A DNA stretch of 64,000 nucleotides from Magnetospirillum sulfuroxidans. Lineage in GTDB: Bacteria > Pseudomonadota > Alphaproteobacteria > Rhodospirillales > Magnetospirillaceae. Each line of letters opens with the position of its first letter. The stretch's first letter is position 1. Position numbers and translations under genes: made by a program. Below are positions 1-64,000 of this stretch, one piece after another. Under the pieces are notes generated by a model. The model was not told where the DNA came from and ran no database searches. It saw only the letters and a program-made list of their open reading frames with translations. The stretch is taken from contig NZ_JAGTUF010000001.1 in assembly GCF_018224925.1 (NCBI RefSeq), positions 186,001 through 250,000 of the forward strand, in the 5' to 3' direction.

Positions 1-136
1 GATGAAGGACGGCGACAGCATCCTTTACACTCAGGATTCCATGGTCATCGAGGATCTCTTGGAAATGATCATCGAACAGGGCAAAAGCAAGCGCGGCTAT
101 GGCAGCAAGGCGCTGCCCTCGGTCAGCAACAACTAG
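1..136 (+). CDS. MCE/MlaD-family lipid transport protein, C-terminal end only
   Basis: Only the last 44-45 codons are inside the window; the reading frame runs in from the left edge and stops at TAG 134-136. The visible tail contains the pattern KDGDSILYTQDSMVIEDLL, which resembles the end of the MCE domain of MlaD-type proteins, where a 'DG..I..T.SAMVLEDLI' segment leads to the C-terminus. MlaD proteins are inner-membrane-anchored, form hexameric rings and shuttle phospholipids between the membranes with the MlaFE transporter. A second complete MlaD-like gene follows 18 bases later, so this is the first of two adjacent MCE genes in one operon. The ATG at position 2 is internal, not a start. 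Family call is inference from a short tail. Confidence 0.6.
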   Translation, partial: MKDGDSILYTQDSMVIEDLLEMIIEQGKSKRGYGSKALPSVSNN

Positions 137-154
137 CCCGGCCAGGAGAGCATC

Positions 155-670
155 ATGGGACGCAATCTCATCGAAACGATCATGGGGGGAGTGGTTCTGG
201 CGGTGGCCGGATTCTTCCTGGCTTTCGCTTGGCGTCACGCCGATCTTGGGCAAGTGAAGGGCTATGTGCTGAGCGCCCAGTTCGCCGGTATCGGTGGCCT
301 GGACACCGGTGCCGACGTCCGCATCAACGGCATCAAGGTCGGCACGGTGGCCAGCCAGTCGCTGGACCCGATCAGCTATAATGCCGTGGTCAAGATGACC
401 ATCTCGCCAGAGATTCGCCTGCCCACCGACACGGTTGCCACCATCAGCGCCGATGGTCTGCTGGGCGGAAAATTCATCAAGTTGATGCCCGGCCGCGCCA
501 ATGAGCGGCTGGCCGAAGGCAGCGAGTTGGCCAAGACCAAGGATTACCGTTCGATCGAGGAAATGGTCGGCGAGTTGATCTTCCTGGCGACGACGCCCCC
601 GGCTGCGCCGTCGGCTGCGCCCGTTGCCCCCGTTGCCCCCGTTGCCCCCGTGGATCATCCGGCGCAATGA
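155..670 (+). CDS. mlaD: MlaD-type MCE-domain phospholipid transport protein
   Basis: 171 residues. An N-terminal hydrophobic anchor (about residues 9-27) is followed by one MCE domain (about 37-115) with typical elements: FAGIGGLDTGADVRINGIKVG early, then GLLGGKFIKLMPG, and the closing EEMVGELI segment that matches the same place in the upstream gene. The C-terminus is a low-complexity Ala/Pro/Val tail built on a 9-base repeat. Members form a periplasmic ring attached to the inner membrane and carry phospholipids for the Mla system that keeps outer-membrane lipid asymmetry. The ATG at 155 has an AGGAGA ribosome site six bases upstream. It lies 18 bases behind another MCE gene and overlaps the DUF2155 gene by four bases, so all three are probably one operon. 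Confidence 0.88.
   Translation: MGRNLIETIMGGVVLAVAGFFLAFAWRHADLGQVKGYVLSAQFAGIGGLDTGADVRINGIKVGTVASQSLDPISYNAVVKMTISPEIRLPTDTVATISADGLLGGKFIKLMPGRANERLAEGSELAKTKDYRSIEEMVGELIFLATTPPAAPSAAPVAPVAPVAPVDHPAQ
617..652 (+). repeat. Four tandem copies of a 9-bp unit (GTTGCCCCC-type)
   Basis: The segment repeats a CCCGTTGCC-type unit about four times without interruption and encodes the Val-Ala-Pro repeats of the MlaD tail. The unit is in frame (9 bases), so copy number change would only lengthen or shorten the tail. Confidence 0.85.
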
Positions 671-1059
671 TCCGCCGACTGATCATGCTGGCCGGGACAG
701 GATTGTTCCTGCTGGCCATGCCGGCCGGGGCGCAACAGCCGCCGATGCCGGAATTGTCGCTGGACATGGCGGTTCTGGGCGGTTTGGACAAGATCACCGC
801 CCGGGTGGTGACCATCGAGGCCCCGGTGGGGGAGCCGGTGCGTTTCGGCACCTTGGAAGTGGTGGCGCGCGCCTGCAAAAAGCGGCGGCCCGAAGAAAGC
901 CCGGAAAGCGCCGCCTTTCTTGATATCTGGGACATCAAGCAGGGCCAGCCGGCGCAAGGGGTGTTTCGCGGCTGGATGTTCGCTTCCAGTCCGGCGCTGT
1001 CGGCGATGGAGCATCCGGTCTACGACATCTGGGTGCTGGACTGCCGCAAGGGACGCTGA
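667..1059 (+). CDS. DUF2155 family exported protein
   Basis: 130 residues with a signal peptide (cleavage likely after the AQA-like region near residue 23, PAGAQQ). The body matches DUF2155 well: LDKITARV near the start, PVGEPVRFGTLEV in the middle, then RACKKRRPEE, and GWMFASSPALSAMEHPVYDIWVLDC near the end with its conserved cysteines (about residues 74 and 125). The family is widespread in alphaproteobacteria, usually exported, and of unknown function. The ATG overlaps the mlaD stop (ATGA), which points to translational coupling and to a role near the cell envelope. The gene is followed by two stem-loops. Confidence 0.85.
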   Translation: MIRRLIMLAGTGLFLLAMPAGAQQPPMPELSLDMAVLGGLDKITARVVTIEAPVGEPVRFGTLEVVARACKKRRPEESPESAAFLDIWDIKQGQPAQGVFRGWMFASSPALSAMEHPVYDIWVLDCRKGR

Positions 1060-1076
1060 TCCCAATCGATCCCGCC

Positions 1077-1103
1077 GTCATGCCCGCACGGGGCGGGCAT
1101 GAC
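1077..1103 (+). terminator. GC-rich stem-loop after DUF2155 gene
   Basis: Perfect inverted repeat GTCATGCCCGC / GCGGGCATGAC around a short loop, 18 bases after the DUF2155 stop. There is no T-run directly behind it, so it may be an RNA-stabilising hairpin or a repeat element instead of a true terminator. Confidence 0.5.
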
Positions 1104-1123
1104 CTAATCGCGAAAAAGGAACG

Positions 1124-1164
1124 AAGCCCCCTGGACTCCCGCTTGCGCCGGAGGGGGGGCTTTT
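1124..1164. terminator. Rho-independent terminator, probably bidirectional
   Basis: AAGCCCCCT pairs with AGGGGGGGCTT and is followed by TTTT on the plus strand. It sits between the convergent DUF2155 gene (plus) and the coiled-coil protein gene (minus, ending at 1174), so it can end transcripts from both. Confidence 0.8.
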
Positions 1165-1173
1165 CGCCGCCGA

Positions 1174-1680
1174 TCAGAAAATCGGAATACCGCCGGCTTG
1201 CGCCAGGGCAGGAATAACCGGGCAGGAAATGCCGCGTCGGTCATTTTTGCCGGCCTGCGTGGTGGTTTGCTGGGCGACCGACTGACCGGGTGCGCCTTGC
1301 TGTTGTTGCTGCTGTTCCTCTTCCTTCAGCGCCTGCTGAAGCTGTTCTTCCACCGCTTCTTGGATTTTTTGTTCCAGAATCTGCTGCACCACCGGTTCCA
1401 TCTTGGACAAGGCCTCGTCGTCCAGGCCCATTTGAGCCATGATCTTCTTGCGCAGTTCTTCCTTCAGTTTTTCAATGCGGGTGTCGCGCACCCAATTGGT
1501 AAAGCCCTTTTCCTTGATCGCATCCATTTCGCTTTCATGGGCCTTTTGCCGCGCATCGGCTTTTTGCGATGCTTTCAAGGCGGCATTGAAATCACCGCCT
1601 GCGGTCCCTTGCGTGCCCGCCATGGTCAAGCCGGCGCCTGCCGACAATGTGGTGTTGTCGTCGATACCCGAGATCATCAT
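1174..1680 (-). CDS. Hypothetical charged, glutamine-rich helical protein
   Basis: 168 residues, not recognised as any characterised family. The N-terminal 30 residues are small and polar. Residues about 35-130 are rich in Lys, Glu, Ala and Gln and look like a continuous helix or coiled coil (for example KLKEELRKKIMAQMGL, then KIQEAVEEQLQQALKEEE), followed by a run of six glutamines and a less regular tail. No signal peptide or membrane segment is seen. The ATG at 1680 is chosen over a TTG nine bases upstream because GGGGGC precedes it. It is upstream of and convergent with nothing informative, so no function is proposed. Confidence 0.6.
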   Translation of the reverse strand: MMISGIDDNTTLSAGAGLTMAGTQGTAGGDFNAALKASQKADARQKAHESEMDAIKEKGFTNWVRDTRIEKLKEELRKKIMAQMGLDDEALSKMEPVVQQILEQKIQEAVEEQLQQALKEEEQQQQQQGAPGQSVAQQTTTQAGKNDRRGISCPVIPALAQAGGIPIF

Positions 1681-1695
1681 AGCCCCCAAAGCTGC

Positions 1696-2355
1696 TCAGA
1701 TAAGCGGGGCGGTTGCAATCTCTGGGCCAACGCTTAGGGCATAGCTCCAATCAACCGGATTGGTCAGAAAGGTCGCTGGCTGTTGCAGTGCCGCCGCCAA
1801 TAATTCCTTGTAGTGATAACGGGGGATTTCCACCACGCCGAAGCGGGACAGGTGGTCGGTGATGAATTGGGTGTCCAAAAGCACGGTGCCCCCCAGTTTC
1901 AGCCGCGCCACCAGATCGACCAACGCCACCTTTGACGCGTCGGTGCGGCGGCTGAACATGCTTTCGCCGAAAAAGGCCCCGCCCAGGGCCAAGCCATACA
2001 GGCCGCCGACCAGGGTGTCGCCATCCCAACTTTCCACCGAATGGGCCAAGCCCATGGCGTGCAGGTGGCAAAACAGGTCGGCGATCTGGTTGTTGATCCA
2101 GGTTTCCTCGCGCCCTTGCTTGGCTTCGGCGCAGCCTTCCAGCACCGTGCGAAAGGCGGTGTCCACCCGGATTTGATAGCGGCCTTGCTTTAGCGTTTTT
2201 TTCAGCGAGCGCGGAATGTGAAAGCGATCCAGGGGCAGGATTCCCCGCTCGTCCGGGTCGATCCAATAAAGCTTTGGATCGTCGCGGGTCTGGGCCATGG
2301 GAAACAGGCCCATGGCATAGGCACGCAGCAAGATATCGGGGGTCAGGGCGCGCAT
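1696..2355 (-). CDS. aat: Leucyl/phenylalanyl-tRNA--protein transferase
   Basis: 219 residues, normal length for Aat. The enzyme moves Leu or Phe from aminoacyl-tRNA onto the N-terminal Arg or Lys of proteins, marking them for ClpS/ClpAP degradation (N-end rule). Seen: LRAYAMGLFPMA near the start, YWIDPDERGILPL, HIPRSLKKTL, TWINNQIADLFCHLHAMGLAHSVE, then GGLYGLALGGAFFGESMFSRRTDASKVAL, the most diagnostic segment of the family. The start at 2355 (MRALTP) is preferred to a longer frame because homologues begin about here. Cytoplasmic. The neighbour at 1174 follows on the same strand. Confidence 0.96.
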   Translation of the reverse strand: MRALTPDILLRAYAMGLFPMAQTRDDPKLYWIDPDERGILPLDRFHIPRSLKKTLKQGRYQIRVDTAFRTVLEGCAEAKQGREETWINNQIADLFCHLHAMGLAHSVESWDGDTLVGGLYGLALGGAFFGESMFSRRTDASKVALVDLVARLKLGGTVLLDTQFITDHLSRFGVVEIPRYHYKELLAAALQQPATFLTNPVDWSYALSVGPEIATAPLI

Positions 2356-2432
2356 TGTCTTCCCATGTGGTTTTCCTTTGAAATGTATGGCGTCTGGTGA
2401 GATTTTCCAATGGAACTGCAACAAGCGGGAAA

Positions 2433-2777
2433 ATGCGCATGGGCGATTTTGTCCGCACGGTCGATGCCAAGGGCGTGACCAGTCAATTCAATTTCATCGC
2501 CGGCTTCGAAGCGGCGTTTTGGGTGCGGGCCAGGCGCAACCATCTGCTGGCTGAATGGTTCAGCGATCTGACCGATGAAAGCCAGCAAACCTATGTGAAA
2601 TTGCTGTTGGACGCCGATTTCGCCCGGATGGAAACGCGCGAGACGGAAAACTGGGTGTTGACCAAGATCCGCAACGATCTCATGGGCTATGGGATTTTCC
2701 TGTCGATGGATCAGATGCGGGATGTGGCGGAACGCTGCCGACTGCGGGCGTGGCAGGAACGACAAGGGAAGGGCTAG
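2433..2777 (+). CDS. DUF1476-family protein (divergent relative of F1-ATPase zeta inhibitor)
   Basis: About 114 residues. The central part follows the DUF1476 plan: FEAAFWVRARRNHLLAEW, a polar stretch, then DADFARMETRETENWVLTKIRNDL and a C-terminal helix with MRDVAERCR. DUF1476 includes the zeta subunit of alphaproteobacterial ATP synthase, which blocks rotation in the hydrolysis direction through its N-terminus. Here the N-terminus and the first helix are unlike typical zeta, which usually has a FDDREKAFEAKFA-like start, so this is a divergent member that may have another role. The start is uncertain: GTG 2397, ATG 2433 and ATG 2439 are all in frame, and GCGGGA lies just before 2433/2439. 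The next gene begins two bases after the stop. Confidence 0.65.
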   Translation: MRMGDFVRTVDAKGVTSQFNFIAGFEAAFWVRARRNHLLAEWFSDLTDESQQTYVKLLLDADFARMETRETENWVLTKIRNDLMGYGIFLSMDQMRDVAERCRLRAWQERQGKG

Positions 2778-2779
2778 GA

Positions 2780-3787
2780 ATGCGGATCGGAAGGCTGTTC
2801 GGCTTTTTGCTGCTGTTGCCGATTTCGGCTCAGGCGGACAATTGGGCCGATGAAAAAGATTATAGCGATCTGGCCGCATCCAAACGGATTTGCGCCCAGT
2901 TCCGTGCGGTCGCATTGCCTGATCCGCATCGACAGGACCAGCGCCCACAGGGCGGCATGTCCGGGTGCAGTTCCGAAGCCTTGTATTACATGGGCCGGCC
3001 CGGTGACGCCCCTGCGGCCTTTGCCTGCGCCCAACGTGAGGCGGCGGACGAAATGTTCGGTGGCGACATGATGCTGATGACCCTCTACGCCAATGGCAAG
3101 GGGACGCCGCGCGATCTGGACAAGGCCATCGCCTTGGCCTGCACCTTGGGCGGTGCCCCCATGGAAATTCATTCTCGGGTGCAAAATCTTTTTGCCCGGC
3201 GGGGGAACCCCTCGTCCGAGGCGGAATTTGAGTGGTGCGACGACATCACCAGTGGTTACGCCATGGGCGCTTGCGCCAGCCACGATCAGCGGATGGCCAC
3301 GGCGAGGCGAGAGCTGAAATTCAAGGCTCTCAAAGCCCGCTGGCCGCAAGCCGAGGCTGCGAATAAGCTGGAGGCGCTGATCAAAAGCGCGGAAGCGTTC
3401 GCCGGTTCCCGCGCCGCTGAGGTCGATCAATCGGGAACCGCCAGGGCAGCCATGGTGGTCGCCGCCGAAGAAGAGGTGATGGAGCTTTTGCTCGAGGATT
3501 TGAACCATGTGGCGACGAATGCCCCGGCTTTGACCCAAGCCCTGAGCGACAGCGCCGCCGATAGCGACCTCAATCAGGTCTACAAAAAGGTGATGGCTGG
3601 CGATTTCGAAGAATTCGCCGGTACGCCCACTCGGGATGGCATCAAATCGGTTCAGCGCCAATGGCTGAAATACCGCGATGCCTGGATCGGCTTTTTCAAA
3701 CTGGCGCGGCCCGAGGGCGCGCCTCAGGCCATGCTGAACCTGCAAACCCGTCACCGCGTTGCCCAATTACAGGAATTGCTGCCCTGA
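2780..3787 (+). CDS. Exported protein with LprI-type (DUF1311) C-terminal domain
   Basis: 335 residues with a signal peptide (LFGFLLLLPISAQA, cleavage near residue 19). A Sel1-like stretch (GDMMLMTLYANGKGTPRDLDKAI) lies in the first third. The last 80 residues look like the lysozyme-inhibitor LprI/DUF1311 domain: DLNQVYKKVMAG, then VQRQWLKYRDAWIGFF, with the RQW..YRD..C-like pattern of the family. Cysteines are frequent in the N-terminal half, as expected for an oxidised periplasmic protein. Periplasmic; the family includes lysozyme inhibitors, but the function of this architecture is unknown. Begins two bases after the DUF1476 gene, so the two are co-transcribed; ends one base from the convergent araC-type gene. 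Confidence 0.72.
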   Translation: MRIGRLFGFLLLLPISAQADNWADEKDYSDLAASKRICAQFRAVALPDPHRQDQRPQGGMSGCSSEALYYMGRPGDAPAAFACAQREAADEMFGGDMMLMTLYANGKGTPRDLDKAIALACTLGGAPMEIHSRVQNLFARRGNPSSEAEFEWCDDITSGYAMGACASHDQRMATARRELKFKALKARWPQAEAANKLEALIKSAEAFAGSRAAEVDQSGTARAAMVVAAEEEVMELLLEDLNHVATNAPALTQALSDSAADSDLNQVYKKVMAGDFEEFAGTPTRDGIKSVQRQWLKYRDAWIGFFKLARPEGAPQAMLNLQTRHRVAQLQELLP

Positions 3788-3788
3788 T

Positions 3789-4613
3789 TCAGCCGTCGCG
3801 GAGATAGCGGCTGGGGGGGCGGCCCAATGCCCGTTTGAACATGGTGGTGAAGGCGGCGACGCTGTCATAGCCCAAATCCAGGGCGACGGTGGTTACCGCC
3901 TCGCCGGCGGCCAGCCGGGGCAGGGCGGCGAACAGGCAGGCTTGTTGGCGCCACGCCGCCAGCCCCAGCCCGGTTTCACGACGAAAGACGCGGGTGAAGG
4001 TGCGGCGGCTCATGGCCAGGCGTTCGGCCCAATGGTCGATGGTGGCGTGGGGGGATGGATTGCTCAGGAAGCTTTGGCACAATGCCGCCAGCCGGGGCTC
4101 GGCCGGCAACGGCAAACCTAACGGCCGTTCCGGCAAGAGCGGCAGTTCCTCGGCCACCAAGGCCATGATCAAGGCGGCACGGCTGCCGGGGGGGACGCGG
4201 CGGGGGAGCTTTACCGCCTCGACGATCAATCCGTGCATCAGTTCGGTGACCGCCACCACCCGGCAAATGGCGGGAAGAGTGACGGCGTCGGGACTGACAT
4301 AAATCGAGCGCATGCTGACCCGGCCATGGGGGCGGACCGAATGTTCCATTCCCGCCGGCACCCACAGGGCATGGTCGGGCGGCACCATCCAGCGTCCGGT
4401 TTCAGTGATGACGGTGATGATCCCGGTCACGGCATAGAGCAATTGCGACCGGCTGTGCCGATGCGGCGGCACGACGATGGCGTCGGCGTAATCGCTGGCC
4501 AGCGGCACGATGGCCCCGTCCACCTGTTCGATCCAGGCGATGCGCCGCAAATGCTGTTCGCTTGAAGGCGGGCCGTCATAGCCCATCGGAACGGTCTGAC
4601 CGCTTTCACACAT
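3789..4613 (-). CDS. AraC-family transcriptional regulator (NimR-like)
   Basis: 274 residues. The N-terminal half is a cupin-type sensing domain (VPPHRHSRSQLLYAVTG, then WMVPPDHALWVPAGMEHSV). The C-terminal 100 residues carry two helix-turn-helix motifs: HWAERLAMSRRTFTRVFRRETG and VTTVALDLGYDSVAAFTTMFKRALGRPPSRY, the AraC signature. This layout is that of NimR/YdeO-like regulators, which control a divergent exporter. The gene is divergent from an Fsr/NimT-type MFS transporter, with 110 bases between the start codons, so it is likely to regulate that exporter and itself. Cytoplasmic DNA-binding protein; the ligand is unknown. Confidence 0.9.
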   Translation of the reverse strand: MCESGQTVPMGYDGPPSSEQHLRRIAWIEQVDGAIVPLASDYADAIVVPPHRHSRSQLLYAVTGIITVITETGRWMVPPDHALWVPAGMEHSVRPHGRVSMRSIYVSPDAVTLPAICRVVAVTELMHGLIVEAVKLPRRVPPGSRAALIMALVAEELPLLPERPLGLPLPAEPRLAALCQSFLSNPSPHATIDHWAERLAMSRRTFTRVFRRETGLGLAAWRQQACLFAALPRLAAGEAVTTVALDLGYDSVAAFTTMFKRALGRPPSRYLRDG

Positions 4614-4723
4614 GGTTTGGCCCAGTTGAAGAAGAAACAGGCCGGATCACGAAAGCAGGTCTAGCTGCAAATGGCTATCATAAAAATATCCAGGCCAATC
4701 CGGGTCGCAACGAGGAGCCCCCC

Positions 4724-5947
4724 GTGTCCGAATCATCCGCCGCCGCTGTTCCCTCCGCTGCCGGAGGCGCCACCAACACCGCCTTTATGGTGATCATGGC
4801 CATCAGCTTTTGTCATCTGCTCAACGACATGATGCAGTCGCTGCTGGCCGCGCTTTATCCGATGCTGAAAAGCAATTACGGTCTGGATTTCGGCCAGATC
4901 GGGCTGCTGACCTTCACCTTCCAGGTCACCGCTTCCTTGTTGCAGCCGCTGGTCGGCATCTATACCGACAAACGGCCGCAACCGTATTCGTTGGCGATAG
5001 CCATGGGGTTTACCTTGGTCGGCTTGCTGCTGTTGGCGGTGGCAGAGCAGTATTGGCTGCTGCTGCTGGCCGCCGGCTTGGTCGGCATCGGTTCGTCGGT
5101 GTTTCACCCCGAATCGTCGCGGGTGGCGCGCATGGCCTCGGGCGGGCGGCATGGATTGGCGCAATCGCTGTTCCAGGTCGGCGGTAATTTCGGTTCCGCC
5201 CTGGGGCCGCTCTTGGCCGCCTTTATCGTCCTGCCGCGGGGGCAGGGCAGCGTCGCTTGGTTTTCGCTGGCGGCGATGGTGGCGATGATCGTGCTGTGGC
5301 GGGTGGGCGGCTGGTATGCCCGCCATCGCGCCGCTTCGGTCAAACGGGCGACCATCCAAGTCCATCTTGAATTGCCGCGGTCGCGCGTGGCCTTGGCCTT
5401 GCTGGTGTTGGGCATCTTGGTGTTTTCCAAATATGTCTACATGGTCAGCCTGTCGAGCTATTACACCTTTTATCTGATGCACAAATTCGGCGTGTCGGTG
5501 CAGGATTCGCAATTGCTGCTGTTCGTGTTCCTGGGGGCGGTGGCGGTGGGCACCATCGCCGGCGGCCCCATTGGCGACCGTTTCGGCCGCAAGGGGGTGA
5601 TCTGGGGGTCGATCCTGGGGGTTCTGCCCTTCACCTTGGCGTTGCCTTATGCCAATTTGTGGTGGACGGCGGCGTTGAGCGTGGTCATCGGGCTGGTGTT
5701 GGCCTCGGCCTTTTCCGCCATCATCGTCTTCGCCCAGGAACTGGTGCCCGGACGGGTGGGGATGATCGCCGGCCTGTTCTTCGGCTTTGCCTTTGGCATC
5801 GCCGGCATCGGCGCCGCCGTATTGGGACAGGTGGCCGACGTCAAGGGTATCGACTACGTCTATCAGCTTTGTTCGTTCTTGCCGATGTTCGGCCTGCTGG
5901 CGGTATTCCTGCCACGGATCGAAGGGGAGCGGGCCAAACGGGGCTAA
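4724..5947 (+). CDS. fsr: MFS exporter, fosmidomycin-resistance (Fsr) family
   Basis: 407 residues from a GTG at 4724 that has CGAGGAG 7-8 bases upstream; no ATG fits as well. Twelve hydrophobic segments are seen. Family marks: SFCHLLNDMMQSLLAALYPMLK in TM1, FQVTASLLQPLVG.YTDKRP, the HPESSRVARMASGGRHGLAQSLFQVGGNFGSALGPL region between TM4 and TM5, and GPIGDRFGRKGVIW between TM8 and TM9. These fit Fsr, an inner-membrane proton-driven exporter of fosmidomycin-like drugs. The natural substrate cannot be read from sequence. It is divergent from an AraC regulator, a common pairing, and is followed by a chain of RNA hairpins and a terminator. Confidence 0.9.
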   Translation: MSESSAAAVPSAAGGATNTAFMVIMAISFCHLLNDMMQSLLAALYPMLKSNYGLDFGQIGLLTFTFQVTASLLQPLVGIYTDKRPQPYSLAIAMGFTLVGLLLLAVAEQYWLLLLAAGLVGIGSSVFHPESSRVARMASGGRHGLAQSLFQVGGNFGSALGPLLAAFIVLPRGQGSVAWFSLAAMVAMIVLWRVGGWYARHRAASVKRATIQVHLELPRSRVALALLVLGILVFSKYVYMVSLSSYYTFYLMHKFGVSVQDSQLLLFVFLGAVAVGTIAGGPIGDRFGRKGVIWGSILGVLPFTLALPYANLWWTAALSVVIGLVLASAFSAIIVFAQELVPGRVGMIAGLFFGFAFGIAGIGAAVLGQVADVKGIDYVYQLCSFLPMFGLLAVFLPRIEGERAKRG

Positions 5948-5948
5948 G

Positions 5949-6076
5949 ACCAAATCCTGGGGAGTGAAACTCATGGGGATTTGGTTAGGCCCAAGCCAAG
6001 CATCCCGGAAGGATGCACCCGGCACCTGAGGGCACCGATGATCGGTGCAGGATATGGTGCCAGGATCGCTTTCAGC
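5949..6076 (+). ncRNA. Structured 3' UTR or small RNA: four nested/consecutive hairpins
   Basis: Starting four bases after the Fsr stop there are: stem ACCAAATCC/GGATTTGGT (5949-5957 with 5977-5985); hairpin GCATCC-CGGAA-GGATGC near 6000-6016; outer stem GGCACC/GGTGCC (about 6021-6061) enclosing the perfect hairpin GCACCGA-TGA-TCGGTGC. A strong terminator follows at 6079. No ORF with a ribosome site fits. It could be a 3' UTR-derived small RNA of the exporter mRNA, or the leader of the downstream gene. I compared it mentally with SRP RNA, 6S RNA, c-di-GMP, SAM, TPP and guanidine riboswitches and see no match. Strand is inferred from the terminator T-run. Confidence 0.45.
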
Positions 6077-6078
6077 GG

Positions 6079-6118
6079 AAACACCGTCCAGGGCAAGCCT
6101 TGGACGGTGTTTGTGCTT
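6079..6118 (+). terminator. Rho-independent terminator
   Basis: Perfect 12-base inverted repeat AAACACCGTCCA / TGGACGGTGTTT around a 10-base loop, followed by TTGTGCTTT. It ends the Fsr transcript or the structured RNA just upstream. Confidence 0.9.
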
Positions 6119-6223
6119 TAGAACCTTCAGGCGATTTATTTTAGAGGAAATACAAAATTTGGCGTTGAAGCGCTACGATCGGTTGTGACACCCTGGGGGC
6201 TGAAACAATCTATGGGGGCTAAA

Positions 6224-7714
6224 ATGCCGTATAAACATTTTTTACGGGTTATTTGTGCCGCATCCCTGCTGAGTGGGGCTGCCCAGGCGGCGCAGGCTGA
6301 ATCCTCGATTTGGGGTGCCGATTTGCCGGTGCCGGCCATCCCCGGATACGCTTTCCCCGAACCGGAAGCCACTTTGATGGGCTGGGTCAATGGTGGCAGC
6401 GCCGCCGACAACGCCAACATCTATCTGCATGGATGGGGGTTGTGGGACGCGCTGACCACCCCCAGCACCTTGACCGTTTACGGCATTCAAAACGCGCCGG
6501 TTTATCTGACGTGGGTGACCAAGCAGGAATTGGTGGCCATGTCCAAGACCAGCGGCAAGACGCTGTTCCAGGCCACCGCGCCCCAGCGCAAGCTGCGGCT
6601 GTCGGATGTGACGCAATTGTCGAAATTCGGCGTGCACAGCATGCAGCCGAAAGCCATGCCGGAATTGAAGGCGGCCAACGGCATCACCCCCGATACCAGC
6701 GTGCTGGAAACGGTGACCTATGACCCGGTCTCGGGCCAGACCATCAATGATCGCGGCTATTTCAAGCTGGCGACGATCCAGCAGGTCTATACCAGCAAGC
6801 AGCCGGAAATCGCCGCCTTCCCGGAGCCGTCGGTGGTGGTCAAGCCGGTCTACAAGGTGATCTCGGCCAAGACGCTTTATCAGAACCGCTATTACGTCAT
6901 GCCGGCTTGGCCGGGCACGCCGGCGGTGACCCCGACGATTGAAAAGAACGGCTTTCCCGAATCGTCGTGGAATGGCGGCTGCGTTTACGTCGATACGCAA
7001 AACACCGGAACATCGACGGCCAACGCCGTCGATCCCAGTTGCTCGGGGCCCAGTGCCGCCACCACCTATGGCTTGGGCGACTTCGTCCATTATACGCTGA
7101 CCGCCCAGAACGCCGCTTTCTTCGACGTGGCCAACACGCAAAAGGTTGTGGCCGGCGACACCTTGTTGCTGATGGCCATGCATGTCAGCACCCGTGAAAT
7201 GACCGAATGGACGTGGCAGACCTTCTTCTGGACGCCCGATCCGGCCAATCCGCCGTTGCCCAGCTCGACCGCCATCGCCGCCGCCATTCCGGCGCAACTG
7301 ACCGGAGCGCCGGCCCATTACGCCGGATCCTTCGCCTATGCCATGGTCAGCCCCAACCAGCCGATCAATGGCGGCAAAAGCGTCGGCCAGCCGGTGGTCG
7401 GCTATAATCCTTATCTGGAATCCGATTTCGGCGCCAATGTGTTCGGCCTGACCCGCCCCATCGTCGATGGCAGCCAGTCTTGGACCGGAACGGTGGGGGT
7501 GCAGACCAATTGCATGACCTGCCATGCCTTGGCGGCGGTGGCCTTCAGCAAGACGGCGCAGACCGCCTATGCCACCGATTTCTATATCGCCCGCGATGAT
7601 CCGTTCTTCGCCGGCACGGTGCAGACCGAGTTCTTGTGGTCCATCGCCGACGTGGTCAGCAGCCAGCAGACCCAGGCGCTGCAAAAGACGTTCAAGCACA
7701 AGACCAGCAAGTAA
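6224..7714 (+). CDS. Secreted protein with one C-terminal c-type heme site, unknown function
   Basis: 496 residues. Signal peptide: FLRVICAASLLSGAAQAAQA, cleavage near residue 26. A single heme-binding motif, CMTCH, lies at about residue 430, near the C-terminus, followed by AVAFSKTAQ. The rest is a large, beta-looking, Thr/Ser/Pro-rich domain with repeated YVMPAWPGTP, SWNGGCVYVDTQ and TEWTWQTFFW segments. The last 40 residues include FLWSIADVVSSQQ. I recognise no family: too long for class I cytochromes and without the second heme of peroxidases. Probably a periplasmic redox enzyme or electron acceptor with a heme tail. ATG 6224 is chosen for its GGGGGC site; upstream in-frame starts (6185, 6212) are weaker. 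It stands alone between two terminators. Confidence 0.7.
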   Translation: MPYKHFLRVICAASLLSGAAQAAQAESSIWGADLPVPAIPGYAFPEPEATLMGWVNGGSAADNANIYLHGWGLWDALTTPSTLTVYGIQNAPVYLTWVTKQELVAMSKTSGKTLFQATAPQRKLRLSDVTQLSKFGVHSMQPKAMPELKAANGITPDTSVLETVTYDPVSGQTINDRGYFKLATIQQVYTSKQPEIAAFPEPSVVVKPVYKVISAKTLYQNRYYVMPAWPGTPAVTPTIEKNGFPESSWNGGCVYVDTQNTGTSTANAVDPSCSGPSAATTYGLGDFVHYTLTAQNAAFFDVANTQKVVAGDTLLLMAMHVSTREMTEWTWQTFFWTPDPANPPLPSSTAIAAAIPAQLTGAPAHYAGSFAYAMVSPNQPINGGKSVGQPVVGYNPYLESDFGANVFGLTRPIVDGSQSWTGTVGVQTNCMTCHALAAVAFSKTAQTAYATDFYIARDDPFFAGTVQTEFLWSIADVVSSQQTQALQKTFKHKTSK

Positions 7715-7720
7715 AGCAAA

Positions 7721-7750
7721 GGGGGAGGTCGGCCATGGCCAACCTCCCCC
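7721..7750. terminator. Bidirectional terminator
   Basis: GGGGGAGGT / ACCTCCCCC inverted repeat with an inner GGCCATGGCC palindrome, between the convergent heme protein gene and accC. Confidence 0.8.
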
Positions 7751-7771
7751 CGATTGCTGCGTCGTCAGGCC

Positions 7772-9115
7772 TTACGAATGCCGGTCGACAAATTTTTCCA
7801 ACCAGTGAATATCGTAATCGCCGTTGACGAAATCCTGATCCTGCACCAAGCGGTTATGCAGGGGCAGGGTGGTCTTGATGCCGTCGATGACGTATTCGCC
7901 CAAGGCCCGGCGCAGGCGCATCAGCGCCTCGTTGCGGGAATTTCCCGACACGATCAGCTTGGCGATCATGCTGTCGTAATGGGGCGGGATGCGGTAATTG
8001 GCGTAAAGGCCGGAATCGACCCGCACGCCCAAGCCGCCGGGGGCATGATAGCCGGTGATGCGGCCGGGCGAGGGGATGAAGGTCTGCGAATCCTCGGCAT
8101 TGATGCGGCACTCGAAGGCATGACCTTGGAAGCGGATATCTTCCTGGGTATAGCCCAAGGGGGCGCCGGCAGCGATGCGTAATTGTTCGCGCACCAGATC
8201 GATGCCGGTAATGGCTTCGGTGATCGGATGCTCGACCTGCAAGCGGGTGTTCATTTCGATGAAATAGAATTCGCCGTTCTCGAACAGGAATTCCAAGGTG
8301 CCGGCGTTGCGATAGCCCAGCGTATGCACGGCCTTGCGGGCGATTTCGCCGATACGGGCGCGCTGTTCATCGTTCAGTGCCGGCGATGGCGCTTCTTCCA
8401 GCACCTTCTGGTGGCGGCGCTGCAAGCTGCAATCGCGTTCCCCCAAATGCACCACCGCGCCGTAATTGTCGGCCAGGATCTGCATTTCGATATGACGCGG
8501 CTTGGCCAGGTATTTTTCCATGTAGACGGCGGCATTGCCGAACGCGGCCTTGGCCTCGTTGCGGGCCATCTTATAGGCCTCGCTGAGTTCCTCGGCCGAG
8601 CGGGCGACCTTCATGCCCTTGCCGCCGCCGCCGGCGGTGGCCTTGATCAGCACCGGGTAACCGATCTGTTCGGCGCATGCCAGCGCGTCCTCGACCGTTT
8701 CCAAGGCGCCGGCCGAACCGGGGACGCAGGGAAGACCCGCCGCCGCCGCCGCCTGCTTGGCGGTGATCTTGTCGCCCATCATGCGGATGTGGTCGGCGGT
8801 CGGGCCGATGAAGACGAAGCCGTGTTCCTCGACCATCTGGGCGAAATCGGCGTTTTCCGACAAGAAGCCATAGCCGGGGTGAATGGCGTCGGCGCCGGTG
8901 ATGGTCGCCGCCGACAGGATCGCCGCCTTGTTCAGGTACGAATCCTTGGCCGAGGGCGGACCGATGCAGACGGCTTCGTCGGCCAGGCGGACATGCATGG
9001 CGTCGTTGTCGGCGGTGGAATGGACCGCAACCGTGCGAATGCCCATTTCCCGGCAGGCGCGATGGATGCGGAGTGCGATTTCGCCGCGATTGGCGATCAG
9101 GACCTTTTCGAACAT
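7772..9115 (-). CDS. accC: Acetyl-CoA carboxylase, biotin carboxylase subunit
   Basis: 447 residues, standard length. Carboxylates the biotin of AccB with ATP and bicarbonate, the first half of malonyl-CoA synthesis in the cytoplasm. Seen: [14 protein letters not shown] at the N-terminus; [10 protein letters not shown]; the ATP-grasp glycine loop [54 protein letters not shown] with the catalytic EMN.R.QVEH set; and the C-terminal biotin-carboxylase lid [10 protein letters not shown]. The ATG at 9115 begins MFEKV; an in-frame TTG one codon earlier is less likely. Last gene of aroQ-accB-accC, eight bases downstream of accB. It supplies malonyl-CoA for fatty acids and for the polyketide synthase at the right edge. 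Confidence 0.98.
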
Positions 9116-9123
9116 CAAGGCAT

Positions 9124-9579
9124 TTACTCGACGATGACCAGGGGTTCGCCGAATTCCACCGGCTGGCCGTCGGTGACCAGAATACGGGTCACCTTGCCGC
9201 CGCGCGGAGCACGGATGGGATTAAAGGTCTTCATCGCCTCGATCAGCATCACCGTCTGCCCTTCGGCGACGGTCGAGCCGATTTCGATGAACTTGGCGGC
9301 GCCCGGTTCCGGCGACAGATAGGCGACGCCAACCATGGGCGAGGTCACCGCGCCGGGGTGGCCGGCGGCGTCATCGGGAATCGTTGCCGGCTGCGCCGTC
9401 GGGGCGGCGGTCATTGCCGGCACGGCGGGCAGCGCGTGGTGCATGGCCACGGGCATACCCTGGCGGGCAACGCGGATGCGGACTGAACCGGTATCGTATT
9501 CGATCTCGGTCAGATTGGTCTGGTCAAGCAGTTCGGCCAGCGAACGGACCAGTTCGGAATCGAAGGATTTGGTGGCCAT
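9124..9579 (-). CDS. accB: Acetyl-CoA carboxylase, biotin carboxyl carrier protein
   Basis: 151 residues from ATG 9579. The C-terminal biotinyl domain has [21 protein letters not shown], with the biotinylated lysine inside the EAMK motif (about residue 113), and ends in [12 protein letters not shown]. The N-terminal 45 residues ([21 protein letters not shown]) match the usual BCCP head, and an Ala/Pro linker joins the two. A TTG at 9591 is also in frame: it overlaps the aroQ stop as TTGA, which would couple translation, but its ribosome site AGGGGAAG is too close. The protein carries CO2 from AccC to the carboxyltransferase. Confidence 0.96.
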
Positions 9580-9587
9580 TGGGCTGT

Positions 9588-10034
9588 TCAACTTCCCCTG
9601 ATCAGGCGGGCGAGCGCGTCAAGCGCCAGAATGTATCCGTGGCTGCCAAAGCCGCAGATCATTCCCTTCGCCGCCTTGGAAACGAAGGAGTGGTGGCGGA
9701 ATTCTTCCCGCTGGTGGATGTGCGACAAATGCACCTCGACCGCAGGGACCTGAACCGCCAAAAGCGCGTCCAAGATCGCCACCGAGGTGTGGGTATAAGC
9801 GCCGGCGTTGATGACAATGCCGGCGCAGCGCTGGCGGGCGCCTTGAATCCAATCCACAAGGTCGCCTTCGTGGTTGGATTGCTGAAACTCGATCTCCAGG
9901 CCCAAGGACGCGGCATGCGTCCGTGCCGACGCTTCCACGTCGGCCAGGGTTTCATGGCCGTACAGTTCCGGCTGGCGTGTTCCCAGCAGGTTCAAGTTCG
10001 GGCCGTTGACGATCAGGATAATCGGGTTCGCCAT
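9588..10034 (-). CDS. aroQ: 3-dehydroquinate dehydratase, type II
   Basis: 148 residues, typical type II length. Removes water from 3-dehydroquinate to give 3-dehydroshikimate (shikimate pathway). Seen: [17 protein letters not shown], which holds the catalytic Tyr and the flexible-loop Arg; [57 protein letters not shown] with the conserved His; and [15 protein letters not shown]. First gene of the aroQ-accB-accC cluster, an arrangement common in proteobacteria. Cytoplasmic dodecamer in known members. Confidence 0.98.
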
Positions 10035-10257
10035 TCGGTCCTTATATCACGCGCAATCGGCGGCGCAACCCGAACCTGTCAGCCGCGAAATATTGTTAAC
10101 GCAAGGCAGCTTTGCGTCCGGGCGGCGGTTGCGGTGGTTGTGACCTTTGTATGGTAAAGCTGACGATTGAAACGCACAGACGGTTGCTTCAATCGCGACA
10201 AACAGCGATTATCGAAATCTGGGGCACAGGGGGTCTACGGTCGGGAAGCCATAGTCC

Positions 10258-11058
10258 ATGCGGAAGGTAATTGTCGTTTTTCTTTTGGTGGTCGGCTGGA
10301 CTTGTCCGCTTGCCGCCCAGAATTTGCGGATTGGCGGGACCGGTGCCGGACTTGAGATCAGTCGGGTCCTGGCCGAGGAATTTGCACGTCTGCATGCCGG
10401 GACCACTTTGTGGGTTCCGGAAAGCCTGGGAACCACGGGGGGCATCAAGGCGCTGGCCGCCGGCCGTCTGGATGTGGCGGTGACCATGCGCAAGCTGAAT
10501 CCGGGCGAAGTCGAGGATGGCGTGAGCATTGCATTTTGTCGGACGCCATGGACCTTTTTCGCCCATGGCAGTCGCCGTGATATCCGTTTGTCGCAGGCTG
10601 ATTTGCCCGGATTGTTTCAAGCGACGTTGCCGCCCTTCGCCCAAGGCGAGGTTCGGCCGCTGTTGCGCCCCGCCAACGAAACCAGCGTTCTTTATTTGCA
10701 GGAGCGTTTCCCCGAATTGCCGCCGCTGATCGAGGCGGCGCGGCAGATGCGCGGCGCGGTGCTGGCCGCCACGGACCAAGACGCCATGGACGCGGTGGAA
10801 AACGGCGCCTCGTTAGTCGGATTCGGCCCTTTGGCGGCGATTGTCGCCGAGCGTCGCAAACTGCGAATCGTGCCGTTCGAGGGCCATGACGCCGGGCGGA
10901 TGGCTGCCGATTATCCCTTTTGGACCACCCTTTATCTGGCGTTCGGCCCGAACAGCACTGCGCAGGGCCGGGCCTTCGTCGACTTCGTCCGCTCACCCGC
11001 GGCTGTGTCCCTTTTGCACGCCAATGGCTGCCGGGCGGCCGACGGTGCTCCGTCGTGA
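10258..11058 (+). CDS. Periplasmic substrate-binding protein, PstS-like (PBP domain 2)
   Basis: 266 residues with a signal peptide (VIVVFLLVVGWTCPLAAQ, cleavage near residue 21). The mature start LRIGGTGAGLEISRVLAEEF and the ESLGTTGGIKALAAGRLDVAVTMR stretch follow the phosphate/tungstate-type binding fold, in which the G.TGG.K.F motif contacts an oxyanion. Later YLAFGPNSTAQGRAFVDFVRSP resembles the C-terminal lobe of such proteins. No transporter genes are adjacent. Instead the stop codon overlaps the GTG start of a membrane-bound sensor kinase by four bases (GTGA), so this protein may be the ligand sensor of that kinase instead of a transport component. Ligand unknown. Confidence 0.8.
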   Translation: MRKVIVVFLLVVGWTCPLAAQNLRIGGTGAGLEISRVLAEEFARLHAGTTLWVPESLGTTGGIKALAAGRLDVAVTMRKLNPGEVEDGVSIAFCRTPWTFFAHGSRRDIRLSQADLPGLFQATLPPFAQGEVRPLLRPANETSVLYLQERFPELPPLIEAARQMRGAVLAATDQDAMDAVENGASLVGFGPLAAIVAERRKLRIVPFEGHDAGRMAADYPFWTTLYLAFGPNSTAQGRAFVDFVRSPAAVSLLHANGCRAADGAPS

Positions 11059-12416
11059 TTCCTGATTCCAAAGACGAATTCCACCGCTCGGTTGCCAATG
11101 TCCGGCGTTTGTTTTCGCTGGTGCTGTGGTGCATTGCCCTGTTTTGGCTGTTGATCATTCCTGGGATGCAGATCGTGATGGGGTTCCGGTCATTAGAGGC
11201 TGAAACCTCGGTCCGAACCAGCATGGCCGCCGACCGGCTTTCGACCCATGTGGCCAGCCGGATCGGAACCTGGGAATTCGAAGGCGAGCGCATGCGCTCG
11301 TTGGCGCGCGAGGCGCTGCGCGGTGGCGCTCATCACCCGACCAGGGTGGTGCTGACCTCTTTGGGCGGCAACGAGATCATCAATGAGATCGAACCGGGGG
11401 AGCCGTTTCCCTGGCTGTCCATGGATGTTCACGACGACGTGACCGATGGCCGCCGCCGGGTCGGAGATTTGCGGGTGACCTATTCGCTTTATGGTCTGGT
11501 CCGCCCGGTCGAGGTGGCCTTCCTTGGCGGCGTGGTGTCCATGCTGCTGTTGCTGACCTTTGGCCGCAGGCTGGTGAGCCGGGGGCTTGATCGGGCCTTG
11601 GCCGAAGTGGATGCCCGGGGCGCTCAATTGGCCGCCCGCGTCCATGATCTGGAGGAAACCCGGCAAGAACTGGCGGTGCAGTTGAAGGCCCGCGATCTCG
11701 ATCAACGGCAATTGGCCCGACATGCCGCCAGTCTGGAAATGGCTGGCAGCGATTTCGCCCATGTGGCGCAGGTGACCACCCATCATTTGCAAGAGCCGTT
11801 GCGGACCGTGCTTTCTTACGCTCAATTGCTGTTGCGCTGGCATACCGGGACCGGGGCCGAGGATGAAAAGGCGCAGGAATACGTGGATTTCATCCGTGGC
11901 GGGATCAACCGGATGAAAGAGCAATTGCGCGCCTTGTCGTCGTATGTGGCCCTGCGCGAAGCGGATTTTTCCACCACCATGTTGGATCTCGGCGTGTTGA
12001 TGGAGGATTTGGCGGCGTCGGAGGCGCGGCTGCTGAACGAAGCCGGGGCGGTGCTGGAATGGAGCGACAACCTGCCCATGGTGGTCAGTAACCCAATTCG
12101 GCTGCGTTCGGTGTTGGCGACGCTGGTCGAAAGCTCGCTGCGCTGGCGTTTGCCGTCCACCTTGCACCGTATTGTCGTCACGGCCACCTGTACCGATTCC
12201 CATTGGGTGGTGCGGGTTTCCGACAATGGTTGGGCGTTGGAAAACCGTGATCCCAACCGCTTGTTTCATTTGCTGGTCCATGACGAACCGGGAACCATGG
12301 CCGTTGGTCTGGCTCCGGCGCGGCTGACCGTATTCTTGCTGGGGGGGACGTTGTGGGCCGAGGAAGCCCCCGGCGGTGGAGCCAGTTTCTGCTTTACCTT
12401 GCCCGAGCCTGAATAA
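11055..12416 (+). CDS. Membrane sensor histidine kinase with degenerate ATP-binding motifs
   Basis: 453 residues from GTG 11055. Two membrane helices (about residues 15-37 and 155-175) flank a periplasmic domain of about 115 residues. A coiled coil (about 185-230) leads to the phosphoacceptor region HHLQEPLRTVLSYAQLL, with the likely phosphorylated His near residue 243. The catalytic domain is weak: the N-box position reads LVESSLRW instead of LxNLIxNA, and the G1 box reads DNGWAL instead of DxGxG. It may bind nucleotide poorly or act only as a scaffold or phosphatase. No response regulator gene is adjacent. Coupled to the upstream binding protein by a four-base overlap, which suggests that the binding protein presents a ligand to its periplasmic domain. 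Confidence 0.8.
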   Translation: MIPDSKDEFHRSVANVRRLFSLVLWCIALFWLLIIPGMQIVMGFRSLEAETSVRTSMAADRLSTHVASRIGTWEFEGERMRSLAREALRGGAHHPTRVVLTSLGGNEIINEIEPGEPFPWLSMDVHDDVTDGRRRVGDLRVTYSLYGLVRPVEVAFLGGVVSMLLLLTFGRRLVSRGLDRALAEVDARGAQLAARVHDLEETRQELAVQLKARDLDQRQLARHAASLEMAGSDFAHVAQVTTHHLQEPLRTVLSYAQLLLRWHTGTGAEDEKAQEYVDFIRGGINRMKEQLRALSSYVALREADFSTTMLDLGVLMEDLAASEARLLNEAGAVLEWSDNLPMVVSNPIRLRSVLATLVESSLRWRLPSTLHRIVVTATCTDSHWVVRVSDNGWALENRDPNRLFHLLVHDEPGTMAVGLAPARLTVFLLGGTLWAEEAPGGGASFCFTLPEPE

Positions 12417-12490
12417 AAAGGATGGGTTTACCCTTTCTTGCGGCTGCGCCACACTGTGGGTGTGGACCAATCGGGAAAGGGGATGTGCAT

Positions 12491-13228
12491 ATGCGCAAGA
12501 TCATTCTGATCGCCGTGGCATTGGTGGTTGTCGCCATCGGCGCCGGCGTCGCGTTTCTGGCTTCCAACCTGGACAGCATCGTCAAGAAGGTCATCGAAAC
12601 GGTGGGAACCGAGACCGCCGGCGTCAAGGTTTCGGTGGGCGATGTCAAAATCTCGCTATCCGAGGGCAAGGCGACCATCGCCGGCCTGACCGTCGCCAAT
12701 CCGGCCGGGTTCGCGTCGGCCCACGCCTTCAAGCTGGGGGCGATTTCGGTGGCCTTGGATACCGGCTCGCTTACCGCCAATCCCATCGTCATCAAGGATA
12801 TTTCTGTCGCCGCGCCGGAAGTGACCTATGAACTGGGCGCCAATGGGGGCAGCAACATCGACGCCATCCAGAAGAATGTCGCGGCCAAGACGGCGGGCGG
12901 GGGCGATAAGTCGGCCCCGGCGGCGAAGGGCGAGGAAAAGAAGCTGGTCATCGACCGTTTGGCCATCAGCAAGGGGAGCGTCACCCTGGCCACCGCCATT
13001 CCCGGCGTCAAGGGCAGCGCCACGCTTGCTGATATCGTGCTGACCGGAATTGGCCGTAAGTCTGGCGGCGCCAGCGCGTCCGAGGTGGCCAAGCAGGTTC
13101 TCGACGCCCTGACCAAGAGTGCCCTTAACGCCACCAAATCCATGGGCATCGGCAATGTCGGCGAAACCCTCAAGGGGGCGGTTCCCGGTGATGTCGGCGG
13201 GTCGGTCAAGGGGCTTTTCGGCAAATAA
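12491..13228 (+). CDS. AsmA-like envelope protein
   Basis: 245 residues. One N-terminal membrane helix ([21 protein letters not shown]) is followed by a periplasmic body with the AsmA/DUF748 pattern: [30 protein letters not shown], then [14 protein letters not shown] and [16 protein letters not shown]. AsmA proteins are elongated, inner-membrane-anchored and linked to lipid transport or outer-membrane assembly; small members like this are uncharacterised. The C-terminal part is repetitive Gly/Ala/Ser. ATG 12491 is preceded by AAAGGGGATGTG. It stands alone between the kinase gene and thiSG. Confidence 0.75.
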
Positions 13229-13308
13229 CCCCGGTGGTTGGGCGGTTGCAACGCCGCCCAACCCCGCCCATACTGCGGCCCTCTTGTTTCCATGATGGGA
13301 CTGGTCGC

Positions 13309-14292
13309 ATGAAAGTCATGATCAACGGCGAAGAGCGCCCCCTGGCTGGGCCGCAAAGCGTCGAGGCGGTATTGGTGGGTCTGGGGATCGATCCGCGCAA
13401 GGTGGCGGTGGAACGCAATCTGGAGATCGTGCCCAAATCCACCTATGCCCAGATCATGGTCGGTGATGGCGACCGGCTGGAAATCGTACATTTCATCGGT
13501 GGAGGATCGGCGCAAGTGGTCGATAACGATACGTTCGAGGTGGCTGGGCGCACGTTCCGCTCGCGCCTGCTGGTGGGCACCGGCAAATACAAGGATTTCG
13601 AGGAAACCGCCGCCGCCATCGCCGAATCAGGGGCGGAAATCGTCACCGTCGCCGTGCGGCGCGTCAATCTGTCCGATCCCAGCCAGCCCATGCTGGTGGA
13701 TTACGTCAGTCCGAAAACCTATACCTATCTGCCCAACACCGCCGGCTGTTTCACCGCCGATGATGCCGTTCGCACGCTGCGCCTGGCGCGGGAAGCCGGC
13801 GGCTGGGATCTGGTCAAGCTGGAAGTGCTGGGCGACCAGAAGACGCTGTATCCCAATATGCCGGAAACCCTGAAGGCGGCCGAGGCGCTGATCAAGGACG
13901 GCTTTAAGGTGATGGTCTATTGTTCCGACGATCCCATCCAGGCCAAGATGCTGGAAGACATGGGCTGCGTCGCCATCATGCCGCTGGGCTCGCTGATCGG
14001 TTCGGGCCTGGGCATCATCAATCCCATCAACATCCGCTTGATCAAGGAAAACGCCAGCGTCCCGGTGCTGGTCGATGCCGGCGTCGGCACCGCGTCCGAT
14101 GCCGCTTTCGCCATGGAATTGGGCTGTGACGGTGTCTTGATGAATACCGCCATCGCCGCCGCCAAGAACCCCATCGGCATGGCGCGGGCCATGAAGCTGG
14201 CGGTCGAGGCTGGGCGTCTGGCTTATTTGTCCGGGCGCATGCCCAAGAAGATGTACGCCGACCCGTCTTCGCCCTTGGCCGGTTTGATCTGA
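13309..14292 (+). CDS. thiSG: Bifunctional sulfur carrier ThiS / thiazole synthase ThiG
   Basis: 327 residues, a natural fusion. Residues 1-66 are ThiS: a beta-grasp fold starting [10 protein letters not shown] and ending EIVHFIGGG, where the Gly-Gly that becomes the thiocarboxylate is now internal. After a short linker, residues about 75-327 are Thi[48 protein letters not shown], the Schiff-base lysine in [62 protein letters not shown]. ThiG joins deoxyxylulose phosphate, dehydroglycine and ThiS sulfur to form the thiazole of thiamine. How the C-terminus of ThiS is freed in the fusion is an open point. No thi leader or other thi gene is near. Confidence 0.95.
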
Positions 14293-14596
14293 CATGGCGG
14301 CGGGGGCACTGCCAATAGTGTCCCCGCTGGATCCCAAACCACAATTTCCCTCTTGGTCCGTATGCGGCCAGTTTGCGTTAACGTATTGAAATTATTGGTG
14401 TTGATTTGAGATATTAAAAATAATTTCAACGTAGGGATATTTTTCACTTTTCGTGGCCGAAAAACGCTGTATATACCGGTTTCAGGTGAGACGTACAGCG
14501 CACGTGCCTCGGACCAATAACGGGTCGAAGCAACGACGTCCAAGGCGTCTTCTGGGTGCAAGCGGGTTAAAACCCCGGTGCTTGGAGGATCAAGCT

Positions 14597-14722
14597 ATGA
14601 ACGTGGTGGCTCGGCAAACGCTGTCGGTGTTCTCCTATTCCAACTTCGCTAACGGATTGCGGCCGTTGCAGGCGTTTGACCTGCTGTGGTGCGACGTTCG
14701 AAGTACTTCCCGGCGGAACTAA
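14597..14722 (+). CDS. Predicted 41-residue leader peptide of ornithine decarboxylase
   Basis: ATG 14597 follows GGAGG with eight bases of spacing, the clearest ribosome site in this part of the window. The peptide begins MNVVARQTLSVFSYSNFANG, continues with LRPLQAFDLLW and ends RSTSRRN. It lies between two RNA hairpins and ends directly before the ACGGCT/AGCCGT hairpin and a terminator, 120 bases from the decarboxylase start. In E. coli the SpeFL peptide stalls its ribosome when ornithine is bound and switches on speF; this peptide has a similar position but no obvious sequence identity to SpeFL. Role is inference. Confidence 0.65.
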   Translation: MNVVARQTLSVFSYSNFANGLRPLQAFDLLWCDVRSTSRRN

Positions 14723-14756
14723 CGGCTTCCCGAATAGCCGTTGATTTTGGCCTGAC

Positions 14757-14795
14757 GCCCCTGCCTTGGCCGGTGGGGATGCCGGGGCCGCTTTT
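14757..14795 (+). terminator. Intrinsic terminator inside the decarboxylase leader
   Basis: GCCCC (14757) pairs with GGGGC (14784-14788) with additional GGCC/GGCC pairing inside, followed by CGCTTTTCTG. It is upstream of the decarboxylase it would silence, as expected for an attenuator. Confidence 0.55.
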
Positions 14796-14841
14796 CTGAC
14801 ATTTGGGCTCAACGCCCCCATATCATCTGGGAGTACTCGCG

Positions 14842-15972
14842 ATGACCGCGAAGATCGCTCGTTTTCTGGAGGAAGTCCGACCGGCCACCCCGTGTGTGGT
14901 GGTTGACCTGGACGTGGTCCGAGACAATTACCTGGGGCTGCGCCACTGGTTGCCCTTGGCTCAGGTGTATTACGCGGTGAAGGCCAACCCGGCGCCGGAA
15001 ATCATCCGCATGCTGGTTGGCCTGGGCTCGTCTTTCGACGTCGCCTCGCGCGGTGAAATCGATCTGTGCCTGGAAAGCGGCGCCCGGGCCGACAACATTT
15101 CGTTCGGCAACACCATCAAGAAGCAGTCGGACATCGCCTATGCCTATGACAAGGGTGTGCGCCTGTACGCTTTCGATTCCGAAGCCGAGCTGGAAAAGCT
15201 GGCCGAATCGGCCCCTGGTTCGCGCGTGTTCTGCCGCATCCTGATGACCTGTGACGGGGCCGAATGGCCGCTGTCGCGCAAGTTCGGCTGCGAAGTCGAA
15301 ATGGCCAAGGATCTGATGGTCAAGGCGCGCGAATTGGGCATGGACCCCTATGGCGTGTCCTTCCACGTCGGCAGCCAGCAGACCGACCTCAATCAGTGGG
15401 ACATCGCGGTGGGCAAGGCCGCCATGCTGTTCACCGCGCTGAACGAAGCCGGCATCGAACTGAAGATGATGAATTTGGGCGGCGGTTTCCCGGCCAAGTA
15501 CCGTTCGGATATCCCGGCGGTCGAGCGTTATGCCGATGCCGTCATGCATGCCATGACCAACCATTTCGGCAATGCCCTGCCGGCGATGATCATCGAGCCG
15601 GGCCGGTCGCTGGTCGGCGATGCCGGCATTTTGGAAGCCGAAGTGGTGCTGATCTCGAAGAAGTCCTATGACGAGGACGTTCGTTGGGTCTATCTGGATA
15701 TCGGCAAGTTCGGCGGCCTGGCCGAGACCATGGACGAAGCCATCAAGTATCGCATCCAGACCCCGCGTGACGGCGAAGAAACCTCGCCCGTCGTGCTGGC
15801 CGGTCCGACCTGCGATTCGGCGGACATCTTGTACGAAAAGGCCGGTTATGAAATGCCGGTGACGCTGAAGGTGGGCGATAAGGTTCGCATCTTGTCGACC
15901 GGCGCCTATACCACCTCCTATTCGGCGGTGAACTTCAACGGCTTTGCGCCGCTGAAGGCTTACTTCATCTGA
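14842..15972 (+). CDS. Ornithine/lysine decarboxylase, alanine-racemase fold (type III)
   Basis: 376 residues. PLP enzyme that turns ornithine into putrescine, the entry to polyamine synthesis. Seen: the PLP lysine in YYAVKANP (about residue 55), SFDVASRGEIDLCLESGA, SFGNTIKKQSDI, CDGAEWPLSRKFGC, the HVGSQ motif with the PLP-stacking His, LGGGFP (phosphate loop), EPGRSLVGDAG, and the C-terminal GPTCDSADIL with the active-site Cys. These match the eukaryote-like ornithine decarboxylase used by alphaproteobacteria. GxGAYTTSYSA-type ending is complete. Start ATG 14842 has GGGAG ten bases upstream. Expression is probably set by the leader described above; a terminator follows. Confidence 0.95.
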   Translation: MTAKIARFLEEVRPATPCVVVDLDVVRDNYLGLRHWLPLAQVYYAVKANPAPEIIRMLVGLGSSFDVASRGEIDLCLESGARADNISFGNTIKKQSDIAYAYDKGVRLYAFDSEAELEKLAESAPGSRVFCRILMTCDGAEWPLSRKFGCEVEMAKDLMVKARELGMDPYGVSFHVGSQQTDLNQWDIAVGKAAMLFTALNEAGIELKMMNLGGGFPAKYRSDIPAVERYADAVMHAMTNHFGNALPAMIIEPGRSLVGDAGILEAEVVLISKKSYDEDVRWVYLDIGKFGGLAETMDEAIKYRIQTPRDGEETSPVVLAGPTCDSADILYEKAGYEMPVTLKVGDKVRILSTGAYTTSYSAVNFNGFAPLKAYFI

Positions 15973-15997
15973 TCTTTGTGATCAGTTAAAACAATCC

Positions 15998-16030
15998 GGG
16001 CGCGGCCGAAAGGCTGCGCCCTGTTTGTTT
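15998..16030 (+). terminator. Rho-independent terminator of the decarboxylase gene
   Basis: GGGCGCGGCC-GAAA-GGCTGCGCCC with a GNRA tetraloop, followed by TGTTTGTTTT. Confidence 0.92.
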
Positions 16031-16046
16031 TCCGGTCTGGCCGTCT

Positions 16047-16304
16047 TTATTCGTGCGGGTGATCGTGGCGGAACTCGTCCAGGCCGTGTTCCCACGCCGG
16101 TTCGGTTTCCAGATGATGGTCGTGGGCCAGCTTTACTTCGGCTTCCAGCGCGGCTTCGACCGTGGTGCAGCCATCGGGCTGATCAAGAACGGTTTCCGCC
16201 CATTCGGCGGCGATGACGGGCGGCACATGCTTGAAGCAGGCGACGGCGTCCAATTGCTCGGGGGTTAGGCCGCTAAAGGCGACGCAATCAGTCAGGGACA
16301 ACAT
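16047..16304 (-). CDS. Small conserved-looking acidic protein, unknown function
   Basis: 85 residues from ATG 16304, which has GGAGA six bases upstream. No signal or membrane segment. The first half reads like a helical domain (LTDCVAFSGLTPEQLDAVACFKHVPPVIAAEWAETVL), the second is rich in His, Glu and Asp and ends in HDHPHE; such a tail could bind metal. I do not recognise a family. Alone between the decarboxylase terminator and a divergent small membrane protein gene. Confidence 0.65.
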   Translation of the reverse strand: MLSLTDCVAFSGLTPEQLDAVACFKHVPPVIAAEWAETVLDQPDGCTTVEAALEAEVKLAHDHHLETEPAWEHGLDEFRHDHPHE

Positions 16305-16505
16305 GGCCGATCTCCGTATTAGTGGAATGGCATATCGTATCGTCCTATTCAACGGTAACGATCCTAACACGAAAATGTGCGGAATTTCGACATGTCCCTA
16401 AAGATTGTAATAAAATTCGCAGTGCATCATAAATGTTGCGTCGCAGTAAGTGGCGAGTGACCAAGGCCTCTTGCTTTGCCGCTTCGGCCGGGCCACACTT
16501 GCCCC

Positions 16506-16745
16506 ATGTTCGCTAAATTCCTTTTGACCGTGGCGATGATCGCGCTGATTTGGTTCGGCTTTCGCTTCGCCCAACGGCTGACCCAGCAAAAGCAACGCCC
16601 GGTGACGCGGGAACGGGGCGATAAGCCGCGCTTTACCCCCGATGAGGACGGTGAGTCGGTGCGCGACCTGATCAAGTGCCCGCGCTGCGACACTTGGCGC
16701 GGCCAAAGCTTGGGCTCGTGCGGGCGGGGCGATTGCCCTTATTAG
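16506..16745 (+). CDS. Small membrane-anchored protein with C-terminal cysteine motif
   Basis: 79 residues. One membrane helix at the N-terminus (FLLTVAMIALIWFGFRFA), then a basic stretch and a C-terminal CPRCDTW...GSCGRGDCPY segment whose four cysteines (about residues 58, 61, 71, 76) could hold a zinc ion. Function unknown. The start ATG 16506 begins MFAKFLL. The lipoprotein gene follows 11 bases later, so the two are probably co-transcribed. Confidence 0.7.
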   Translation: MFAKFLLTVAMIALIWFGFRFAQRLTQQKQRPVTRERGDKPRFTPDEDGESVRDLIKCPRCDTWRGQSLGSCGRGDCPY

Positions 16746-16756
16746 GGAGAGAGAAC

Positions 16757-17167
16757 ATGCGGATCATTGCCTCCCTGGCCTTGGTCGTCTTGGTCGCCGG
16801 TTGCGCCTTGCCGCCAGCGGATCAGCCGGCTCATCCCAGCCGCATGGGGCGGTTTTTGGGGCTGGTGTCGCGTTGCGGCTGTTCGGATATCGGCGGCGAC
16901 CGCATGCTGGCCGAATACGGCAAGGTGACGGCGAGGCATTATTCCGAGGCCCAGACCAAATCCATGCGCGGTTACGTCGATTTGGCTTTGTCGGAAAACT
17001 TCGATAATCAGTTGGATATCTGCGCCGAAATCTGTTCCCAGGGCTGCATGGTCAATGCCGTGGCTATTCCCCTGGGCGGCCGCCCCGTTGCCGGGGCGGC
17101 GGCCTGTCTGGTGTCGGAACGCGATCTGCATTTGACCACTGGCCAGATGGGCGGCGACTGGGATTAA
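16757..17167 (+). CDS. Lipoprotein of unknown function
   Basis: 136 residues with a lipobox: ALVVLVAGC, so Cys15 or so is the lipidated residue. The mature part has several cysteines (RCGCSDIGGDRM, LDICAEICSQGCMVNAVAIPLGG, AACLVSERDLHL) and reads like a small domain stabilised by disulfides. No family recognised. ATG 16757 has GGGAGAGAGA just upstream. The stop overlaps by four bases the end of ctaE on the other strand. Confidence 0.75.
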   Translation: MRIIASLALVVLVAGCALPPADQPAHPSRMGRFLGLVSRCGCSDIGGDRMLAEYGKVTARHYSEAQTKSMRGYVDLALSENFDNQLDICAEICSQGCMVNAVAIPLGGRPVAGAAACLVSERDLHLTTGQMGGDWD

Positions 17168-17964
17168 CTATTTCCCCACCAGTAAACCCAGATGAACAAG
17201 AACAGCCAGACCACATCGACGAAGTGCCAATACCAGGCGGCGGCTTCGAAGCCGACATGTTGACCGGGGGGGAAGTGGCCCAGGCCGGCGCGCACGGCGC
17301 AAACCGCCAGGAAGCAGATGCCGACGAAGACGTGAACGCCGTGGAAGCCGGTGGCCATATAAAACACCGACGGATAGACGCCTTCGGTGAATTTAAAGGT
17401 GGCCTCGCCGTATTCGATCATTTGCAGGCTCAGGAAAATCGCCCCCAGTCCCACCGATGCCAGCAGGCCAAGAACGATCTGGCGGGTCTTGCCCGCGCGC
17501 ACGCCGTGATGGGCCCAATTCACGGTGACGCCGGAACTGAGCAGGATCAGGGTGTTGATGAAGGGCAAGGACCAGGTATGCAAGGGCTCGATGCCGGCGG
17601 GGGGCCATTGCGTGATCGACGGATTGGTGCCTGACGCCCCATTGAAGAAGGCCCAGAAGAAAGCGGCGAAGAACATCACTTCCGAAGCGATGAACAGCAC
17701 CATGCCCAGGCGCAGACCGTGGCGCACCGTCGGCGTGTGGGCGTGATCGCGCCGGGCTTCGCGCACCACGTCGCGCCACCACATGAAGGCGGTGGCGAAG
17801 ACGATGGCGAAGCCAACCAGCATCAAGGTGTTCTGCGTCCGGTCGTGGAACCAGTGCACCGCCCCCAGCGCCAGAACGAAGGCGCCGAGAGAGGCGACCA
17901 GCGGCCACGGACTGGGATTAAGCAGGTGGAAGGGGTGATCCGCTTGGTGGTGGGCGTTGCTCAT
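17164..17964 (-). CDS. ctaE: Cytochrome c oxidase subunit III
   Basis: 266 residues, seven membrane helices. Seen: HPFHLLNPSPWPLVASLGAF at the N-terminus; FMWWRDVVREA; HGLRLGMVLFIASEVMFFAAFFWAFFN with the conserved Glu of helix III; NTLILLSSGVTVNWAHH; GFHGVHVFVGICFL; WYWHFVDVVWLFLFIWVYWWG. Subunit III binds phospholipid and stabilises proton uptake in aa3 oxidase. Its ATG overlaps the ctaG stop by four bases (ATGA). Last gene of ctaC-ctaD-ctaG-ctaE; inner membrane. Confidence 0.98.
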   Translation of the reverse strand: MSNAHHQADHPFHLLNPSPWPLVASLGAFVLALGAVHWFHDRTQNTLMLVGFAIVFATAFMWWRDVVREARRDHAHTPTVRHGLRLGMVLFIASEVMFFAAFFWAFFNGASGTNPSITQWPPAGIEPLHTWSLPFINTLILLSSGVTVNWAHHGVRAGKTRQIVLGLLASVGLGAIFLSLQMIEYGEATFKFTEGVYPSVFYMATGFHGVHVFVGICFLAVCAVRAGLGHFPPGQHVGFEAAAWYWHFVDVVWLFLFIWVYWWGNS

Positions 17965-18500
17965 GACCGTCCCTGCCTTTGGCTGATGTCGAAGAAGGTA
18001 TAGGACAAGGTGATAGTGGTGACTTCCGAGGTGGTGTCGTCGTCGGCCAGGGCCGGATCGACGAAAAAGCTGACCGGCATGTCGACGGTCTGTCCCGGTT
18101 CCAACCGCTGCTCGGTAAAGCAGAAGCATTGTATCTTGTTGAAATAAACCCCTGCCTTGGCCGGAGTAACATTGAAGGTGGCGGTGCCGACAACCGCCTT
18201 GTCCGACAGGTTGGTGGCGGAAAAGATCGCCAGCGTCGGCTCGCCCAGATGGGTGGTGATCTGGCGTTGTTCCGGCTGAAACCGCCACTTCATGTCCTTG
18301 GCCAGCGAGGCGTCAAAGCGCACGGTGATGGTGCGGCCGGTGGCCGTGCCGGCATGGTCGGCGATTTGGGTGGTGCCGCCATAACCGGTTGCCCGGCAAA
18401 ACAGGTTGTAAAGCGGCACGCTGGCCGCCACCAGCCCGGCCATCAGCGCCACCGCCCCCAGCGAGGCGATCAGCGTGATGGTCTGGCCGCGGTTTTTCAT
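17961..18500 (-). CDS. ctaG: Cytochrome c oxidase assembly protein (Cox11/CtaG)
   Basis: 179 residues. One N-terminal membrane helix (LIASLGAVALMAGLVAASVPLYNLFCRATGYGG, with the conserved Cys) and a periplasmic beta domain ending with the copper-binding IQCFCFTEQ motif (about residue 122) and PVSFFVDP. Delivers copper to the CuB centre of subunit I. It sits between ctaD and ctaE, the normal alphaproteobacterial order, although ctaB (heme O synthase) is absent from the cluster. Confidence 0.96.
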   Translation of the reverse strand: MKNRGQTITLIASLGAVALMAGLVAASVPLYNLFCRATGYGGTTQIADHAGTATGRTITVRFDASLAKDMKWRFQPEQRQITTHLGEPTLAIFSATNLSDKAVVGTATFNVTPAKAGVYFNKIQCFCFTEQRLEPGQTVDMPVSFFVDPALADDDTTSEVTTITLSYTFFDISQRQGRS

Positions 18501-18504
18501 GGTC

Positions 18505-20891
<2,387 letters not shown>

Positions 20892-21123
20892 GCGGGCGCC
20901 TCCCTGCGACTTCGCCTGAATACCGTTCGCGCTCTCTTTTTGCTGTTTGTGCGAATTAATATTAACAGTGGGGGTGCGGAGAGGCCGCACCAAGCCCTGC
21001 CGATGACTTTTTTTTCAAAATTAAAATGGTGCGCTGCGAAGTCGGGGGGCTTGCAAAGCCTTGCGGGGGTTATAATATGAGGGGTGACTAAAGAATGCCC
21101 CTATGGAAATTAGGAATAAAAGC

Positions 21124-21486
21124 ATGATGAATCGTCTGTTCGGCTCCATGTTCGGCGGCGGTCAGGCCGGCAATGTCCACATGGTGTCGCCGGCCACGGT
21201 GCGGGAATGGCTTGATGCCGGGCAGGTTGTCCTTATTGATGTGCGCGAGACCAACGAACACGCGGCCGAACGCATCAAGGGCGCCATCAATCTGCCGCTC
21301 TCCACCTTCGAGGTGTCGCAATTGCCGGCCATTCCCGAAGGCGCCAAGCTGGTTTTCCATTGCCGCTCGGGCCAGCGTTGCGGCATGACCGCGGCCAAGG
21401 CGGTGGCGGCGGGCTATACCGGCGAGATCAATCGCATGGATGGCGGCATCATGGGCTGGCGGGCGATGGGCTTGCCCGTCGAATAA
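21124..21486 (+). CDS. Rhodanese-domain protein
   Basis: 120 residues, a single rhodanese domain. VREWLDAGQVVLIDVRETNEHAAERIKGAINLPLS is the usual start, and the active-site loop is CRSGQRC with the persulfide Cys at about residue 83, followed by GMTAAKAVAAGY and DGGIMGWRAMGLPV. It can carry sulfur as a persulfide. The start is ambiguous: ATG 21103, 21124 and 21127 are in frame; AGGA lies nine bases before 21124. It precedes the sulfide dehydrogenase genes on the same strand, with a 156-base gap that contains a promoter-like region and a palindrome, so it is probably a separate unit of related function. Confidence 0.88.
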   Translation: MMNRLFGSMFGGGQAGNVHMVSPATVREWLDAGQVVLIDVRETNEHAAERIKGAINLPLSTFEVSQLPAIPEGAKLVFHCRSGQRCGMTAAKAVAAGYTGEINRMDGGIMGWRAMGLPVE

Positions 21487-21556
21487 GGCCAGGCAACACC
21501 GACCGGAATAGTTTCCTTATCCCTGAATTTGCAAGGAATTCTGCCGCATTGCAGCA

Positions 21557-21576
21557 GGTTGACGCTATTGTCAACC
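21557..21576 (+). promoter_or_regulatory. Perfect inverted repeat, likely operator of the sulfide dehydrogenase genes
   Basis: GGTTGAC-GCTATT-GTCAACC, seven-base arms with a six-base spacer, 67 bases before the fccA-like start. TTGACG inside it could be the -35 box, and TATAAC near 21604 the -10, so a bound regulator would cover the promoter. The protein that binds is unknown; it does not look like the BigR/SqrR box as I remember it. Confidence 0.55.
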
Positions 21577-21642
21577 CCGACGCGGACTGGTAGTTTTCCC
21601 TAATATAACCGTAAAAATGAAAATCAGGGAGGAGGTTACGTC

Positions 21643-21951
21643 ATGAGGGGATTCCTCACTACGCCCGGACTATGTCTTGCGTTCGCTTTGGCGGCGGCGC
21701 CGATGGCCGCGTCGGCGGCGGATGCCGTCACGGTGATGGCCGATAGCTGCGCCGGTTGCCACGGTACCGATGGCCACAGTATCGGCGGCATGCCGGCGTT
21801 TTCCGGCAAGAAAGCGGACGAGCTGAAAAAAGTGCTGCACGACTTTAAGTCGGGCGCCCGCGAAGCGACGGTCATGGACCGTATCGCCAAGGCATATAGC
21901 GTCGAACAATTGGACGCCATCGCCGATTATTTCGCCAGCCGCAAGAAATAA
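21643..21951 (+). CDS. fccA: Monoheme cytochrome c, FccA-like subunit of sulfide dehydrogenase
   Basis: 102 residues with a signal peptide (LAFALAAAPMAASA, cleavage near residue 25). One heme motif, CAGCHG (about residue 37), then GGMPAFSGKKADELKKVLHDFKSGARE and a C-terminal helix with the VEQLDAIADYFASRKK pattern; the Met ligand is probably in GGMPAF or REATVM. FccA of some bacteria is diheme; this one has a single heme. Only 11 bases separate it from the flavoprotein gene, so the two are subunits of one periplasmic enzyme that passes electrons from sulfide to cytochrome c. Confidence 0.88.
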   Translation: MRGFLTTPGLCLAFALAAAPMAASAADAVTVMADSCAGCHGTDGHSIGGMPAFSGKKADELKKVLHDFKSGAREATVMDRIAKAYSVEQLDAIADYFASRKK

Positions 21952-21962
21952 GGGGAACCGCC

Positions 21963-23237
21963 ATGACCAATATCTCTCGCAGGACCTTCAACGGTCTGCT
22001 GGGCGCGGCCGGTGCGTTGACCTTGGCCGGTGGCCTGTCGGCCTGTTCCAGCGGCCCCCGCGTCGTCGTCGTCGGCGGCGGCTTTGGCGGCGCCACTGCT
22101 GCCAAATACCTCAAGCGCTATGATCCCACCCTCGACGTCACTCTGATCGAAGCGGCGCCGACTCATTTCACCTGCCCGTTCTCGAACACTGTCGTCGTCG
22201 GGATGAACGACATGTCCTACATCGAGCGCAAGTTCGATAAATTGACCAGCATGTACGGGGTCAAGGTGTTCACCGATACGGTGATTGCCATCGATCCGGC
22301 CACCAAGGTGGTTAAGACCGCAGGTGGCAAGACCTTTGAATATGACCGGCTGATCGTGTCGCCGGGCATCGATTTCAAATGGAATGCCATCGAAGGTTAC
22401 GACGCGGCGGCGGCCGAGATCATGCCGCATGCCTGGAAGGCCGGCCCGCAGACCATGCTGTTGAAAAAGCAGTTGGAAGCCATGCCCAATGGCGGTCTGG
22501 TGGTCATCGCCCCGCCGGGAAATCCGTTCCGTTGCCCGCCCGGCCCCTACGAGCGCGCCAGCCTGATCGCCAGCTATTTGAAGCGGAACAAGCCCAAATC
22601 AAAGCTGCTGATTCTCGACGCCAAGGATGCCTTCGCCAAGGACAAGTTGTTCAAGGAAGGCTGGGAAAAGATGTACGACGACATCATTGAATGGGTGCCG
22701 GCGGCCAAGAATGGCAAGGTCAGCAAGGTCAACGCCAAGGATGGCACGGTCGAAACCGATTTCGAGAAGTTCAAGCCGGCGGTGGCCAACATCATTCCGC
22801 CGCAAAGCGCCGGCCAGATCGCCATCAGCGCCGGCTTGGCCGATAAATCGGGCTTTTGCCCGGTCGATCCCAACACCTTCGAATCGACCTTGGCCAAGAA
22901 TGTCCATGTCATCGGGGATGCCGCCATCGCCGGCGATATGCCGAAATCGGGGTATTCCGCCTCGTCCCAGGCCAAGGTCTGCGCCGCCGCCATCATCGCC
23001 TTGCTGAAGGGGGAAAAGCCGTTGCCGCTGTCGGCCATCAACACCTGCTATTCGCTGGTGGCGCCCGATTACGGTATCTCGGTGGCGGCCGTTTTCCAAG
23101 TCAAGGACGGCAAGATCGCTTCGGTTCCCGGTTCGGGCGGCGTCAGTCCGCTGGGGGCGAATTATCAGTTCCGCAAAAAGGAAGCGGATTTCGCCGCTGG
23201 ATGGTACCAAAGCATCTGTCAGGATAGCTGGGCTTAA
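21963..23237 (+). CDS. fccB: Flavocytochrome c sulfide dehydrogenase, flavoprotein subunit
   Basis: 424 residues. Tat signal peptide: SRRTFNGLLGAAGALTLAGG, so it is exported folded with FAD. Rossmann motif VVVVGGGFGGATAAKYLKR. The redox-active cysteines are recognisable in FTCPFSNTVV (about residue 72) and NPFRCPPGPYERASL (about 190), equivalent to the pair in FccB and sulfide:quinone reductase. HVIGDAA is the second FAD site, and the C-terminus (GANYQFRKKEADFAAGWYQSIC) is the FCSD flavin-binding domain. Oxidises sulfide to sulfur or polysulfide. Immediately follows its cytochrome subunit. Confidence 0.95.
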   Translation: MTNISRRTFNGLLGAAGALTLAGGLSACSSGPRVVVVGGGFGGATAAKYLKRYDPTLDVTLIEAAPTHFTCPFSNTVVVGMNDMSYIERKFDKLTSMYGVKVFTDTVIAIDPATKVVKTAGGKTFEYDRLIVSPGIDFKWNAIEGYDAAAAEIMPHAWKAGPQTMLLKKQLEAMPNGGLVVIAPPGNPFRCPPGPYERASLIASYLKRNKPKSKLLILDAKDAFAKDKLFKEGWEKMYDDIIEWVPAAKNGKVSKVNAKDGTVETDFEKFKPAVANIIPPQSAGQIAISAGLADKSGFCPVDPNTFESTLAKNVHVIGDAAIAGDMPKSGYSASSQAKVCAAAIIALLKGEKPLPLSAINTCYSLVAPDYGISVAAVFQVKDGKIASVPGSGGVSPLGANYQFRKKEADFAAGWYQSICQDSWA

Positions 23238-23252
23238 TCGTCACAGTATTTC

Positions 23253-23290
23253 ACCATGGTCACTCCGGCGAAAGTGGGGGTGACCATGGT
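23253..23290 (+). terminator. Hairpin after fccB
   Basis: ACCATGGTCA...TGACCATGGT, ten-base arms with an 18-base loop, followed by TTGTTC. Probably ends the fcc transcript. Confidence 0.6.
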
Positions 23291-23525
23291 TTGTTCAGAA
23301 TTTACCCATGTTTTGTTGAAGTATCATGCACACCTCTCCTTTCATTTAGGATGATGGTGATTGGGGGTGCTTGGGCAAATTCATTATTTCTTGTGTATGC
23401 GATTGTTCTTATTTATCTGTTGCGACATATATTGTTATTTATCTATATTAGAGTTTGCACAAAAGCGAGGCGGGGATACCCGCCCGACAGGCTCGGCAAC
23501 ACGTCTAAGAGGGGGCTTCGTCCAC
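23291..23525 (+). promoter_or_regulatory. AT-rich promoter region with a GGCGGG-GATA-CCCGCC hairpin
   Basis: AT-rich from 23375 to 23460, unlike its surroundings, so it likely holds the promoter of the cytochrome gene. At 23469-23484 a perfect hairpin GGCGGG-GATA-CCCGCC is nested in GCGAG/CTCGG pairing, 40 bases before the start codon: a possible leader structure. The frame of the next gene stays open through it, but the translated hydrophobic, Cys-rich text does not look like part of that protein. Confidence 0.4.
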
Positions 23526-24200
23526 ATGCTCACGCGTCTTTATTCCCTGGCCGTTTTGGCCGTTGTCCTGCTGACCGGGCTGGCCGGTACCGCGGCGTCG
23601 GCGGCGGAAATCGAATCGACCCTGGCCCGTGGTGGCCGCTTGTACGACAATTGGTACAAGGAACTGAAATCCACCCGGCCGGAAGACACGCATCCCGCTT
23701 ACACCGGTAAATCGGTGAAGAATTCCTGGCGGTGCACGGCTTGCCATGGCTGGGATTACACCGGCGACAAGGCGGTCGGCGTCAAGGGCGTCACCGGCGC
23801 CAAGGGCAAGGCGGAAGCGGCCATCGTCGCCATCTTGCGCGACAAGACCCACAATTACGGCCCGGACAAGCTGAACGACAAGGATGCCAACGATCTGGCC
23901 ATGTTTGTGTCCAAGGGTCAGATCGACATGGCCAAATATGTGGATCTGACGGCCAATCAATCCAAGGGCAATCCGGCCAAGGGCGAGGTTTATTTCAATA
24001 CCCTATGCGCGGTCTGTCATGGTCTTGACGGCAAAAAGGTCAGCACCGGCATGCCGCTGGGGCAGGCCTCGGATTATCCGGCGGCCATGCTGCACAAGGC
24101 GTTGAATGGCCAACCGGCCGAAGCCATGCCCATGCTGCGGTCGTTCGATCATGGTATTTCGGCCGACATCGTCGCCTATACCAAGACCTTGCCGAAGTAA
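23526..24200 (+). CDS. Diheme c-type cytochrome
   Basis: 224 residues with a signal peptide (LYSLAVLAVVLLTGLAGTAASA). Two class I-like heme domains: CTACHG at about residue 71 and CAVCHG at about 164. The first domain starts with a GGRLYDNWYKELK.TRPEDTHP segment seen in electron-transfer cytochromes that serve soluble substrates. ATG 23526 is used; the upstream frame is leader sequence. The stop is six bases before the tetraheme gene, so the two proteins probably work as one electron chain, and both follow the sulfide dehydrogenase genes. Confidence 0.85.
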   Translation: MLTRLYSLAVLAVVLLTGLAGTAASAAEIESTLARGGRLYDNWYKELKSTRPEDTHPAYTGKSVKNSWRCTACHGWDYTGDKAVGVKGVTGAKGKAEAAIVAILRDKTHNYGPDKLNDKDANDLAMFVSKGQIDMAKYVDLTANQSKGNPAKGEVYFNTLCAVCHGLDGKKVSTGMPLGQASDYPAAMLHKALNGQPAEAMPMLRSFDHGISADIVAYTKTLPK

Positions 24201-24206
24201 GCGGTA

Positions 24207-24806
24207 ATGAGCGGGCAAGACCCCAACGCCTCTGATGGCGCCGCGCACCCGCGGCGTCATAAGCGGCCCGCCGCCAAGGCCTTTTGGCGTAAGGCGGTGC
24301 TGGTGTGGATCGGTGTAGCGCTGGGCATCTTCGGCATGGCCGGATTCGTCACCGCCATTGAATGGACGAATCGCACCGAATTTTGCGTTTCGTGTCATTC
24401 GATGAAGCAGAATTACGCCGAGTACAAGGACAGCGTCCATTACATCAACCGCACGGGCGCCCATGCGCAATGCGCCGATTGCCATGTCCCCAAGACTTTG
24501 GGGCCAAAGCTGCTGCGCAAGGTGATGGCGGTCAATGACATCATCTCGGAGATCAAGGGCACCATCGATACCCCGGAAAAACTGGAAGCGAAACGGCCGG
24601 AGCTGGCCGAACGGGTGTGGAAATACATGGCCGACAGCAATTCGCGCGAATGCCGCAACTGTCATTCGTTCGATTCCATGAACTTGACCAAGCAAGGAAC
24701 GGCCGGTCGTCTCAAGCACCCGGAAGCGGCGATGGAAGGCAAGACCTGCATCAATTGCCACAAGGGTGTGGCCCATAAGATACCGTCATCCAAGGATGAT
24801 CTGTGA
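24207..24806 (+). CDS. NapC/NirT-family tetraheme c-type cytochrome (quinol dehydrogenase)
   Basis: 199 residues. One N-terminal membrane helix (AVLVWIGVALGIFGMAGFVTAI) anchors four heme sites: CVSCH (about 71), CADCH (about 91), CRNCH (about 150) and CINCH (about 175), the layout of NapC/NrfH proteins, which take electrons from menaquinol or ubiquinol and pass them to periplasmic enzymes. TEFCVSCHSMK and HYINRTGAHAQCADCHVPK are typical. No napA, nrfA or torA lies next to it; the partner is most likely the diheme cytochrome immediately upstream. Inner membrane, hemes in the periplasm. Confidence 0.92.
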   Translation: MSGQDPNASDGAAHPRRHKRPAAKAFWRKAVLVWIGVALGIFGMAGFVTAIEWTNRTEFCVSCHSMKQNYAEYKDSVHYINRTGAHAQCADCHVPKTLGPKLLRKVMAVNDIISEIKGTIDTPEKLEAKRPELAERVWKYMADSNSRECRNCHSFDSMNLTKQGTAGRLKHPEAAMEGKTCINCHKGVAHKIPSSKDDL

Positions 24807-24930
24807 CGCAAACGATGGGGGAGGGGTGGCGCCAAGGCCATCCCTCTTTGATTGTTAATATATGCATGTTCACTTTCAAAAAAGTGTTCTTTCCCCTATT
24901 GTGACCAAGGTAAAGGCATGGGGGCGGGCT

Positions 24931-26451
24931 ATGCGGGTTATTCAAGGGAAATTCGCCAAGCCGCTTGGGGGCAGCCGAGAAATTTCTCTTGATCATACGC
25001 AATTGGTGCTTCCCAGCGGGGGTGGCCGCCCGCTTCCGGATGTGTTGCAACGGAAATTGTCGCAAGCCTTTGGCGCCGATCTATCCGACGTACGGATCCA
25101 TGAAGGACGGCAAGCCTCGGCGCTGGGGGCGATCGCCTTCACTGCGGGGGCCGATATTTTCTTTGCTCCAGGTCACTATCAGCCGGATCGCCCGGTGGGG
25201 CAACGGTTGCTGGGCCATGAAATCGCCCATGTGTTGCAGCAGCGGGCGGGGCGGGTTCGAACATCGTTGCCGGGCCGGTTGACGGTTATTCAAGATGCGG
25301 CGCTCGAAGCCGAGGCCGAGCGCATGGGGATGCGCGCGGCAAGCGTTTCCGCCATTCCCTCTCCTCCTTCTGTTGGCGCGGTCCAGCGCAGCCAGGCTCC
25401 AGATTGCGCCGTTCCGCGCCCAGGGGCGCCAGCCCCGGCATATCCATCACCCGGGCATCCCGTGGGCAAGGCGGTGCAGCGTGTCGCCGCGCCGGCACGG
25501 CCAGGGCCACCCGCCGCCGCGTGGGCGTCGCCTGTTGGGGTGGCTGGAATCGTGCAGCGCATGAATACAGAAATCGTTAATGCGCACTATACTTCGCCTG
25601 TTGGATCGCAGGATTACAAAGATTCAAAATTATTTTTCAATACATTCAAGGCATCAACAGAATCTGCCTATAGTTTTGTTCTAAGTTCCCCGACCTTGAG
25701 CTCTTATAAGGATTTAGATGGTCACACCAAGCTTTGGAATAAAACGTGGAATGACTATATGAATGGCAAGAATACAAAGATGATGTCTGCCAATTTTGGC
25801 TATGCCGTTGAAAGTCTGGCCACCAATCCCTCGTCCCCATTTTATCCGACGGTACTGCCCCAGAACTCGCTGGTGTTCGAACAAATGGACCTGGGGTCGA
25901 CCCGGCCGGATCTGGTTCTCACCGATAAAGGCGGCGGTTTCAAGGCGTTCGGCGACCTGACGGCGAAGAATAGCGCTGACCATATCTTCAAAAAGGATAA
26001 TTGGAGCGCTAAGGTCCCCAACTTTGCCGAGATCACCTATAAGTCGCTTGATGCCCCCGATTACGTGACCATGCAGGGTAATCATGGCAATATGGTGGGC
26101 CTGACGCCTAAGCAATTGAAGGCCAGAACCAGCAAGGCCAGGAAACGTTATGTGAACGCGAAAAAGAAATGGACCCAATTGGGGCGTACTTTGGGGTTTC
26201 TCCATCATCGCAGGGACGTGAAGTTCGCGGGTATCGATCCGAGCCTTGATCCGGAAGGCGTGCGTGGGTACATCAAGACTTTGTTGGAAGAAAAACTGTC
26301 CATTGTCGCCAAACGGCAAGTCACCGTATCCGAGAAGATCGTCCCCAGTGTCCTGGTGGCCATGGGGGTATCGGCGACGTCGTGGCGTTATAACACCGGC
26401 TATTCCCAGAATTTGCGGGTGGGCGAAAAATTCCTGATGACGATTTTTTGA
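24931..26451 (+). CDS. DUF4157 (eCIS core domain) protein with unknown C-terminal domain, toxin-like
   Basis: 506 residues. About residues 30-110 are the DUF4157/eCIS core domain: LPDVLQRKLSQAFGADLSDVRIHEG, then AFTAGADIFFAPGHYQPD and LLGHEIAHVLQQ, whose HEIAH is a zinc-protease-type motif. A Pro/Ala-rich linker (about 140-205) leads to a separate C-terminal domain (about 210-506) containing RPDLVLTDKGGGFKAFGDLTAK and GHI-like ADHIFKK, which recalls nuclease folds used as toxins; no catalytic set can be confirmed. The linker-domain junction (25560-25760) is clearly more AT-rich than the rest, a sign of domain exchange. No eCIS structural genes and no immunity-like gene are near. The start is uncertain: ATG 24862 and 24931 are in frame. 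Confidence 0.72.
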   Translation: MRVIQGKFAKPLGGSREISLDHTQLVLPSGGGRPLPDVLQRKLSQAFGADLSDVRIHEGRQASALGAIAFTAGADIFFAPGHYQPDRPVGQRLLGHEIAHVLQQRAGRVRTSLPGRLTVIQDAALEAEAERMGMRAASVSAIPSPPSVGAVQRSQAPDCAVPRPGAPAPAYPSPGHPVGKAVQRVAAPARPGPPAAAWASPVGVAGIVQRMNTEIVNAHYTSPVGSQDYKDSKLFFNTFKASTESAYSFVLSSPTLSSYKDLDGHTKLWNKTWNDYMNGKNTKMMSANFGYAVESLATNPSSPFYPTVLPQNSLVFEQMDLGSTRPDLVLTDKGGGFKAFGDLTAKNSADHIFKKDNWSAKVPNFAEITYKSLDAPDYVTMQGNHGNMVGLTPKQLKARTSKARKRYVNAKKKWTQLGRTLGFLHHRRDVKFAGIDPSLDPEGVRGYIKTLLEEKLSIVAKRQVTVSEKIVPSVLVAMGVSATSWRYNTGYSQNLRVGEKFLMTIF

Positions 26452-26495
26452 TTTTTGTTGCAGCCTATCGGTATTCCATCGACCGACTGAACATG

Positions 26496-26528
26496 AAAAA
26501 GCCGCCCCCATTGACGAGGGCGGCTTTT
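26496..26528. terminator. Bidirectional terminator
   Basis: AAAAAGCCGCCC / GGGCGGCTTTT between two convergent genes, with A-run and T-run on either side. Confidence 0.92.
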
Positions 26529-26553
26529 ATGGTCAGACGGATCGATCCGGCGA

Positions 26554-27147
26554 TCAGACGGCGTCGGCGATCTCGGCTTCGGCCTTGCCCTTCATGGACT
26601 TGGCCTTGGCTTTGGCTTTCACCGCCAGTTCCTTGCCCTTTTCGAACTGTTCCTGATAGAACGCGCTCCAGGACTTGGCGCACAGGTCGGAGATGTCGCC
26701 GCCATTTTCATAATGCTTCATGAACACCTGACCGATGGCATAGGTCGAACCGCCGGCGATCACCGGCAACGACACCATGCCCATCATCCAGCCCACACCG
26801 GGGATCAGCTTGGTCAAGCTGACGGCAACGACCATGCCGGCGCCATATCCGACGACGCCACCGGCCAGCGACGCGATGATGCTGCGGCCCAGGCTTTCGG
26901 AAAACGGCTTGCCGTACAGTTCCGACAGCTTTTGGATCATGCGCAACTGAATGCCGACCACGGCGGCGATGTCGAACAGCGGCACCGGCACGATGGCGGC
27001 GGCAACCGAGCCGATGACGTAATTCTTGATCATGTTTTCGGCCACCAGACCACGTCCGACAGCCTCGGCATTGGCCACCGGGGCGCTCACGGCCAGGGTT
27101 TCGGGAGCGGGCACGGGGGCCTCGGGAGCAGCGGACTGAGCGGCCAT
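26554..27147 (-). CDS. DUF697-family membrane protein
   Basis: 197 residues. An Ala/Pro-rich head (about 1-30) precedes the DUF697 core: ENMIKNYVIGSVAAAIVPVPLFDIAAVVGIQLRMIQKLSELYGKPFSE, then two further hydrophobic stretches (about 90-140, GGVVGYGAGMVVAVSLTKLIPGVGWMMG). The C-terminal 40 residues are a Lys/Ala helix. DUF697 proteins are membrane-associated and of unknown function; some partner with GTPases, but none is adjacent. It is convergent with the DUF4157 gene and starts a divergent 370-base gap before the acyltransferase-like gene. The start ATG 27147 begins MAAQSAAP. Confidence 0.8.
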   Translation of the reverse strand: MAAQSAAPEAPVPAPETLAVSAPVANAEAVGRGLVAENMIKNYVIGSVAAAIVPVPLFDIAAVVGIQLRMIQKLSELYGKPFSESLGRSIIASLAGGVVGYGAGMVVAVSLTKLIPGVGWMMGMVSLPVIAGGSTYAIGQVFMKHYENGGDISDLCAKSWSAFYQEQFEKGKELAVKAKAKAKSMKGKAEAEIADAV

Positions 27148-27518
27148 GGGGTTTCTCCGGTTATGCCTTGCCGTCCTGTGACGTGCAGGGAACTGGGCAG
27201 GACATGGGAAATGGATTGCGACAGCAGGCAGAATACTTCCGTACGCCAGCTACCCTACCGTTTCAACCGACTAAAGAAAAGCCTGGAATGACACCACAAG
27301 GATATTTCCCTCCGCAGATGATCGCCTCGACATTGCCAAGCCGCGGCGACACAGGTAGCGTGCCTCGTCTCTTTCCGCCCCGATGCACGGGTTCGTTCAG
27401 AGGGCGCGCCGAGCATCTGAGCGCCCCCGTGTACAATTGATTTTGTGGGCCGATTCGCCGGGCAGACAGTTCATGCCAATGAACCTTCTGTCTGGATCGG
27501 ACCACCAGGAATGTGTCC
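27148..27518. other. Divergent intergenic region, no gene seen
   Basis: 371 bases between the DUF697 gene (minus) and the AT-like gene (plus). Short ORFs here have no ribosome sites or family features. It must hold two promoters; I can point to none with confidence. Confidence 0.6.
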
Positions 27519-28490
27519 ATGGCCCGCCTTACCACCGCGCTTCCCGTCATTTTCTGCTTTGCCGGCCAAGGGTCGCAATACTACCAGATGGCGGCTGAAC
27601 TGATGCGCGACAACACGGTGTTTCGCCATTGGATGGGCGTCGGCGACGCCATCGTCGCCCGCCGCCATGGCTTTTCCGTCTTGGCCGAAATCTATGGCGA
27701 CGACCGCCGGCCGGGGCAAGTGTTCGAACGGCTGCACGCAAGCCACCCGGCCATTTTCATGGTGCAATATGCCCTGGCCAAGGTGTTCCAGCACCAAAAC
27801 GTGCGCCCCGACATGCTGCTGGGGGTCAGCCTGGGCGAATTCACCGCCCAGGCGGTGGCGGGAATGATGAGCTTTGAAACGGCGTTGACCGCCATCGCCG
27901 ACCAGCCGGCCCTGTTCGCCCGCACCTGCCCGCCTGGAACAATGATCGCAGTGTTGGCGTCGCCGGAATTGCACGCCCGCTCGGCCGTGCTGACCGCCAC
28001 CAGCGAGATTGCCGGGGTCAATTCCGCCGGCCATTTCATCCTTTCGGCCTTGGCCGATGATCTCCCCCGCATTGAAGCGGAACTGAAAGCGGCGGAGGTG
28101 GCCTTTCAGCGTCTGCCGGTGCCCTTCGCCTTTCATTCGCGCTTCATTGATGCCGCCGCGGCCCAATGCCGCGCCGCCGCGGCCGGTCAGCGCCGCGAAA
28201 CGCCATTCTGGCCCTTGTGGTCATGCTGCGCCGGCGCCACCGTCGGCCCCGATACGGTTGATTTAAGTTGGCGCATTGTCCGCGACAGTATGAACGTGCG
28301 CCCGGTCATCGCCACCTTGGAAGCCCAAGGCGGCGCGGTTTACGTCGATCTCAGCCCATCGGGAACACTGGCGGCGCTGTTCCGCCAAAGCCTCGGCCCG
28401 AACTCGCCGTCGAAATTGCTGTCGGTGCTGTCGCCCTTTGGCGGCGACGGCAAGCGGCTGGCGGCGACGCTGGCGGCCCTGGCCGCATGA
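27519..28490 (+). CDS. Discrete acyltransferase-like enzyme, probably a trans-AT PKS acyl hydrolase
   Basis: 323 residues, a stand-alone FabD-fold protein. N-terminal CFAGQGSQYYQMAAELM, nucleophile motif GVSLGEF with Ser at residue 104, and PFAFHSRF near residue 205 with the catalytic His. Aligned by eye with FabD, the Arg that grips the malonyl carboxylate (R117) is Gln129 here, and the residue before the nucleophile is Val instead of His. Gln at the Arg site is, as I recall, the mark of PedC-type acyl hydrolases, which clear stalled chains from trans-AT synthases. So it is more likely a proofreading enzyme than the malonyl loader. It overlaps the next gene by four bases (ATGA). The AT-less synthase lies 19 kb away. 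GTG 27513 is an alternative start. Confidence 0.82.
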   Translation: MARLTTALPVIFCFAGQGSQYYQMAAELMRDNTVFRHWMGVGDAIVARRHGFSVLAEIYGDDRRPGQVFERLHASHPAIFMVQYALAKVFQHQNVRPDMLLGVSLGEFTAQAVAGMMSFETALTAIADQPALFARTCPPGTMIAVLASPELHARSAVLTATSEIAGVNSAGHFILSALADDLPRIEAELKAAEVAFQRLPVPFAFHSRFIDAAAAQCRAAAAGQRRETPFWPLWSCCAGATVGPDTVDLSWRIVRDSMNVRPVIATLEAQGGAVYVDLSPSGTLAALFRQSLGPNSPSKLLSVLSPFGGDGKRLAATLAALAA

Positions 28491-29353
28491 ATGGCATCGC
28501 CGTTCTGATCGCGGTCTTCCTGGCCGGCCTCTTTTGCCTGCGCTGGGCCATCCATCGCGGCTTTCGCATTGTGGGCGAAATGCCGACCGCGACCCCCGCC
28601 GATTTCGCCTTGCCTTATCGTCAGCTCCAGGTGGTCACCGCCAACGGCAAGATACTGTTCGCCTGGATGATCGCGGCGGATTCAGCCGGGCCGGCGCCGG
28701 CCATCGTGCTGATGCATGGATGGGGGGCCAATGCCGCCACCTTGCTGCCGCTGGCGGCGCCCTTACACCGCGCCGGCCTGTCGGTGTTGCTGCTTGATGC
28801 GCGCAATCATGGTCAAAGCGACGCGGACAGCTTTTCCTCGATGCCACGCTTCGCCGAGGATATCGAGGCCGGTCTGGATTGGTTGAAACACCAGCCCGAC
28901 ATTGATGCCGGCCGCTTGGGTCTGATCGGGCATTCGGTTGGCGGCGCGGCGGCCTTGCTGGTGGGATCGCGTCGCAACGACGTGGCGGCCATCGTCAGCC
29001 TGTCGGCGTTCGATCACCCCGAGCGGGTCATGCGCCAAACCCTGGCGCGCGCCCACATCCCCTATCGTCCCTTCGGCTGGTTGATCTGCCGTTATGTGGA
29101 ACGGGTGATCGGCCATCGCTTCGACCATATCGCCCCGGTCAACACCATCGGCAAAATCCACTGCCCGGTGCTGATCGGCCATGGCGCCGACGATACCCTG
29201 GTGCCGTGCGCGGCGGCACGGGCCATTCATGCCCGCGCCAATCCGCCCACCGAACTGCACATCCTGGCCGACAGCACCCATGAAGGGCCGGCAGATTTGC
29301 AAGGTTTGGGCGAGGAACTGGCTAGGTTCATCGCCCCTATCTTGCGCCGATGA
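28487..29353 (+). CDS. Membrane-anchored alpha/beta hydrolase
   Basis: 288 residues. One N-terminal hydrophobic segment (AVLIAVFLAGLFCLRWAI) then an alpha/beta hydrolase fold: VLMHGWGANAATLLPLA with the oxyanion HG, DARNHGQSD, the nucleophile elbow GHSVGG (Ser near residue 146), the acid in GHGADDTLVP, and the His in STHEGP. Substrate unknown; could be a thioesterase, peptidase or lipase. Start ATG 28487 overlaps the AT-like gene stop, so both are made together, which suggests release or repair of acyl chains on the synthase or lipid. Ends 12 bases from a convergent receptor gene. Confidence 0.82.
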   Translation: MNGIAVLIAVFLAGLFCLRWAIHRGFRIVGEMPTATPADFALPYRQLQVVTANGKILFAWMIAADSAGPAPAIVLMHGWGANAATLLPLAAPLHRAGLSVLLLDARNHGQSDADSFSSMPRFAEDIEAGLDWLKHQPDIDAGRLGLIGHSVGGAAALLVGSRRNDVAAIVSLSAFDHPERVMRQTLARAHIPYRPFGWLICRYVERVIGHRFDHIAPVNTIGKIHCPVLIGHGADDTLVPCAAARAIHARANPPTELHILADSTHEGPADLQGLGEELARFIAPILRR

Positions 29354-29365
29354 TCCGGCTTGGGA

Positions 29366-31069
29366 TCAGGCTTGGCGGATACGGGCAACGAAGCCGTCGA
29401 CCCGGGTCATCAGGATTTTTGATTGCTGACCCAAGTCCTCGGCCGCACTCAGCACGGCACCGGCAGCGGTGCCGGTCTGTGTTACCGCCGTGCTGACCCC
29501 GTCAATATTGACAGTGACCGCCCGCGTCCCTGTCGAGGCCTGTTCGACACTGCGGGCGATTTCCCCGGTGGCCGCGTCCTGCTGTCCAACCGACAGGGCA
29601 ATGGTTGACGAAATCTCGTTGATCTGGCCGATGGTTCGGCCGATGGCGGCGATGGCATCAACCGATTCCCGCGTCGCTATCTGGATGGCCTGAATCTGGG
29701 CCGTGATTTCCTCGGTCGCCTTACCGGTCTGGTTGGCCAGATTCTTGACCTCGGCCGCGACCACGGCAAATCCTTTGCCCGCCTCGCCGGCCCGCGCCGC
29801 CTCGATGGTGGCGTTGAGCGCCAGCAAATTGGTCTGGCTGGCGATGGCGCTGATCAGCTTGACCACCTCACCGACTTTTTCCGCCGCATCCGACAACCGG
29901 GCGATCTTGTCGTTGGTGTGGCCGGCATCGGCCACCGCCTTGCCGGCGATGTCCGACGACTGACTGACTTGCCGGCTGATTTCGGCGATGGAGACGGTCA
30001 GTTGCTCGGCGGCGGCGGCAACGTTTTGCACGTTGTCGGCAGCGCCAATGGCGGCCTGACCGACAATTCCGGCCTGGGTCGAGGTCTGTACGGCGGTGTC
30101 GGCCATCCCCTTGGCCGTCACCTGCAAATCGGCGGAAGCCGATGATACCGCCTGGACGATGGCCTTGACGCTGGATTCAAATTCCTCGGCCAAGGTGTTC
30201 ATCGCCGCCTTCTTGGCGATTTCAGCTTGATGTTCCGCCAGTTTTTGTTCTTGCCGCAACTGCTCGACCTCGACCATGCTGTCTTTGAACAGACGGACGG
30301 CGCCGATGATTTCGCCCACTTCGTCGCGACTGCTGAGCATCGGCACCTCGACGCTGAGATCGCCCTTGGCCAGCTTCAGCATATTTTGGGTCAAGGCCCG
30401 CAACGGCCGCACCGACCCCACGTTCCACCAGCCGATGACCGCGCCGATCAGCACGGCGACCACCGTCAAGGCGATCATGGTTTTCTGGAAGCCTGTGGCG
30501 ACGGCGCGGGCACTGGCGGCAACCGCTTGGTTCTTGGTTTCCTGCAAGTCGATGAACTGATTGATGCGGGCCAGCCATTGGGTAAAGGCCGGGCGAGCAT
30601 CACGCATCAGCACCACCACGGCCTGTTCGCGATCGCCAGCTTTGCGGCTGGCGATGACGCCGTCGATCAACGGCAGGGTTTTGGCCTCGATTTCCTTGAT
30701 GGCGGCCAGAATGGCTCGTTCTTCGGCCGAAATATCGGCACCTTCGGCAAACATGCGGTCGAGGTCACGCGCCGATTGGGCATAAAAGCCGGCCAGACGG
30801 CCGATATCGGCGAGAACCGCCGCCAAATCCGCCTCGGTCTCAACCAGGGTGACATCGCGCAAGGAAATGGCGCGGTCATGGACGGAACCGCGGAAATTGA
30901 TGGCATAGCGCTGCTTGACCGCATTGATGTCGTTGATCTGGCCGAGATCGCTTTCAATGCGGTTGACGCGATCAATGCCGATGACGGTCAGAACGATCAT
31001 CAGCGACAGCACCAGACCGAAGCTGAAGAGGAAACGGCTTCCGATTTTCAAATTCTTCAGCATGTTCAT
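29366..31069 (-). CDS. Methyl-accepting chemotaxis protein
   Basis: 567 residues. Two membrane helices (about 11-31 and 185-206) flank a four-helix-bundle type periplasmic sensor of about 150 residues ([24 protein letters not shown]). A HAMP domain follows ([24 protein letters not shown]), then a coiled coil and the signalling domain with the invariant hairpin tip [40 protein letters not shown]. Passes ligand signals to CheA/CheW. No C-terminal NWETF-like pentapeptide is seen. ATG 31069 or 31063 starts. Ligand unknown. Alone; no che genes near. Confidence 0.95.
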
Positions 31070-31191
31070 GATCGATATTCCACCAACACATTGAATTGCG
31101 GTCAAAATCAAACGAACAGCGTAGGTCCCATTCGTCTGATTTCACCACATTGGAAATGTCGCTCCCGGCCACCGGCACCCTAGCGGAACGA

Positions 31192-32769
31192 TCAGGCGGC
31201 GGCCTGATCGGCCACCGGCGTGCGGATCAGGTGGTCAAAGGCCGACAGCCCCGCCTTGGCCCCTTCGCCCATGGCGATGATGATCTGCTTATAGGGCACC
31301 GTGGTGACATCGCCGGCGGCGAACACGCCGGGCAGAGATGTTTGGCCGCGGGCATCCACTTCGATCTCGCCGCGCGGGCTGAGCGCAATGCTGCCCTTCA
31401 GCCATTCGGTATTCGGCACCAAGCCGATCTGGACAAAGATGCCTTCCAGGTCGATGCGGTGCATTTCCTCGCTATTGCGGTCCTTGTAGGACAGGCCCAC
31501 CACCTTGACGCCGTCGCCATGCACCTCGGTGCTGAGTGCCGAGGTGATGACGGTGACGTTGGCCAGACTGCGCAGCTTGGCCTGCAACACCGCGTCGGCG
31601 CGTAATTGACTGTCGAATTCGATCAAGGTCACGCTGGCGACGATACCGGCCAGATCAATGGCCGCCTCGACACCGGAATTGCCGCCGCCGATCACCGCCA
31701 CGCGCTTGCCCTTGAACAGCGGACCATCACAATGCGGGCAATAGGCGACGCCCTTGTTGCGATATTCGGACTCGCCCGGCACGTTCATGGAGCGCCAGCG
31801 GGCGCCCGTCGCCAGGATCACCGTGCGGGCCTTGACCGAGGCGCCGCTGGCCAGCCGCACTTCGATCAAGCCGCCGGGATTGGCGGCCGGGATCAGCTTG
31901 TCGGCCCGTTGCAGGTTCATGATGTCGACGTCGTATTCGCGGACATGATTTTCCAACGCCGCCCCCAGCTTGGGGCCTTCGGTGTGGTTGACCGAGATGA
32001 AATTCTCGATGGCCATGGTGTCGAGCACCTGACCGCCGAAGCGTTCGGCGATCACGCCGGTGCTGATTCCCTTGCGGGCGGCATAAATGGCCGCGGCGGC
32101 GCCGGCCGGACCACCGCCGACCACCAGAACCTCGAAGGCATCCTTGGCTTTGATCTTTTCGGCTTCGCGGGTCGCGGCGCCGGTGTCAAGCTTGGCCAAG
32201 ATCTCTTCCAGGCCCATGCGGCCCTGACCAAAGACTTCACCGTTAAGATAGATCGCCGGAACCGCCATCACCTGACGGGTCTCGACCTCGGCCTGGAACA
32301 AAGCGCCGTCGATGGCCACGTGCTTGATGCGGGGATTGACGACGCTCATCAGGTTAAGCGCCTGGACCACGTCGGGGCAATTTTGGCACGACAGCGAGAA
32401 ATAAGTCTCGAAGCTGTAATCGCCGTCCAGCGCCTTGATCTGTTCGATCACCTCGGCCTCGGCCTTGGGGGCGCGGCCGCTGACCTGAAGCAGCGCCAGC
32501 ACCAGCGAGGTGAATTCATGGCCCAGGGGAATGCCGGCGAAACGCACGGACACGTCAGACCCGGGGCGGGTGATGGCGAAAGACGGCTTGCGGGCGTCGT
32601 CATCGGTGCGCACCACGGTGATCTTGGCGGAAAGCTGGGCGATTTCGGCCAGCAATTCCTGCATTTCCAGCGATTTGGCGCCATCATCGAGGGAAGCAAC
32701 CAACTGGATCGGTTGCTCGACCATCTCGAGATAGGCCTTCAACTGCGTCTTCAAAGTCTCTTCTAACAT
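31192..32769 (-). CDS. ahpF: Alkyl hydroperoxide reductase, flavoprotein subunit
   Basis: 525 residues, standard AhpF length. Two N-terminal thioredoxin-like folds with the CQNCPDVV redox pair (about residue 130), then a thioredoxin-reductase-like part: [21 protein letters not shown] (FAD), AYCPHCDG redox pair (about 345), [19 protein letters not shown] (NADH) and [31 protein letters not shown]. It uses NADH to reduce AhpC, which removes organic peroxides and H2O2. Follows ahpC on the same strand, 105 bases downstream, with a strong hairpin between them that may lower ahpF expression. Confidence 0.98.
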
Positions 32770-32817
32770 GTCAAAGGCTTTCCTGATGGGGGGAGGGGGG
32801 CGCCGGCCCGTCCCATT

Positions 32818-32841
32818 CCGGCCCCGGAAAACCGGGGCCGG
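32818..32841 (-). terminator. Intercistronic hairpin between ahpC and ahpF
   Basis: CCGGCCCCGG-AAAA-CCGGGGCCGG, perfect ten-base stem with a four-base loop and no T-run behind it. Likely a partial terminator or RNA-stabilising element giving more AhpC than AhpF. Confidence 0.7.
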
Positions 32842-32874
32842 AACGGTCCGCGCTGGGAAGAATTCGCCGGAGGC

Positions 32875-33438
32875 TTAGATCTTGCCGACCAGATCCAGCG
32901 ACGGAGCCAGGGTCTTCTCGCCTTCTTTCCACTTGGCCGGGCACACTTCACCCGGATGCGACGCGACGTACTGAGCCGCCTTGACCTTGCGCAGCAATTC
33001 CTTGGCATCGCGGCCAACGCCACCGGCGTTGATCTCGACGATCTGGATCTTGCCCTCGGGGTCGATGACGAAGGTGCCGCGATCGGCCAGGCCGACGTCT
33101 TCGATCATGACGCCGAAATTGCGGCTGATGGTGCCGGTCGGGTCGCCGACCATGGTGTACTGAATCTTCTTCACCGCGTCCGAGGTGTCGTGCCAAGCCT
33201 TGTGGGCGAAATGGGTGTCGGTGGACACCGAATAGATTTCGACGCCCAGGCCCTGGAATTCAGCGTAATTGTCGGCCAGATCCTCCAGCTCGGTCGGGCA
33301 GACGAAGGTGAAGTCGGCCGGATAGAAGAACACCACCGACCACTTGCCCTTGAGGTCGGCGTCGGTCACGTCGAAGAACTTGCCGTTCTTGAAGGCAGAG
33401 GCCTTGAAGGGCTTGATTTCGGTATTGATCAAAGACAT
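32875..33438 (-). CDS. ahpC: Alkyl hydroperoxide reductase, peroxidase subunit
   Basis: 187 residues, a typical two-Cys peroxiredoxin. Peroxidatic Cys in [17 protein letters not shown] (about residue 47) and resolving Cys in [10 protein letters not shown] (about 166). [33 protein letters not shown] is the usual AhpC stretch. Reduces H2O2 and organic peroxides; recycled by AhpF, encoded next. ATG 33438 begins [11 protein letters not shown]. Cytoplasmic decamer in known members. An inverted repeat upstream may be an operator. Confidence 0.99.
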
Positions 33439-33485
33439 CGCTATCTCCACAGCGTTGGGGTTCGGAACAGGGGGGATCCTAGGGA

Positions 33486-33514
33486 TAAAACTCATATCGA
33501 GGAAACGAGTTTTA
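33486..33514. promoter_or_regulatory. Inverted repeat upstream of ahpC
   Basis: TAAAACTC / GAGTTTTA, perfect eight-base arms 13 bases apart, 50 bases before the ahpC start. It is either an operator for a peroxide regulator or a stem in the ahpC leader. It does not match the OxyR spacing I know. The remainder of 33439-33749 is AT-rich with no gene. Confidence 0.45.
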
Positions 33515-33749
33515 TTTATGACAAAAATCGATTTTTCCGATTTATGTGCAGACACACCCTGACCCCGACAACATAGTCCCGCCTCCGCCATGATCGAAGT
33601 TGAATAATTCCAAACAACTTTAAATTATCCGCCGCTCCAGGCGGTTAAGCCTTTAAATGCGCCATCTCAATATCGCCATTGGCCGATTCCATTGCCCGCC
33701 TCTATAATTATAATCCGGCAGAGCGCCGCATAAGGAATGGAGAGACTTG

Positions 33750-35225
33750 ATGTCGAAGGGAATTCTGGTTGGTGCGGCCGAGGACCAGCTGTGGCTGGAC
33801 CTGTCCGTGGGCAATCGCCATGGATTGATCGCCGGCGCCACCGGGACCGGCAAGACCATGTCGCTTCGCCTGCTGGCCGAGGGTTTCGCCAATGCCGGCG
33901 TCCCGGTCTTCATGGCCGATGTGAAAGGCGATCTTGGCGGTTTGGCCAAGCCGGGGGAAGCCTCCGCCCGTCTTACCGAGCGCGCCGACAAGGTCAAGAC
34001 CGAGTGGAAAGCCCAGGATGTCCCGGTGGTTTTCTGGGATGTCTTCGGCCGCCAAGGCCACCCGATTCGGGCGACCATTTCCGATATCGGCCCCATCTTG
34101 TTGGGGCGGATATTGGGATTGTCCGACGTCCAGGAAGCGGTCTTGCACGTGGTGTTCCGCTATGCCGATGACGAAGGGCTTTTGCTGCTTGACCTCAAGG
34201 ACCTGCGGGCGCTGATCAATCATGTGGCGGAAAACGCCGCCGATTTGAATGCGCGCTATGGCGCCGTCGCCTCCTCTTCGGTCGGCGCGATCCAGCGTGC
34301 CTTGCTGGCCTTGGAAAACCAGGGAGCCGACAAATTCTTCGGCGAGCCCGCGCTCGACATCGCCGACCTGATGATGATCGCCCCCGATGGCCGGGGCGCG
34401 GTCAATGTCCTGGCCGCCAGCGAATTGATGAAAAGCCCGCAACTTTACGCCACCTTCTTGTTGTGGCTGCTGTCCGAGTTGTTCGAAAACCTGCCCGAGG
34501 TCGGCGACCTCGACAAGCCGAAGCTGGTGTTCTTTTTTGACGAAGCGCACCTTTTGTTCAATGACGCGCCCAAGGCATTGGTGACCCAGGTCGAGCAAGT
34601 GGTGCGCCTGATCCGCTCGAAGGGCGTCGGCATCTATTTCGTCACCCAATCGCCGCTGGATGTTCCGGAAACCGTCTTGGGCCAGTTGGGCCATCGCATC
34701 CAACACGCCTTGCGCGCCTTTACCCCCCGCGACCAGAAAGCGGTCCGGGCGGCGGCCGAGACATTTCGCCCCAATCCCCGCCTTGATACAGCCCAGGCCA
34801 TTCAGGAACTGGGCAAAGGCGAGGCGCTGGTGTCGTTGCTGGATGGCGACGGCGTACCGTCCATTGTGCAGCGCGTCTTGATCGCGCCGCCGGCGACGTC
34901 GCTGGCGGTGCTGTCGGACGAAGACCGCGGCGAAATCATCGGCAACAGCCCGCTTAAGGGCGTCTATGACCAAGCCGTCGATCGCGAATCGGCTTATGAA
35001 AAGCTTAAGGCGCGGACTGACCCCGCGCCGAGCGCCGACACCGGCAAACAAAGCGCGGCGGGGGGCTGGACCCGCAACAGCGGCAAAAAAGCCGCCCCCC
35101 GGCAGCGGGAAACCACCACCGAAGCCGCGGTCAAATCGGTTGCCCGCAGTTTGGCCAGCAGCATCGGCTCGTCATTGGGCCGGCAAATCGTGCGCGGCGT
35201 ATTGGGGGCAATTCTCAAGCGTTAA
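33750..35225 (+). CDS. HerA-like DUF853 ATPase
   Basis: 491 residues. Walker A in IAGATGTGKTMSLRLLAEGF, Walker B in KLVFFFDEAHLLFND, and the sensor GVGIYFVTQSPLDVPETVLGQLGHRIQHALRAFTPRDQKAV, the signature of YjgR/DUF853 proteins. These are HerA/FtsK-type hexameric ATPases that may move DNA; the biological role is not settled. The C-terminal 60 residues are a low-complexity, Ser/Lys/Arg-rich tail ending in a hydrophobic segment (SSLGRQIVRGVLGAIL). ATG 33750 has GGAGAG seven bases upstream. Divergent from ahpC; convergent with recQ. Confidence 0.93.
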   Translation: MSKGILVGAAEDQLWLDLSVGNRHGLIAGATGTGKTMSLRLLAEGFANAGVPVFMADVKGDLGGLAKPGEASARLTERADKVKTEWKAQDVPVVFWDVFGRQGHPIRATISDIGPILLGRILGLSDVQEAVLHVVFRYADDEGLLLLDLKDLRALINHVAENAADLNARYGAVASSSVGAIQRALLALENQGADKFFGEPALDIADLMMIAPDGRGAVNVLAASELMKSPQLYATFLLWLLSELFENLPEVGDLDKPKLVFFFDEAHLLFNDAPKALVTQVEQVVRLIRSKGVGIYFVTQSPLDVPETVLGQLGHRIQHALRAFTPRDQKAVRAAAETFRPNPRLDTAQAIQELGKGEALVSLLDGDGVPSIVQRVLIAPPATSLAVLSDEDRGEIIGNSPLKGVYDQAVDRESAYEKLKARTDPAPSADTGKQSAAGGWTRNSGKKAAPRQRETTTEAAVKSVARSLASSIGSSLGRQIVRGVLGAILKR

Positions 35226-35279
35226 GGGGCGGTGACATTCAAACTCCTTTTGGCGCAGGAGATTTGGATGCGTGCTGTT

Positions 35280-37085
<1,806 letters not shown>

Positions 37086-37553
37086 GACCTGAGGGGGCAA
37101 CGGCACGGGCCGGCATTGTAGCCATAGCCTGCCGCCGACGCCACGAAATCCCCGCCGTGGCATTTTGTGGCGTCGCCCCAGCCGGATTGTCCGCATTGGG
37201 TGTGGGGGGGGATCGGCCCCTGGGCCTCTCAAGCCATTGCCGGGACGATTCCGCTCGGCGGTTCTTTTGACCCGGTCAAACCATGTCCGCCGGCTGGCGT
37301 AAATCCCGCTGTTGGGGAATTGTGACAATGGGCGCCGCGGGCTCGGTGCGGCTTTGCATCGCGGCGTGTCAATATAATAATTGTTTACTTTCAATGTGTT
37401 GGTGTGGCCTGGCGTAAATGTTTTGTGACAGCGTTTGTCATAAAACCTTCATCCGGCCATCGCGGTTCTGTAACACAGAATGGCTAAAGTGGCGTCCGAC
37501 GAGATCAACCGATTTCGCGCCCTATTCGTTCGTACGATTTGGAGGACCCACCT
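37086..37553 (+). other. Intergenic region upstream of pstS
   Basis: 468 bases between divergent recQ and pstS. No gene with support. It contains the Pho box at 37435 and an AT-rich stretch at about 37370-37400. Confidence 0.7.
37435..37452 (+). promoter_or_regulatory. Pho box (PhoB binding site) upstream of pstS
   Basis: TTGTCAT-AAAA-CCTTCAT: two direct heptamers 11 bases apart, matching the CTGTCAT-like repeat of Pho boxes. A further TGACA at 37425 gives possible third repeat. About 100 bases before pstS, where PhoB would replace the -35 element. Confidence 0.72.
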
Positions 37554-38585
37554 ATGAGGAAGACCCTGGCCGTTGCGGCCGTCGCCCTTGCGACCGTTTC
37601 CTTCGCTGGCGCTGCCCAGGCCCGCGACCAGATCCGCATTGTCGGTTCGTCGACTGTTTACCCGTTCACCACCGCGGTGGCTGAACAATTCGGCAAGGCC
37701 GGCAAGTTCAAGACCCCGGTCGTCGAATCCACCGGTACCGGTGGCGGCTTCAAGCTGTTCTGCGCCGGCGTCGGCCCGGACCATCCGGATCTGACCAACG
37801 CTTCGCGCGCCATCAAGAAGTCGGAGATGGAAGCTTGCGCCAAGAATGGCGTGGCTGATGTTGTCGAAATGAAGGTTGGCTATGACGGTATCGTGCTGGC
37901 TTCTTCGAAGAAGGCCAAGCATATCGACGTCACCCGCAAGCAGTTGTTCCTGGCCCTGGCCAAGGAAGTGCCGGTCAACGGCAAGCTGGTCGAAAATCCC
38001 TATACCACCTGGAATCAGATCGATCCCAGCCTGCCGGCCAGCAAGATCGAAGTGCTGGGCCCGCCGCCCACTTCCGGTACCCGCGACGCCTTCTTGGAAC
38101 TGGTGATGGAACACGGCGCCGAATCGTTCCCGGAAATCAAGGAACTGAAGAAGAGCGACGAAAAGGCCTTCAAGAAGGTGTTCTCGTCCATCCGTGAAGA
38201 CGGCGCCTATGTGGAAGCCGGCGAGAACGACAATCTGATCGTGCAGAAGCTGGACGCCAACGCCAACGCTTTCGGCATTTTCGGCTATTCCTTCCTCGAC
38301 CAGAACGGCGACAAGCTGCAGGGTGCCATGGTCGACGGCGTTGCCCCGACCTTCGAAGCCATCGCTGCCAGCAAGTACCCGGTGTCGCGTCCGCTGTTCG
38401 TTTATGCCAAGAAGGCCCATGTGGGTCAGATCCCCGGCATCAAGGAATACCTGGCCGAATACACCTCGGAAAAGGCTTGGGGCAAGTCCGGCTATCTGGC
38501 CGACAAGGGCCTGATCCCGATGCCCGATACCGAGCGTAAGGAACAGGCCTCCAAGGTCAATGCCCTGGAAGCTCTGAAGATGTAA
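37554..38585 (+). CDS. pstS: Phosphate ABC transporter, periplasmic phosphate-binding protein
   Basis: 343 residues. Signal peptide ends AGAAQA near residue 22. DQIRIVGSSTVYPFTTAVAEQFGKAG is the PstS start with the phosphate-contact Ser/Thr; ESTGTGGGFKLFC and NASRAIKKSEMEAC follow; GPPPTSGTRDAFLELVME holds the conserved phosphate-binding Arg-Asp. Captures phosphate in the periplasm for PstCAB. First gene of the operon, behind a Pho box; ribosome site GGAGGA seven bases upstream. A hairpin follows at 38593, so it may be expressed more strongly than the rest. Confidence 0.98.
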   Translation: MRKTLAVAAVALATVSFAGAAQARDQIRIVGSSTVYPFTTAVAEQFGKAGKFKTPVVESTGTGGGFKLFCAGVGPDHPDLTNASRAIKKSEMEACAKNGVADVVEMKVGYDGIVLASSKKAKHIDVTRKQLFLALAKEVPVNGKLVENPYTTWNQIDPSLPASKIEVLGPPPTSGTRDAFLELVMEHGAESFPEIKELKKSDEKAFKKVFSSIREDGAYVEAGENDNLIVQKLDANANAFGIFGYSFLDQNGDKLQGAMVDGVAPTFEAIAASKYPVSRPLFVYAKKAHVGQIPGIKEYLAEYTSEKAWGKSGYLADKGLIPMPDTERKEQASKVNALEALKM

Positions 38586-38592
38586 TGTGTCT

Positions 38593-38620
38593 GGCGGCTG
38601 CCCGGTGACGGGTGGCCGCC
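38593..38620 (+). terminator. Hairpin between pstS and pstC (partial terminator)
   Basis: GGCGGC...GCCGCC with an inner CCCGGTGACGGG stem, followed by a T-rich stretch (38621-38645). In many bacteria such a hairpin raises pstS over the membrane genes. Confidence 0.7.
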
Positions 38621-38697
38621 ATTTCCTTGGTTTGTTACTTTTCCCGCTTGCTCCCGCACCGCATTTTCGGTGCTGAACCGCCAACCCGACGGATCCC

Positions 38698-40074
38698 ATG
38701 CAGCTTCTCACCTTGATGGTCGTCTTGCTGTTGCTGACGATGTTCGGCTATCGCCTTGGCCGCAGCCGCGCCTTGGCCTCGGCCAGTGGCAATCCGCGCC
38801 TGTTGCACTCGTTGCCCTCTTATCACGGCTATTACGTCGCCCTGTGGTGCGGTCTGCCGGCGGTGTTCATCCTCGCCGCCTGGCTGGCGCTGGAACCCAG
38901 CATCCTGCACGGCATGATCATGGCGTCGTTGCCGGCCGATTTGCAGGGCTTGTCGGAAGAACGCCTGGCGCTGGTCTATAACGAGGTTCGCAACGTCGCT
39001 CGTTACGGCCATGTGCCCAGCCTGCCGGCCGTGGGCGATGCCGCCCAGCATTACAACAACATCCGCACCACCATGTTCTTCTCGGTGGCGGCGGCGTCGC
39101 TGGCCTTGGCGGTGGCGGCCCTGGCTTACGCCCATCGCCGCATCCATGCCGATCTGCGCGCTCGCAACCGGGTCGAGGCGGCGGTCAAGGTGTTCTTGGT
39201 GGCGGCGTCCACCATGGCCATTTTCACCACCATCGGCATCGTCATGTCGTTGCTGTTCGAAAGCTTGCGCTTCTTCCAGTCGGTGTCGCTGTTCGACTTC
39301 CTGTTCGGCGTCCAGTGGAGCCCGCAGATGGCGATCCGCTCGGATCAGGTGGGCAGCTCGGGGGCGTTTGGCGCTGTACCGTTGTTTGCCGGCACCCTGC
39401 TGATTTCGGGTATCGCCATGCTGGTGGCGGTGCCGCTGGGATTGCTGTCGGCGATCTATATGTCGGAATACGCGGCGCCGAAGTTCCGGGCCGTGGTCAA
39501 GCCGTTGCTGGAAGTTCTGGCCGGTATCCCCACCGTGGTCTATGGCTTCTTCGCCGCGCTGACCGTGGCTCCGTTCATCCGCGATGTCGGTCATCAGGTC
39601 GGCCTGACGGTGGCGTCTGAAAGCGCCCTGGCCGCCGGTCTGGTCATGGGCATCATGATCATTCCGTTCGTGTCGTCCCTGTCCGACGACGTCATTAACG
39701 CGGTGCCGCAAAGCTTGCGTGAGGGGGCCTATGGCTTGGGCGCCACCAAGTCGGAAACCATCCGCCAAGTGGTCATTCCGGCGGCGCTGCCCGGTATCGT
39801 CGGCGGTGTGCTGCTGGCTGCCAGCCGGGCCATCGGTGAAACCATGATCGTGGTGATGGCCGCCGGTCTTGCCGCCAATCTGACGGCTAATCCACTGGAA
39901 GCGGTGACCACCGTCACCACCCAGATCGTCACCTTGCTGGTCGGCGATCAGGAATTCGACAGCCCCAAGACGCTTGCCGCCTTCGCCCTGGGTTTGGTGC
40001 TCTTTACCGTCACCTTGGCCCTGAATGTCGTCGCGCTGCACATCGTCAATAAATACCGTGAAAAATATGACTGA
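38698..40074 (+). CDS. pstC: Phosphate ABC transporter, permease PstC
   Basis: 458 residues. Alphaproteobacterial PstC form with a long N-terminal extension (about 130 residues with membrane helices near 5-20, 45-65 and 118-140) before the core. Core marks: FFQSVSLFDFLFGVQWSPQ, GAFGAVPLFAGTLLISGIAMLVAVPLGLLSAIYMSEYA, KPLLEVLAGIPTVVYGFFA and EGAYGLGATKSETIRQVVIPAALPGIVGG (the EAA loop). Inner membrane; forms the phosphate channel with PstA. Stop overlaps pstA. Confidence 0.97.
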   Translation: MQLLTLMVVLLLLTMFGYRLGRSRALASASGNPRLLHSLPSYHGYYVALWCGLPAVFILAAWLALEPSILHGMIMASLPADLQGLSEERLALVYNEVRNVARYGHVPSLPAVGDAAQHYNNIRTTMFFSVAAASLALAVAALAYAHRRIHADLRARNRVEAAVKVFLVAASTMAIFTTIGIVMSLLFESLRFFQSVSLFDFLFGVQWSPQMAIRSDQVGSSGAFGAVPLFAGTLLISGIAMLVAVPLGLLSAIYMSEYAAPKFRAVVKPLLEVLAGIPTVVYGFFAALTVAPFIRDVGHQVGLTVASESALAAGLVMGIMIIPFVSSLSDDVINAVPQSLREGAYGLGATKSETIRQVVIPAALPGIVGGVLLAASRAIGETMIVVMAAGLAANLTANPLEAVTTVTTQIVTLLVGDQEFDSPKTLAAFALGLVLFTVTLALNVVALHIVNKYREKYD

Positions 40075-41383
40075 GGCCGTCCCCATGGTTGAAAGAACCG
40101 CTGTTATCAGTCCCACCCAGGCAGCTGCCGGCCGACTGAAGCAACGTTACGCCGCCGAACGCCGCTTCAAGGCCTTGGGCATCTCGGCCATCGCCTTGGC
40201 CCTGGGCTTCCTGGCCATGTTGCTGGTGACCATCTTGGGCAACGGCTTGACCGCCTTTGTGCAAACCAACGTTCGCCTTGATGTGACCTTGGATGCCGAG
40301 ACGCTGGGGGTGGATGCCGTCAACCCCAGCGCTGACGCCCTGGGCGCGGCCAATTACGGCCAGGTCATCAAGAACGCCATGTACAAGGCGTTTCCCGCGG
40401 TGGAAGGCCGGGCCGAACGGCGTCAGCTGGCCGCCCTGGTGTCATCGGGGGCCGATGTGTCCTTGCGCAAGGTGCTGGTGGCCAATCCTGGCTTGCTGGG
40501 GACCACGCAAAGCATTTGGCTGACCGCCGATGACGATGTGGACATGGCCATGAAAGGGCATGTGTCGCGCCAGGCCGGGGCCGAAGGCAACCGTCTGACC
40601 GACAATCAGTTGGCCTGGCTGGACCAACTGGAACAACGCGGCGACGTCGCCAAGAAGTTCAATACCGCCTTGTTCACCACCGGTGATTCGCGTGAACCGG
40701 AACAGGCCGGTCTATGGGGCGCGGTGGTCGGTTCGTTCTTCTCGCTGTCGATCACGCTTTTGGTGTGCTTCCCGCTGGGGGTGGCGACCTCGGTCTATCT
40801 CGAGGAATTCGCCCCCAAGAACCGTTGGACCGATCTGATCGAAGTCAACATCAACAATCTGGCGGCGGTGCCGTCGGTGGTGTTCGGTCTGCTGGGACTG
40901 GCCATTTTCCTTAACTTCTTCGGCTTTCCGCGCTCGGCCCCGCTGGTTGGTGGTCTGGTGCTGGCGCTGATTTCGCTTCCCACCATCATCATCGCCGGCC
41001 GCGCCGCCATGAAGGCGGTGCCGCCGTCGATCCGCGAAGCGGCGTTGGGCCTGGGCGCTTCCAAGTTGCAGATGGTCACCGATCATGTGCTGCCCTTGTC
41101 CATGCCCGGCATCCTGACCGGCACCATCCTTGGCATGGCCCATGCGTTGGGCGAGACGGCGCCGTTGCTGATGATCGGCATGGTCGCTTTCATCGTCGAT
41201 ATTCCGGCCAGCCCGCTGGACCCGTCGGCGGTGCTGCCGGTGCAGGTCTATTTGTGGGCGGACAGCCCGGAACGCGCCTTCGTCGAGCGGACTTCGGCCG
41301 CCATCATGGTGCTGCTGTTCTTCCTGGCGATGATGAACGTCGCCGCCATCTTGCTTCGCAAGAAGTTCGAACGTCGCTGGTAG
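40067..41383 (+). CDS. pstA: Phosphate ABC transporter, permease PstA
   Basis: 438 residues from ATG 40067 (overlapping pstC by eight bases); ATG 40085 is also possible. The N-terminal half is a DUF3333-type extension with one membrane helix (GISAIALALGFLAMLLVTILG) and a periplasmic domain, typical of alphaproteobacteria. The permease part has LLVCFPLGVATSVYLEEFAPKN, NNLAAVPSVVFGLLGLAIFLNFFGF and EAALGLGASKLQMVTDHVLPLSMPGILTG (EAA loop). Pairs with PstC. Inner membrane. Confidence 0.97.
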   Translation: MTEAVPMVERTAVISPTQAAAGRLKQRYAAERRFKALGISAIALALGFLAMLLVTILGNGLTAFVQTNVRLDVTLDAETLGVDAVNPSADALGAANYGQVIKNAMYKAFPAVEGRAERRQLAALVSSGADVSLRKVLVANPGLLGTTQSIWLTADDDVDMAMKGHVSRQAGAEGNRLTDNQLAWLDQLEQRGDVAKKFNTALFTTGDSREPEQAGLWGAVVGSFFSLSITLLVCFPLGVATSVYLEEFAPKNRWTDLIEVNINNLAAVPSVVFGLLGLAIFLNFFGFPRSAPLVGGLVLALISLPTIIIAGRAAMKAVPPSIREAALGLGASKLQMVTDHVLPLSMPGILTGTILGMAHALGETAPLLMIGMVAFIVDIPASPLDPSAVLPVQVYLWADSPERAFVERTSAAIMVLLFFLAMMNVAAILLRKKFERRW

Positions 41384-41393
41384 GATGTGATCC

Positions 41394-42191
41394 ATGAATG
41401 CCAACACCGCTTCCCCTTCCCAGGCCGACCGTCGTCTGGCCAAGGTTTCCGCTCGCGACGTCAACGTCTTTTATGGTCAAAAGCACGCTTTGAAGCATGT
41501 GGATCTGGATATTCGCGCCAATGACGTCACCGCTTTGATCGGTCCGTCGGGGTGTGGCAAATCCACCTTTCTGCGCTGCATCAACCGCATGAACGATCTG
41601 ATCGAGAACGCCCAGGTCACCGGGTCGCTGAATTTGGATGGCGACGACATCTATGACCGCAATATCGACGTGGTGCAGTTGCGCGCCCGCATCGGCATGG
41701 TGTTTCAAAAGCCCAATCCGTTCCCCAAGTCGATCTATGACAATGTCGCTTATGGCCCGCGTATCCATGGCATGGCCCGCGACCAGGCCGAGTTGGACGA
41801 GATCGTCATGGGCAGCCTGGAAAAGGCTGGTCTGCTGGCCGAGGTCAAGGACCGTCTGGAAGAGACCGGCACCGGCCTGTCGGGTGGTCAGCAGCAGCGC
41901 CTGTGCATCGCTCGGGCCATCGCCGTCGCCCCCGAGGTGATCTTGATGGACGAACCGTGTTCGGCCCTCGATCCCATCGCCACCGCCAAGGTCGAGGAAC
42001 TGATCGACGAATTGCGTGAGAACTTCACCATCGTCATCGTCACCCATTCCATGCAGCAGGCGGCCCGCGTGTCGCAGCGCACGGCGTTCTTCCATCTGGG
42101 CGAGCTGGTGGAAGTGGGCGACACCGAGCAGATTTTCACCAATCCCCAGCACCCGCTGACCCAAGGCTACATCACAGGCCGCTTCGGCTGA
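41394..42191 (+). CDS. pstB: Phosphate ABC transporter, ATPase PstB
   Basis: 265 residues. Walker [21 protein letters not shown]-loop [14 protein letters not shown], signature [16 protein letters not shown], Walker [17 protein letters not shown] and the switch His in [13 protein letters not shown]. PstB-specific text is complete. Drives phosphate uptake by PstCA; cytoplasmic face of the inner membrane. Ten bases between pstA and pstB and between pstB and phoU. Confidence 0.99.
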
Positions 42192-42201
42192 GGACGATCC
42201 C

Positions 42202-42894
42202 ATGAGCGACCATACCGTCAAGTCCTACGACGAAGAACTGGCCCATCTGACCAACATCATCGCCCGCATGGGCGGGATGGCCGAGGCCCAGTTCGCCGCC
42301 GCCCTGCAAGCGCTTTCCAAGCGTGACAGCGATCTTGCCGCCCGTGTGGTGGCCGGCGATACCCGCGTCGATGAGCTGGAGCACGAGGTGCAGCAATTCA
42401 CCGTCCGCCTGTTGGCCCTGCGCCAGCCGGTGGCTTCGGACTTGCGCCATATCGTCGCCGCCCTCAAGATCAGTTCCGAGTTGGAACGGGTGGCCGATTA
42501 TGCCGCCAATGTGGCCAAGCGCTCGCTGGTGCTCAACCAGTTGCCGCCGGTCAAGCCGGTGAGCGCCGTGCTGCACCTGGCCCATATCGTTCAGGAAATC
42601 CTCAAGGATATTCTGGACGCCTATATCGAGCGCGACGTGGAAAAGGCGGTGCGGGTGTGGAACCGGGACGAAGAGGTGGACGACATGTACACCGGCTTGT
42701 TCCGCGAGCTGATCACCTACATGATGGAAGACCCGCGCACCATCACCGCGTGCACCCATCTGATGTTCATGGCCAAGAATATCGAACGCATTGGCGATCA
42801 TGCGACCAACATCGCCGAAACCCTGCATTTCCTGGTAGTCGGCACGCCCCTCAAAGGCGAACGGCCCAAGGGCAATACCATGGATACCGAGTGA
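42202..42894 (+). CDS. phoU: Phosphate signalling regulator PhoU
   Basis: 230 residues, all-helical, two repeats of the PhoU domain. Metal-site patterns EDxxD-like appear as RVDELEHEVQQ and DEEVDDMYTGLFRELITYMMEDP; FMAKNIERIGDHATNIAE is the second-repeat signature. PhoU links the Pst transporter to the PhoR kinase so that PhoB is off when phosphate is plentiful. No phoR gene lies in this operon. Confidence 0.98.
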   Translation: MSDHTVKSYDEELAHLTNIIARMGGMAEAQFAAALQALSKRDSDLAARVVAGDTRVDELEHEVQQFTVRLLALRQPVASDLRHIVAALKISSELERVADYAANVAKRSLVLNQLPPVKPVSAVLHLAHIVQEILKDILDAYIERDVEKAVRVWNRDEEVDDMYTGLFRELITYMMEDPRTITACTHLMFMAKNIERIGDHATNIAETLHFLVVGTPLKGERPKGNTMDTE

Positions 42895-42903
42895 GCCACC
42901 GAC

Positions 42904-43605
42904 ATGGATATGAAGCCGCTTATTCTGATCGTCGAGGACGAGGCCGCCCTGGCCACCATGCTGCGTTACAACCTGGAAAAAGAAGGCTTTCGCGTCTGCG
43001 AGGCCGGCGACGGCGAAGAGGCGTTGACCCTGGTGGCCGAACGCAAGCCCGATCTGGTGGTGCTGGATTGGATGTTGCCCAGCCTGTCGGGCATCGAGGT
43101 CTGCCGCCAGTTGCGTCGCAAGCCGACGACCCGCGAATTGCCGATCATCATGCTGACCGCGCGTGGCGAGGAGGGCGACAAGATTCGCGGCCTCAATACC
43201 GGCGCTGACGATTACATGACCAAGCCGTTCAGCCTGCCCGAACTGATGGCCCGCATCCGCGCCATGCTGCGCCGGGTACAGCCGGTGCCGCAAAAGGGCA
43301 TGCTGCAATATGGCGATATCGCCATGGATCTGGCCGCCCATCGGGTCACCCGCGGCGACCGGCCGGTGCATCTGGGGCCGACCGAGTTCCGTCTGCTGCA
43401 ATTCTTCATGCAGCATCCCGGCAACGTGTTCTCGCGCGAGGAATTGTTGAACGCGGTGTGGGGGCCGGACATCTATGTCGAGCCGCGCACCGTCGATGTC
43501 CATATCCGCCGCCTGCGCAAGGCGCTGAATGGCGACAACGAAAGCGACATCATCCGCACCGTGCGCGCCGCCGGCTATGCCCTGGATTCGGAACAGGCGG
43601 CCTGA
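42904..43605 (+). CDS. phoB: Response regulator PhoB
   Basis: 233 residues. Receiver domain: IVEDEAALATML (acid pocket), phosphorylated Asp in LVVLDWMLPSLSGIEV (about residue 55), Thr in IMLTARGEE, Lys in MTKPFSLPEL. C-terminal winged helix: HLGPTEFRLLQFFMQHPGNVFSREELLNAVWG and DVHIRRLRKAL, the OmpR/PhoB DNA-binding fold. Activates Pho-box promoters such as the one upstream of pstS when phosphorylated by PhoR. Confidence 0.97.
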   Translation: MDMKPLILIVEDEAALATMLRYNLEKEGFRVCEAGDGEEALTLVAERKPDLVVLDWMLPSLSGIEVCRQLRRKPTTRELPIIMLTARGEEGDKIRGLNTGADDYMTKPFSLPELMARIRAMLRRVQPVPQKGMLQYGDIAMDLAAHRVTRGDRPVHLGPTEFRLLQFFMQHPGNVFSREELLNAVWGPDIYVEPRTVDVHIRRLRKALNGDNESDIIRTVRAAGYALDSEQAA

Positions 43606-43608
43606 TTG

Positions 43609-44151
43609 ATGACCGGAACCCTGGTCTGTGTCGTCGGCCCTTCGGGGGCGGGCAAGGACAGCGTCATGGCTGCCGCCCGCGCTCTGTTGGGCGATGATGA
43701 CCGGGTGGTGTTTCCGCGCCGTATCCTCACCCGTCCGGCCGATGCCGGCGGCGAGGATCACGTGGCGGTCACCCCGGAAAAGTTCGTTTGCTTGCGCGAT
43801 GGCGGCGCCCTGGCATTGCATTGGGAAGCCCACGGCATCGCCTATGGCATCGCGGCGACGATAGCCGACGACTTGGCCGCCGGCCGGGCCGTGGTCGCCA
43901 ATATCTCGCGCACGGCCATCCCCGCCGCTCGTGCCGCCTATGACGCCATCGTGGTGGAAATCACCGCCGATGCGCAGGTGCTGGCCCGCCGCTTGGCTGG
44001 CCGTGGCCGCGAAACCGCCGCGGACATCGCCGGCCGTCTGGCCCGCGCCTCGGCCCTGGCCATCGAAGCCGACGAAACCATTATCAATGACGGCGCATTA
44101 GAGGAAGCGGCGCAAGCCTTCGCCGCGATTTTGAAACGCGCCTGCCGCTGA
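43609..44151 (+). CDS. phnN: Ribose 1,5-bisphosphate phosphokinase PhnN
   Basis: 180 residues, a guanylate-kinase-like fold. P-loop VVGPSGAGKDSVMAAARALL, then FPRRILTRPADAGGEDHVAVTPE and HWEAHGIAYGI, which identify PhnN instead of Gmk. Makes PRPP from ribose 1,5-bisphosphate in phosphonate breakdown. No other phn genes are seen here, but the location three bases after phoB puts it under phosphate control. A shared terminator follows. Start ATG 43609 follows a TTG. Confidence 0.92.
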   Translation: MTGTLVCVVGPSGAGKDSVMAAARALLGDDDRVVFPRRILTRPADAGGEDHVAVTPEKFVCLRDGGALALHWEAHGIAYGIAATIADDLAAGRAVVANISRTAIPAARAAYDAIVVEITADAQVLARRLAGRGRETAADIAGRLARASALAIEADETIINDGALEEAAQAFAAILKRACR

Positions 44152-44196
44152 GACCGTGGTCGCTCTTCGCCGGTGATACCGCCGCGACATGGAAAA

Positions 44197-44222
44197 AGGC
44201 CGCCCGGTGCCGGGCGGCCTTG
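44197..44222. terminator. Bidirectional terminator after phnN
   Basis: AAGGCCGCCCGG / CCGGGCGGCCTT with an A-run before it; convergent genes on either side. Confidence 0.92.
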
Positions 44223-44243
44223 CAACGCTGTTTCCTGAAAGAA

Positions 44244-44525
44244 TCAGGCGGCTTTGCTGGCGATCACCTTGGCGAAAACCGTCAGGGCGGCGTCGTAGAC
44301 TTCGGTCAGGGCCGCGTTGCCGTCTTGGCTGGCGGCGGCGCGCAAGGTCTGGATTTCCGCCTCGGTTTCCTTGGCGGCGGCAAACACGTCCTCGCCTTTC
44401 AATTCCTTCCCGCCCAGATTGAAATAATCGTTGGTCTTGACCCGGGCTTCAGCCTGGCGCTCAGCGCTGCTGATCCCCTTGCCGGCGACGATAAGGCGTT
44501 CGAGAAAGGCTTGGGATTTGCTCAT
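44244..44525 (-). CDS. Small helical protein, unknown function
   Basis: 93 residues from ATG 44525. Reads as three or four helices: SKSQAFLERLIVAGKGISSAERQAEARVK, DYFNLGGKELKGEDVFAAAKETEAEIQTLRAAA and ALTEVYDAALTVFAKVIASKAA. No signal, membrane segment or catalytic motif. Family not recognised. Convergent with phnN across a shared terminator; a 460-base AT-rich gap lies upstream. Confidence 0.7.
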   Translation of the reverse strand: MSKSQAFLERLIVAGKGISSAERQAEARVKTNDYFNLGGKELKGEDVFAAAKETEAEIQTLRAAASQDGNAALTEVYDAALTVFAKVIASKAA

Positions 44526-44985
44526 GTCATTCTCCATGGCGCGCCAAGCCGCTTAGTGCGACCGACGCGCACGTCCGGCACAACATCATTGTGTGTCGTC
44601 AATGACAGGCTACACGCTAAATACTGCCCGGACTATGCACATATAACGTGCCAAAAAATATATCCATGTGGATTTTTAATTACATGAATGTAATCAGTGG
44701 TTTGACTATATTTTTCGCTAAGTGGATTTATTTATTTATTCAATCAGGTTGTTTTTGCTGAAAATATCTTGCTGAACACCAGCGGCAGCAACAGCCGCGC
44801 CACCGCCACCCATTCGGGCGCTCAGGGCTCGCTGACCGCTCCGCCGTGCAGCGAAGGCGCAAATCGAAGCGTTGCACCAAGGCCTGGGAAACCGGGCCTT
44901 GGTTTCGACCACCTTTGGCAGGCTGCGCACTAACTCGGGGTGATCCCGTCTTCCTGCTGTCGCGTCTCAAGGCCGCGCAGATGTG
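44526..44985. other. Intergenic region, AT-rich then GC-rich, one hairpin
   Basis: 460 bases. 44570-44740 is AT-rich and probably holds the promoter of the small helical protein. 44740-44985 is GC-rich; two overlapping short minus-strand frames there have no ribosome site or family features and are not called. A hairpin CCAAGGCC-TGGGAAACC-GGGCCTTGG sits at 44879-44903 and is followed by TTT on the plus strand. It could end an unannotated small RNA. Confidence 0.5.
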
Positions 44986-45174
44986 TTAATGCCGGCGCAT
45001 TACCGGACGGTCGTCAGAGGCCAGCAGCACGACCAAGCCGACCACCGGGCTGAACAGGAACGAAATCAGGAAATTACCGAAAAAGCCGAAACGCTTGTTG
45101 CGGCCCAACAGCGCGATCAGCCAGGAAAAGGCAATCCAGAAGAACATGAAGCCGGGGTGGAAGAAGAAGGTCAT
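44986..45174 (-). CDS. Small membrane protein
   Basis: 62 residues: two membrane helices (MFFWIAFSWLIALLG, FGNFLISFLFSPVVGLVVLLA) with a basic loop RNKRFG between them and a charged tail DDRPVMRRH. ATG 45174 has AGGAA in front. It starts one base after the stop of the binding protein gene, so it is co-transcribed with it. Function unknown. Confidence 0.72.
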   Translation of the reverse strand: MTFFFHPGFMFFWIAFSWLIALLGRNKRFGFFGNFLISFLFSPVVGLVVLLASDDRPVMRRH

Positions 45175-45175
45175 C

Positions 45176-46525
45176 TCACGGTTTCCTTTCACTGGCGGCG
45201 GGGCCGCTGGGCGTCTGGGCTGCGTCGTCTTGTTGTTGACGGTTCAGCGGCTTTTTGTAGGCGGCGACGGCTTTGAATTCGATGCCGTCATGGCGCAGAA
45301 CATAGGCCACGGTATCGGTAATCAAGCCATTGGCGTCAAAGACCATCTTGCCGGTGGCGCCGATGAACGGCGCTTCATAGCGCAAGATGCGCAAGGTGTC
45401 GGCGATGGCGGCGGCATCGCGCTTGCCGGTTCGGTTGGTGGCGATGGCCAGGACCTTGACCGCATCAAAGCCAATGGCCGCCAACTGGCCGGGGGGGTGG
45501 TCGGCGATTCGGCTGAAATCGTCGCGCAGGCGCAGCCCCTCGGGCGTCAACTGGCCGTCATCGAACAACGACACCGTCACCACGTTGCGCATGGCGTCGG
45601 CGCCGGCCTGACCCTCGACTTCGTTGCTGTACAGGTATTCCGGCCCCAAGATCGGCATGGTGAGCCCCAACTGGCGGGCGCGAGCGATGAAATTGGCCGA
45701 ATCGCTCATGGATGACGAGGTCAGGAAAAAGGCATCGATGTCGCTGGCCTTGAACAGGGTGTTGTCGAGGAGGAACAGCAACAGATCGTCAATGGATTTA
45801 CTTCCGGCCAGCCGGTCGCGGTGCAAGATGGCGCCGCCTTGCTGGGCCAGGGCCGAACGAAACCGATCGGTGGTTTCCTGGCCATAGCTGGAATTGTCCG
45901 ACAGCACCACCATGCGCTTCCAACCTTGCGAATGGGCGTATTCGGCCAGCACCGCCGCATTGTCGGCATTGCTGGGCTGCAAGGCGAATGTCAGGTCCAG
46001 GCGGTGGTTGCTGAGCGAGGTGGCGGTGGCATGGGTGGCCAGAAATAACTTGCCGTGACGATCATAGACGGCGCTGGCCGGCACCGCCGTCACCGACGAG
46101 CCATGACCGATGACCGCCAGAACCTCGGGCATTTCGCCGATCTTGGTGGCTTGGCGCAAGGTTTGGGCCACCAGCTTGTCCAGTTGCACCTGATCGGTAT
46201 AGGCCGGTTCCATGAACAGACGTTCGCTCACCGGATATCCCAAGATGCCGCCATCGGCGTTGACCTGGGCGATGGCGATGCGAACGCCAGCCAGGAAATC
46301 CTCGGCATCCTGATCGGGGGAATAGACCACCGCCAGTTCGATGCTGTCATCCATCGGGGTATTTTGCCGCCAAGACAACGTCGCGGCGATGGCCGCGGCG
46401 GCCACGACCAGCACGGCCAGCGCCGCGATGATTCGCCACGGATAACGCGGCGCGGGCGGCGGCGTTTCGCGGGCGGGCGGCTTCGTGGCCGGCGGTGCCG
46501 GATCTGGGGGGGCGGCGATGGCCAT
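45176..46525 (-). CDS. Membrane-anchored branched-chain amino acid-type binding protein
   Basis: 449 residues. Instead of a signal peptide it has a Pro-rich cytoplasmic head (about 30 residues) and one membrane helix (IIAALAVLVVAAAAIAATL), so the binding domain is tethered. The domain is of the LivJ/Peripla_BP_6 type: SIELAVVYSPDQDAEDFLAGVRIAIAQVNADGGILGYPV, VIGHGSSVTAVPASAVYDRHGKLFLATHA, WKRMVVLSDNSSYGQETTDRF, FLTSSSMSDSANFIARARQLGL, GQLAAIGFDAVKVLA and GATGKMVFDANG. No permease or ATPase is adjacent, so a sensing or scaffold role is more likely than transport. It is 5 bases from the SPFH gene and co-directional with the PKS gene. Confidence 0.82.
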   Translation of the reverse strand: MAIAAPPDPAPPATKPPARETPPPAPRYPWRIIAALAVLVVAAAAIAATLSWRQNTPMDDSIELAVVYSPDQDAEDFLAGVRIAIAQVNADGGILGYPVSERLFMEPAYTDQVQLDKLVAQTLRQATKIGEMPEVLAVIGHGSSVTAVPASAVYDRHGKLFLATHATATSLSNHRLDLTFALQPSNADNAAVLAEYAHSQGWKRMVVLSDNSSYGQETTDRFRSALAQQGGAILHRDRLAGSKSIDDLLLFLLDNTLFKASDIDAFFLTSSSMSDSANFIARARQLGLTMPILGPEYLYSNEVEGQAGADAMRNVVTVSLFDDGQLTPEGLRLRDDFSRIADHPPGQLAAIGFDAVKVLAIATNRTGKRDAAAIADTLRILRYEAPFIGATGKMVFDANGLITDTVAYVLRHDGIEFKAVAAYKKPLNRQQQDDAAQTPSGPAASERKP

Positions 46526-46530
46526 GACGC

Positions 46531-47403
46531 TCAGCGATCGCCGCCCAAGATGATCGGCAGACCGTCCTTGCCGGCGCCGATGACCACGGTCTTGGCATTG
46601 GCCGAGGTGGCCAGATCACGGGTCGCCTGCACGCCCTGCCAGCGCAACAGGTCCGGGGTCAGGCTTTTGCCGATGATCTGCTGATAGGTCTGGATGCCTT
46701 GGGCCTCGATGCGCTTGCGGTCAGCCTCTTTTTGTTCGATGGACAGGCGGTACTGGAACGCTTTGTCTTCTTCGTGCAGGGCCAGCTTGCGTTCAATGGC
46801 GTCGCGCACGGTGGCCGGCAGATCGACGGATTTGACCAACACGTCATCAATCAAGATGTAACGGTTTTCCATCTTCGACAGGCTGCTGACCACCACCGAT
46901 TCCAGAAAACCGCGATGGCTGGTATAGACCTCTTCCGGGCCGTATTGGCCAACGGCGCGGCGTAGCGCCGCCTCGGTCTCGGGGAAGACGACTTTTTCCA
47001 CGTAATTGGGGCCGACGGCCACATGCAGCAACGGCAGCATGCGGATGTCGGGCTGATAGCGGATGGCCACCTTCAATTTGACCGGCAGGCCGCCATTGGT
47101 CAGCAACGAATATTCCTGTTCGCGCGTTTGCAGGCGAACGTCATAGACGTGCATGGTGTTCCACGGCCAGATCAGGTGGACGCCTTCGCTGTAGATGTTG
47201 CCCTGGTCGGTACCGGAAAAGAAGCTGTACAGCACGCCGGCTTCACCGGATTCGATGGAAATGACCATGCGTTTCCACAGCAGGATGCCGGCCATGGTCA
47301 GGGCCAGCGACAGCAAGACGGCCATGGTTCCGTGCAGCAGGCGCTGCTGGCGGGATTCCCGTTCCAGTTCCAGCTCTGCGTAGTCGTCGTCCAAATCAGC
47401 CAT
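46531..47403 (-). CDS. SPFH-domain (prohibitin/HflK-like) membrane protein
   Basis: 290 residues. One N-terminal membrane helix (TMAVLLSLALTMAGILLWKRM), then the SPFH domain: ISIESGEAGVLYSFFSGTD, EGVHLIWPWNTMHVYDVRLQTREQEYSLLTNGGLPVKLKVAIRYQPD and EVYTSHRGFLESVVVSSL, followed by a coiled coil (EEDKAFQYRLSIEQKEADRKRIEAQGIQTYQQII). The tail ends KTVVIGAGKDGLPIILGGDR. SPFH proteins form membrane cages or lipid microdomains and often regulate proteases. The short spacing to the anchored binding protein suggests a joint membrane complex. It follows the PKS-NRPS gene by 101 bases on the same strand. Confidence 0.9.
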   Translation of the reverse strand: MADLDDDYAELELERESRQQRLLHGTMAVLLSLALTMAGILLWKRMVISIESGEAGVLYSFFSGTDQGNIYSEGVHLIWPWNTMHVYDVRLQTREQEYSLLTNGGLPVKLKVAIRYQPDIRMLPLLHVAVGPNYVEKVVFPETEAALRRAVGQYGPEEVYTSHRGFLESVVVSSLSKMENRYILIDDVLVKSVDLPATVRDAIERKLALHEEDKAFQYRLSIEQKEADRKRIEAQGIQTYQQIIGKSLTPDLLRWQGVQATRDLATSANAKTVVIGAGKDGLPIILGGDR

Positions 47404-47504
47404 GAGGCTGTCTTACCCCCAAGTCGTTCCTGCGCGTATTATGCGTGAACGGCGCGCATCGCACCAGCCTCGTTCGCCGTTGTCGGTCAAACAAAATCCT
47501 TGCG

Positions 47505-50500
47505 TCACTGAGGCTTGCGGGCAGATGCCAGGGCCTCTTCCAGGACGGAAACACAAACGTCCAGGTTGGGGGGGCGCAGCAGCGAGACGTGATCGCCGGG
47601 CACGGGGCGCAGGGTCAGGCCGGCCGGGGCCAGTTCGGCCCAGCCGTCCTGGTCGTCCACCGCGCCGGCTTCGGCCCGCAGCAACAGCACCGGCACGTCG
47701 CAGGGGGCGGGCTGATAGGCCATCAGGGCGGCGTTGTTGGCCTGGAAGCGCTGGTACATCTGGCGCAAAGGGGCGGCGTCGCCCATGGGAAAATGTTCGG
47801 CCAAAAGCGTGGCGATATCGCTGTCGGGGCCTGCGCTGACGGTGATGCCGAAGACGTCGCGGGCGAACAGGGCTTGCGGTGAAAGCCCAGGACCGCTGAG
47901 GGCGTCCAGGCGGCGCAATTGCTTTGGGGTATAGCTGTCGATCAAGCACAGCAAAGCGATGTCTTCGCCGGCTTGGCGCAATTGCCGGGCCATCTCGAAG
48001 GCCAAAACCCCGCCCATGGACCAGCCGGCCAGATGATAAGGGCCGTGCGGCTGCGCCAGACGCAGGGAGTGGATATGGTGGCGGGCCAGTTGCACCAGTT
48101 CGGAACCGTCGGCGCCGGGATCGGCCAGGGCGACGACGTCGATGTCCGGGCGCAGGCGGCGGGCCAACGCGCCATAGCATTCGATGCCACCGGCCACCGG
48201 ATGAATGAGAAACAGCCGCAGCGCCGCCGACAGCGCCGGGCGCAAGGCGACCGGCGGGGAATCGGTCTGTGCGGCGGGCAAGACGCCGCGCCGGCGTGCG
48301 CGCAGCACCGTGGCCTGTTCGGCAATGGTGCGGGTATGGATGAAATCGGCGGCGTCGGCCGGGCATTGGAAGGTGGCGGCGATTTCCGACAACAGCCGTA
48401 GCCACGACAAGGAATGGCCGCCGCAAGCGGCGAAATCGTCATGAACACCCAAGCTGGTGGTTTCGCGCCCCAACACCTTGGCCCAGAGCCGCAATAACCC
48501 GGCTTCGACACCATCGCGGGCGCTGTCGCTAATGTCGGTGCCGTTGGCGCCGCCGGGGCGCTGGCTGGCCGGATCGGGCAGGGCGGCGCGGTCCAGCTTG
48601 CCGCTGGTGGTCAGGGGCAGCGCCGCCAGGGTGACATAGGCGCTGGGGAGCATGTGCGGCGGCAATCGGGCGGCCATGTGGGCGCGCAAGGCGGCTTGGT
48701 CCAGGGTGTCGGCCGTCACCACATAGGCAACCAGCACTTGGCCGCCGATGGCGTCCTGGCGCGGCACCACCGCCGCTTCGCGCAGGCCAAAGGCGGTGAG
48801 CGCCGTTTCGATCTCGCCCAGTTCGATGCGGAAGCCGCGAATCTTGACCTGATGGTCAACCCGGCCGTGAAAGGCGACGATGCCGTCGCTGCCGGGGATG
48901 AAGGCGGCCAGATCGCCGGTCCGGTACAGTCGGACGCCATCCTCGGCCCGGATGAACTTTTCGCTGTTGAGTTCGGGGCGGTGATGATAGCCCAGGGCCA
49001 GACGGCTGCCGCCGACCAGCAATTCGCCGATCACCCCCTCGGGCAGTGGATTGCCGTTGCCATCGACGATCCGGATTTCGGTGCCGGGCAGGGGGCGGCC
49101 GATGGGGATGCTTGTCCCTGGCGGGGCGTCATCGACGTCGTGCAACAAGCAGGTGATGGTCGCCTCGGTCGGGCCATAAGCGTTCAACAATCGCGATGCT
49201 GCCAGCGGGCTGGCGTGCCACAGCCGGACGGTGTCGGGTGGCAGGGCTTCGCCGCCGACGATAACCAGGCGCAAATCCGGGACTAAAGGCAAATCCGGCG
49301 GCGCGGCGCCGTCGTGTTGCCAGGCCAACAGAACCTCGCGCAGGTAAGCCGGCGGCAGGTCGGCGACGGTGACCGCTTGCTCGACCAGGATGCGGCGGAA
49401 TTTATCGGCGGTCCACACCGGGCCGTTGCGCAGCAATAGCCGCGCCCCCACCGCCAAGGCTGGTAAAATCTGTTCCAGCGCCGTGTCGACCACATGGGGG
49501 GCGAATTGCAAAACGACATCGGCGGCAGTGAGGCCATAGGCATCGATGACGGTGCGGCAATGATCGGCGATGGCCTGATGCGACACCACCACCCCCTTGG
49601 GCGTGCCCGTCGAACCCGAGGTATAGATCATATAGGCGGCATCGCCGCCGGCCGGCAGTTGCTTGGGCATGCCGGCCTTTTGCTTGCCGATGGCCTTGGC
49701 GTCGGCTTCAAGGTCGATCAGGGGCGGGGCATGGGGCGGCAGCCGTTGCGCCAGGGCGGCTTGGGTGATGATGATCCGGGCGCCGCAATCGTCCAGCATG
49801 GCGGCCAGCCGATGGGGGGGGGCGTCGGCGTCCAGCGGCACCCAGATGCCGCCGGCGACCAGCGTCGCCAGCACGGCGACGATACTGTCGGCGCCGCGCC
49901 CCAAAAGCACGGCGACGGCATCGCCGGGGCCGATGCCGCGCTTGCGCAGATAGCGGGCCAGCCGATGGGCGCGGCGGCTGAGCTGGCGATAGCTCAAGGC
50001 CTGACCATCGGCGGTGACGGCGATGGCGTCGGGGGTGGCCTTGGCTTGGGCGGCGATCCAATGCGGCAACAGGCCGTCCCTCGGCGGCAGGGCTTCGGGT
50101 TTTGCCCACCGTCCCAGCAGCCGCTTGCGTTCCGCCGCCGACAGCAGTTCAAGGGCGGCGACGGGGCTGTCGGGCTTGGCGCACACGGCCTTGCACAGGC
50201 GGGCAAAGCGTTCCAGCAGGCGTTCGATCGTGGCGGCGTCGAAGCGGGCGCCATCATAGCCGGCGACCAGCACCAGGCCATCGCCATCCTCATAGAGCTC
50301 CAGACCGAAGGGGCCATCCCCCGGTTGACGGATTTCAGCGATAAAGCCGGCCTGGCCGGCGCTCATGGGGAAATTCTGATAGGCATAGCTGACGTGATAG
50401 GGCGGCTCGCCGTGCAGACTGCCGCCGAGGTCGCGGGCGATGGCGCTAAAAGGATAATCGCCGTGGTCCAGCCCGTCCATCAACCGCCGATGGGCGTCGC

Positions 50501-53500
50501 GCAACACGTCGGCGGCGCTGGCTTGGCCGCTCACCCGGCAGCGCAGGGCCAGCATGTTGACGAAATAGCCGATGGACGTGGCGAAATGACGGGTCGGACG
50601 CCGCAAGACCGGCACCCCGATCACCATGTCCGATCCGCCGCCATGGCGGTACAGCAAGATGGTCAGGATGCCCAAGAACAGCGCCGCCGGGGTGATGCCC
50701 AGGCTGGTGGCCAGCCGCCGCGCCGCCTTGACGGTGGTGGCGGGCAGGCGGTGTTCCAGGCTTTGGCCATCAATGACGGCGCCCGCCGCCGCCGGACGGT
50801 CGGCGGGCAATTCGATCACCGGCAACGGAGCTTGCAGCGTCTGAAGCCAATAGGCCCGCTGTTCGTCGCCGCGAGCAGAGTTCATCAGCGCCCGTTCCCA
50901 GGCGGCGAAATCGGCGAAATCCCCCCCGTCGGCCACCGGCGCGGCGCGGCCGGCGGCCACGGCGTCATAGGCCGCCCACAGCGCCGTGGCCAAAACAGCG
51001 GCGGAAGCGCCGTCGAAAACCATGTGATGGATGGTCAGCAACAAGATTTCATGGCTGTCGGCCAAGGCGCCGCCATGCAGCACTTGGCACCGGCTGGGGG
51101 CGGTTTGGCTTAGGCTGAAGGGGTGGGTCGTCAGCCGGCGGGCAAAATCCAGCGGCTCCATGCCCTTGGGCAATTCGATGCGGTGCAACGGCGTCGGCTC
51201 GCCGGCATGCAGCCACAGATCGTCCTCGGTCTCGATGACCCGCGCGGTCAAGATCGGGTATTGGGCCTGAACATGCCGCCATGCCTGATCCAGGGCTTGG
51301 ATGTCGATACGGTCGAGGCGGAAAGCCAGCGGCACGTTATAGGTTCCGGCCTGGGGGTAAAGCGATTGCAGGACCCACAGACCTTTTTGCCCTTCGGTCA
51401 GCGGCATGCGCCATGGCCCGGCGGCGGCGGCGGCGGCGGTCAGCGGCGGCGGCATCGCCGCCGCCCTGTCGCCCAGATGCGCGGCCAAGGCGGCGGGGGT
51501 GGGAAAGTCTTCAAGCATGCGGTTGCTGAGGGCGGTGCCGGTGGCTTCCTCGATGGCGAAGCCCAGACGCAAGGCGATCATGGAATCGACGCCAAGGGCG
51601 CGGAATGAAAGAGTGGTGTCGATCTTGTCCGCCGCGACCCCCAATTCCTGGGCCAGCACGGCGACGATGATATCCCGGCTGGGCGCGGGCGGCGGCGCTG
51701 GCGTTGGCGGCGGGGGGGCTGCGTCGTCGATCCAATGGCGGTCGCGGGCGAAGGGATAGCCGGGCAGGATCAGCGGCGGGCCGAACGGTCCCGGCTCGTC
51801 CGTGGCCAAATCCTCCCAGGTTTCGCCCAGTCGGATGCGGCCCAGCTTGTCGTGCAGCTCGGCGCGGCTGGCGGCGACGATTTGAACGGCGCATTCCAGC
51901 TTCTCGCGTCCCTGGCACAGGGTCTGGGACAGTCGGGCCAGGGACAGATCGGCGGTGCGATGGACGTAAGCGCTGAGGTCCGCCACGATTGCCGCCAGCT
52001 GTTCGGGCGTGCGGGCGGAAAGCGGAAAACGACGCGGCCGCGCCGTCTCGGCCGGTGCCGGGAGTGCCGGGCCTTCCTCAAGGATCAGATGGACGTTGGA
52101 GCCGCCGGCGCCGAAGGACGAGATGGCGGCGCGGCGCGGCATCTCGGCGCCATCGACCTGCCGACGCGGCCAGGCGACGTTGTTCCATTGCGGCACGAAC
52201 GGGGTGGCGGTGAAATCCATGGCCGGATTGGCCTTGGCCGGCCGCAACGAGGCGACCAGCCGGCGATGCTGCATTTGCAGCAAGACCTTGGTCAGTTGGG
52301 CCAGACCCGAGGCGGCCTCGGCATGGCCCATATTGGTTTTGACCGACCCGATGGGGCAGGGCTCGGCCCCGCCGCCAAAGGCCCGGCTAAGGGCGCGCAG
52401 TTCCATGGCGTCGCCCAGGCCGGCGCCGCTGGCGGCGACCTCGATATAGCCGATCGAGCGGGGGTCAAGGCCCGAGCGGCGCAAGGTGTCGCTGATCAAC
52501 TGGGTTTGAGCCTCGGCGCTGGGAACGCCGAAGCCAGCGGAATGGCCGCCGTGATTGGCGCCGCTGGCTTTGATCACCGCCAGCACCGCGTCACCGTCGC
52601 GCAAGGCATCGGCCAACGGCTTCAACAGCACCGCCCCCACCCCTTCGGCCGGCAAATAGCCATCGCCATCGGCGAAGGCGCGGCTGTCGGCGTGGCTGCC
52701 GATCAAGCCGGCGCGGCTAAGGCCCTGGTATTTGATTGCCCGTGGCGACAGGCTGACGCCGCCGGCGATGGCCAGCCGGCATTCGCCGGATTTCAGGCTT
52801 TGACAGGCCTGATGCACCGCCTGTAACCCGGACGAGCACATGCAGTCGATGGCAAGGCTGGGGCCTTGCAGGTCAAAGAAAAAGGATACCTTGTTGGCGA
52901 TGACGCCATAGGAATTCAGCGCCAGCAATGCCTTGGCGTCGCCATCGCCGTCGATGGCGCCGTAATGCTGGAACATGGCGCCGACGAAGACGCCGACCTT
53001 GCGGTCGTAATCGCGCCGCAGCCGTTCCCGCGGCAGGCCGGCCCGTTCCAGCAAATGCCAGGTGTTTTGCAGGAACAACCGTTCTTGCGGATCGGCCAGC
53101 GCCGCCGCTCGGGGGGAATAGCCGAAGAATGCGGCGTCGAATTCGTCGATGCCGTCGATGAAGCCGCCCCATTTGCAATGACTGGCGCCGGGCTTGCCCT
53201 TTTGCGGCGCGTATAAAGCATCCATGTCCCAGCGGCCGGGCGGTGTCTCGGTGACGCAATCGCGGCCCTCGGCCAGGACCTGCCAGAATTCCTCGACCGT
53301 CCCGGCGCCGGGATAGCGGCCGGCGACGGCGATGATGGCGATATCGTCAGCGGTGGCGGCGCTGGTGGTGGCGGCGCTGGTCTGGGGTTGGGGGGGCGGG
53401 GGCGGCCGATGATCACGGTCCAGGGCCGCGCTCAGTTGGCCGATGGACGGATGTTCGAACAGCAGCGTTGCCGGCAAGGGGCCGAAATGGCGTTCCAAGA

Positions 53501-56500
53501 CCGCCATGATTTCCAGGGCAGACACCGAATCGACGCCAAAGCGATCCAGCGGCGCCGCGGCGGTCAGCTTATCGGTGGGAACGCGCAGCACTTCGGCGAA
53601 ACAGGCGGTGACTTTCTCGATTGTCCGTTCCGGCGCGGCGGCGGTGGAAAGTGTGGCCGGCGCGGGCATCAGCATGCGGCGCAGGCGGTCGTGGTCGCCG
53701 TCCAGCACCAGGATTTGTTGTTCCGCCGTCTGGGCCAAAGCGGCGTCAAGGGTTGCCATGGCGGCGGCTGTCGCCAGCGGTCGCGCACCGACCATGCGGT
53801 CCATGGCGGCGATGATTTCGGCCTCCAGACGCATGCCGCCGTCTTGCCAATAGGGCCAGTCGAGGGCGATGGTGCGGCCCTGCCGCTGCCCTTGCGCCAC
53901 CAAGCGATTGCGGTGGGCGGCGAAGGCGTCGAGATAGGCGTTGGCGGCGGCATAATCGGCTTGGCCGGCATTGCCCAGCGCCCCGGAAACCGAGGCGAAC
54001 AAGGCGAAGAAATCCAGCTGGATCTTGCCGCTGGCCTGATCCAGGGCAATGGTGCCGGCGACCTTGGGGGCCAATACGGCGGCCAGATCGTCGGTGGATT
54101 TGCGCACCAGCAGGCTGTCGCGGGTCAGTCCGGCGGCGTGGATGATCCCGTGCAGGTGGCCATGGCCATAGACGATGTCATCGACCAAGGCGGTGAGGGC
54201 GGCGGTGTCGGTGACGTCGGCTTGGCGGTAATGGATGTCGGCGTCCAGACCGTCAAGGCTGTGCCGCGCTTGCGCCGATAGCGGCGAACGGCCGATCAGC
54301 CACAGCACCGGCCGGCGGCAGGAGCGGGCGATCGTCGCGCACACATGCAGGCCGACACCGCCGGCGCCGCCGCTGATCATATAGACGCCGCCGTCGCGCC
54401 ACGGCCCTGGCGCGGGCGCCACCGTCAGTTCCTGCCATTGACGCACCAGCCGGTGGCCGTGCTGGTGGCGGATATCGGCATCGGCGGTGGTCTGATCGGC
54501 GTTCAGTCGGGCGACGATGTCAGCGGCTTGATAATCCAGGCTGATTAATTGGCAGCGCAGGCCGGGGCGTTCCTGGACGGCGCTGCGCAGCATGCCGCCC
54601 AGCCCTTCCTGCAAAGTGCCGTGCGGCAGCACCACTTGGACCAGGGCGCTGTCGGGGCGCTGCTTGAACAGGCTTTGCAACATTTCCAGCAAATGCTTCG
54701 CCTGTTCGGCGTAATTGTCGCCCTTGAGCACCTGCACCTCGGCCGGAGCCAGGGCGGCGGTCAGGCTTGGCGGCAGATCGGCTGGCGGCTGGCACAGCAC
54801 CACCAACCGGTGTCCGGTTTGGATACTGCCCTCGGCGGCGCGCTGGCGCCAGCGCGGCGCGAACAACAGCGGCAGGGACTGGGGGGGCGGCAGCGGCAAG
54901 GCTTGGCGGGGGGCGCTGCCCGGCAGCCAATAGCGTTCGCGAGCAAACGGATAGGGCGGCAGGGCTATGCGGCGGGCAGCAGGGGGGGATGGCCAGAGCA
55001 CCCGCGCCCCGGCGATCCAGGCGGCGGCCAGGGTGTCGGCATCGGTGGCGGCCGGGGGCTCGGCCCGACCGGCGCGGCCCCGATAAAAACCGGTGGTGGC
55101 GCCGGCGAGGAAGCGGTCGAGTCCGGCGATCACGTCGTCGGGCGTGGTGGCGACAATGGCCAGCCGTTCCTCGAATGCCTCGCGGCCCTGTTGCAAGGTG
55201 AAGGCCAGGGCGGCCATGTCGACGGCGGTCAGGGGCAGCACGGCGGCGCGCAGGCGTTCGGCCATCTCTCGCAGCCGTTCCGGGTCGCGGGCCGACAGCG
55301 GATAGACGTCGCGGCACAGGGGCTGCGCCGCGACGGAGGGGATGGGATATTCCTCGATGATCAGATGGGCGTTGGCGCCGCCGGCGCCGAACGATGACAG
55401 CCCGGCCAGACGCGGCCGACCGCGCTGGGGCCAAGCGGCCCGCTGGCGTTGGACGACAAAGGGGGTGGCGGCGAAATCGATGCCGGGATTAAGGCTGTCG
55501 GCGTGCAGCGACGGCGCCAAGACGCCGTGGCGCATCTGCAACAGCACCTTGGCCAGCCCCGCCATGCCGGCCGCGCTTTCACAATGGCCGATATTGGATT
55601 TGACGCTGCCGATGGGGCAAAAGCCGCGCTCTGCGGTATGGCGGCCATAGGCCTTGGTCAGGGCGGCGATTTCGATGGGGTCGCCCAGTTTGGTGCCGGT
55701 GCCGTGCGCTTCCACATAGCCGATATCGCGGGCCGAGATGCCGGCCCGCTCCAGCGCCTTGCCGATCACCGCCGCCTGGGCGTCGGGATTGGGCACGGTA
55801 TAGCCGTTGGTCTTGCCGCCATGGTTAACGGCCGAGGCGCGGACGATTCCCAACACGCGGTCGCCGTCGCGCCGGGCATCGGCCAGCGGCTTCAGCAACA
55901 CGGCCCCCACCGCTTCGCCCGGCACATAGCCGTCGCCGCCTTGACCGAAGCTTTCGCAACGGCCATTGCTGGCTAAAAAGCGTCCCTGAGCCAAACCCAA
56001 ATATTTGTTGGGGTGCAAGCTCAGATTGACGCCGCCGGCCAAGGCGACGCTGCAATCGCCCGAGCGCAGGGCCTCGCAGGCCAGATGGATGGCGGTCAGC
56101 GAGGACGAGCACATGGTGTCCAGCGCCATGGACGGGCCGGAAAAGCCGCAAAAATAAGATACCCGGTTGGCGATGGTGGCGGCGGAGCCATTCAGGGCTT
56201 GCGGGTGGCCGGCCGCGGTCGGCGCCGCGCCGTAAAGCTGGTATTCCTGGTACATGACGCCGACGAAGACGCCAACCTCGGCCGTGGCCAGGCTGTGGCG
56301 GGTGTGGCCGGCGTCTTCCAGCGTTTCCCAGGCGCATTGCAGGAACAGGCGTTCCTGCGGGTCCATGAATTCGGCTTCACGCGGGGCGATGTTGAAGAAC
56401 ATGGGGTCGAAACAGTCGAAATCATCGACAAAGCCGCCCCATTTGCTGTTGGTCTTGCCCTTGGTCCCCGGTTTGGCGTCGAAAAAGCGGTCATGATCCC

Positions 56501-59500
56501 AGCGCTCGGCCGGGATTTCGCCGATACAATCCTTGCCTTGTTCCAGATTGCGCCAAAATTCATCCAGAGTGCGGGCGCCGGGGAAACGGCCGGACATGCC
56601 GATGATGGCGATGGGAGCATGAGGGGCGGCCGGGGCGGCGGCCGGCTGTCTGTCCGGCAGAGGCTTTCCGCCACCGTGCGGCGGCGGCTCTGGCGGCTCT
56701 GGCGGCGGTGTGGCTCCCAGCAGGCGGGTAAGAGTGGGGCCGTGATGGGCGGTGAAATAGCCGGCCAACGCCGCCAGATCGCGGTATTCGAAGAACAAGG
56801 TCTTGGGCAATGGGCCGAAATCGGCTTCCAAGGCGTCGGTAAGGCGAACGATCATGATCGAATCGATGCCATAGACCTCGAACGGCGCTTCGGCCTCGAT
56901 GTCGTCGATGGCGATCGCCGCTTCGCGCGCCACCAATTCGGCCAGATGACGCCGGGCCGCCGCCGTCAGATCAGGCTTGGCCGTGCCGGTGTTGATTTCG
57001 CGCCCGGTCTTGATTTCACGTAAGGTAAAGCCGCTCAGGCGCAGACGGATGACGCCGTCGTCATCGGCCAAGTCCAGATCCAGCTTGTGGATGCCGCCGG
57101 TGCTGATGCCGCGCCGCAGATGCACCCACATGGCGGCGGTGGTCGGGGCCAAGGCTTCCAGCCGATCCAGGCCGAAGGGCAGGGCGGTGACGGCGCCGCC
57201 CTGGTCCTGGAACAATCCCAACGCCGCCTGGAAGGCGCCATCGACCATGCTGGGGTTAAGGCCGAAATGTCCGGCCGCCGCCTCGGGCAGGACCAATCGG
57301 GCCAGGGCTTCGCCCTTGCCGATCAGCACGTGGTGCAGCGGGCGGAAGGCGGGGCCGTAATCCAATCCCAGCTTGGCATAGGTGGCATAAAGGCTTTCCG
57401 CCGCCAAGATCGCGGGGCAGCGGGCGCGGATGTCATCCACCGGCATGGTTTCAGCCCGCGCCGCCATGGGCGAGATCAGCCCAAGCATGTGCGGGGTGGA
57501 ATCGGGGCCACCCGATAGCAGGCGGAAGGTTTGGCCGCCATCGTCGGTGGGGGCCAGCGGCACGGTGATGGTGACGGCGCCGCTATCGAGCCGCAGCGGG
57601 TGCTGCCAGACCACCCGGCTGAGCATGGTCGGAGCGAAGGGCTTGCCGGCGGCACCGGCGGCGCGGGCCAGTTCCAGCCCCATGGCGCCGGGCAGGATGC
57701 GGGTCCCCATGACCCGATGATCCCTGAGGACAAAGTCCTCGGCTTCCAGGCTTTGGCTGAACACCGAAGGCGCGGCGGCGACCCGCGCCGCCGCGCCGGC
57801 GAAAGTGCCGTTGATGTGGTGGACGTCGCGGGCGAAGGGATAGGTTGGCAGACGCAGGCGGCGGCGGGCCTTGGGGTAAAGCGCCGGCCAATCGACCGTG
57901 TCGCCTTGGACCCATTGTCTGGCCAGATGCTCGGCCGGGCTGTCCGGGGCCACCAGCGGACCGGTTTTGTGGCCGGCTTCCAGCTTGCCCACCGCCAGGC
58001 CGGTATGATCGTCGGCCAGGAAGCGGCTCAGGCCGTCACGGGCCTGATCCAGCGAGTTCACCACCAGCGCCAGCCGATGGCGCATGCCGTCACGGCCGAT
58101 TTGCAAGGTATAGGCAAGATCGGGCAATTCAGCCTCGGCAACCCGGCCGGCGGCCAGGAAGGCCAGCAGATTGGCGGCTTGATCCCGCACGCGCTGGGGA
58201 TCGTGCGCCGACAGGACCAGCACCAAGGACCCGGCATGCCGGGCCGGCGCGGTGGTGGCGGGGATGTATTCCTCAAGGATCACATGGCCGTTGACGCCGC
58301 CGAAGCCGAACGAGCTGACGCCGGCGCGGCGCGGCAACGGCCGGCCGGCGGCGTCAACGGCCGGCTGCCACGGCTGGGCCGTGCCGATAATGCGCAGCGG
58401 AGTGCCGGCAAGGTCGATATAGGGATTGATTTGCTGGCAATGCAGGCTGGGGGCCAAGGTGCGGTGGCGCATCTGCAACAGCACTTTGATGATGCCGGCC
58501 GCCCCGGCGGCCAGTTCCAGATGGCCGATATTGGTCTTGACCGAACCGATGCCGCAATCGCCGCCACAATCGCCAAAGGCGGCTTTCAACGCGTTGATTT
58601 CGACCGGATCGCCCAGCGGGGTGCCGGTGCCGTGGGCTTCGATATAGCCGATGGTGGCTGGGGCGAAACCGGCGCGGGCCAGGGCTTCACGGATCAACTG
58701 GCTTTGTGCGCTGGTGTTGGGGGCGGTCAACGAATTGGCCCGGCCGCCATGGTTGATGGCGCTGGCCTTGATCACGGCGATGATCGGATCGCCATCCCTT
58801 TGCGCCTCGGACAGCCGGCGCAGCACGATCATGCCGATGCCTTCGCCCCGCACATAGCCGTTGGCGTCGGCGGAAAAAGTCTTGCAGCGGCCATCGGGCG
58901 ACAGCATGCCGGCCTTGGCGAAATTGATGTGGGCTTCGGGGGTGACGATGGTGTTGACGCCGCCGATCACCGCCATTTCGCAATCGCCGGCACGGATGGA
59001 TTGCACCGCCCGGTGCAGCGCCACCAGCGAACTGGAACAGGCGGTTTCCACCGGTTCGGACGGGCCATGCCAATCAAGGAAATAACTGGTGCGGTTGGGG
59101 CCGACCGAGGGCACCGCCCCGGTGGCGACATACCCCTCGGCCCCGGTATCGTCGCCGATGATGTCGCGATAGCCGCTGGACGAGGTGCCGACGAACAGCC
59201 CGATTTTGCGTCCGGCCAACGAGCGTGGCGCGTGGCCGCAATCCTCGATCGCCTTCCACACATGCATCATCAGCAAGCGTTGCTGCGGGTCCATCAGCTT
59301 GGCTTCGCGCGGGGAAATGCCAAAGAACAACGGGTCGAATTCGAACACGCCGTCGATGAAGCCGCCCCAATGGATGTTGGTCTTGCCCGGATTTTCCTTG
59401 GGATCGCCGTCAAAGGCCCGCCAATCCCAGCGATCGGCGGGGATACGGGAAATGCAGTCGCGGCCGTGAACCAGATTGTCCCAAAAGGCGTCGCCGTCCA

Positions 59501-62500
59501 ACGCCTGGGGAAAACGGCAGCTAAAGCCGACGATGGCGATGGAATCGTCGTCGGCGGCCGGAGGGGCGCTGATCCGTTCGGGCGTGGCGGCGGCGCGCAG
59601 GGGCGCCGCCGCTTTCGGCTTTGGCGGCGGTGCGAATTTTGCGGTGCCGGCGATGTGGCCGGCCAAGCGGTTCAAGGTGGCGAATTCGAAGAAATCGGCA
59701 GGGGTCAGCGTCAGCGTCAACGCGGCGTTCACCTTGCTGGCGAAGCCGGTCATGGTGATGGAATCAAAGCCGAATTCGCCCAATTCGCTGTCGGGGTCCA
59801 GCACAAGGGGATCGACTTCAAGGACGCCGGCGGCGATGGCGGTCAGCGCCGCCAGAGCGGCGCCGATGGGGGAGGTTTCTTCCGCCTGGATTTCCGGTTC
59901 GGGTTCGGGTTCGGGTTGCGGTTCCGGCATCGGGGCGCCGGCATGCGCAGCCGGCGGGGTGAGCGCAATTGCCGCAGCGCTGTGCGGCCAATGGCGGGTC
60001 CGGGCCAATGGATAGGGCGGCAACGCCACCCGGCGGCCGGTCGCGCTGTCGGCCCAATTGACAGTGAGGCCGCGGACCCACAATTCGGCCAGGCCGTCGG
60101 CGCGGCCACGGGTGGCCAGACCGGCGATGGCGCGACGCATTTCGTCATCGCTTTCCAGCACCGAGACGGCGGCGCGGTTGATCTTGACCCGGCCTTGGTG
60201 CAGGGTGGCGTCGGGTTCGCCGCTCAGGAAGGTCTCAAGCCGCTGCGCGGCCTGGGCGGCCGAGGTGGCGACGAAGGCCAGCCGGTGCTCCAGCCCCTCG
60301 CGTCCGGTTTGCAGGGTAAAGGCGATATCGGCCAAAGCCTCTGGGGTTTGGCGCAGGTGGTCGCGCAAGATCGCCGCCCATTGGGCCAAGGCGTCGGGAG
60401 TGTGGGCCGACAGCACCAGCAGCACCGGCCCGCTTGCCGGGGGGGGGATCATCGGCGCGGCCGGGTATTCTTCCACCACCACATGGGCATTGGCGCCGCC
60501 AAAACCGAACGACGAAACCCCGGCGCGGCGCGGCAGCGGATGGCCCTGGTTGTCTTGCGGCGGAAGCCAGGGCCGGGTATCGCGCACCACCGTGAACGGG
60601 CTGCCCTCTAATTTGAGATAGGGGTTCAGCTCGTGGCAATGCAGGGTCTTGACCAAGGTGGCATGGCGCAATTGCAGCAGCACCTTAAGCAACCCGGCGA
60701 TGCCGGCGGCCAGTTCCAGATGGCCGATATTGGATTTGACGCTGCCGATACCGCATTGCATCGCCGGGGCGGGGCCGTATTCGGCGGCGGCGGTGGCGGT
60801 CAGATCGGCGAAGGCGGCGCGCAGGGCCTCGACCTCGATGGGATCGCCCAACGGGGTGCCGGTGCCGTGCGCCTCGATATAGCCGATGCTGCGCGGGTCG
60901 ATGCCGGCGCGGCGGTGGACCGTGCGCAGCAGGTCGGCTTGGGCCTTGGGATTGGGGGCCGTCAGCGAACTGGCGCGGCCACCATGGTTTTCACCACTGG
61001 CGCGAATTACGCCCAAGATGGTGTCGCCATCGCGCTCGGCCGCGCTGAGGCGTTTAAGCAGCACCAGCCCGATTCCTTCGCCGCGGGCATAGCCGTCGGC
61101 GGCGGCCGAGAAGGGCTTGCAATGGCCATCGGCGGCCAACATGCCGGCCTTGGCGAAGCCGACATAGGCGTCAGGCAGCAACAAGGCATTGACGCCGCCG
61201 GCGATGGCCATCTGGCAATGACCGCCGGCAATGGCTTCCACCGCCCGGTGGACGGCGACCAGGGCGCTGGAACAGGCGGTTTCCACCGCGAGGCTGGGGC
61301 CGTGGAAATTGAAATGATAGCTGATCCGGTTTGGCCCCAATGACGGCGCCAGAGCGGTCATGGAATAGCCTTCGATACCGGTACCGGCCTGGGTCAACAG
61401 CCGGCCGTAGCCGGTGTCGGCGGTGCCGATGAAAACGCCGGTATCCGAACCTGACAGCGATTTGGGGGCGATGCCGGCATTTTCGAACAACCGCCACGCC
61501 TGGGTCAGCAGCAGCCGTTGTTGCGGGTCCATCATCCGCGCTTCGGGCGCCGACAGGCCAAAGAAACCGGCGTCGAATTCGGCCATCTCGTCGATGAAGC
61601 CGCCCCACCGAATGTTGCAGCGGCCCGGCTGGGTTGCGGGGTCGCCCCAGTAATCGCGCCAGTTCCAGCGCTCGGCCGGGATTTCGCCGATGCAATCTTG
61701 GCCCTGTTCCAGGTTACGCCAGAACGCTTCGAGATCGGGCGAGCGCGGGAACAGGCCGGTCATGCCGATGATGGCGACGGCATCGCGGCTGGGGGGGGCC
61801 ATCGTGGCGGCGACATCGGCGACCGGGGCCGGTGGTGGTGGTGGTGGTGGTGGTGGTGGCGGCGTTGCGGCGGCAGGGGCGGAGAGGGGCGCCGTCACCC
61901 CCAAGCGGGGGGCCAGGTCGGCACCGTGGCGCTGGCAGAGATATCCGGCAAGACCGTCCAAGGTCGGATGTTCGAAAAACACCACCGGCGTCAGGTCAAG
62001 ATCGAAGCTGGCGTTCAAGCTATTGGCGAATTGGGTAAAGCCGATGGAATCGAAACCGTATTCGGTCAGTTCCTGATCGGCATCCAAATCGGCCAGATCG
62101 ACTTTCAATTGCTTGGCCGTGGCTTGCATCACGGCGGCAAGGATGGCGTCGCGCAGCGCCGGAGCGGCCATCGTCGCCGTCGCCGTGGGCGTGACGGAGG
62201 GCGGATCGGCGATGAAGCGGCGGCGTATTTTGTCGCCGTCGCCGATGGCCACCGCCACCCGCGCCGATTTGGCGGCGATGGCGGCGGCCAAAGCGCGCAA
62301 GCCGTCGCTGTTGGACAAGGCGACCAGGCCGGTGGTTCGGGTCATCAGCGCCTGGGTGTCGGCATCCATGCGCATGCCGCCCTCGGCCCAGAATGGCCAG
62401 GCGATGGAAATCATCGGCTGGCGGGACTTGGCGGCCCAGCCATCCAGGAAACCGTTGGCGGCGGCGTAATCGCTTTGACCGGGATTGCCGAAGATTGCCG

Positions 62501-64000
62501 ATAGCGACGAAAATACGACGAAGAAATCCAGCGCGGCCATGCCCAGAGCATTTTCCAGGTTGACGGTGCCCTTGACCTTGGGGGCCAGCACGTGCGCCAA
62601 AACGTCTGAAGTCTTTTTGCTAATGGCTTGATCACACTGGAAACCAGCGGCATGCAAGATGCCATCCAGGCGGCCGTGAGCACGGCGGATAGCGTCAACC
62701 AGGGCGGTGGTGGCGACGGCATCGGCCAGATCGACGCGATGGTAATCGGCGCCGATTTTGTCAATCCAGCTTTGCGCCGCCGCATCGGCGGACGAACGGC
62801 CAGCCAGGGCGATGATCGCCTGCGGCGCATCGGCGCGGATGGCCTCGGCCAATAATCGGCCCAATCCGCCCAAGCCACCGGTAATCAGATAGACCTTGCC
62901 GTTTTTCCAAGGGGCGGGGCTGTCGGTCACCGTCATCGGTTGCCACGATTCCACCTGCAAATGCGTGCCGTTCAGGCGCAGCAAGGCACCGCTGGCGGCG
63001 GCATTATCCAGGTGATGGGCGAGGGTGGCGCCGTCCACCGTGGTTGACGCCAGCAAGGTTTGTCCATGCAGGCCGGGCATTTCCAGCCCGGCGCTGCGCA
63101 GCATGCCGGCCAGCCCGGCCAGTTCCGGCCGCTCTTGCGGAATGACCAAGCCAAGGCGGGTTGGTCCGCGCAGATTTTGCAAATGCCCCAGCAGGGTATC
63201 GGCCATGGCGGCGAAATCAGTCCCGATGTGGTGACAGGTCCAGCCGGGCAGGGCGGCGAAACCATCGGCCAGCAGGGCCAGCCGGGGGATCGTGTCGCCG
63301 TGGGCATGGCCGTCCGCGTCGTGCCAATGCGGGGTGAACAGCAGCAAATCCGGCCGACGTTCGGCGGCGGCGGGCAGCCGGGTGGCGAAACCACGCAAGC
63401 GGACACGCAATCCACCATCATGGTCGTATAGATCCATATCCAGACTGCGGACGCGCTGGGCCTGTTCCGCCCCCTTGGCCGGATAGACATGGACCCACAT
63501 GCGGGCGGTGCACGGCCCCAAGATGTCAATGGCATTGACGGCGAAAGGCAAGGCGGCGCCTTCGGCGGCGGCGCCAGCATCATTCAGGGTGACGCCGATG
63601 GCGGCCTGAAAAGCGCCATCCAGCAGACTGGGATGCAAAGGATAGGCGGACAAAGTGGCGGCGATTGAGGGCGGCAGGTCCAGTCGGGCCAATACCGAAT
63701 GGCCGTCAATGCTGGTTGACAATTGGCTGATGGCGCGATGACCAGGGCCATAACGCAGGTCCATGGCGTCGAAAGCGGCGTAAATCCGAGAGGCGGCAAA
63801 GACGCGGGGATGGTCGGCTTGCAGGCTGGCCAGATCAACCGTGGCGGCGCTTGCGGCATCGTCGCCCAGGCGGATCTGGGCGTGCAGGACACGGTCGCCA
63901 TCGGCGGTCAGACTGGCGATTTCCACCAGGGATTGCGCTCGGTGCAGGGTGATTTCAGCATTCAGCCGGCCACTGACCGCCATCGGCTTGATCCACACCA
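47505..64000 (-). CDS. Giant trans-AT polyketide synthase / NRPS, C-terminal part (5' end outside window)
   Basis: At least 5,498 residues, open to the right edge; only the end is seen. No AT domain follows any of the four KS domains: each is followed by a 100-residue post-KS linker ending in PPYPxAR.xHW. Order (residues counted from 63998): DH 1-215, KR 365-555, ACP 625-690; KS1 744-1177, ACP 1380-1445; KS2 1485-1912, DH 2070-2330, ACP 2345-2415; KS3 2462-2884, KR 3010-3410, ACP 3455-3525; KS4 3552-3972, ACP 4110-4170; C 4195-4610, A 4647-5110, PCP 5155-5225, TE 5260-5490. Phosphopantetheine sites read GFDSI, GFDSI, GIDSI, GVDSV, GVDSM and GGHSL. The final C-A-PCP-TE adds one amino acid and releases the product. 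The apparent start at 63998 is an artefact. Confidence 0.95.
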   Translation of the reverse strand, partial: VWIKPMAVSGRLNAEITLHRAQSLVEIASLTADGDRVLHAQIRLGDDAASAATVDLASLQADHPRVFAASRIYAAFDAMDLRYGPGHRAISQLSTSIDGHSVLARLDLPPSIAATLSAYPLHPSLLDGAFQAAIGVTLNDAGAAAEGAALPFAVNAIDILGPCTARMWVHVYPAKGAEQAQRVRSLDMDLYDHDGGLRVRLRGFATRLPAAAERRPDLLLFTPHWHDADGHAHGDTIPRLALLADGFAALPGWTCHHIGTDFAAMADTLLGHLQNLRGPTRLGLVIPQERPELAGLAGMLRSAGLEMPGLHGQTLLASTTVDGATLAHHLDNAAASGALLRLNGTHLQVESWQPMTVTDSPAPWKNGKVYLITGGLGGLGRLLAEAIRADAPQAIIALAGRSSADAAAQSWIDKIGADYHRVDLADAVATTALVDAIRRAHGRLDGILHAAGFQCDQAISKKTSDVLAHVLAPKVKGTVNLENALGMAALDFFVVFSSLSAIFGNPGQSDYAAANGFLDGWAAKSRQPMISIAWPFWAEGGMRMDADTQALMTRTTGLVALSNSDGLRALAAAIAAKSARVAVAIGDGDKIRRRFIADPPSVTPTATATMAAPALRDAILAAVMQATAKQLKVDLADLDADQELTEYGFDSIGFTQFANSLNASFDLDLTPVVFFEHPTLDGLAGYLCQRHGADLAPRLGVTAPLSAPAAATPPPPPPPPPPPAPVADVAATMAPPSRDAVAIIGMTGLFPRSPDLEAFWRNLEQGQDCIGEIPAERWNWRDYWGDPATQPGRCNIRWGGFIDEMAEFDAGFFGLSAPEARMMDPQQRLLLTQAWRLFENAGIAPKSLSGSDTGVFIGTADTGYGRLLTQAGTGIEGYSMTALAPSLGPNRISYHFNFHGPSLAVETACSSALVAVHRAVEAIAGGHCQMAIAGGVNALLLPDAYVGFAKAGMLAADGHCKPFSAAADGYARGEGIGLVLLKRLSAAERDGDTILGVIRASGENHGGRASSLTAPNPKAQADLLRTVHRRAGIDPRSIGYIEAHGTGTPLGDPIEVEALRAAFADLTATAAAEYGPAPAMQCGIGSVKSNIGHLELAAGIAGLLKVLLQLRHATLVKTLHCHELNPYLKLEGSPFTVVRDTRPWLPPQDNQGHPLPRRAGVSSFGFGGANAHVVVEEYPAAPMIPPPASGPVLLVLSAHTPDALAQWAAILRDHLRQTPEALADIAFTLQTGREGLEHRLAFVATSAAQAAQRLETFLSGEPDATLHQGRVKINRAAVSVLESDDEMRRAIAGLATRGRADGLAELWVRGLTVNWADSATGRRVALPPYPLARTRHWPHSAAAIALTPPAAHAGAPMPEPQPEPEPEPEIQAEETSPIGAALAALTAIAAGVLEVDPLVLDPDSELGEFGFDSITMTGFASKVNAALTLTLTPADFFEFATLNRLAGHIAGTAKFAPPPKPKAAAPLRAAATPERISAPPAADDDSIAIVGFSCRFPQALDGDAFWDNLVHGRDCISRIPADRWDWRAFDGDPKENPGKTNIHWGGFIDGVFEFDPLFFGISPREAKLMDPQQRLLMMHVWKAIEDCGHAPRSLAGRKIGLFVGTSSSGYRDIIGDDTGAEGYVATGAVPSVGPNRTSYFLDWHGPSEPVETACSSSLVALHRAVQSIRAGDCEMAVIGGVNTIVTPEAHINFAKAGMLSPDGRCKTFSADANGYVRGEGIGMIVLRRLSEAQRDGDPIIAVIKASAINHGGRANSLTAPNTSAQSQLIREALARAGFAPATIGYIEAHGTGTPLGDPVEINALKAAFGDCGGDCGIGSVKTNIGHLELAAGAAGIIKVLLQMRHRTLAPSLHCQQINPYIDLAGTPLRIIGTAQPWQPAVDAAGRPLPRRAGVSSFGFGGVNGHVILEEYIPATTAPARHAGSLVLVLSAHDPQRVRDQAANLLAFLAAGRVAEAELPDLAYTLQIGRDGMRHRLALVVNSLDQARDGLSRFLADDHTGLAVGKLEAGHKTGPLVAPDSPAEHLARQWVQGDTVDWPALYPKARRRLRLPTYPFARDVHHINGTFAGAAARVAAAPSVFSQSLEAEDFVLRDHRVMGTRILPGAMGLELARAAGAAGKPFAPTMLSRVVWQHPLRLDSGAVTITVPLAPTDDGGQTFRLLSGGPDSTPHMLGLISPMAARAETMPVDDIRARCPAILAAESLYATYAKLGLDYGPAFRPLHHVLIGKGEALARLVLPEAAAGHFGLNPSMVDGAFQAALGLFQDQGGAVTALPFGLDRLEALAPTTAAMWVHLRRGISTGGIHKLDLDLADDDGVIRLRLSGFTLREIKTGREINTGTAKPDLTAAARRHLAELVAREAAIAIDDIEAEAPFEVYGIDSIMIVRLTDALEADFGPLPKTLFFEYRDLAALAGYFTAHHGPTLTRLLGATPPPEPPEPPPHGGGKPLPDRQPAAAPAAPHAPIAIIGMSGRFPGARTLDEFWRNLEQGKDCIGEIPAERWDHDRFFDAKPGTKGKTNSKWGGFVDDFDCFDPMFFNIAPREAEFMDPQERLFLQCAWETLEDAGHTRHSLATAEVGVFVGVMYQEYQLYGAAPTAAGHPQALNGSAATIANRVSYFCGFSGPSMALDTMCSSSLTAIHLACEALRSGDCSVALAGGVNLSLHPNKYLGLAQGRFLASNGRCESFGQGGDGYVPGEAVGAVLLKPLADARRDGDRVLGIVRASAVNHGGKTNGYTVPNPDAQAAVIGKALERAGISARDIGYVEAHGTGTKLGDPIEIAALTKAYGRHTAERGFCPIGSVKSNIGHCESAAGMAGLAKVLLQMRHGVLAPSLHADSLNPGIDFAATPFVVQRQRAAWPQRGRPRLAGLSSFGAGGANAHLIIEEYPIPSVAAQPLCRDVYPLSARDPERLREMAERLRAAVLPLTAVDMAALAFTLQQGREAFEERLAIVATTPDDVIAGLDRFLAGATTGFYRGRAGRAEPPAATDADTLAAAWIAGARVLWPSPPAARRIALPPYPFARERYWLPGSAPRQALPLPPPQSLPLLFAPRWRQRAAEGSIQTGHRLVVLCQPPADLPPSLTAALAPAEVQVLKGDNYAEQAKHLLEMLQSLFKQRPDSALVQVVLPHGTLQEGLGGMLRSAVQERPGLRCQLISLDYQAADIVARLNADQTTADADIRHQHGHRLVRQWQELTVAPAPGPWRDGGVYMISGGAGGVGLHVCATIARSCRRPVLWLIGRSPLSAQARHSLDGLDADIHYRQADVTDTAALTALVDDIVYGHGHLHGIIHAAGLTRDSLLVRKSTDDLAAVLAPKVAGTIALDQASGKIQLDFFALFASVSGALGNAGQADYAAANAYLDAFAAHRNRLVAQGQRQGRTIALDWPYWQDGGMRLEAEIIAAMDRMVGARPLATAAAMATLDAALAQTAEQQILVLDGDHDRLRRMLMPAPATLSTAAAPERTIEKVTACFAEVLRVPTDKLTAAAPLDRFGVDSVSALEIMAVLERHFGPLPATLLFEHPSIGQLSAALDRDHRPPPPPQPQTSAATTSAATADDIAIIAVAGRYPGAGTVEEFWQVLAEGRDCVTETPPGRWDMDALYAPQKGKPGASHCKWGGFIDGIDEFDAAFFGYSPRAAALADPQERLFLQNTWHLLERAGLPRERLRRDYDRKVGVFVGAMFQHYGAIDGDGDAKALLALNSYGVIANKVSFFFDLQGPSLAIDCMCSSGLQAVHQACQSLKSGECRLAIAGGVSLSPRAIKYQGLSRAGLIGSHADSRAFADGDGYLPAEGVGAVLLKPLADALRDGDAVLAVIKASGANHGGHSAGFGVPSAEAQTQLISDTLRRSGLDPRSIGYIEVAASGAGLGDAMELRALSRAFGGGAEPCPIGSVKTNMGHAEAASGLAQLTKVLLQMQHRRLVASLRPAKANPAMDFTATPFVPQWNNVAWPRRQVDGAEMPRRAAISSFGAGGSNVHLILEEGPALPAPAETARPRRFPLSARTPEQLAAIVADLSAYVHRTADLSLARLSQTLCQGREKLECAVQIVAASRAELHDKLGRIRLGETWEDLATDEPGPFGPPLILPGYPFARDRHWIDDAAPPPPTPAPPPAPSRDIIVAVLAQELGVAADKIDTTLSFRALGVDSMIALRLGFAIEEATGTALSNRMLEDFPTPAALAAHLGDRAAAMPPPLTAAAAAAGPWRMPLTEGQKGLWVLQSLYPQAGTYNVPLAFRLDRIDIQALDQAWRHVQAQYPILTARVIETEDDLWLHAGEPTPLHRIELPKGMEPLDFARRLTTHPFSLSQTAPSRCQVLHGGALADSHEILLLTIHHMVFDGASAAVLATALWAAYDAVAAGRAAPVADGGDFADFAAWERALMNSARGDEQRAYWLQTLQAPLPVIELPADRPAAAGAVIDGQSLEHRLPATTVKAARRLATSLGITPAALFLGILTILLYRHGGGSDMVIGVPVLRRPTRHFATSIGYFVNMLALRCRVSGQASAADVLRDAHRRLMDGLDHGDYPFSAIARDLGGSLHGEPPYHVSYAYQNFPMSAGQAGFIAEIRQPGDGPFGLELYEDGDGLVLVAGYDGARFDAATIERLLERFARLCKAVCAKPDSPVAALELLSAAERKRLLGRWAKPEALPPRDGLLPHWIAAQAKATPDAIAVTADGQALSYRQLSRRAHRLARYLRKRGIGPGDAVAVLLGRGADSIVAVLATLVAGGIWVPLDADAPPHRLAAMLDDCGARIIITQAALAQRLPPHAPPLIDLEADAKAIGKQKAGMPKQLPAGGDAAYMIYTSGSTGTPKGVVVSHQAIADHCRTVIDAYGLTAADVVLQFAPHVVDTALEQILPALAVGARLLLRNGPVWTADKFRRILVEQAVTVADLPPAYLREVLLAWQHDGAAPPDLPLVPDLRLVIVGGEALPPDTVRLWHASPLAASRLLNAYGPTEATITCLLHDVDDAPPGTSIPIGRPLPGTEIRIVDGNGNPLPEGVIGELLVGGSRLALGYHHRPELNSEKFIRAEDGVRLYRTGDLAAFIPGSDGIVAFHGRVDHQVKIRGFRIELGEIETALTAFGLREAAVVPRQDAIGGQVLVAYVVTADTLDQAALRAHMAARLPPHMLPSAYVTLAALPLTTSGKLDRAALPDPASQRPGGANGTDISDSARDGVEAGLLRLWAKVLGRETTSLGVHDDFAACGGHSLSWLRLLSEIAATFQCPADAADFIHTRTIAEQATVLRARRRGVLPAAQTDSPPVALRPALSAALRLFLIHPVAGGIECYGALARRLRPDIDVVALADPGADGSELVQLARHHIHSLRLAQPHGPYHLAGWSMGGVLAFEMARQLRQAGEDIALLCLIDSYTPKQLRRLDALSGPGLSPQALFARDVFGITVSAGPDSDIATLLAEHFPMGDAAPLRQMYQRFQANNAALMAYQPAPCDVPVLLLRAEAGAVDDQDGWAELAPAGLTLRPVPGDHVSLLRPPNLDVCVSVLEEALASARKPQ
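47508..51430 (-). other. NRPS module C-A-PCP plus TE
   Basis: C domain with LTIHHMVFDGAS. A domain with IYTSGSTGTPKG, LNAYGPTEATIT, YRTGDLAAF, KIRGFRIELGEIE and SGKLDR; eye-aligned to GrsA the pocket reads D235-T236-E239-D278-I299-G301-A322-I330-T331-K517. PCP: ACGGHSLSWLRL. TE: GWSMGG and GDHVSLL. Two acidic pocket residues suggest a basic amino acid such as Arg, Lys or Orn. Confidence 0.82.
51440..53345 (-). other. PKS module: KS4 (non-elongating KS0)-ACP
   Basis: Active-site Cys present (DCMCSSGLQAVH) and TNMGHAEAASG present, but the HGTGT position reads IEVAASGAGLGD, with Ala for the catalytic His. This is the mark of KS0 domains that only pass the chain on. ACP: ALGVDSMIALRL. Confidence 0.88.
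53420..56620 (-). other. PKS module: KS3-KR-ACP
   Basis: KS3 complete (LDTMCSSSLTAIH, EAHGTGT, SNIGHCESAAG). KR with ISGGAGGVGLHV, FASVSGALGNAGQADYAAANAYLD. ACP with RFGVDSVSALEIM. Gives a beta-hydroxy intermediate. Confidence 0.85.
56740..59560 (-). other. PKS module: KS2-DH-ACP without KR
   Basis: KS2 complete (ETACSSSLVALH, EAHGTGT, TNIGHLELAAG). DH has HRVMGTRILPG (HxxxGxxxxP) and NPSMVDGAFQAAL. No KR between DH and ACP (YGIDSIMIVRL). The needed ketoreduction must come from elsewhere, for instance the KR two domains downstream, or the DH may act on a different substrate. Confidence 0.82.
59580..61780 (-). other. PKS module: KS1-ACP (no modifying domain)
   Basis: KS1 has ETACSSALVAVH, EAHGTGT and SNIGHLELAAG, so it is catalytically complete. 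It is followed by the post-KS linker and an ACP (EFGFDSITMTGF). The linker before the ACP has a PEPQPEPEPEPE repeat. The beta-keto group would stay unless a trans-acting enzyme acts. Confidence 0.85.
61815..64000 (-). other. PKS module: (KS outside window)-DH-KR-ACP
   Basis: DH second half with HPSLLDGAFQAAIG (catalytic Asp). KR with ITGGLGGLGRLLAEA, FSSLSA and DYAAANGFLDGW (Ser and Tyr present). ACP with EYGFDSIGF. The module should reduce and dehydrate its beta-keto group to an alkene. A poly-Pro linker (11 prolines in a row) from a GGT repeat at 61834-61862 leads to the next KS. Confidence 0.85.
61834..61862 (-). repeat. GGT microsatellite coding the poly-Pro linker
   Basis: About nine to ten perfect GGT units on the plus strand (ACC, Pro, on the coding strand were it read in that frame as CCA/CCG/CCC) between ACP1 and KS1. 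Copy-number change would only change linker length. Confidence 0.8.

Follow-up and report, generated by a model that had tools for sequence, protein, structure and literature searches.

Sesbanimide-type assembly lines

The closest described system is the sbn cluster of Magnetospirillum gryphiswaldense MSR-1, the trans-AT PKS-NRPS line for sesbanimide R. According to the available sections of its description, the residue attached to the polyketide is L-arginine, as established by NMR and Marfey analysis, the last KS lacks its first active-site His, and a missing enoyl reduction is assigned to the acyl-CoA dehydrogenase SbnX (PMC8262917). Arginine-free sesbanimides have been reported from Stappia indica and Roseibium with the same kind of terminal module (PMC8262917; PMC12997852, both cited from partial text), and an inactive A domain has been suggested for S. 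indica PHM037 (PMC8262917). The gladiofungin/gladiostatin cluster of Burkholderia gladioli has the same glutarimide block, published as KS-DH-KR-ACP-KS-B-ACP, and the same AT, ACP and amidotransferase starter genes, but as far as the accessible part of its account goes, it uses release by an AfsA domain and is without an NRPS terminus (PMC10574677). Glutarimide PKSs have already been noted in Magnetospirillum (PMC7930024, available part); in the literature searched, most subscription papers lying outside it, no description of the cluster of the strain studied here was found.

The terminal synthase

The window, the whole stretch of DNA analysed, is 64,000 nucleotides long and corresponds to bases 186001-250000 of contig C11 in the Magnetospirillum sulfuroxidans genome (4,132,710 bases in 60 contigs); 160 kb, free of N, were used. 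Coordinates below are those of the window unless a contig or locus is named. The orthologue of sbnQ lies on the minus strand at 47505-64000 and continues past the window edge. Its start is probably the ATG at window coordinate 66464, and the open frame as a whole has 6,365 codons. The part at 47505-63998, which a sequence-only reading had given as at least 5,498 codons of a single frame, is the C-terminal part of this larger frame and encodes 5,497 amino acids plus the stop. A chance frame is ruled out by the length of 19 kb together with a KS family match in its C-terminal half (Pfam, E=1.4e-169).

Domains were located by a Pfam search and then by HMMs, for which the genome's own domains served as seeds and which were iterated across every synthase in the comparison. 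The full order in SbnQ is ACP-KS-DH-KR-ACP-KS-ACP-KS-DH-ACP-KS-KR-ACP-KS-ACP-C-A-PCP-TE. Within the window, and all on the minus strand, it begins with the DH of module 7 (63378-64000), which is cut by the window edge and starts just over it, and the KR of the same module (62367-62909). There follow an ACP (61932-62138), the eighth KS of the line (60465-61781), an ACP (59646-59852), the ninth KS (58266-59543), a DH with the HxxxGxxxxP motif (57018-57764), an ACP (56748-56951), the tenth KS (55347-56615), a KR (53826-54401), an ACP (53415-53618), the eleventh KS (52071-53345) and a further ACP (51468-51674). The NRPS terminus consists of a condensation domain with HHMVFDG (50118-51404), an adenylation domain with the code DTEDIGAITK (48597-50048), a PCP (48297-48503) and a thioesterase with GWSMGG and GDH (47568-48215). 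The motifs of ACP, C, A and TE were all found in SbnQ. The earlier tally of four KS, five ACP, two DH and two KR domains ahead of an NRPS terminus with TE is exact, with one PCP to be added.

In the eleventh KS, Ala replaces the first active-site His, as it does in MSR-1, and the domain is therefore read as non-elongating. In the first DH of SbnQ, Ser takes the place of Gly in HxxxGxxxxP. Loss of this DH was considered and rejected, since the same position varies in relatives (Asp in Magnetospirillum sp. 64-120, Glu in M. fulvum).

No AT family match (PF00698) was found in SbnQ or SbnO by Pfam at E up to 0.01. Two discrete ATs are present, an AT-ER protein (C11:273426-275747) and an AT at 27513-28490, so that the modules without AT and the separate ATs have the make-up of a trans-AT line. 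The sequence-only reading had arrived at discrete ATs from the KS domains with no AT downstream, and had named integrated ATs in the unseen N-terminal part as a finding that would speak against it; none was found there.

The line to the right of the window

The same reading had placed the start of the line to the right of the window, with SbnQ as its last protein, and this is where the other components lie. The gene for SbnP, a flavin monooxygenase (PF00743; C11:252461-253810, minus strand), is situated between the two PKS genes, so that a split module with a monooxygenase gene in between is present, as in sesbanimide lines. Next come the second PKS, SbnO, of 6,548 amino acids (C11:253783-273429, minus strand), and the AT-ER protein SbnN, encoded on the same strand as sbnQ. 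With 609.7 bits, the ER half of SbnN scores above the PfaD-family cut-off of 449.25 bits. Both PKS frames, each of more than 6,300 codons, are open.

The domain order of SbnO is KS-DH-KR-ACP-KS-B-ACP-KS-KR-ACP-KS-(weak ACP)-MT-ACP-KS-ECH-ACP-ACP-KS-DH*, where DH* is a degenerate match. The glutarimide block thus stands at the N-terminus. Its B domain was assigned from where it lies, from a weak PS-DH match and from a model whose seed came from the genome itself and which also matches MSR-1. Beyond the AT-ER gene there are two ABC exporters, a PPTase, an FkbM methyltransferase, a P450 and an HMGS-KS-ECH cassette with an ACP. The beta-branching set is complete, with HMGS, KS, ECH and ACP, and with an ECH domain and tandem ACP in SbnO. 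The PPTase gene (L012:11184-11942) has homologues in the clusters of M. sp. 64-120, M. fulvum, PHM038 and S. indica; none was found in the MSR-1 cluster. A gamma-glutamyltranspeptidase gene (L013:652-2241) stands beside the cluster's ECH gene. From sbnN to sbnQ the GC content is 66.8% vs 60.9% and 62.1% in the flanks; for the MSR-1 cluster a similar contrast, 66.7 vs 63.2%, is given in the available text of PMC8262917.

Correspondence with the MSR-1 line

One genome of the same genus (G002) was taken as MSR-1, since its distance from the sbnN ATG, as placed here, to the sbnQ stop is 41,295 bp, equal to the deletion size published for that strain (PMC8262917, available sections). KS domains were compared in six genomes: our own, MSR-1, Magnetospirillum sp. 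64-120, M. fulvum, Roseibium PHM038 and Stappia indica SBBC 49. In the tree of the 66 domains, each of the 11 positions forms one six-member clade (support 100/96 to 100/100), and the Cys/His/His pattern is the same as in MSR-1 at 11/11 positions. The KS clades, a check proposed together with the initial suggestion of a sesbanimide product, thus agree with the sesbanimide line and nowhere contradict it.

The locus is like the MSR-1 sbn cluster in its gene order N-O-P-Q, the domain orders of both PKSs, the 11 KS positions and the A-domain code, and also in having sbnA, the tailoring, beta-branching and starter genes and two ABC exporters; the suggestion, made from the letters of SbnQ, is borne out at each of these levels. 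Identity to MSR-1 is 62% for SbnQ (6,452 alignment columns), 63% for SbnO, 83% for SbnP, 71% for the AT-ER protein, 80% for HMGS, 76% for SbnJ, 83% for SbnK and 69% for SbnA. Unlike MSR-1, the line has PKSs that are only about 62% identical, displaced sbnA and sbnK-sbnJ genes and a PPTase gene, and its contig is without an acyl-CoA dehydrogenase that could be SbnX. Roseibium aggregatum PHM038 and Stappia indica (SBBC 49) share with it the two PKSs, the monooxygenase, the C-A-PCP-TE terminus and the PPTase homologue, but they differ by an extra DH in module 8 and by reported products without arginine (PMC8262917, available sections).

We conclude, with a probability of about 0.92, that the frame encodes SbnQ, and that SbnQ is the later of the two giant synthases in a trans-AT PKS-NRPS line of the sesbanimide type. 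Since the MSR-1 line attaches L-arginine, the predicted product is sesbanimide R or a close congener, most likely a cytotoxic polyketide ending in arginine.

Scattered genes and neighbours

The sbnA orthologue, a discrete AT that is named an acylhydrolase in MSR-1, lies in the window on the plus strand (27513-28490), 19 kb from sbnQ. It adjoins a DUF697 gene (26554-27147, minus strand), as it does in MSR-1 too. Two minus-strand genes next to sbnQ encode a Band_7/SPFH protein (46531-47403) and a Peripla_BP_6 protein (45176-46525), and both adjoin sbnQ in the same 4/5 relatives compared, M. fulvum being the exception. Homologues of the Band_7, periplasmic-binding and DUF697 genes adjoin sbn genes in MSR-1, M. 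sp. 64-120, PHM038 and S. indica. Between the sbnA/DUF697 pair and sbnQ are MCP, AhpC/AhpF-like, RecQ and Pst/PhoU/PhoB-type genes. Directly beside the pair, on the plus strand, is a gene for a 529-amino-acid protein with the eCIS core domain PF13699 (24862-26451), which is perhaps part of an extracellular contractile injection system.

The glutarimide starter trio (AT, ACP and an asparagine-synthetase-like amidotransferase) is present but displaced. The carrier gene sbnK and the amidotransferase gene sbnJ are at about C11:332.5-334.7 kb, some 46 kb past the ECH gene. Among 33 genomes searched, 32 have sbnJ, and 29 of the 32 have it on the contig that also carries the terminal module; the gap between the two is about 1.3 to 50 kb in 28 of these 29 and 95 kb in our genome. 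In five whole clusters (MSR-1, M. sp. 64-120, M. fulvum, PHM038 and S. indica) the gap is filled by cluster genes and close neighbours, and in the remaining genomes it was judged by size alone. At E<=1e-40, sbnA is not universal, being found in 23 of the 33 genomes and not in the other 10.

Alternative readings

The same kind of line could make a different product, with another or no amino acid or with another reduction of the tail. The PKS identity of about 62%, the altered residue at the first DH motif and the arginine-free sesbanimides from Stappia and Roseibium strains (PMC8262917; PMC12997852, partial text of each) would fit such a divergence, but the A code, the KS positions and clades and the KR and DH positions are all those of MSR-1, and a different product appears rather unlikely. 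A more specific variant, a swapped amino-acid specificity, came up because the terminal module is 57-62% identical to its nearest relatives vs 81-85% for SbnP. It was rejected on two grounds: the code is unchanged, and the whole PKSs, too, reach just 60-63% identity with MSR-1, M. fulvum and M. sp. 64-120.

Displacement of the starter genes sbnA, sbnK and sbnJ from the core could instead mean that the cluster is inactive, and the distances (about 46 kb for sbnK-sbnJ, 19 kb for sbnA) as well as the housekeeping-type genes between sbnA and the core lend this some weight. However, the displaced genes are full length and keep 76% (SbnJ), 83% (SbnK) and 69% (SbnA) identity to MSR-1, and neither PKS frame of more than 6,300 codons is interrupted, making inactivity improbable. 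That the stretch is M. gryphiswaldense MSR-1 itself, with nothing new in it, would agree with the same genus and architecture, but has next to no chance with SbnP only 83% and SbnQ only 62% identical to the genome taken as MSR-1.

The terminal amino acid

Ten columns of the A domain were chosen by motif, presumably matching the Stachelhaus positions. The resulting code, DTEDIGAITK, is identical in our genome and MSR-1. As the MSR-1 residue is L-arginine, L-arginine is predicted here also. The A domain was readable in 31 SbnQ proteins, our own and that of MSR-1 included, and all 31, over a range from Magnetospirillum to contigs labelled Acidobacteria, keep the D, E, D, G and T of the pattern D-x-E-D-x-G-x-x-T. 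The exact code occurs in 16; in each of the remaining 15, one to three positions deviate, and one of these sequences is in addition cut before the last position. In a MAG labelled Stygiobacter X1 (L150), whose SbnP is nearest to that of MSR-1, the A domain differs from the others by an in-frame insertion of some 40 residues.

For the A domain, dN/dS comes to 0.08 and 0.19 in the two Stappia pairs compared and to 0.26 and 0.28 in the two from Magnetospirillum; for the whole protein the values are 0.19-0.26. The A-domain value is slightly above that of the whole protein in the pair MSR-1/X1. In three of the four pairs TE is the least constrained terminal domain; in MSR-1/X1 the values are 0.32 for C, 0.28 for A and 0.27 for TE. 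A dead A domain in Stappia is not favoured, the strains of the dN/dS comparison being other than PHM037. On sequence grounds, the pocket shared by PHM038 and S. indica speaks for later removal of the arginine, or for missed detection, over a lost specificity. A peptidase common to the PHM038 and S. indica clusters and absent in Magnetospirillum was sought in three flank ORFs of PHM038; these are ParA-like, DUF697 and ABC ATPase genes, and none is a peptidase.

Enoyl reduction

In the genome taken as MSR-1, PF00441 has a single match in the vicinity of the cluster, at 1668927-1669364 and some 8 kb ahead of the exporters, and this was taken as SbnX. None of the 8 PF00441 matches in our genome is on contig C11, and the cluster contigs of M. 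fulvum and PHM038 have no match. The nearest match lies about 38 kb outside the cluster in S. indica and about 18 kb beyond the amidotransferase in M. sp. 64-120. Because it is absent inside the clusters of several relatives, SbnX is not treated as defining. A full-length AT-ER homologue is found in 6/6 clusters, its ER half confirmed by Pfam in our genome and MSR-1. This difference in distribution leads us to prefer the ER half of SbnN, which appears the better trans-ER candidate.

One may combine these points into a single proposal, in which arginylation is the ancestral and general last step of sesbanimide-type lines, the Stappia and Roseibium products are trimmed and do not reflect a dead A domain, and enoyl reduction is carried out by the SbnN ER half and not by SbnX. 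Taken as a whole, the proposal is tentative, and we would put it somewhat short of an even chance.

Relatives and distribution

A search with SbnP gave 79 loci, of which 35 were taken forward (L053, L054, L058 and L060-L100 being left out). SbnP occurs in 6/13 genomes of the genus, our own included (E<=1e-100). In the SbnP tree, drawn without the row of Labrenzia DG1229, which has a stop inside its match, our genome branches first in a Magnetospirillum-Phaeospirillum clade, the others being grouped with support 94/84. The terminal module was matched in 34/35 genomes (E<=1e-100), with the Dickeya and Serratia matches (32-35% identity) being those of a general NRPS. Five of the 35 are without domain annotation: Burkholderia Ac-20379, Magnetospirillum W65, Dickeya, Serratia and MAG51. 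The oocydin-type clusters of Dickeya and Serratia have an SbnP-like flavin monooxygenase (59-60% identical) on a long branch of the SbnP tree whose position is not firm. The oocydin-type assembly line differs from the sesbanimide line.

The comparison comprised 32 SbnQ proteins, including our own and that of MSR-1, many of them cut at the N-terminus by the 20-kb stretches used or by contig ends. The C-A-PCP-TE terminus is present in 30 of the 32; in the other two a contig end truncates the protein. Module 8 was readable in 27, of which 12 have an extra DH and 15 do not. The carriers are Stappia, Roseibium, Aureimonas, Rhodobium, Oceaniovalibus and one Acidobacteria contig; the DH is absent from Magnetospirillum, Roseospira, MV-1, Azorhizobium, Breoghania and others. 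We draw no history of this domain, since on the SbnP tree its distribution takes three changes, several of the branches are weak, and there is a long-branch warning.

In Labrenzia sp. DG1229 (L153, L027), also the source of the SbnP match with a stop, and in Aurantimonas (L139), SbnQ is spread over several frames, reflecting either decayed copies or assembly errors. Sesbanimide-type SbnQ was also seen on contigs labelled Acidobacteria and beta proteobacterium (L148, L157, L154); judged from these MAG contig labels, the line may extend beyond alphaproteobacteria.

Proposed pathway and significance

While the parts, their order, the KS active-site residues and the KS orthology are read from the DNA, the biosynthetic steps are modelled on the published MSR-1 pathway. 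The amidotransferase SbnJ would make a malonamoyl starter on the carrier SbnK, and the discrete ATs would supply malonyl units. SbnO would then form the glutarimide through KS-DH-KR-ACP-KS-B-ACP, extend and C-methylate the chain and, with the HMGS cassette, install an exomethylene. At the module split between SbnO and SbnQ, SbnP would insert oxygen in a Baeyer-Villiger reaction, giving an ester. SbnQ would add the unsaturated tail, the missing enoyl reduction being most likely performed by the SbnN ER half, and its non-elongating KS would hand the chain to the C domain. L-arginine, selected by the A domain, would be coupled by SbnQ and the acid released by TE.

The line is an orthologue of a characterised pathway in another species of the genus, with its layout rearranged. 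It provides, for comparison, a diverged line with the architecture of MSR-1, and it touches on the puzzle of an arginine module in clusters whose reported products are free of arginine. The displacement of sbnK and sbnJ suggests that a scan of some 20 kb around the core of such a cluster could miss the amidotransferase and carrier for the glutarimide starter.
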